Assembly: GCA_027669155.1 (NCBI GenBank)
Contig: JAQEDR010000027.1
Location: forward strand, 1-26,092
Length of the DNA stretch: 26,092 nt
Direction: 5' to 3'
Source of the DNA: Peptoniphilaceae bacterium AM52-5BH
GTDB taxonomy: Bacteria > Bacillota > Clostridia > Tissierellales > Peptoniphilaceae
Positions 1-26,092 of this stretch are shown here, one piece after another. How positions within the stretch are numbered: the first letter of the stretch is position 1; every line of letters begins with the position of its first letter. A model generated the notes under the pieces. That model saw only the letters and a list, made by a program, of their open reading frames with translations, had not been told where the DNA came from and did no database searches. Made by a program: the position numbers and the translations under genes.

Positions 1-75
1 TTTGATAGGTCCAAGGTGTAAGTGCAGTAATGTATTAAGCTAATGGATACTAATACTTTTACTCTTGACTGGAAA
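1..75 (+). rRNA. 23S rRNA, 3' end (partial)
   Basis: The first ~75 bases match the conserved 3' terminus of bacterial 23S rRNA: GATAGG..AAGGTGTAAGTGCAGTAATG..TTAAGCTAATGGATACTAATA, the counterpart of the familiar AGCTGACCGGTACTAAT end. The gene starts before the window. The exact 3' end is not visible; it lies around 65-75. The 5S gene follows after ~30 bases, as is usual. Confidence 0.9.
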
Positions 76-106
76 TATTTATTGCTATTTAGAAGGTTCA
101 AAAAGT

Positions 107-221
107 ATAGTGGCGATAGCGCTAGGGATACACCTGTTCCCATACCGAACACAGAAGTTAAGCCTAACAACGCCGATGGTACTCGGAGGGCAACCTCCCG
201 GGAGACTAGGAAGCTGCTAAA
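107..221 (+). rRNA. rrf: 5S rRNA
   Basis: The sequence has the conserved 5S blocks GTGGCGATAGCG, CCCATACCGAACACAGAAGTTAAGC and GCCGATGGTACTCGG, then GGGAGACTAGG. The terminal stem is visible: TAGTGGC at 108-114 pairs with GCTGCTA at 213-219, including G-U pairs. Length of about 115 nt is typical. The 5S follows 23S directly and precedes a Rho-independent terminator, so it is the last gene of the rRNA operon. The exact ends are uncertain by a few bases. Confidence 0.95.
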
Positions 222-226
222 CAATT

Positions 227-256
227 AAGACTTGGTCGAGAGACTGAGTCTTTTAT
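227..256 (+). terminator. rRNA operon terminator
   Basis: AAGACT (227-232) pairs with AGTCTT (247-252). The next TGG/CTG bases extend the stem with wobble pairs. A T-rich tract (TTTTATT) follows. It sits just downstream of the 5S gene. Confidence 0.75.
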
Positions 257-288
257 TGTGTTTAAAAATGAATCATTTATGGAGAAAG

Positions 289-655
289 TTACACCTGTCA
301 CGAAAACCCGTTTGCTAGGCAAACTATTACGCACTATCGTGCTTAGTTTTCGGCATAAACATGCTAGTTAAAGCATGTTTATGTATGACCTGTCACAGAA
401 AACAAGCCCATCCGGCTCATAGAGGATCCTCCACGGAGTTCTTCACCGAAGGTGAAAGCCTTATAACGCCGATGGTACTCGGAAGTAGCCGTCCGCTTAC
501 TTTAGGACAAAGCTCCCGGGAGACTCTTAAATCACCTAAATGGTGATTTTATCCTGAAACTTAGCTACGGTAGTAGCGAAGGAGTTTGTGAAACAAACGA
601 TTTTCAGTGGAAATCAGCAAACAAGACTTGGCCTAAAGACTGAGTATTTTTCTTT
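289..655 (+). pseudogene. decayed 5S rRNA-like copy broken by hairpin insertions
   Basis: Blocks of the upstream 5S gene recur here in order: ACACCTGT (291-298), CACAGAA (394-400), AAGCC (404-408), ACGCCGATGGTACTCGGA (~465-483), CTCCCGGGAGACT, and the operon terminator blocks AAGACTTGG (623-631) and AAGACTGAGT. Between them lie foreign segments. The first (302-387) is flanked by 9-base direct repeats ACCTGTCAC at 293-301 and 388-396. It holds a perfect 12-bp hairpin, arms 354-365 and 372-383. The second is flanked by AAGCC at 404-408 and 456-460 and contains the CTTCACC/GGTGAAG hairpin. Further inserts carry AAATCACC/GGTGATTT and GTTTGT/ACAAAC hairpins. I read this as a duplicated 5S gene hit repeatedly by small palindromic insertions. 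An alternative is a structured RNA of unknown role that evolved from 5S. Short open frames here are not credible genes. Confidence 0.55.
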
Positions 656-833
656 GTAAGAAAATAAAATAGGGAAACGGAACACGTAAGTATTAAAATA
701 TCTGTCCCCTTAATTACTTATATAATTTTAGAAGGTATTTGTATTAGCTAAAATACATATAATGATAAATTTTTCAAACAAGCTATAGACAAATCAATAA
801 TAAAAGGTATCTTATAACTTGTAAGTTATATTT
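656..833. other. gap with possible tRNA promoter
   Basis: No gene is seen. A TATAAT box lies at 758-763 without a convincing -35 element at normal spacing. A short palindrome, TATAACTT-GT-AAGTTATA (813-830), ends just before the tRNA. It could be a leader or processing site for the tRNA transcript, but nothing more can be said. Confidence 0.35.
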
Positions 834-909
834 TGGGATATAGCCAAGTCGGTAAGGCACCAGATTCTGACTCTGGAGAGCGTAGGTTCGAGTCCTACTA
901 TCCCAGCCA
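834..909 (+). tRNA. tRNA-Gln (anticodon CTG)
   Basis: A 76-nt cloverleaf can be drawn. The acceptor stem TGGGATA (834-840) pairs with TATCCCA (899-905). The discriminator is G906 and the CCA end (907-909) is encoded. The D arm is GCC..GGC. The anticodon stem CCAGA/TCTGG has loop TTCTGAC, giving anticodon CTG, which reads CAG. The T arm contains GGTTCGAGTCC. The initial UGGGAUA and discriminator G are typical of tRNA-Gln. Confidence 0.93.
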
Positions 910-916
910 CTTTATG

Positions 917-947
917 ATAATCCGTGTATTATACGGGTTATTTTTTT
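917..947 (+). terminator. Rho-independent terminator after tRNA-Gln
   Basis: The stem is 917-925 against 933-941 (ATAATCCGT / ACGGGTTAT with one wobble pair) and runs straight into a seven-T tract. It begins 8 bases after the tRNA CCA. Confidence 0.8.
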
Positions 948-1039
948 AGTTATTTATAAACTGGAAGTTTTTTAATCCTTGAGGACTTTTTTCATTAATT
1001 TTAACTATTGGATGGATCTTGTGCTAATCAACAAAGAGC

Positions 1040-1157
1040 TCTGAATAAATATTAGTCAAAAAATCATCGAATCTGCCAAAGAGTCCCTAAGTGATAGAAA
1101 AAAATTATATATATTTAGAAGTTAAATAGAAAGTCAAGCGCACAGATCTTGGCTTTT
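1040..1157 (+). other. possible gene remnant ending in its own terminator
   Basis: A short open frame at about 1050-1125 encodes an acidic/basic helical peptide (..KIIESAKESLSDRKKLY..) with no start. It is followed directly by a Rho-independent terminator: AAAGTCAAG (1130-1138) pairs with CTTGGCTTT (1148-1156), then a T tract. This looks like the 3' end of a deleted gene whose terminator survived. The reading frame is too short to identify. The terminator is better supported than the remnant. Confidence 0.4.
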
Positions 1158-1197
1158 TCAATTAGGATTATGGGAAATTTCATAACAAATTCTAGCT

Positions 1198-1217
1198 TAT
1201 AATAAGGATAAAGGAGG
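1198..1217 (+). promoter_or_regulatory. -10 box and ribosome site before the defence block
   Basis: TATAAT lies at 1198-1203 and a strong Shine-Dalgarno, AAAGGAGGG, begins at 1210, ahead of the ATG at 1226. The -10 is too close to the start for a normal leader that would include the Shine-Dalgarno, and no -35 is clear. The promoter call is therefore weak, while the ribosome site is solid. Confidence 0.35.
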
Positions 1218-1225
1218 GTATAATT

Positions 1226-2209
1226 ATGAATAAGGAAAACAATATCATAATAAATTTACAAAATAAGCTATTTCTATCAATTAACAATTTAATAAAAAGG
1301 GAAAAACTTTTGGCAGAATATTTTATAAGCCAGAGAGATTACAAAATGATGGAGAATTTCTACCAAGATTTAATAATCTTAGCTGATGATCTCTGCCAAA
1401 TACTAGAAAGACCCTATGATTATGAAAACTTAGGAAAATACAATGCTCAAATCATTCAATTTTATAATGAAAAAAATATTGACCTTGATATAGAAAAGCT
1501 TAATCGATCAAAAAGGAAAAGCAAGTTAGAGATAATATCAGACGACATCTCTTGGGCCAACAATGGCCAGTGGATTAACTTGACCAATGATTTATATATA
1601 ATTAGGGAAAATTATGAAATTCAAGCTGCTATTAAGTTAGCCAGCAAAAACTTTCTGGAAGCCAAGAAGATTTATCAAAGACTTATAGGCATAAATGAAG
1701 ATTTTATTAAATATATATATGATCCTGATGATAGGATTTAAAAATCCAAAAATCTTAGAGACCGGGGTCATATCAATGATCTTCTAGGACATAGTCGAGA
1801 AGCAGACGGAAATTTTTCACAGGCCATAAAGATTTTGGAAAATATTGACCAGTAGGATATGGAAATATCTATAAATTATTATTTGGCCAATGCCTACTAT
1901 GACCATGTGGAATATTTTAAAGATAGGAAAAATTTTGATAAGGCTATAGTTTATGCGAAAAAAGGAGTGGAAATTTGCCAGAAAGATAAGGGAAAATGCT
2001 ATAAAATAGACTTGAATCCAGTCCTCATAGACCTTTATAATAGCCTTGTAGAAGGATATTTCTTAGATAGTGACCTAGAAATATCAACAAAATTTGCCAG
2101 CTTAGCTCTAGATCATGTAAGGAAATTTGACCAAAATTTAGGAAGTAAATTTTCTAAAGAAAAACTAGACAGGGCCTTGTTAAATAGGGCAAGAATTTTA
2201 AATAAATAA
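1226..2209 (+). pseudogene. TPR-like helical protein, broken by two in-frame stops
   Basis: A single reading frame runs from ATG 1226 (strong Shine-Dalgarno) to TAA 2207-2209. It is interrupted by TAA at 1739-1741 and TAG at 1853-1855. Sequence between and after the stops stays in the same frame and still reads as protein. Restored, the product would be about 325 residues, wholly helical and charged. Its features are TPR-like: ..FLEAKKIYQRLIGIN.. and ..ANAYYDHVEYFKDRKNFDKAIVYAKKGVEI... It ends 13 bases before the TIR-NACHT gene, so it was probably an operon partner. The two open pieces are 1226-1741 (171 aa) and 1859-2209 (116 aa). The second lacks a good ribosome site. Function is unknown; a helical adaptor or sensor partner of the STAND protein is only a guess. 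Base quality at the two stops would decide whether the break is real. Confidence 0.7.
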
Positions 2210-2222
2210 GAAGGAGCATCAA

Positions 2223-5200
2223 ATGACAACCACAAAAAAAGAAAAAATAAAAATATTTATATCTTACGGCCACAAGGAATCTAAAATTTTCAAAAAAGTA
2301 GTAGCCTACCTCAGAGAAAAGGGATACGAAGTTTGGTTTGATGAGTCATCCATAAAAGGAACAGATGATTGGCGCCAAGAAATAGTAGAAGGCATAAGAG
2401 AAAGCCAAACAGTAATAGCAGGCCTTTCCCATGACTTCTTGAAAGAGGGTGGAGTCTGCTCAGAAGAAATGGGCATAGCCCTCGCCATAAAAAGCAATAG
2501 GATATTCACAATATATCTAGATAAGAAAGAAGACCTAGAAAAAATACCATCAACCATGACAAGGAGCCAATATATAAACTTAAGCGATTGGAAAGAGTAT
2601 ATAGACGATGACCAAGCTTTTGACCATTGGTTTAAGAAAGAATTTCAACCAATCATAGACAGGATAGAATCCAAAGACAACAAAGAATTCTCCGGTCACA
2701 TAAATAGACTCAGACATGCCCTAAGAATACCAGAAATAGGATCCAACAAAGTAAACTCCTACCTAATAAAAAAATACACAAAAAGGCCATGGATAGATGA
2801 AAAGCTTGAAAAGTGGAGAGCTAATCCCCAGGGCGAAAAAATAGCAGTAATTTATGGCAAGCAAGGCACAGGCAAGTCCCACTACGCCGCAATTAAATGC
2901 CACACCGACTACCATGTAGCAGCAAACTTCTTCTGTGAATACAACAAAGAAAACTTCTCCACCAACAAAAGCCTAATAAGAGATTTAGCCTTCCAACTAG
3001 CTTGCCAAATCCCAGATTACAGGACAGCCCTCTTATATCAACTAGAATCCATAGCCATAACCAATAAAAAAATAAATAAATTTGGCTTTGAAGAGATAGT
3101 AGATGACGGTCAAATCCACATAAGAGAAGACTACAGCGAAGATGAGGAATTTGACAACCTCATAGTAAGGCCCCTCTCAATATCCATAGATGGAAAAATG
3201 GAAACCCACTTAATCTTGATAGACGCCCTAGACGAAGCAGGCAAGGAAGAAAGATCAAGATTAATCGACATAATTGTAAACCACCTAGACAGGCTACCAA
3301 GATGGATAAGAATCTTAATCCTAACAAGACCAGAAGCAGACATAAAACCATACCTAGAAGATGCCCTAGAAATAGACCTAGACAAAGAAAGCAACAAGAA
3401 AGATATAAAGGTATTTCTAGAAACAAGTTTCGAAAACAAAACCTACCCAAACAAGGATGAAATAATAAATACAATAGTAGAAAAAAGCCAAGGCACCTTC
3501 CTCTATGCAGAACTAGTAGTAAAAGAAATATTAGGAAGAAGCTTATCCATAGAGGACATAGACAAACTTCCAAAGGGCCTAGCCAGGTATTTTTCATCTT
3601 GGTTTAAGAGAATATATCCAATAGAAAAAATCGAAAGCCTCTACAAAGAAAAAGACAGAAAAGCCCTAGCCATGATCCTAGCAAGCCCAGGGGCCCTACC
3701 AAAAGAAGAACTAAACAACCTCCTAGGCTGGGATCATAGTAAGACTTACGACTTCATAAAAAAACTAGAGAACTACCTAAGCAAAAAAGAAGACATAGAA
3801 GGCAAAGAGACAATAGAGATAGCCCACAAATACATGGCAGACTGGCTGTTATCAGACCTAGCAGGAGACTACAGAGTCTACAAAGAAGATGGCCTAGCAT
3901 ATATCTATAAAGGTATAGAAGAAATCTATATGCTAGACAAAGAAATAGATAGCCTCACAAGATACGAAAAACTAAACCTAATAGATGCCTTAAAAAACCA
4001 AAGGGGGAAAAAGGCACTGAAGGATTTCTTGAGGAATGATGTAGCTAAAGATAAAATGTTAGACTTTGCTTATGAAGAAAAAGAATATTTTAGAGTAGAA
4101 TCTGCGTCAAAACTATTTGAGGACATGATAGGACTGTATAAGGATGATGAGAATATATTATATTATTCATCAGCTTCTAATTACTATAACAACCTTTTAA
4201 ATGAAATAGGCAAGGAAGAAAAGTCTATTGAAATTCTTAAAAATGTTATAGAAAATTTAGAGAAACTTTCATCAATGAGAGATGATATAGCCTATAAAGA
4301 AGAACTTGATGTTTCATATAGCAACCTAGGAACCCTGTATCATTCAATGCAAAATTATGATGAAGCAGAAATCTATTATAAAAAATCGATAGATCTAAAT
4401 GAAGAACTAATAAAATATAGCAACTCTTTTGATACATCATTTCTAGCGAGCTCCTATACCAATTTAGGATACTTATATGTATCAATGCAAAGATATGAAG
4501 AGTCAGAAATTTATCATAAAAAATCAATAGACCTTAGAGAAAATTTAAGACAATCTCACAATTCTCTGGATGATATATCAGATTTAGCAGGTTCCTATCA
4601 CAACCTAGGATATTTATATGAATCAATGCAAAGATATAAAGAGTCAGAAATTTATTATAAAAAATCTATGGGACTTAGAGAAACTCTCAGGGAATCTCGC
4701 AACTCTTTTACAGATATATCCAATTTGGCAGGCTCATACAACAATCTAGGAACCTTATATTACTCAATGCAAAGGCGTGAAGACTCAGAAATCTATCAAA
4801 AAAAAGCGATAAATTTACACGAAGAACTCAAAAAATATCGTAACTCTCTAAATGATATATCCGACCTAGCAAGGTCCTATAACAACCTGGGAAACTTATA
4901 TCAATCAATGCAAAAATATGAAGACTCAGAAATCTATCATAGAAAAGCGATAGCTTTATATGAAGAACTCAAAAAATCTCGTAATTCTCTAAAAGATATA
5001 TCCGATCTTGCAATTTCTTATATTAGATTAGGTTCCTTGTATAAATTAATTCAAAATTATGAAGAAGCTGAAAGTCATTATAAAAAAGCAGTAGCTTTAT
5101 ATGAAGAGCTAAAAAAATCTCGTAATTCCATAAAAGATAAATCAGGTCTGGCAACTTCCTATAACAACATAGGAACTTTATATTACTCAATACAAAGGCA

Positions 5201-5870
5201 TGAAGACTCAGAAATATATTTTAAAAAAGCAATAGAATTATACGAGGAACTCAAAAAATCTCGAAACTCTTTAGATGATATATCAGACCTAGCAAAATCC
5301 TATGACAATCAAGGAATCTTATATTACTCAATACAAAGGCATGAAGAGTCAGAAATTTATCTTAAAAAAGCAATAGAATTATACGAGGAACTCAAAGAAT
5401 CTCGAAACTCTTTAACTGATATATCGAACCTCTCAAGGGTCTATAATAACCTAGGAGTCCAATATTATTTAATGCAAAGGTACGAGGAATCAGAAAATTA
5501 TTATAAGAAAGCAATAGAATTATACGAGGAACTCAAAGAATCTCGAAATTCTTTAACTAATTTATTAGACCTATCAATGTCCTATGACAACTTAGGTAAC
5601 TTATATTATTCAATGCAAAGATATGAAGAGTCAGAAATTTATCTTAAAAAAGCAGTAAATCTTAGAGAAAATCTTATAGAATCTCACAATTCTCTGGATG
5701 ATATATCAGACCTAGTAAACTCATATAATAATCTAGGATATTTATATGAATCAATGCAAAGGAATGAAGAATCAGAGTTATATTATAAAAAAGCTGAAAA
5801 TTTGCGAAAAAGCCTAAAAAATCAGAATCAGTCGGGTAAAATTTACGAAATTATAGTGAGAAAAAAATGA
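2223..5870 (+). CDS. TIR-NACHT (STAND)-TPR immune receptor, intact copy
   Basis: The protein is 1215 aa; GAAGGAG lies 8 bases before the ATG. Residues ~8-145 form a TIR domain: IKIFISYGHKES, GYEVWFD, IRESQTVIAGLS, and VCSEEMGIAL with E82 as candidate catalytic Glu. Residues ~200-480 form a NACHT-type P-loop NTPase: Walker A GKQGTGKS with K218, Walker B LILIDALDEA with D334 and DE337-338, and LILTRPEAD as the sensor region. Residues ~500-650 are a helical winged-helix-like linker. Residues 698-1200 are 11 tandem 47-residue TPR units (consensus SYNNLGxLYxSMQRYEESEIYxKKAI). Family knowledge: prokaryotic TIR domains consume NAD+ or make cyclic ADP-ribose products, and STAND NTPases oligomerise on target binding. 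I infer an antiphage, abortive-infection-type receptor with TPRs as sensor. It lies between a broken TPR gene and a broken paralogue whose ATG overlaps its stop as ATGA. Confidence 0.9.
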   Translation: MTTTKKEKIKIFISYGHKESKIFKKVVAYLREKGYEVWFDESSIKGTDDWRQEIVEGIRESQTVIAGLSHDFLKEGGVCSEEMGIALAIKSNRIFTIYLDKKEDLEKIPSTMTRSQYINLSDWKEYIDDDQAFDHWFKKEFQPIIDRIESKDNKEFSGHINRLRHALRIPEIGSNKVNSYLIKKYTKRPWIDEKLEKWRANPQGEKIAVIYGKQGTGKSHYAAIKCHTDYHVAANFFCEYNKENFSTNKSLIRDLAFQLACQIPDYRTALLYQLESIAITNKKINKFGFEEIVDDGQIHIREDYSEDEEFDNLIVRPLSISIDGKMETHLILIDALDEAGKEERSRLIDIIVNHLDRLPRWIRILILTRPEADIKPYLEDALEIDLDKESNKKDIKVFLETSFENKTYPNKDEIINTIVEKSQGTFLYAELVVKEILGRSLSIEDIDKLPKGLARYFSSWFKRIYPIEKIESLYKEKDRKALAMILASPGALPKEELNNLLGWDHSKTYDFIKKLENYLSKKEDIEGKETIEIAHKYMADWLLSDLAGDYRVYKEDGLAYIYKGIEEIYMLDKEIDSLTRYEKLNLIDALKNQRGKKALKDFLRNDVAKDKMLDFAYEEKEYFRVESASKLFEDMIGLYKDDENILYYSSASNYYNNLLNEIGKEEKSIEILKNVIENLEKLSSMRDDIAYKEELDVSYSNLGTLYHSMQNYDEAEIYYKKSIDLNEELIKYSNSFDTSFLASSYTNLGYLYVSMQRYEESEIYHKKSIDLRENLRQSHNSLDDISDLAGSYHNLGYLYESMQRYKESEIYYKKSMGLRETLRESRNSFTDISNLAGSYNNLGTLYYSMQRREDSEIYQKKAINLHEELKKYRNSLNDISDLARSYNNLGNLYQSMQKYEDSEIYHRKAIALYEELKKSRNSLKDISDLAISYIRLGSLYKLIQNYEEAESHYKKAVALYEELKKSRNSIKDKSGLATSYNNIGTLYYSIQRHEDSEIYFKKAIELYEELKKSRNSLDDISDLAKSYDNQGILYYSIQRHEESEIYLKKAIELYEELKESRNSLTDISNLSRVYNNLGVQYYLMQRYEESENYYKKAIELYEELKESRNSLTNLLDLSMSYDNLGNLYYSMQRYEESEIYLKKAVNLRENLIESHNSLDDISDLVNSYNNLGYLYESMQRNEESELYYKKAENLRKSLKNQNQSGKIYEIIVRKK
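4314..5810 (+). repeat. coding tandem repeat, ~141 bp units (TPR array 1)
   Basis: Eleven head-to-tail 141-bp units (the first is 138 bp) encode 47-residue TPR units. Neighbouring units share long nearly identical stretches such as GAACTCAAAAAATCTCG and TCAATGCAAAGATATGA. The array can expand or shrink by recombination without shifting frame. Confidence 0.85.
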
Positions 5871-7246
5871 CAGATAAAACAAATCAAAAAATAAAAATCT
5901 TCATCTCCTATGGTCGTACCGAATCAGAAATCTTCAAAAAAATAGTATCCTACCTAGAAAGCAAAGGCTATGAAGTATGGTTCGACCAAACAAAGATAAA
6001 AGGAACAGACGATTGGAGAGAAAACATAATCAAAGGCATAAGAGAAAGCCAAACAGTAATAGCAGGACTCTCAGAACATTTCCTCAGAAAGGGTGGAGTA
6101 TGCTCAGAAGAAATGGGCATAGCCCTCGCCATAAAAAGCAACAGAATCTACACAATCTACCTAGAAAAAAAAGAAGACTTAGAAAAAATCCCATCAAGTC
6201 TAACCAGACGCCAATGGGTAGACCTAAGCGACTGGGAAAAATACAAAGAAAACGAAAAAGACCTAGACAAATGGTTAGAAAAAGAAATCCAACCAATCAT
6301 AAAAGCCATAGAAAGTAAAGACAACAAAGAATTCTCAGGCCAAATCAACACCATAAGACGTGCCCTAAAAATCCCAGAAATAGGATCCACCAAAGCCAAC
6401 TCCTACCTAATAAAAAAATACACCCCAAGAGACAACCTAGACCAAAAAGTAAACGAATGGATAAAAGAAAAAAACGGCAAAAAAATAGCAGTAGTTTATG
6501 GTAAGCCGGCCACAGGCAAATCCCACTACGCCGCAGAAAAATGCCACACTGACTACCATATAGCAGCAAGCTTCTTCTGCGAATACAACAAAGAAAACTT
6601 CTCCACCAGCAAAAGCCTAATAAGAGATTTAGCCTTCCAACTAGCCTGCCAAATCCCAGACTACAGGACAGCCCTACTCCACCAACTAGAATCCATAGCC
6701 ATAACCAAGAAAAAAATAAACCAAATGGGCTTTGAAGAGACAGTAGACGATGGCCAAATCCACATAAGAGAATACTACAAAGAAGCAGAAGAATTCGAAA
6801 TCCTAATAGCAAGTCCCCTATCCATATGCATAGACGGCGACATGGAAAACAAAATAATCCTAATAGACGCCCTAGACGAAGCAGACAAAGTAGAAAGAAA
6901 CAAACTACTAGACATAATAAAAACCCACCTAAATAGGCTCCCAAGATGGATAAAAATCCTAATACTCACCAGAACAGAAACCGACATAAAATCCTATCTA
7001 GATGACATCCATGAAATAAACTTAGACACAGAAGAAAACAAAAAAGACATCAAAACCTACCTAGAAGAAACATTTGAAAAAGAAACCTACCCAAACAAAA
7101 AAGAAATCATAGAAACAATAATAGAAAAAAGCCAAGGTACCTTCCTCTATGCAGAGCTAGTAGCAAAAGAAATCCTAGAAAAAACCATGGACAAAGAAAG
7201 CCTAGACAAACTCCCAACAGGCCTATCAAGCTACTTTCTAAACTGA
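5867..7246 (+). CDS. TIR-NACHT, 5' part of split second paralogue
   Basis: This 459-aa open part is co-linear with the upstream receptor, with the same spacing of all motifs. The TIR has ISYGRTES, GYEVWFDQ and VCSEEMGIAL (E82). Walker A is GKPATGKS (K218; the middle Gly of the first copy is Ala). Walker B is ILIDALDEA, followed by LILTRTETD. DNA around the P-loop (about 6500-6740) is close to identical to 2856-3080, indicating recent duplication or gene conversion. It starts inside the previous gene's stop (ATGA, 5867-5870), so translation is probably coupled. It ends at TGA 7244-7246. The first copy has ..SSWFKRIYPIEK and this one reads ..LN-stop-FSRIYPIEK, so the stop replaces Trp. If expressed, the product would be a TIR-NACHT without its TPR sensor, which is either inactive or constitutively toxic. 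Confidence 0.75.
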   Translation: MTDKTNQKIKIFISYGRTESEIFKKIVSYLESKGYEVWFDQTKIKGTDDWRENIIKGIRESQTVIAGLSEHFLRKGGVCSEEMGIALAIKSNRIYTIYLEKKEDLEKIPSSLTRRQWVDLSDWEKYKENEKDLDKWLEKEIQPIIKAIESKDNKEFSGQINTIRRALKIPEIGSTKANSYLIKKYTPRDNLDQKVNEWIKEKNGKKIAVVYGKPATGKSHYAAEKCHTDYHIAASFFCEYNKENFSTSKSLIRDLAFQLACQIPDYRTALLHQLESIAITKKKINQMGFEETVDDGQIHIREYYKEAEEFEILIASPLSICIDGDMENKIILIDALDEADKVERNKLLDIIKTHLNRLPRWIKILILTRTETDIKSYLDDIHEINLDTEENKKDIKTYLEETFEKETYPNKKEIIETIIEKSQGTFLYAELVAKEILEKTMDKESLDKLPTGLSSYFLN

Positions 7247-9946
7247 TTCAGCCGAATCTACCCAATAGAAAAAATCGACGAAGTCTACAAAGAAAAAGAC
7301 AGAAAAGCCCTAGCCATGATCCTAGCAAGCCCAGGAGCCCTACCAAGAGAAGAACTAAATAATCTCTTAGGCTGGGACCATAGCCAAACAAATGACTTCA
7401 TAAAAAAACTAGAAAACTACCTAAGCAAAAAAGAAGACCTAAAAGGCAATCAAACAATAGAAATAGCCCACAAATACATGGCAGACTGGCTCTTATCAGA
7501 CCAAGCATCAGACTACAAAGTCTACAAAGAAGACGGCCTCTCATACATCTACAAAGGCATAGAAGAACTCTACACCCTATATAAAGAAATAGATAGTCTC
7601 ACAAGATACGAAAAACTAAACCTAATAGACGCCTTAAAAAATCAAAGAGGGCAAAAGGCATTAAAGGACTTCCTAAACAACAAAGAAGCAAAAGATAAGT
7701 TGTTGAAATTAGCAGATAAAGAGTCAGAATATTTTAGGGTTGAATCAGCAACAAAACTGTATGAGGATATGATGGGAATCTATAAAGATGATGAGGAGAA
7801 TATATTATATTATGCATTAGTAGTTGATAATTATAGCAATCTTTTGGAAAGTATTGGCAAAGAATATATATCTACAGAAATTATTAAAGAAGTTATAGAA
7901 AAATTAAAAGCTCTACTATTAATAAGAGAAAATACAACCTTTAAAGAAAAACTAGCTTATTTTTATAATAAACTAGGATACTTATATAATTTGATTCAGA
8001 TAAACGAGGAAGCAGAAAGTTATTTAAAAAAATCAATAACTTTATTAGAAAATCTTAAGGAATCTCACAACTGTCTAAGTGATATATCAGACTTAGCAAT
8101 TTCATATAACAATCTAGGATATCTATATAAATTAATGCAGAATTATGAAGAATCAGAAATTTATCATAAAAAAGCGATAGACCTTAGAGAAAATCTCACA
8201 GAAGCTCGTAATTCTCAAAGAGATATATCTAACCTAGCTATGTCCTATAACAACTTAGGTTCCTTATATCAATCAATGCAAAGATATGAGGAGTCAGAGA
8301 GTCATCATAAAAAAGCGATAGTCTTATATGAAGACCTCAAAGAATCACGTAATACTCTAAATGATATATCTGATCTAGCATGGTCCTATGACAGTCTAGG
8401 AATCCTATATTTTTCAATACAAAGGCATGAAGACTCAGAAATCTATCATAGAAAAGCGTTAACTTTATATGAAGATCTCAAAGAAACACGCAAATCTCTA
8501 AATGATATATCCGATTTAGCAAGGTCTTACAACAATCTAGCAACCTTATATGAATCAATTCAAAGATATGAGGAGTCAGAGAGCCATCATAAAAAAGCGA
8601 TAGCTTTATATGAGGAACTTAAAAAATCTCGTAACTCTCTAAATGATATATCTAACCTAGCGATGTCCTATAACAACTTAGGAGCCTTATATGATTCGAT
8701 GCGAAGGCATGAAAAAGCAGAAAGCTACTATAAAAAATCTATAGACCTAAGAGAAAAACTCAAAAAAACTCGTAATTCACTAACAGATATATCAGACTTA
8801 GCAATTTCCTATAATAATCTAGGAACTCTGTATGGATATATGCATAACTATGAAGAAGCAGAAGTCTATTATAAAAAATCTATAGACCTAAGAGAAAAAC
8901 TTCAAAAAACCCACAATTCTCTAATTGATATATCATACCTAGCAAGGTCCTATAAAAGCCTAGGATATTTATATAAATCAATGCAAAAGTATGGGGAATC
9001 AGAAACTTATTTAAAGAAATACATAGAGCTTAAAAAAAATCTAAAAGATTCACATAATTCTATAATAGATATGTTAGAGCTCGCAAGTAGCTATGACAGC
9101 CTTGGAAGCTTATATGAATCAATGCAAAGATATGAAGAAGCAGAAATATATATTAAAAAATCAATATATTTATATGAAGAAGTAAAAAAATCTCGCAATT
9201 CTTTTAATTATATATCAGACTTAGCAAGATCCTATAACAACCTTGGAGCCTTATATTATTCAATACAAAATTATAAAGATTCAGAAAGCTACTATAAAAA
9301 AGCGATAAACTTAAGAGAAAATCTTAAAGAATCACGTAATTCTGTAACTGATGTATCAGATTTAGTAGATTCCTATTATAAGTTAGGAAGCCTATATAAG
9401 TCAATACAGAGGTATGATGATGCAGAATTCTATTGTAAAGAAGCTATAAGTATGGCGGAAAATATTCTTAACAATACTAAGTCATATGAAGATAAAAATA
9501 ATATAGTAAATTCTAGTGTTGTATTATCAGATGTATACTTAGGGGAAAACAAGCTTTGTCAAGCAAGGAAATTTATGGAAAAGGCTCTCATGTATCAAAA
9601 AAATTTAGTTGAGGTGAGCAAGGGTTTTGAAGAAAAAGAATATTTAGCAAACATTTATATGATTTTAGGTTTATTGTATTTTTCTTCAAATGGGAAAAAA
9701 GCTGAAAAATATTTTTTAGAAGCCAAGGAGATTTTAGAAGATTTATATAGTAAGTCAGCTGATGGAGAAATTCTTGAAAAATTAATTGAAGTGTATAATA
9801 ACCTTTCAGATTATTATAAGTCTAGAGGAAAGTATAAAAAAGCAGAGGACTACAAGAAAAAGTCAGAAGACTTATTAAATCCTGATAGTAAAGTCAAGGG
9901 TGATTTTAATATTTTGGATGTAAAAGATCTTAAAGATCTATTATAA
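7247..9946 (+). pseudogene. TPR array, 3' part of split TIR-NACHT-TPR paralogue
   Basis: The frame of the upstream TIR-NACHT continues unchanged after TGA 7244-7246 to TAA 9944-9946. The first in-frame ATG (7316) has no ribosome site and lies inside conserved sequence (..ALAMILASPGALP..), so it is unlikely to be a true start. From 7955 there are 11 TPR units of 47 residues (SYNNLGxLYxSMQxYEESE). Three more divergent TPRs (..QARKFMEKALMYQ.., ..GKKAEKYFLEA.., ..YYKSRGKYKKAEDYKKK..) and a short acidic tail follow. The first copy lacks these extra repeats. The restored full protein would be about 1359 aa. A single TGG-to-TGA change explains the break, so it is either a young pseudogene, a phase-variable site or a sequencing error. 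Confidence 0.75.
7955..9460 (+). repeat. coding tandem repeat, ~141 bp units (TPR array 2)
   Basis: About eleven 141-bp units, related to those at 4314-5810, run in the frame of the split paralogue. Unit order and unit-specific residues differ between the two arrays, as expected if units are shuffled or converted. Confidence 0.8.
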
Positions 9947-9973
9947 TTATCAAATAGAAAACAATATAAAACC

Positions 9974-10036
9974 AAAAAACTGCCACAAATAAGTAGGTAT
10001 TATTCTTGATACTTACTTATTTGTGGCAGTTTTTTT
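9974..10036 (+). terminator. long perfect-stem terminator closing the receptor block
   Basis: AAAACTGCCACAAATAAGTA starting at 9976 pairs perfectly with its complement ending at 10033. The stem extends through a G-T wobble and GTAT/ATAC to about 24 bp, with a loop around TATTCTTG. A T tract (10030-10036) follows and an A tract precedes, so it could stop transcription from both sides. Confidence 0.85.
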
Positions 10037-10118
10037 GTGTCTAGGAATATAGGAAAAATTGTTAATTTTTGTGGTCTATAATTTTATTAGAAAGTTAGGG
10101 AGGAGAAAGGAGGCTCGG

Positions 10119-10204
10119 ATCCTGGGGGATTTAAATATATAGAAATTTTCTTCAAAAATATGGTTTGGAAAGGTGAAGAAAATCAAATTCCCTGGGATTT
10201 TTTT
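10119..10204 (+). terminator. repeat-unit hairpin 1, terminator-like
   Basis: Left arm 10119-10132 pairs with 10185-10198 over 14 contiguous positions, three of them G-U. An inner stem, ATTTTCTTCA (10145-10154) with TGAAGAAAAT (10174-10183), lies inside. The outer stem ends in a seven-T tract. It sits ~37 bases downstream of a TATAAT box, so a short attenuated transcript is possible. Confidence 0.6.
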
Positions 10205-10338
10205 AATTATTACTTTCATTTTTATTATAAGGTCTAGGTTTTAAATGTCATAGAAAAGAATCTAGGAATATTGGAAAAATTGGTAAATTTTATCCTTTAT
10301 AATTTTATTAGAAAGTTAGTAAGAGAAAGGAGGCTCGG

Positions 10339-10423
10339 ATCCTAGGGGATTTAAATATTTGTAAATTTTCTTCAAAAATATGGGCTTGAAAGGTGAAGAA
10401 AATCAAATCCCACAGGATTTTTT
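10339..10423 (+). terminator. repeat-unit hairpin 2, terminator-like
   Basis: The geometry is the same as in unit 1. Outer arms 10339-10352 and 10405-10418 have 12 of 14 positions paired. Inner arms 10365-10374 and 10394-10403 are followed by a six-T tract. Several bases of the outer stem differ from unit 1 while most pairing is kept. Confidence 0.6.
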
Positions 10424-10613
10424 AAATTATTAATTTCATTTTTATTATTAGCTTTAGTTTAGAAAGATTAGAGAAAATAATCTAGGATTTTAGGAAAAAT
10501 TAGTTAATTTTATCTTTTATAATGATGATAGGTTGAAAATGTTTGAGCAAATAAACTGGGATTGTGGGAAGTCATTAATTTCCCTAATCTACAATAATTT
10601 TAAAGGAGTTAAG

Positions 10614-10922
10614 ATGGATAATAAATTAGCCTTAGAAAAAAGTTTCACAAAGAGATTGGTGGAGGATTTTTCTTATTCAGAAGCCTATGCAGATAAGCTT
10701 AAAAATGAGCTTATGAAAGATATGCCTGAAGAGCTTTTTGAAAATATTGACCAGTGGTCAAATAGAAGGCCCCTTATAGATGTCAAGGTCTATGGGGTTT
10801 CTATCTTGGATTTGTATAAAAAATGGGGAGGAGAGAACTTTCTCCTTGCTATTAATATCCTATCGACCTATGCCAATGACCCCTCTCACAATTATGGTCA
10901 CCTTGAATTAAGGATGCTCTAA
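10614..10922 (+). CDS. small unrecognised protein, first gene of the large cluster
   Basis: The product is 102 aa. I choose ATG 10614 because AAAGGAG lies 6-7 bases before it; an upstream in-frame ATG at 10533 has no ribosome site and would add an uncharacteristic N-terminus. The protein is soluble, slightly acidic and mostly helical (..FTKRLVEDFSYSEAYADKLKNEL..), with a conserved-looking end ..YANDPSHNYGHLELRML. I see no known domain. Its stop overlaps the next start (TAATG), so it is translationally coupled to the zincin gene. It is the first gene after the tandem promoter-like repeats. Confidence 0.75.
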   Translation: MDNKLALEKSFTKRLVEDFSYSEAYADKLKNELMKDMPEELFENIDQWSNRRPLIDVKVYGVSILDLYKKWGGENFLLAINILSTYANDPSHNYGHLELRML

Positions 10923-11824
10923 TGAATCATCTTACAAGACCTCAAACCATCTACCAGGGCTGGGACATAGATAGGATTAAGGGACTTTTTGCAAGGGAGA
11001 ATTGGATAGGTCTTAATCTTGACCAGAGGAAGGACCTTCTCCAAGAATATGCAAATATCAGGACGGAAAAGATGGGCATGGATTTTTATCCTAGCCTCCA
11101 CCTGGATGAAATGGATGAGGGAGTCGGAGGCTCTTACCTTGATGGGAAAATCCATATGAATATCAATGAAGTAGCAAATGACTTTAGGAGTACCCTTACC
11201 ATCACAGGTCAGATGGAAAATACCGAAATCAAGCACTCAAATTTTGAGGCCTTTGAGACAATCTGCCACGAGCACCAACACGCCTACCAAGATTTTGTTA
11301 TGAGAAATAAAATCGACACAGATGGCCAGTTTCTTGAGGATATGAGCGTCAATGATGGGATAGCCATGGCTAAGGATTATCCTTATAGGATTTCAAGCCT
11401 TTACATATTAGCTGATGCAAATCCTCTGGTCTATAGGCTCCAGCCTTGTGAAAATGACGCCTATGTCAAATCAGAGATGGAAACTTATAGGCTGATTGAG
11501 GAACTTGAGGATAGGATAGACCTACAAAGCCCAGCAAATAGGGAATCAATCGAGTCTTACCAAAAAATGAGGTCCATAAATGGCCAAGAGGTCATCAGAA
11601 ATAGGGCAAGCCTTATCTATGGGGTGGAAAATCCAAGCCAGGTCATTAAGGAAAGCTTGGAATCCATCAGGGCTGGGAATATAAATAAGGTTCCTAGCTC
11701 ACCCTTAGAAAGGGACGTCCTAGATTCTAGTTTGAGGACCCTAGAGCTTTCAAATAGGAATGAAAACAAGTTAGAAGACAATATCGAAGTAAATAAAGAT
11801 ATCAAATGGGGGTTATCATTATGA
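10922..11824 (+). CDS. HExxH zincin-like metallopeptidase
   Basis: The product is 300 aa with start TAATG-overlapped to the preceding gene. A zinc-protease motif, CHEHQHAYQDF, gives H116-E117-x-x-H120. About 57 residues later an ENDAY segment (E177) could supply the third ligand in a gluzincin-like way. HExxHxxQ motifs of this kind occur in uncharacterised phage and mobile-element peptidases of Firmicutes. There is no signal peptide, so it acts in the cytoplasm unless exported by the cluster. The N-terminal ~100 residues carry no recognised motif. It ends in an ATGA overlap with the ATPase gene, tying it to that machine. Processing of a cluster component, or being a secreted toxin, are both possible. 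The substrate is unknown. Confidence 0.7.
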   Translation: MNHLTRPQTIYQGWDIDRIKGLFARENWIGLNLDQRKDLLQEYANIRTEKMGMDFYPSLHLDEMDEGVGGSYLDGKIHMNINEVANDFRSTLTITGQMENTEIKHSNFEAFETICHEHQHAYQDFVMRNKIDTDGQFLEDMSVNDGIAMAKDYPYRISSLYILADANPLVYRLQPCENDAYVKSEMETYRLIEELEDRIDLQSPANRESIESYQKMRSINGQEVIRNRASLIYGVENPSQVIKESLESIRAGNINKVPSSPLERDVLDSSLRTLELSNRNENKLEDNIEVNKDIKWGLSL

Positions 11825-13143
11825 GAAAAACTATAATTTGTGGCAAGGAAATTAAGGATAAGTTTGAGAAAAACCAAGTCTTTGACTTGGACCTATCCTT
11901 GGGATCTGGCCAATTTGGTTTGACCTTTGACCAGATTTCCAAACATCTGATGTTTTTGGGCTCTCCTGGCACAGGCAAGACCAATGCCATCAATATACTA
12001 ATTGATGAGCTTTTGAGGAAAAAATCCGTCCAAGACTCTCTTTTTATCTTTGATTCTAAGGGAGATTTCTACAGGCAGTTTGGCCATAGGCCTTGCAAGA
12101 AACTTGTGATTTCTAACCAGTATCCAAATTCAGCCTGCTGGAATATCTTTGGGGAAATCATGGATTTTGACCAAAACACAGTCTATTATGACAAGAAAAA
12201 CGAAATATTTGCCAGGGAAATAGCCAAGATGCTCTTTGCTGACAAGGAATCTGACCACCAGCCATTTTTCCACAATGCAGCAAGTGACATCACCTCAAAG
12301 GTTATCTTATATTTTCTCCGCCAGGCGAAAAATATGGGTGATACTTCTATGCTAAATAATTATTTTCTGGCAAATTTCCTAAAAACAGCCTCTAAAGAAG
12401 ACCTACTAGGGATTTTGGCCAGCAAGGAAAATCCTGATTTTAAGGGAGCCATAGAATATATAAATTCTGCTGATGGTCAAAGTCAAGGAGTTCTTTCCTT
12501 TATAAAGGAAATGGCAGCAGATCTTTTGGTAGGAGTTTTTGGCGGTTATGAAGAATGCCAGGCTAGGGAAAACCAATTTTCCGTAAGGAAGCTTGTTAAA
12601 AACCAAGCCTATGATGTGGTTTTTATAGACTATGACATAAGTGCATCCAAGGCCCAGGCCCCAATATATAAGGTCATTGTCGACCTCCTCCTCAAATTTT
12701 CTATGAGCGGGAGGGAAGATTTCAGAAACAAGGTCTACCTTATCCTTGATGAGATATCCCTTTTGCCAAAGTTATCTTACCTAAGCGATGGCCTTACCTT
12801 TGGTAGGTCGAGGGGCCTTAGGCTAATAGCTGGCATTCAGAGCGTGGACCTAATCTATGACACCTACGGGAGTCATTTGGGCAATGTCATAATTTCAAAC
12901 TTTATGAACATAGTTGCCTTCTACTTATCGGATGCGGTCAGTAGAGACTTTGTTAGCAAATATTTTGGCCTAGCCTACCTTGATTATAGCTTCTCACCAG
13001 GCAATAGACATGCCAATTCCCAAAGGGAGGGCTATGTGGTAGAAGATTGGGACCAAATGAATTTGGAAATGGGCCAGGCCTTTGTTAAAGTGGCAGGCAC
13101 AAATCCAATAAGATACAAGTTTAGGCTTTATAAGGAGGACTAG
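11821..13143 (+). CDS. VirD4/TraG-like (FtsK-HerA class) ATPase, catalytic motifs intact
   Basis: The product is 440 aa from ATG 11821. This start overlaps the previous stop as ATGA and has GGGGG 7-8 bases upstream; an ATG at 11806 is in frame but less well placed. Walker A is FLGSPGTGKTN (K53). The segment IFDSKGDFYRQF (D78-K80-D82) matches the DxKGE/D motif of type IV coupling proteins. Walker B is VYLILDEIS (D310-E311), followed by SDGLTFGRSRGLRLIAGIQS, the usual TraG/VirD4 Gly-Arg/Gln finger region. No N-terminal membrane segment is present, so it must be recruited to the membrane by partners, perhaps the two small membrane proteins downstream. Coupling proteins pump DNA or protein substrates. 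No relaxase or VirB4 is in the window. Confidence 0.85.
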   Translation: MRKTIICGKEIKDKFEKNQVFDLDLSLGSGQFGLTFDQISKHLMFLGSPGTGKTNAINILIDELLRKKSVQDSLFIFDSKGDFYRQFGHRPCKKLVISNQYPNSACWNIFGEIMDFDQNTVYYDKKNEIFAREIAKMLFADKESDHQPFFHNAASDITSKVILYFLRQAKNMGDTSMLNNYFLANFLKTASKEDLLGILASKENPDFKGAIEYINSADGQSQGVLSFIKEMAADLLVGVFGGYEECQARENQFSVRKLVKNQAYDVVFIDYDISASKAQAPIYKVIVDLLLKFSMSGREDFRNKVYLILDEISLLPKLSYLSDGLTFGRSRGLRLIAGIQSVDLIYDTYGSHLGNVIISNFMNIVAFYLSDAVSRDFVSKYFGLAYLDYSFSPGNRHANSQREGYVVEDWDQMNLEMGQAFVKVAGTNPIRYKFRLYKED

Positions 13144-14385
13144 ATGTTTTATAAGGCAAGTATAGAAAGAGAATGCGATAGGCTAAACGAACTTAGGAAT
13201 GTTTCCTACAGGGACTTTGACCTAGAAGATTTGGCAGGCCACATGAAGGCCGATATTTTGATAAGCGGGGCTGATGCAAGTATTAGGAATAATATTGTAG
13301 CGAGGCTTCTTTATTATTATTCCTACTCAGATCCTTGCCAGAGCCTAGTTTTGACCAAAAACAAGGCCCTAGTTGGATATCTTTCCTCAAAGGAAAATAT
13401 AGGCAGGGACGGCCTTATAATAAGTGGTTTTTTAAAGAAAAACTACGGGGTCTTTACAGACTTCAACAAGTTTGAATTTGTAGACCTAATCAAGGATATC
13501 TTCGCCCTAGAAAAAATTGACGAGATAGACTATAGGAACTACCTATCAGCCCTAACGAGCCTCTTATTTTATGAGAAAGAGTCAACAAGTCTGTATGATT
13601 TTTTAGACCTTAGCCAAAAAAATCCAAGAGATTTAGCAAGCCTTGCTGAAAATATGAATCTAGCTAGGGATATAGTTTATGACTTGGAGGAAAATTCGAG
13701 GGCAGCAAGGCCAATCAGGATTTTAGCAGAATTGCTCCAAGAAGTCTTCAAAAACCTAAGCACCAAGGATAAGAACTCCTATATTTCCTATACCAATCCG
13801 ACCTATAAGGATATAGTAAAGGTTTTTGATATGAATTCCTACAGGCCTGACATCCTAAAATTATATCTGACCTATCTCATAGAAAAAATATCCAAGGAAG
13901 ATAGGCTAAGGCTGGTCATAGATGATATGGACTTTGCAAAAGAGGATAGGCTTTTAGATTTGATAAAAAAACTCAAGCTTGATGATGGGGTCCAGGTAAT
14001 AGTTTCAAGCAAAAATGCCCTCAATATCTTTAATGGGGATAAGGGTCAGCTTGGAGATTTTTCCAATATGATAATTCTTCCTCACACCTCGGCTGAAGTT
14101 GATGAGAATATTACATCTATTTTTGGGGAATATACTCATTTTTCAGCGCTTGAGTCAAGATCTAAATCAAAGGGGATGTTTTTTCAAAGGGGAAATTCCA
14201 ACAACTATTCCATGACAGAAAAAAAGATCCTTAGGATAAGCTCGGATGACTTACAAATGGCGGAAGCTGGATCTGGCCAGGCAGCCATCAAGTTTGAAAG
14301 GACGCCAGTAATATTTTTGTCAAGCCTTGATGGCTTGGCCCCTAGGAGGAGTATTGAAAAGGATGAAAATAGATGGATTTTATGA
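13144..14385 (+). CDS. VirD4-like paralogue with degenerate Walker A
   Basis: The product is 413 aa. AAGGAGG lies inside the end of the ATPase gene, and the ATG follows that stop directly. The layout parallels the upstream ATPase. The strand-loop-helix at the P-loop position reads ILISGADASIRNN, where the Lys and Thr of GxxGxGKT are gone (R48, N49). A Walker B-like RLRLVIDDMDF (D260-D261) and a sensor-like VQVIVSSKN follow in the expected order. The C-terminal part (MIILPHTSAEVDENITSIFGEY..) matches the position of the ATPase's NIVAFYLSDAVSRDFVSKYFGL segment. I infer a non-hydrolysing subunit that pairs with the active ATPase. The homology is my reading of motif order; overall identity is low. 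Confidence 0.65.
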   Translation: MFYKASIERECDRLNELRNVSYRDFDLEDLAGHMKADILISGADASIRNNIVARLLYYYSYSDPCQSLVLTKNKALVGYLSSKENIGRDGLIISGFLKKNYGVFTDFNKFEFVDLIKDIFALEKIDEIDYRNYLSALTSLLFYEKESTSLYDFLDLSQKNPRDLASLAENMNLARDIVYDLEENSRAARPIRILAELLQEVFKNLSTKDKNSYISYTNPTYKDIVKVFDMNSYRPDILKLYLTYLIEKISKEDRLRLVIDDMDFAKEDRLLDLIKKLKLDDGVQVIVSSKNALNIFNGDKGQLGDFSNMIILPHTSAEVDENITSIFGEYTHFSALESRSKSKGMFFQRGNSNNYSMTEKKILRISSDDLQMAEAGSGQAAIKFERTPVIFLSSLDGLAPRRSIEKDENRWIL

Positions 14386-14695
14386 AGGTCAAGACCTAAA
14401 AACCTTACCTATTAAAAAAGATATCAAGGTAAGAGTTAAGGAAAAAAAGGTAAAAAAATCAAGGCCCTTGCCTTGGAAATACATTTTTCCTTGCCTAAGC
14501 CTGGGAATCATCTACCTTGTGGTCATAAATTTTGACGCAATAAGTAGCTTTATAGTGGAGAAAATCTTGGGATTGGGAATTTTCTTTATCCTAATCTTAT
14601 TTATTATCCTAGGTCTTATCAGAAAAATATTTTTAGGAAACCTAAATAGCCTATTTTTCATGTATTTATTCTCAAGGAGGGATAAGGATGAATGA
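14363..14695 (+). CDS. small membrane protein, two transmembrane helices
   Basis: The product is ~110 aa from ATG 14363, with AGGAGG 13 bases upstream. An in-frame ATG at 14327 lacks a ribosome site. It overlaps the end of the inactive ATPase gene by 23 bases. A basic cytoplasmic N-terminus (..KKDIKVRVKEKKVKKSRP..) precedes two hydrophobic helices (..YIFPCLSLGIIYLVVINF.. and ..GIFFILILFIILGLI..) and a basic tail. The positive N-terminus could dock the ATPase pair. No family is recognised. Confidence 0.7.
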   Translation: MKIDGFYEGQDLKTLPIKKDIKVRVKEKKVKKSRPLPWKYIFPCLSLGIIYLVVINFDAISSFIVEKILGLGIFFILILFIILGLIRKIFLGNLNSLFFMYLFSRRDKDE

Positions 14696-14906
14696 ATTTA
14701 AATATTATTTATCACGCTACAGCAAGGTCTTTTTCTACCTGGGAATCTTTCTAATCCTAGCTAGCCTCATCTACAGGTGGGCAGATATAAGGGCCTTTAT
14801 AGATGGCCTTATTAGCTTTATTTGGCTAATATTTATGAATATCACCCTATTTATCGTAATTATAGCGAGCATTTGGGGAATAATAAAATCAATTTTTAGG
14901 AGGTAA
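14688..14906 (+). CDS. very small membrane protein, two transmembrane helices
   Basis: The product is 72 aa, overlapping the previous gene by 8 bases, with AAGGAGGG before the start. The helices are FFYLGIFLILASLIYRW and IFMNITLFIVIIASIWGII, ending in KSIFRR. Its size, topology and coupling resemble the preceding gene, so the two may form a hetero-oligomeric membrane anchor or channel. No family is recognised. Confidence 0.7.
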   Translation: MNEFKYYLSRYSKVFFYLGIFLILASLIYRWADIRAFIDGLISFIWLIFMNITLFIVIIASIWGIIKSIFRR

Positions 14907-14908
14907 AA

Positions 14909-15436
14909 ATGATTAAAGTTAGAAAAAAACCGGGCCTAGTTATGGCCTTTAGCTTGGGAAGTGAAAATCCCTTTGAAGATTATTTTATAGATCTGGGCAA
15001 GCTTAGAAAAAATAAGGACTCCTATGAGGTTTTTAGCAAGGAGACCAGGGGAGGTAGGGGTCAAAAAGCTGACATAGGTGACTTTATAAAGATAGATAAG
15101 CAAGAAGATATCTATCCAGTTAAGGCCTGGGATTTTGAAAAAAATCATAAAATAATTTCTGCTAATATATACTTAGAAGCCAGCAAGGTCCGCAAAGCCT
15201 TTAGAGCCAGTGACTTGGATGGGGAAATAATTTCTTATCTGATGAATAAGGGATTTTTACAAATTCTAGGAGATCCTGACCAATATTATATGGCAAGGGT
15301 AGGATCTGGCCTAGTCTATGGACGAAAGGATGACTATCTTTTGATTTATTCTGAGGATATGGAGGGGACTTGCAAGTATGACTTCAATTTTGTTGACAAA
15401 GAAGTTTTTGAAAAAACTTATGAAGTTCTTTACTAA
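14909..15436 (+). CDS. unrecognised soluble protein, 175 aa
   Basis: It starts 2 bases after the previous stop, with AGGAGG 5 bases before the ATG. The N-terminus is basic (MIKVRKKPG) and is followed by mixed alpha/beta sequence. Distinct segments are KETRGGRGQKADIGDFIKI, YPVKAWDFEKNH and RVGSGLVYGRKDDYLLIYSED. There is no signal peptide, membrane segment or catalytic motif that I can name. Its position suggests a cytoplasmic component of the ATPase machine. Confidence 0.7.
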   Translation: MIKVRKKPGLVMAFSLGSENPFEDYFIDLGKLRKNKDSYEVFSKETRGGRGQKADIGDFIKIDKQEDIYPVKAWDFEKNHKIISANIYLEASKVRKAFRASDLDGEIISYLMNKGFLQILGDPDQYYMARVGSGLVYGRKDDYLLIYSEDMEGTCKYDFNFVDKEVFEKTYEVLY

Positions 15437-15447
15437 GGAGGGAATTT

Positions 15448-16233
15448 ATGAACACTACTTTACCATTACAATCATCATTTAAATGGAGGGGCAGAAAATT
15501 TGGCGATGGCAAGTCAAAAAGAAAGGCCCAAAAAGAGAAGATAAGCCAAGAAGCTGGCTTGCCAAAAGATTATATAAAAAAGGCGAAAAAACGCACTTTG
15601 AAAATTCCTTTTGCTTATAACAAGTTTTTCATCTTCCTCAAGGCTAAGTTTGACAAGATTTTTAAACTTGTTTGTATCAGGGATGGCAAGGTCAATTCTA
15701 AATACATAGATAGAATTAACAAGTTTTATAATGGTAGGGCTTCCGACCTATATAAGCTTAACTATCAGATTTTGGCCCGTAGTCTAGAGATAAATACTAG
15801 ATATTATAGCGATATCAGTATGAATAATAGCCTGATAGACTATGAAAAAAATATTAATATTCGCCCTGAATACCTAAAAGAATCTAGGTTCGTAAGAAAA
15901 AAGGGAGAGTATTTATCTTACCTAAAAAGATCCAACAAAACTAATGAAAATCTAATAACAGACACTAATAAGTTTGTTTATTACATGATGGAAAACGACC
16001 AATACCTCCTAGGTCAGCTTAGGAGCAAGCTTGATGAGAAAATCAGGCTCTATATCGATTGGGCTAAGCTTGCCAATAAAGCAGGCTTAGAATCCTATGT
16101 TATAGAAAAACCAAGCTTGATAGGAAAATATAACTATCATTACAACAAGCAATTAAATCTCGGCCAGGTAAATGACATCAAGGAATCTGATGCCTCCTTG
16201 CTAGATATAGTAGCCAGCCTAGATTTTGATTAA
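15448..16233 (+). CDS. unrecognised basic helical protein, 261 aa
   Basis: AAGGAGGG lies before the ATG, 11 bases after the previous stop. The first ~50 residues are strongly basic and low-complexity (KWRGRKFGDGKSKRKAQKEK.., KKAKKRTLK), which suggests nucleic-acid or acidic-lipid binding. The rest is helical and rich in Tyr, Asn and Lys, with acidic ..LLDIVASLDFD at the end. I recognise no domain. It is the last gene before a non-coding repeat stretch, so it may end a transcription unit. Confidence 0.7.
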   Translation: MNTTLPLQSSFKWRGRKFGDGKSKRKAQKEKISQEAGLPKDYIKKAKKRTLKIPFAYNKFFIFLKAKFDKIFKLVCIRDGKVNSKYIDRINKFYNGRASDLYKLNYQILARSLEINTRYYSDISMNNSLIDYEKNINIRPEYLKESRFVRKKGEYLSYLKRSNKTNENLITDTNKFVYYMMENDQYLLGQLRSKLDEKIRLYIDWAKLANKAGLESYVIEKPSLIGKYNYHYNKQLNLGQVNDIKESDASLLDIVASLDFD

Positions 16234-16235
16234 AA

Positions 16236-16440
16236 ATTTGGGAATACGAGAAAAATCTCCTTCAAATATGGCTTATGATTGGATTATAGAAAAGATAGGG
16301 GCTAGTTTAGACTTGTCTTTGCTATAAAAATCTTAGTCAAAGAATTTTGGGAAGATGGGAAAAATCTCCCTCAAATATGGCTTATGATTGGATTGTAGAA
16401 GAGATAAGGGATTTTCATACTTATCTTAATAGAAAAAATA
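16236..16440 (+). repeat. 109-bp non-coding tandem duplication before the lipoprotein gene
   Basis: Two copies start at about 16236 and 16345. TCAAATATGGCTTATGATTG recurs at 16262 and 16371. Flanking AGAAAAATCTCC/GGAAAAATCTCC and GATTATAGAA/GATTGTAGAA also match. The distal part ACTTGTCTT..TATAAA (copy 1) corresponds to ACTTATCTTAATAGAA (copy 2), possible -10 regions. The 230-base gap 16234-16464 holds no gene. Confidence 0.8.
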
Positions 16441-16464
16441 TTTTATTCATTAGGAGGAATAAAT

Positions 16465-17661
16465 ATGAAAAAAATATTAGTTAATCTAGCACTTGTTATG
16501 GTATTGATCTTCGTTTCTGCTTGCGGAATAGTTGGAGGTCAAGAAGCAGAAAAGGAAAATGTCCAAATTCTTTTGGGCATAAGGAATAATTCCAAGTCTC
16601 CTGACCTAAAGAAAGCAGAAGAGGAAATCAAGGGAGCCTTAAAAAGCCAGGGGAATTTGGGCCTAACCCTTATTGATGGGTCACCAAAGCTTGTAAAAAG
16701 CGTTGACAGTCCAAAACTTGATGCCATGCTTACTCCATCAAAGAAGCAATTTATTCTCAATACCCAGTTTGAGGAGATTAATGGCTTTATTAAAGAATTA
16801 AGACCTCAGGCACCTGAGTGTGATATTCTAAAGGCCATAAGTATATCAGCAGATAATCTTGCTGATAAGAATGGGATCAAAAGTCTGGTTATAATGGATA
16901 GTGGCTTATCAACCACAGGTCTACTAGACTTTAGGTCAGCTGATGTGGCAAGCCTTAGGATAGATGATATCATAAGGGCCCTTCAAAGCAAAAAGGCCAT
17001 CCCAAATCTAGAGGGAGTAGATGTTTCCTGGTATGGAATGGGTCAAACTACTGACCCTCAGATAGAGCCTTCTAGTGAATATAAGTATGTCCTAGAAGAA
17101 CTCTGGACAGCTATACTCAAGGAAGCTGGGGCAAAAAGTGTCCACATAGCCAGGGAAAGCATAGAGGATGTTGAGGCTGATAGGTCTGATTATCCTCCAG
17201 TAAGTCCAGTAGACTGTAAGCTAGAAGAAAGCGTCATAGCTTCTTTAGACGAGCCTATGGTCTTTGGCCAGGAAAAGATCGAGTTCAAGTCAGATAGCGC
17301 CGAGCTTTTGACTGACAAAAAGGATGTGGAAGCCAGGCTAAAACCTATAGTGGATTTTATGAATGAGAATTCTCATGAGAAAATCCTCTTAGCAGGCACA
17401 ACAGCTAAATATGGTAGTCAAAAATCTTGCGAAGACTTATCTTTCAAAAGATGCGAGACCATAAAAACCATCTTGGTCAAGATGGGAATAGAAGAGGACA
17501 GGATTGTGCTTTTGGGACTAGGTTTTGAAAATCCCTTCTACCAAAATGACCTAAAGGAAGATGGGAGTCAGGATGAAGCTTTGGCAGTTAAAAACAGGAC
17601 TGTTATAGTCATGTCTTTAAATAGCCAAATAGCCAAGGACTTGCTTGGAAAAAGGAGCTAA
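16465..17661 (+). CDS. lipoprotein with C-terminal OmpA-like domain
   Basis: The product is 398 aa; AGGAGGAA lies 8 bases before the start. A classic type II signal peptide (MKKILVNLALVMVLIFVSACG) has lipobox SAC and acylated C20. Residues ~35-240 form an alpha/beta domain with IKSLVIMDSGLSTTG, VSWYGMGQTTDPQ and LEELWTAILKEAGAKSV, loosely vWA-like in its DxGxS. Residues ~270-390 match the OmpA/MotB fold: IEFKSDSAELL, a central ILLAGTT..YGS, DLSFKRCETIKTILVKMGI, and KNRTVIVM in place of NRRVEI. OmpA-like domains bind peptidoglycan. In a Gram-positive cell, a membrane-anchored copy would tie the machine to the wall. Cysteines near SCEDLSFKRC may form a disulfide. The next ATG follows one base after its stop. 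Confidence 0.85.
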   Translation: MKKILVNLALVMVLIFVSACGIVGGQEAEKENVQILLGIRNNSKSPDLKKAEEEIKGALKSQGNLGLTLIDGSPKLVKSVDSPKLDAMLTPSKKQFILNTQFEEINGFIKELRPQAPECDILKAISISADNLADKNGIKSLVIMDSGLSTTGLLDFRSADVASLRIDDIIRALQSKKAIPNLEGVDVSWYGMGQTTDPQIEPSSEYKYVLEELWTAILKEAGAKSVHIARESIEDVEADRSDYPPVSPVDCKLEESVIASLDEPMVFGQEKIEFKSDSAELLTDKKDVEARLKPIVDFMNENSHEKILLAGTTAKYGSQKSCEDLSFKRCETIKTILVKMGIEEDRIVLLGLGFENPFYQNDLKEDGSQDEALAVKNRTVIVMSLNSQIAKDLLGKRS

Positions 17662-17662
17662 G

Positions 17663-18298
17663 ATGATAAGGGTATATACAGGTCTGGTTGAGACCAACAA
17701 GGCTGATAAGAAAATCATCAAGAAAAGATTAGTCAAATCCAAATGGCGTTTGATGAAAAAAGGCTTTATTGATGAGAAGAATAATATGATTATCCTAGAT
17801 AAGGATGGTCAATTAAGCTCAAACTTCATTGAAAGGGAATATTTCAAGCTGGAAAATAACCTAGCCAACTTTTACCTCAAATACAATGAGTATTATGTGA
17901 GTCAAAGCAAGGATAGATTTGGTTATAAGACCCTGCTTGATGACCTTAGGGTGAATTTTGATAGGGTTGATACAAAAAACCTCCCTACCACAGCCAGGAG
18001 GAAAAACCAAGCTAGGATCCTTGATAACAAGGAAGGCCTCAAAAGATATTACGATGTCAAAAGGGAAATCTTGACTATAGATTGCCATACAAATGTGATT
18101 GTCCAAAACTTTCACTTAAATATAATGGCAGCAAAGTATCTTTTTGAAGAAAATATGTCAGCCTACCTTCAAGGAGCATACCTGGCAAATAAGAAAAAAA
18201 TTTACGAGGATGAATACCAAGTAAATATCAAAAAGGTATTTGAAGATATCAGAAGAAATTATTCTGGTAAATATTTAGAGGAGGAAATAGATGGCTAA
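17663..18298 (+). CDS. unrecognised helical protein, 211 aa
   Basis: I choose ATG 17663 because AAAGGAG is 6 bases upstream and it avoids overlap with the lipoprotein gene; an in-frame ATG at 17645 lacks this. The protein is basic, with no membrane segment. Notable parts are ..KKRLVKSKWRLMKKGF.. near the N-terminus and the helical YLQGAYLANKKKIYEDEYQVN near the end. Size and composition resemble the 261-aa protein upstream (basic start, helical body, late LANK), but I cannot show homology. It overlaps the next gene by 8 bases. Confidence 0.7.
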   Translation: MIRVYTGLVETNKADKKIIKKRLVKSKWRLMKKGFIDEKNNMIILDKDGQLSSNFIEREYFKLENNLANFYLKYNEYYVSQSKDRFGYKTLLDDLRVNFDRVDTKNLPTTARRKNQARILDNKEGLKRYYDVKREILTIDCHTNVIVQNFHLNIMAAKYLFEENMSAYLQGAYLANKKKIYEDEYQVNIKKVFEDIRRNYSGKYLEEEIDG

Positions 18299-18701
18299 AA
18301 AAGGCCTTAGGACCAACCAATTTAACGAGGACTTGCTAGATGATTACAGCTTGGATATAAACTTTTCCTATCCGAGTAGGGAAGATGCAAAGGCAGCCCT
18401 CTTGCCAAAGATTAATGAGTTTTTAAACCAGGATAATACCCTTGATAAAGACTCTGAAGCAGACTTCTTATTGGGAGAAATCAGGGACTTTATAGATGAA
18501 AATATAAAGTACCTAAGCAAACAAAAGTCTGATATGGCCTTAACCCTTAAGAAGACCAATATAAAGAATGATAGGGCTATAGAAAGGTGCCAGGGAGAGC
18601 TAGATCAAATAGCCATAGAAATCCTGACCTTACAGAACAAAAAAACCGAGTCATTCTTTACTAAGATCAAGGCATGGTTTAAGTCATGGTTTGGTAAATA
18701 A
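18291..18701 (+). CDS. coiled-coil protein with amphipathic Trp-rich tail
   Basis: The product is 136 aa; GAGGAGG lies before the ATG, which sits inside the previous gene's end. Residues ~60-120 are heptad-like (..IDENIKYLSKQKSDMAL.., ..CQGELDQIAIEILTLQNKK..), suggesting a coiled coil. The C-terminus FFTKIKAWFKSWFGK is an amphipathic helix that could lie on the membrane. No family is recognised. A linker between cytoplasmic parts and the membrane is plausible. Confidence 0.7.
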   Translation: MAKKGLRTNQFNEDLLDDYSLDINFSYPSREDAKAALLPKINEFLNQDNTLDKDSEADFLLGEIRDFIDENIKYLSKQKSDMALTLKKTNIKNDRAIERCQGELDQIAIEILTLQNKKTESFFTKIKAWFKSWFGK

Positions 18702-18717
18702 GCCAAAGGAGGATCTT

Positions 18718-18783
18718 ATGGCAGTTAATAAAGCTTGTTTTCAAAAATCCTTAATTTACAAAATTTATGGTAAATATGGATAG
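18718..18783 (+). CDS. possible 21-aa peptide or truncated gene
   Basis: A textbook AAAGGAGG (18705-18712) with a 5-base spacer precedes ATG 18718. The frame MAVNKACFQKSLIYKIYGKYG ends at TAG 18781-18783. The ribosome site is among the best in the window, yet the frame is tiny. A further ~70 bases of AT-rich DNA precede the next gene. This may be a leader peptide, a small protein, or the start of a gene lost by deletion. Confidence 0.3.
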   Translation: MAVNKACFQKSLIYKIYGKYG

Positions 18784-18856
18784 GAAAAATAAGTTGCTAA
18801 TAGGTGAAATGTTGCAAGAAAAATCAAAATAAAAATCCTAGGAGGGATATATATAT

Positions 18857-19660
18857 ATGTTAAAATTATTTGAAAAATTCACAAAACAAGTCGATTCTAA
18901 TAGAAAAAACAGGAAGATGCCTACACCTATATTTAAAGACAAGATTGCAGGGATAATTGTCATAGCATGTATGGCAGCAGACTTCGCCGCAGTCTACGGA
19001 CCTATAGACAGTCTATTTACCCAAAATATGGTAGTCACTGCAATCTTGTCATTGGTGGCTGTCCTTGGTCTAGACCTTTCGCCTAGTCTCATAGCTGGGA
19101 TGAAGTCAAGGGGAGAATTCAATCCTTTTAATTTCATACTTCTCTCAGCAGCCTTTGGCCTATCCTTGTACGCCGTCATAAGGCTCAGGAAGGCAAATAT
19201 TTACAACGATTTTGCTAATACTGGGGCCCTTGGCCTAGAAGCCATAAAGGGAAGTGACCTGGATATAAGTCCTCTACAAGAGGCAGGAAGCGACTTTGTA
19301 AGTATCATGCCTATCGTGACTTCAATCTTATCATACTTTGTAAATTATGATAATGATTACTTCGATGATCAGATAGGCCATCTAGCTAGCCAAGAAAACA
19401 CCATGGAAGATTACATGGATAAGTTTAATATAAACTCTGAAATCTACGATGGTTTAGAGGAAAAATTAGAAGATAAATATCAAGAAGCCCTTTCTGATAT
19501 TATGTCATATGATTTGACCCTCCTAGACTTCTGTAAGAGTAGGCTAGCCTTAGCTTGCAATGATCCAGATACTACTACTAGGCTTTTGGAATATTTCGAC
19601 AAGGAGATAGACCAAATTAAAAGCCAGCATGAAGGACTGGATTATAGTGAGCTTGCTTGA
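18857..19660 (+). CDS. multi-pass membrane protein with cytoplasmic helical tail
   Basis: The product is 267 aa; AGGAGGG lies ~10 bases before the ATG. A basic N-terminus precedes about four hydrophobic segments: KIAGIIVIACMAADFAAVYG, MVVTAILSLVAVLGLDLS, FILLSAAFGLSLYAVIRL and FVSIMPIVTSILSYFV. Residues ~165-267 are acidic and helical (..DYMDKFNINSEIYDGLEEKLEDKYQEAL..). No transporter or channel family is recognised. It ends in TGA, followed by an 81-base gap with an inverted repeat, so it may close this transcription unit. Confidence 0.75.
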   Translation: MLKLFEKFTKQVDSNRKNRKMPTPIFKDKIAGIIVIACMAADFAAVYGPIDSLFTQNMVVTAILSLVAVLGLDLSPSLIAGMKSRGEFNPFNFILLSAAFGLSLYAVIRLRKANIYNDFANTGALGLEAIKGSDLDISPLQEAGSDFVSIMPIVTSILSYFVNYDNDYFDDQIGHLASQENTMEDYMDKFNINSEIYDGLEEKLEDKYQEALSDIMSYDLTLLDFCKSRLALACNDPDTTTRLLEYFDKEIDQIKSQHEGLDYSELA

Positions 19661-19693
19661 AAGAAAAGGCTTCCAATTCATTCGCTTTTATCA

Positions 19694-19736
19694 TATAATA
19701 TAAGAAAGTGAAGGCAAGAACTTATATTATAAGGAG
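19694..19736 (+). promoter_or_regulatory. inverted repeat over -10 box and ribosome site
   Basis: TATAATATAAG (19694-19704) is perfectly complementary to CTTATATTATA (19721-19731), an 11-bp inverted repeat with a 16-base spacer. The left arm contains a TATAAT -10 box. The right arm abuts the AAGGAG ribosome site (19731-19736) of the next gene. It could be a repressor operator. If transcription starts further upstream, it could be an RNA hairpin that restricts ribosome access. A -35 (TTCCAA, 19671-19676) is weak. Confidence 0.5.
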
Positions 19737-19741
19737 TAGAT

Positions 19742-21877
19742 ATGGATCAAACACCTAGAGATAAAAGCAATAATATGATGTATTCCTTTGGCTACACAGC
19801 CTTGGTAAATAAGGATAATGAAGATTGGATAAATAAATTTACCAATGAATTATTTGAAATTGAGGATTCGTTTTCCAATCTTCTCCTCCCTTATGAAGAC
19901 CAAAGGCAGATAGAAATCAAAAGCAAACCTCCATTTTATAAGTATATAATAAACTACTTAATGTGGAAGTATCAAGATAAGTTAGGAATTGATAAGAAGG
20001 ATATAGAGGCAAAGGCCAGCGAGATTTTTTCTGCTATAGAAAATGGCAAAAAAAATGATTTGCTAGAAAGCTTAGCTGACTATGTTTATGAAGATTTTTG
20101 CGAAAATGGACTTTCCAACAAGGACCAGGACAATTTTGATAAGCTAGACTTTGCCAGGACTAAGAAGGATGACCAGCTAAAACCAATAAATGCTAGTGCC
20201 TATGTCAGATCTGGCATCAAAAAAGATATCCTAATCACAACAAACCCTCAAAGAAAAAAGATATTGATCTTATCCTTTGGTCTAAATATGGATCTAGATA
20301 CTACCAATGTTTTTCTTAAAAAAGTATTGGGAGAGGAAGGGCTCAATTTTTGGGATGAAGAAGAATTTTTAATCTATATCTGCAAAAAATTCTACGATGG
20401 TAGGGTCGATGAATATATCAAGCTAAAAGAAATATATAACAAGGTAGAGGCCCAGCCGATTTTAAGCCAGGACTTGGTAGATAAGGAAAAAACCCAAGAG
20501 ATTCTGGATATATTTAGGGAATTTATAGAAAAATCCAGAGACGATGACTTTCTAAATATAGAAAAAATCCTAGGAGCCTATAAATATATAAGTCAAAACA
20601 AAACAAGACAGAGAACTATAGAAGAGAGATTTTCCAGGTCCTATAAAAATATAGAAAACAAATTATCCTACGATATTGTAAGTTCCAAGGATATATTGAA
20701 AAAAGAGAAGGAAGATAAGGAAGATTCAGAAGGAGAAGATACCTATGTCAAAGATGAGGATCTTAATTCAAAGGGATATAATGTTAAATATAAGGAAGAA
20801 TTTAAGATAAGGATTTATCCAAAAGTAGGTAAAAAGGTCAAGATTAAAAAGGGTGACGAAATTTTTGGTCAAGAATTAAAAAACAATAGCAAAGCCGATT
20901 TTGTTATAAAAGTAGATGAGAATTACCAAATTGAGGCAGAGGACTATCTGCAAATGGATATTAGAGTCAATAGCGAAGTTCTTTTTGAAAAAAATCCAGA
21001 AAACAAATTCATCTATCACAAGGAAGGTAGTGGTGTAGATGAAGAGCTCATAGATCCAATTTATTACGGCCTAGATGAGGATAATATAAATCACTATGGT
21101 AAAAATTACTATGAAGCATTTATAAATTGTAAGCTCAAAGCTTCAGAGGAACCTATTGAATTTGGTGATTCGATTTACTATGGCGACCAAGAATTTATGG
21201 TTTTAGATGAACTGCCAAGGCTAAACTACCTAGAAATTACAATCTTAGGTCCAGAAAAAAAGACAAGATTGGTTAATATACCAGATATTAAGGGTGCTAA
21301 GTATAGTTTTAGGTCAAATAATAAGGATATAGAAAGAATAGAATTTGTATCCCTTGCTATAAAAACAACCTATAAGGAAAGTATGCTATCCTACCTATAT
21401 AACAAGAAGGCCCTAACAGCCTTTAATCCTAAATATTTAGAAAAGCTTGAGCTATATAGCTGGAAATATGAAGAATTTTACCAAATGCTAAATGATAAAA
21501 GGATTACTCCGAAATATATTAGTAGCATAATAAATATGAAAGGCTCTCAAAGTCTTGATAGGATAAAATTTATAAATATTTTGTTTTTAGAATTTATTAT
21601 GGATGCAGAGGAAAGATACTCTAGCCTTGGTGATGAAGAAAAGATCCAAAAAGTACCAGCCTATGCAAGAAAGGCTTCTTATATTAGGTTTATGAATTAT
21701 GAACTTAAAAAAGTAGGCATGTATGAATATAATCTTTCAAACTCTTATGAAGATCTTTTGGTAAGGATAGCCTGCACAAACGAAGCCTTGGAAACCTATA
21801 GGCAGGTTTGGGGCTTGTATGATTTGATTAAAATGGCAAAAAAAGAAGAAAATAAAAAAGGAATAGTTAATGAATAA
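19742..21877 (+). CDS. unrecognised 711-aa protein, partner of the kinase fusion
   Basis: AAGGAG lies 5 bases before the ATG. Residues ~1-140 are helical. A segment near 165-215, RKKILILSFGLNMDLDTTNVFLKKVLGEEG.., resembles a small helical module that I have seen in uncharacterised Firmicutes regulators (inference). Residues ~310-345 are a charged linker (KKEKEDKEDSEGED). Residues ~350-530 look beta-rich (KVKIKKGDEIFG.., YLQMDIRVNSEVLF, YLEITILGPEKKTRLVNI), possibly Ig-like or FHA-like. The rest is helical. There is no signal peptide or membrane span. It overlaps the kinase fusion by 8 bases, so the two are made together. A kinase substrate or scaffold role is inference. No catalytic motif is visible. 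Confidence 0.75.
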   Translation: MDQTPRDKSNNMMYSFGYTALVNKDNEDWINKFTNELFEIEDSFSNLLLPYEDQRQIEIKSKPPFYKYIINYLMWKYQDKLGIDKKDIEAKASEIFSAIENGKKNDLLESLADYVYEDFCENGLSNKDQDNFDKLDFARTKKDDQLKPINASAYVRSGIKKDILITTNPQRKKILILSFGLNMDLDTTNVFLKKVLGEEGLNFWDEEEFLIYICKKFYDGRVDEYIKLKEIYNKVEAQPILSQDLVDKEKTQEILDIFREFIEKSRDDDFLNIEKILGAYKYISQNKTRQRTIEERFSRSYKNIENKLSYDIVSSKDILKKEKEDKEDSEGEDTYVKDEDLNSKGYNVKYKEEFKIRIYPKVGKKVKIKKGDEIFGQELKNNSKADFVIKVDENYQIEAEDYLQMDIRVNSEVLFEKNPENKFIYHKEGSGVDEELIDPIYYGLDEDNINHYGKNYYEAFINCKLKASEEPIEFGDSIYYGDQEFMVLDELPRLNYLEITILGPEKKTRLVNIPDIKGAKYSFRSNNKDIERIEFVSLAIKTTYKESMLSYLYNKKALTAFNPKYLEKLELYSWKYEEFYQMLNDKRITPKYISSIINMKGSQSLDRIKFINILFLEFIMDAEERYSSLGDEEKIQKVPAYARKASYIRFMNYELKKVGMYEYNLSNSYEDLLVRIACTNEALETYRQVWGLYDLIKMAKKEENKKGIVNE

Positions 21878-24800
21878 AGCAGACCAAAGATTACCAGATA
21901 AATTTTCTGTAAAAATAGAGGGGATGAACAATACCTTTTATGATATTGAAGTTCTAGAGCCTAAGCAAATCGGCGAGGGCAGAAGTGTAAGGGTTTACCA
22001 AGCAAGGGTCAATCTTGATAAGTCCACCACAAAAACCATGATTATAAAAGAGCTCAAGCTTGTAGAAAATAACAAGATAGAGATAAACAAAAATAGGAAT
22101 GATATAGAAAATATATTTTTGGTTTACTATCGCAAAAATAATCCAAGCTATTTTGTTGATAATCAAGAGAAGAAAAAATTTAAAGATGACTTTTTTAAAA
22201 ATAAAAGGATCTTTTCTATCCTAGGAGATGATATGGTAGAGCCCCTATATTTAGCGACCTATGAGGGAAGAGCTCTGGCCTTTTATGAAACAAACAATGC
22301 CAGGAGTCTTGATAATTTCAAATCCTTGGACCTCTTTAGGATAGTAGAAGTTATGCTAAGCCTAGCAAAGATTTTGAAAAATATCCATGACCAAGATATT
22401 GTCTACATGGACCTAAGCCCAAACAATATCCTATACGACTATGAAAGCAGGAAGGTAAGGCTTTTTGATTTTGATGCCTGTATAGACTTAAAGAAAAAAG
22501 ACCAGGTAAGGGAAATATACGGACCAAGCCAACAATCTTTCCTAGCACCAGAGTTTAAAAACACAACAGATATGGATACTATCAGGTCATTTTTCATAAA
22601 TCCTAGCATAGATACCTTCATGTTTGGCTCAAACCTATTTTATCTAATAACTGGCAAATACCTTAACGATAAGATCTTAGAAGACGAAGAACTGATGAGG
22701 GACCTTCTTGCTGGGGAGCTTAACAAAATAAAAAACAAGATTTTTGTAGACGAAGAGATAAGTAAAATCCTAATAGACCTAGTTGTAGAGTGCGTTAAAA
22801 TATATGACAGGTTCATAAGTGATAGTAGTATAATCGAAGACCTAAGCAGGGCAAAAAAATCCATCGAAAAAAAGATGAGACAGCCCCTACTCGACCTTGT
22901 TGGAGCAGCCCATATCTTGGATAAGCACCCTCTTTATGACTATATAGATGAGGATTCAAATATAAATGTAGGGATAATTGCTGATAATGAAAAGGCAAAA
23001 CTATATTTCGATTTGATCTTCGCCCCACTTTTGATAGAAGGAGTCAAGTTAAATTTCACTTTTTATTATAGGAAATCTAGCAATTTTCACGAGTATCTTA
23101 TAGAAAGGGCCCCTCTTTTAAAAAGGACCTGCCAGATAAAGATAAATGGCGAGATAGCTTATGATAAGGTAGATGAGTCCATAACAGACGATACCTATGC
23201 CCATATAGATTTCATAGAAGTAGAAAACTTTGACGACTTAGCTGATATAGAGAAAAATACCTATATCCTAATTTTGGAAAATAAAAACACCAAGGAAGAA
23301 AATCTAGGCAAGAGAATTTTTGATAAGGTCAAAAATGATGACAAAAAAAGAGCCATTATCGTAAGGTCTTTTGACCTTAGCAAGGATAGGACAGATGAAA
23401 ATGAAAAGGCAACTATCCTAATCTACTATGACCAAATCAAAATGGCAACTGAAGAAAGGGGCATATTTGAAGGTAGAATCCTTGAAGAAGCCTTTGGAGT
23501 CCATAGTTTTTATGAACTTTCAAGCAATGAAAGGATTGACAGGGACGAATTATTCGACAATTTTATAAAATCAGATGACCTATACAATGCCAAATCATCC
23601 CTAAGGTCAGCTCTTTCCATCAAATACAAATTCTATGACTGTGGCATTCACAATATCCCAAGACCTTATAGAGAATTTTCAAAGCTAATCAAAAATGAAA
23701 CTCCAATTGATCCAGATAAGCCTCAAGGTCCGACAATTAGGGATAAGATGGCCTATATGGAACACCATTCATGGAATAAATTTATGATAGTAGAAGGCTA
23801 TGAAAAACCTAGCGATGAGGAATTTTTCTCCTATGCCTATAAAAATAACAATGACCATAGAGACAAAAAGGCAAGGCCTTACCCTCTCCATCCTCTCATA
23901 AGCAACTATCACCTAAAAAGAATAGATAGCCAAGAAATAGATGAGATAGACAGGATTTCAGAAAATATAAGCAAGGCCCAAGAAGCAAGCATAAAAACTT
24001 CCGAGCAAAGCCTAGCTTACGATCTCAAATTTTTAGCAAGGGACTATGACTATCCTTTAGACCCTGTGAATGCTAGTTTAAAATCCTATATGCAAAAGCT
24101 AGCCAACCTTATAGAAAATATCAAAAAGGGCGATAAGGATAGCCAGGCTATTTATAAATTTATCGATAGGAGGATAAAAGATTTATTGGAGAGGGGCAGT
24201 CATCAAATATCTCCTTATGTCAAGGACAAGTATACGGCAATTGATGATAGGGTAAAAATAATAATTTCTTATAAAAACTACAAAAATTATAGGCTCGTAG
24301 ATTATGATATAGTAGATGCCATAGGCCAGATTGTTTATGGGCCTGTAGATATACTTTATAAGCCATTTGTATCTGATGAGGGTAGCCTTTGGAAAAATAT
24401 AGCTGCAGTCCTTAAATTTAGACCAGCCCAAGTTGTCTTTATAAAAGATCCAGAAGAAAATATTGCCCATAAATTTGAAACAATCAAGAGCTTTCTCCGT
24501 GATAAGAGAAATTTAAGCTCAACATCTATAAGAATTATAGACCAAAACCAGGCTAAGTTTGAAGTGGAAAATCATTATGATAAGAATATAATCTTTGATT
24601 TTACAGGCAACACCGTTAAGCAGGCTAGATTTACTTCATTCCTTAATATGGCAAGGCCAGTTCCCTATGTCATCTACGAAGGCAATAACCAATGGGATGG
24701 AGACTACGAAGGCCTTGACTACAACCTAACAAAACCTAGCCTAAGTATAGAAGAGACTTTCTACCTAAACAACGCTAGGCTTGATACAGAAGATAAGATA

Positions 24801-25970
24801 AATAGCTTCTTGGATTTAGATATATACGCAGACAGCTTGTGGAAGGTTTATAACTCTATAAAAGGTAAAGATTATAGAAATTACATCTATACCTTAAACA
24901 TGGGACAAAATTCATATATATTCTCCCTAAATAATATCTTAAAATCAGGAACCGAACATTCAGAAGAAGTAGGAGAAAGAGTAACCCAAACAAATAGGGA
25001 TGACTTTAGACCAGTCCTTATGGCCTTGGATGCTTTAAAAGTAAATGGCTTTATTATATCCTATAGCTTTCCTAATAAACAAGGATATTTGGAAGTAGAA
25101 TCTTATGATGAAAATTACCTAAAGAAGTTAAAAGAATTTTTATCTCGTTGTATAAAAAATAGGATAGAAAACATTAGCCTGGTCAAACTAAATTATAGGT
25201 TAGACAATATAGAAACAGAGTGGGTTCAACGCAGAGACTATTACTACCTAGTCAGTTCATCCTTAGACTGCGATAATGAGATATATACAGAAGATCTTTT
25301 GCCAAACAAAGTAGCAGAAAAGTTTGCCCAAGAAGATGTAAAAGAATATGTCTCTGATTTTAACGACTTTATGGCAAAGTATAACAATTATAGGCAAAAT
25401 GAGGAACTGCAGATTTTTAATATACTAGATGATAAAAAAACGGACTATGCTATATATGATAGGAAAAATGATAGTGTAAGACTTAATTTTTCTTATGGGT
25501 CTATGGCATTTAGGGACTTTTTTACCAGGGAAGGTAATGCCCTTGAAACCTATGCTTTCTTCAAAATTGCAAGGTTCCAGGATATTTTTGACAATGTCGG
25601 ACTAAATATAGAAATTGATTGGAAAGCTGATGATGTTTTTGATAAGGATAGCGAGCTTATCAAAAACGAAATAGACATAGTTTGCATCAAGGGTCTTACA
25701 ACATATTTGATTTCCTGCAAGCAATCAAGACTTAGAAATGAATTTATCTATGAAATAGGCTACCACGCCACAAAATTCGGTATAGGGACAGTCCCAATCA
25801 TAATAAATTCCTATAAGTATCATGGAGATGAATTAGATAGGCTAAGAAATAGATGCCAACAATCAGGAGTCTTGCTCATAGATAGAGATACACTTGATGG
25901 CGATTTGAAGGGATATTTTGAAAACTTAATCTCATCTAATAAAAAAATTGATAAAATTCCTAATTTATAG
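21870..25970 (+). CDS. 1366-aa fusion: protein kinase, Rossmann, RyR, CARF-like, PD-(D/E)xK-like
   Basis: Residues ~28-320 are a Ser/Thr-type kinase: IGEGRSVRV loop (G35-S39), K60, YMDLSPNN (D181, N186), DFD in place of DFG (D200) and APE (226-228), so probably active. Residues ~364-505 look Rossmann-like (NINVGIIADNE.., LKRTCQIKING). Residues ~620-690 resemble a RyR domain of the kind fused to TrkA-N-like Rossmann folds (MAYMEHHSWNKFMIVEGYE, W635; PLHPLISNYHL). Residues ~795-945 resemble a CARF domain (RPAQVVFIKDPEE; FDFTGNTVKQARF, G913, versus the usual TGGTK). Residues ~1220-1366 resemble the DUF1887/Card1-type nuclease: GNALE (E1226), NEIDIV (D1269), ISCKQ (K1284), where the usual Glu of ExK is S1282. 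It overlaps the 711-aa gene and ends the unit. The kinase is certain in outline; RyR and nuclease are likely; CARF is tentative. Confidence 0.8.
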   Translation: MNKADQRLPDKFSVKIEGMNNTFYDIEVLEPKQIGEGRSVRVYQARVNLDKSTTKTMIIKELKLVENNKIEINKNRNDIENIFLVYYRKNNPSYFVDNQEKKKFKDDFFKNKRIFSILGDDMVEPLYLATYEGRALAFYETNNARSLDNFKSLDLFRIVEVMLSLAKILKNIHDQDIVYMDLSPNNILYDYESRKVRLFDFDACIDLKKKDQVREIYGPSQQSFLAPEFKNTTDMDTIRSFFINPSIDTFMFGSNLFYLITGKYLNDKILEDEELMRDLLAGELNKIKNKIFVDEEISKILIDLVVECVKIYDRFISDSSIIEDLSRAKKSIEKKMRQPLLDLVGAAHILDKHPLYDYIDEDSNINVGIIADNEKAKLYFDLIFAPLLIEGVKLNFTFYYRKSSNFHEYLIERAPLLKRTCQIKINGEIAYDKVDESITDDTYAHIDFIEVENFDDLADIEKNTYILILENKNTKEENLGKRIFDKVKNDDKKRAIIVRSFDLSKDRTDENEKATILIYYDQIKMATEERGIFEGRILEEAFGVHSFYELSSNERIDRDELFDNFIKSDDLYNAKSSLRSALSIKYKFYDCGIHNIPRPYREFSKLIKNETPIDPDKPQGPTIRDKMAYMEHHSWNKFMIVEGYEKPSDEEFFSYAYKNNNDHRDKKARPYPLHPLISNYHLKRIDSQEIDEIDRISENISKAQEASIKTSEQSLAYDLKFLARDYDYPLDPVNASLKSYMQKLANLIENIKKGDKDSQAIYKFIDRRIKDLLERGSHQISPYVKDKYTAIDDRVKIIISYKNYKNYRLVDYDIVDAIGQIVYGPVDILYKPFVSDEGSLWKNIAAVLKFRPAQVVFIKDPEENIAHKFETIKSFLRDKRNLSSTSIRIIDQNQAKFEVENHYDKNIIFDFTGNTVKQARFTSFLNMARPVPYVIYEGNNQWDGDYEGLDYNLTKPSLSIEETFYLNNARLDTEDKINSFLDLDIYADSLWKVYNSIKGKDYRNYIYTLNMGQNSYIFSLNNILKSGTEHSEEVGERVTQTNRDDFRPVLMALDALKVNGFIISYSFPNKQGYLEVESYDENYLKKLKEFLSRCIKNRIENISLVKLNYRLDNIETEWVQRRDYYYLVSSSLDCDNEIYTEDLLPNKVAEKFAQEDVKEYVSDFNDFMAKYNNYRQNEELQIFNILDDKKTDYAIYDRKNDSVRLNFSYGSMAFRDFFTREGNALETYAFFKIARFQDIFDNVGLNIEIDWKADDVFDKDSELIKNEIDIVCIKGLTTYLISCKQSRLRNEFIYEIGYHATKFGIGTVPIIINSYKYHGDELDRLRNRCQQSGVLLIDRDTLDGDLKGYFENLISSNKKIDKIPNL

Positions 25971-26019
25971 GATTATGAATTAGCCAAGCATATAGTAAAA
26001 TAAAAAAAACTTATAAAGC

Positions 26020-26056
26020 AAACCCCAAAATCCTAAATCCGGATGGAGGGGTTTTT
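26020..26056 (+). terminator. Rho-independent terminator after the cluster
   Basis: AAACCCC (26020-26026) pairs with GGGGTTT (26048-26054). The stem is extended by weaker inner pairing around ATCCGGAT, and TTTTT ends at 26056. It lies ~50 bases after the stop of the kinase fusion. Confidence 0.8.
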
Positions 26057-26092
26057 AGTACCATAAATAGTGTAAGAAAGAAAGTAATTTCT

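Follow-up and report, generated by a model that had tools for sequence, protein, structure and literature searches.

Which signal is read, and which output is delivered, by a bacterial protein that joins a protein kinase, a Rossmann domain, a RyR-like domain and a CARF-nuclease in a single chain? The protein is encoded in Peptoniphilaceae bacterium AM52-5BH (GCA_027669155.1, contig JAQEDR010000027.1, positions 1-26,092, forward strand), and the whole stretch of 26,092 nt that was analysed is referred to as the window. The gene and its parts are as follows.

21870..25970, + strand: full kinase / Rossmann / RyR-like / helical linker / CARF / wHTH / PD-(D/E)XK gene, 1366 aa
21870..22889, + strand: protein kinase, residues ~1-340, with K60, D181, N186 and D200 (Pfam PF00069, 1.2e-14; residue conservation)
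22881..23600, + strand: Rossmann domain, residues ~338-577, of NAD-binding or RCK/TrkA-N type, the types not being distinguished
23562..23960, + strand: RyR-like domain, residues ~565-697 (profile comparison; RyDEP ligand residues from PMC13232231)
23763-23765, 23772-23774, 23889-23891 and 23940-23942, + strand: codons of the RyR-like pocket residues H632, W635, H674 and D691, respectively
23961..24338, + strand: helical linker, residues ~698-823 (secondary structure of the model)
24339..24719, + strand: CARF domain, residues ~824-950, with strand-4 DFT(910-912)GNTVK
24720..25481, + strand: connecting region with wHTH-like part, residues ~951-1204 (inside the full-length VC1899/Can2 match)
25482..25940, + strand: PD-(D/E)XK nuclease-like domain, residues ~1205-1357, with E1226, D1269, S1282 and K1284

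The fusion of these domains in one chain is a real observation, and their order agrees with a preliminary description of this DNA, which had placed a kinase, a Rossmann/RyR pair and a Can2/Card1-like CARF-nuclease in that sequence. A chance ORF or an assembly fusion was ruled out by 58 relatives, 13 of which aligned with 99-100% of the query at 64-94% identity. Conservation was analysed in an alignment of 59 sequences (the window copy, P0001-P0053, L009, L048, L095, L096 and L133), whose rows are related and therefore not independent observations. The copies at L001-L008, L051 and L052 are not rows of this alignment, and some are probably identical to listed P entries. Alignments A2 and A3 held 33 of the first 35 sequences (P0003 and P0004 left out). 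A single-protein query detected no close relatives in genome_contigs and viral_contigs, and no relatives were found in plasmids or, with alignment A2, in viral_contigs. With alignment A1 (10 of the first 35 sequences), some match was obtained in 52 of the 130 genomes that make up the A. nagyae family group; eight carried a full-length copy and the rest mostly kinase domains, and presence across this group is patchy. With alignment A7, which comprised 26 of the 59 sequences and excluded L048 and many close copies, 217 of 391 genomes matched at E ≤ 1e-20, mostly through lone kinase or nuclease domains, and the long matches among those listed came from five genomes (G361, G242, G001, G003 and G437).

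The kinase that had been called from the sequence holds up well. It scored 54.8 bits against PF00069 (curated cut-off 31.7) with the catalytic K/D/N/D all in place, and across the 59-sequence alignment D181, N186 and D200 were kept in 57/57 sequences holding the region and K60 in 56/58. P0009-P0011 are without the kinase activation segment and nevertheless retain the nuclease residues. In the most likely reading, with a TIR-linked signal at the RyR pocket, the kinase would be the main output of the protein, a view that we hold tentatively.

The putative pocket is conserved to a similar extent. RyDEP is a phage RyR protein that binds and cleaves cADPR signals made by TIR proteins, and its four ligand-contact positions are reported as conserved across PF02026 (PMC13232231). 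These residues (H75, W78, H100 and D117) have counterparts in H632, W635, H674 and D691, which were kept in 59/59, 59/59, 57/59 and 59/59 sequences, including members down to ~20% identity. Two exceptions lie outside the 59-sequence set, namely L005 (Arg at the Trp position) and L007 (Asn for H674). The H-x-x-W spacing is identical to that of RyDEP and the H-to-D spacing is likewise 17 residues in the window copy, whereas the latter varies among other family members (25 in L096) and the distance from Trp to the second His is 39 here versus 22. A further difference is that RyDEP is a phage protein, whereas the present domain sits within a host kinase and below Pfam detection. PF02026 did not exceed the Pfam cut-off; it was missing among the families listed for 33 members (E ≤ 10), among the best 25 of 34 families for 26 members (E ≤ 1), and in all nine host genomes searched (0/9 at E ≤ 1). 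Comparison with RyR domains by hhalign gave E = 0.0013 but a probability of only 18.7, covering the EHxxW...H region, and the five matches listed in a PDB profile search with the RyR-like part were all RyR1/3 (E 0.27-1.6; weak but specific). The domain model reached a pLDDT of 73.5 overall with a poorly modelled C-terminal half, and no RyR chain stood among the matches listed in the VIA list for the whole model.

A candidate source of the signal is encoded upstream in the window.

2223..5870, + strand: TIR-NPHP3_N-TPR protein, a candidate for producing an NAD-derived signal (TIR_2, 3.1e-20)
5867..7246, + strand: second TIR-NPHP3_N protein, ending before the TPR part (TIR_2, 1.2e-22)

These TIR proteins (2223-7246) had been missed in the preliminary description. 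Twelve of the 24 TIR_2 matches in 12 host genomes of relatives lay within 20 kb of the gene, in four of the 12 genomes (G242, 3/3; G361, 4/4; G437, 4/5; G006, 1/7). About 0.3 would be expected under uniform placement of the 19 matches in those four genomes, a yardstick only, which assumes independent placement and four chosen genomes. None of the five matches in G022, G034 and G036 was near the gene. In G001-G005 there was no TIR_2 match anywhere and the neighbour was a DUF4062-NPHP3-TPR protein (L001 and L006 by Pfam) or nothing recognised, so that the signal source would differ there. Defence genes cluster in genomes anyway, and proximity is therefore weak evidence of function.

We tentatively favour a reading in which the protein serves a candidate anti-phage system of Clostridia as its signal-integrating kinase, the route running from a TIR-linked signal through the RyR pocket to the kinase. 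The ligand, activation, substrate and defence role that we infer would fit together as follows. A nearby TIR-domain (or related STAND) protein would sense infection and produce an ADP-ribose-type signal, which the RyR-like pocket may bind; H632 and D691 would contact the ribose, W635 the adenine and H674 the phosphates. The Rossmann and CARF parts, through which the protein probably dimerises as well, would relay the binding event and so turn the N-terminal kinase on. The activated kinase would phosphorylate a partner or itself, and in some relatives a neighbouring PP2C phosphatase could reverse the phosphorylation. The CARF-nuclease would serve as a second nucleotide sensor and accessory nuclease, lost by many relatives. 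The closest parallel is Thoeris, in which a TIR-made cADPR signal acts on a receptor-effector. The likeness lies in TIR genes close to one for a putative cADPR-pocket protein, in the window and in 4/12 host genomes; unlike in Thoeris, the receptor here would be a RyR domain and the output a kinase. To our knowledge, no Thoeris effector type combines a RyR receptor with a kinase output.

The remaining neighbours were compared with 15 other loci (16 ids, L133/L134 being counted once; L006 overlaps L008 on a shared contig) within limited flanks, mostly about 10 kb on each side.

11806..13143, + strand: VirD4/TrwB-like ATPase, PADLOC mad8-like; homolog in L133 (1/15)
14909..15436, + strand: small partner protein of 175 aa; homologs near the kinase gene in L001, L002, L006, L048, L133 and L136 (6/15)
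16465..17661, + strand: lipoprotein-like protein with C-terminal OmpA domain (Pfam 7e-12); homologs in L095 and L133 (2/15)
19742..21877, + strand: partner protein of 711 aa, a fold without known match, directly upstream with an 8-base overlap with the kinase gene; homologs directly upstream in L001, L002, L006, L008 and L136 (5/15)

PDB profile searches with the 175-aa and 711-aa partners gave nothing useful. Upstream genes of 757 aa (L096) and 565 aa (L095), considered as homologs of the 711-aa partner, were unsupported (hhalign probability 0.3 each). In a Pfam scan of some neighbours, a PP2C gene was found directly upstream in L095 and L096, and a stand-alone RyR gene lies just downstream in both. 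A role in non-immune phospho-signalling, such as stress or cell-envelope control, with the CARF-nuclease and RyR parts as redox or nucleotide sensors and scaffolds, would agree with the kinase and RyR being the conserved parts, with the PP2C partner in these two loci and with the OmpA-domain protein of the window cluster. It would also accommodate six Anaerococcus-family loci (L003, L004, L005, L007, L051 and L052) without a homolog of any window neighbour. The patchy presence (full-length in 8/130 genomes) and the TIR, STAND-TPR and RyR genes in the neighbourhoods of other loci speak against such a role, which we consider unlikely.

The CARF-nuclease part offers another reading, in which a CARF nuclease is activated by cyclic oligoadenylate, the kinase and RyR act as regulators and the ligand is made in trans by another system. 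In its favour, the model matched Can2/Card1/VC1899 over the full length, with CARF, wHTH and nuclease fold in that order; the wHTH was placed via this match. This kinship was detected only by a six-sequence profile and by structure comparison. The window nuclease alone had no match among PDB sequences at E ≤ 1, the L009 nuclease matched only AF1548 (0.12) and one unrelated entry, and the PDB matches listed for profile A4, which spans the entire CARF-nuclease part, included no CARF protein. In the strand-4 signature, D910-x-T912 is present and the basic residue falls one place late, an approximate fit to the [DN]X[ST]XXX[RK] pattern of PMC4012209; the signature was not seen in the stretch examined for L095, L096 and ten members of their clade, which argues against this reading. 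The window copy retains E1226, D1269 and K1284, and Glu occupies the E-x-K position in 19/59 sequences, which is in its favour. The canonical D...E-x-K site is nevertheless incomplete in the window, where S1282 replaces Glu (ISCK versus IECK of Can2 and VC1899 in the six-sequence profile). The nuclease Glu is kept in 36/59 sequences and the Lys in 35/59, about 40% being without them. On a tree of 57 of the 59 sequences that excludes the nuclease part (fragments P0031 and P0051 dropped; no support values), parsimony requires four changes and assigns the loss of these residues to three or more lineages. The nuclease as obligatory output is rejected on this ground, and the earlier proposal of the nuclease as main output is not supported.

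The oligoadenylate ligand, also part of that proposal, is likewise unsupported. Csm1 exceeded the cut-off in none of the host genomes (0/9 and 0/3), and G001 and G242 gave matches below it, which count in favour of a CARF-activated nuclease; Cmr2 over the cut-off and mCpol were each found in 0/12, and a CD-NTase (SMODS) in 1/12. These 12 genomes are hosts of relatives, the window's own genome not being among them. Unlike Can2/Card1/VC1899 (DUF1887, PF09002), the present family is thus without Cas10 over the cut-off in these genomes and carries its CARF-nuclease fused behind kinase, Rossmann and RyR parts. The positive controls were thin: of 14 control genomes in each search, 3 were over the cut-off for Csm1, 1 for Cmr2, 0 for mCpol and 2 for SMODS, so that the negatives weaken the oligoadenylate idea short of exclusion. 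Cyclic oligoadenylate as ligand is made less likely, and a CARF nuclease driven by it is unlikely. In the preliminary description, the domain order, kinase, Rossmann/RyR pair and CARF-nuclease stand, while the oligoadenylate ligand and the nuclease as main output are not supported.

The kinase might instead regulate a DNA-transfer or contact-dependent machine composed of the VirD4-like ATPase, the OmpA-domain protein and membrane proteins. Homologs of the ATPase and OmpA protein recur with the kinase in L133, with the latter also in L095, and VC1899-family CARF genes have been reported within a T7SS-like/Ter cluster (PMC4012209). However, 13/15 other loci are without a homolog of either gene in the limited flanks compared, which mostly reach about 10 kb to either side, and we regard this reading as quite improbable. 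The same ATPase and the kinase resemble parts of a known defence system. MADS includes the kinase mad6 and the ATPase mad8, which in PADLOC matched the kinase (1.4e-9) and the window ATPase (7.5e-16), respectively; the mad6 match is confined to the kinase part, and no other MADS component, hence no full set, was found among the ten window proteins scanned (of 18 ORFs). Finally, it is very improbable that the RyR domain is a RyDEP-like, host-side enzyme that degrades the signal and resets TIR signalling while a CARF ligand controls kinase and nuclease: the RyDEP catalytic pair H75/D117 has invariant counterparts in H632/D691, but according to the preprint 6/8 RyDEP homologs assayed bound signals and none of these homologs degraded them (PMC13232231), so that these residues do not imply catalysis, and the kinase fusion is better suited to a sensor.

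Fusions of kinase and CARF in another layout are known from 2014, when Kinase-AAA+-CARF-wHTH multidomain proteins were reported. Like the present protein, these have a kinase ahead of CARF and wHTH within a single polypeptide; unlike it, they contain a Zn ribbon and an AAA+ ATPase, and the available part of that report mentions neither RyR nor nuclease for them (Makarova, PMC4012209). Within the open-licence PMC literature, no relevant report of RyR and CARF joined in one protein was found, nor, in a search with Card1, of a CARF/Card1 fusion to a protein kinase. Among the relatives, kinase and pocket persist but the nuclease is often gone, a pattern suggestive of a new type of immune relay in bacteria. 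That a new class of relay exists, in which a host RyR domain reads TIR-made ADP-ribose signals and controls a kinase, with a CARF domain as part of that same chain, is possible and still doubtful.

If it does, one molecule would integrate nucleotide alarm signals from two families and give phosphorylation as output, and this would be the first case known to us of a bacterial host using the RyR fold as a receptor for TIR signals. The family may thereby link TIR/cADPR and CARF/cyclic oligoadenylate signalling, which have been treated as separate, through a kinase. That nuclease residues are frequently lost, alongside kinase and RyR residues that are almost always retained, predicts which parts matter. 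The RyDEP preprint asks whether animal ryanodine receptors are receptors for cADPR-type signals (PMC13232231). The present family would offer a direct parallel to this question and a test case for RyR domains as cellular receptors of such signals.

The preliminary description placed a protein kinase, Rossmann and RyR-like domains and a CARF-nuclease in one chain (21870..25970, forward strand, 1366 aa), and this multidomain architecture proved real and family-wide. Three protein searches recovered 53 relatives (P0001–P0053), comprising 13 close sequences, 21 forming a clade at ~30% with Anaerococcus copies among them, and 19 of greater distance; precomputed PF09002 was present in 16 of the distant relatives, 15 of which also carried PF00069. 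Genome scans revealed Anaerococcus loci (L001–L008), a locus in a Lachnospiraceae MAG (L009) and additional copies in further genomes of the same class. Within the A. nagyae family group, 8 of 130 genomes had a full-length copy. Because the closest genome copy found (G022, 71% identity) sits in this group, the window DNA probably came from a relative of Anaerococcus. In the A. nagyae copy (L001, 9881–13900), a single in-frame stop separates the kinase from the remainder.

Conservation was analysed in 59 sequences (the window protein, P0001–P0053, L009, L048, L095, L096 and L133), which share descent and thus give counts that are not independent: kinase D181, N186 and D200 were kept in 57/57 sequences holding the region, K60 in 56/58, and nuclease D1269, E1226 and K1284 in 59/59, 36/59 and 35/59, respectively. 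The E-x-K Glu position held Glu in 19 sequences, Ser in 36 and other residues in 4. A tree built without the nuclease columns had an intact root and required four changes between intact and lost nucleases, which fell at P0012, at the clade P0014–P0034 and twice around P0036/P0037, representing at least three lineages. The window nuclease has the E, D and K residues with Ser at the E-x-K Glu, whereas the CARF nucleases Can2 and VC1899 have IECK in the same alignment; owing to this Ser, the window nuclease may be weak or altered. In three relatives (P0009, P0010 and P0011), a deletion removes ~26 aa of the activation segment of the kinase, and the nuclease E/D/K residues are intact.

The RyR part of the window protein and its relatives was below Pfam detection for PF02026 (0 of 9 host genomes). 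Compared profile to profile with RyR domains of the stand-alone and TrkA types, it matched on the motif (E = 0.0013, probability 18.7), and all five PDB sequences listed for the profile were RyR1/RyR3 (E 0.27–1.6). The sole Foldseek match of the isolated model was a Bacteroides RyR protein (E = 8, not significant). A 739-aa membrane TrkA-like protein from a different genome (L135), which adjoins a bona fide RyR gene and has a weak PF02026 match of its own (0.08), shares the Rossmann–RyR stretch with the relative L096 (27.6%, 4e-16). Since several weak tests agree and the pocket residues are conserved, we regard this part as an RyR domain that has diverged. At L135 (7124–9627), L098 and L099, in other genomes of the class, stand-alone RyR genes adjoin genes for TrkA-like proteins that end in an RyR stretch, apparently as a separate RyR system.

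The pocket residues H632, W635 and D691 were each kept in 59/59 of the sequences analysed for conservation and H674 in 57/59; outside that set, exceptions were W635 to Arg in L005 and H674 to Asn in L007. According to a 2026 preprint (PMC13232231), RyDEP, an RyR protein of phage, both binds 2'/3'cADPR and cleaves it, contacting ribose through H75 and D117, adenine through W78 and phosphates through H100; the preprint describes these residues as conserved throughout PF02026. In the window protein, the counterparts are H632-x-x-W635, H674 and D691; its H-x-x-W spacing matches that of RyDEP, as does its gap of 17 residues from the second His to Asp (25 in L096). TIR genes occupy 2223–7246, and features of the window include the following:

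834–909, tRNA-Gln gene upstream of the cluster
2223–9946, two tandem TIR-NPHP3_N-TPR genes
5867–7246, TIR-NPHP3_N ORF of the second TIR copy
7316–9946, ORF for the TPR part of the second copy
9971–10038, inverted repeat of 30 nt (loop of 8 nt) following the TPR gene
10103–10523, two direct repeats of 201 nt (85% alike) ahead of the next run of genes

The second copy is apparently broken, being split over two ORFs. The TPR-coding repeats (2223–9946) number 22 copies, mostly 141 nt apart, and the tRNA-Gln gene is a possible integration site. Across 12 host genomes, 12 of 24 TIR_2 matches lay within 20 kb of the kinase gene (G242, 3/3; G361, 4/4; G437, 4/5; G006, 1/7); the five in G022, G034 and G036 were all far from it, and G001–G005 had none. 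Because the RyDEP residues and spacing are matched and TIR genes lie near some copies, the predicted RyR pocket points to TIR signals.

At L095 and L096, a PP2C phosphatase lies directly upstream of the kinase gene (2e-19 and 8e-23), and just downstream of the kinase come a stand-alone RyR gene and then TIR genes; the pairing of kinase and phosphatase in this setting is consistent with phospho-signalling that acts downstream of TIR. Among the Anaerococcus copies, L001 and L006 have a neighbour identified by Pfam as DUF4062-NPHP3-TPR, L002 and L008 lie beside TPR-protein homologs, and nothing was recognised beside the rest; at the four named loci, a DUF4062-NPHP3-TPR STAND in place of TIR-STAND is possibly a swap of the signal-making domain. 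A run co-directional with the kinase gene (11806–18701) encodes a VirD4/mad8-like ATPase, a protein with an OmpA domain, and small proteins of membrane or unknown type. Across 15 other loci with limited flanks, homologs were found of the 175-aa gene (6), the 711-aa gene (5), the OmpA protein (2) and the VirD4-like ATPase (1); at L133, those of the ATPase, the OmpA protein and the 175-aa gene occur with the kinase.

Activation of the CARF-nuclease by cyclic oligoadenylate, the ligand suggested in the preliminary description, appears less likely. Csm1 was over the cut-off in 0/9 and 0/3 host genomes (sub-cut-off matches in G001 and G242), Cmr2 and mCpol each in 0/12 and SMODS in 1/12; these searches are not strong tests, because few of the 14 control genomes passed the cut-off (Csm1 3, Cmr2 1, mCpol 0, SMODS 2), and the genomes are possibly incomplete. 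The match to the CARF strand-4 signature is approximate only, and on both grounds oligoadenylate is not the default assumption. The G001 match is a Csm1 N-terminal fragment with a stop (L053, C6:21732–22040), which lies ~13 kb from one kinase–CARF copy and may be what remains of a type III CRISPR locus.

No report of RyR joined with CARF was found in the literature searched. A 2014 paper (PMC4012209) described kinase–CARF fusions that also carry an AAA+ domain. The window protein is a variant on known kinds, given that CARF-nucleases, TIR signalling and kinase–CARF fusions are each known already. The best mechanism, which we put forward tentatively, would be a kinase gated by RyR and linked to TIR, in which the CARF-nuclease is optional.
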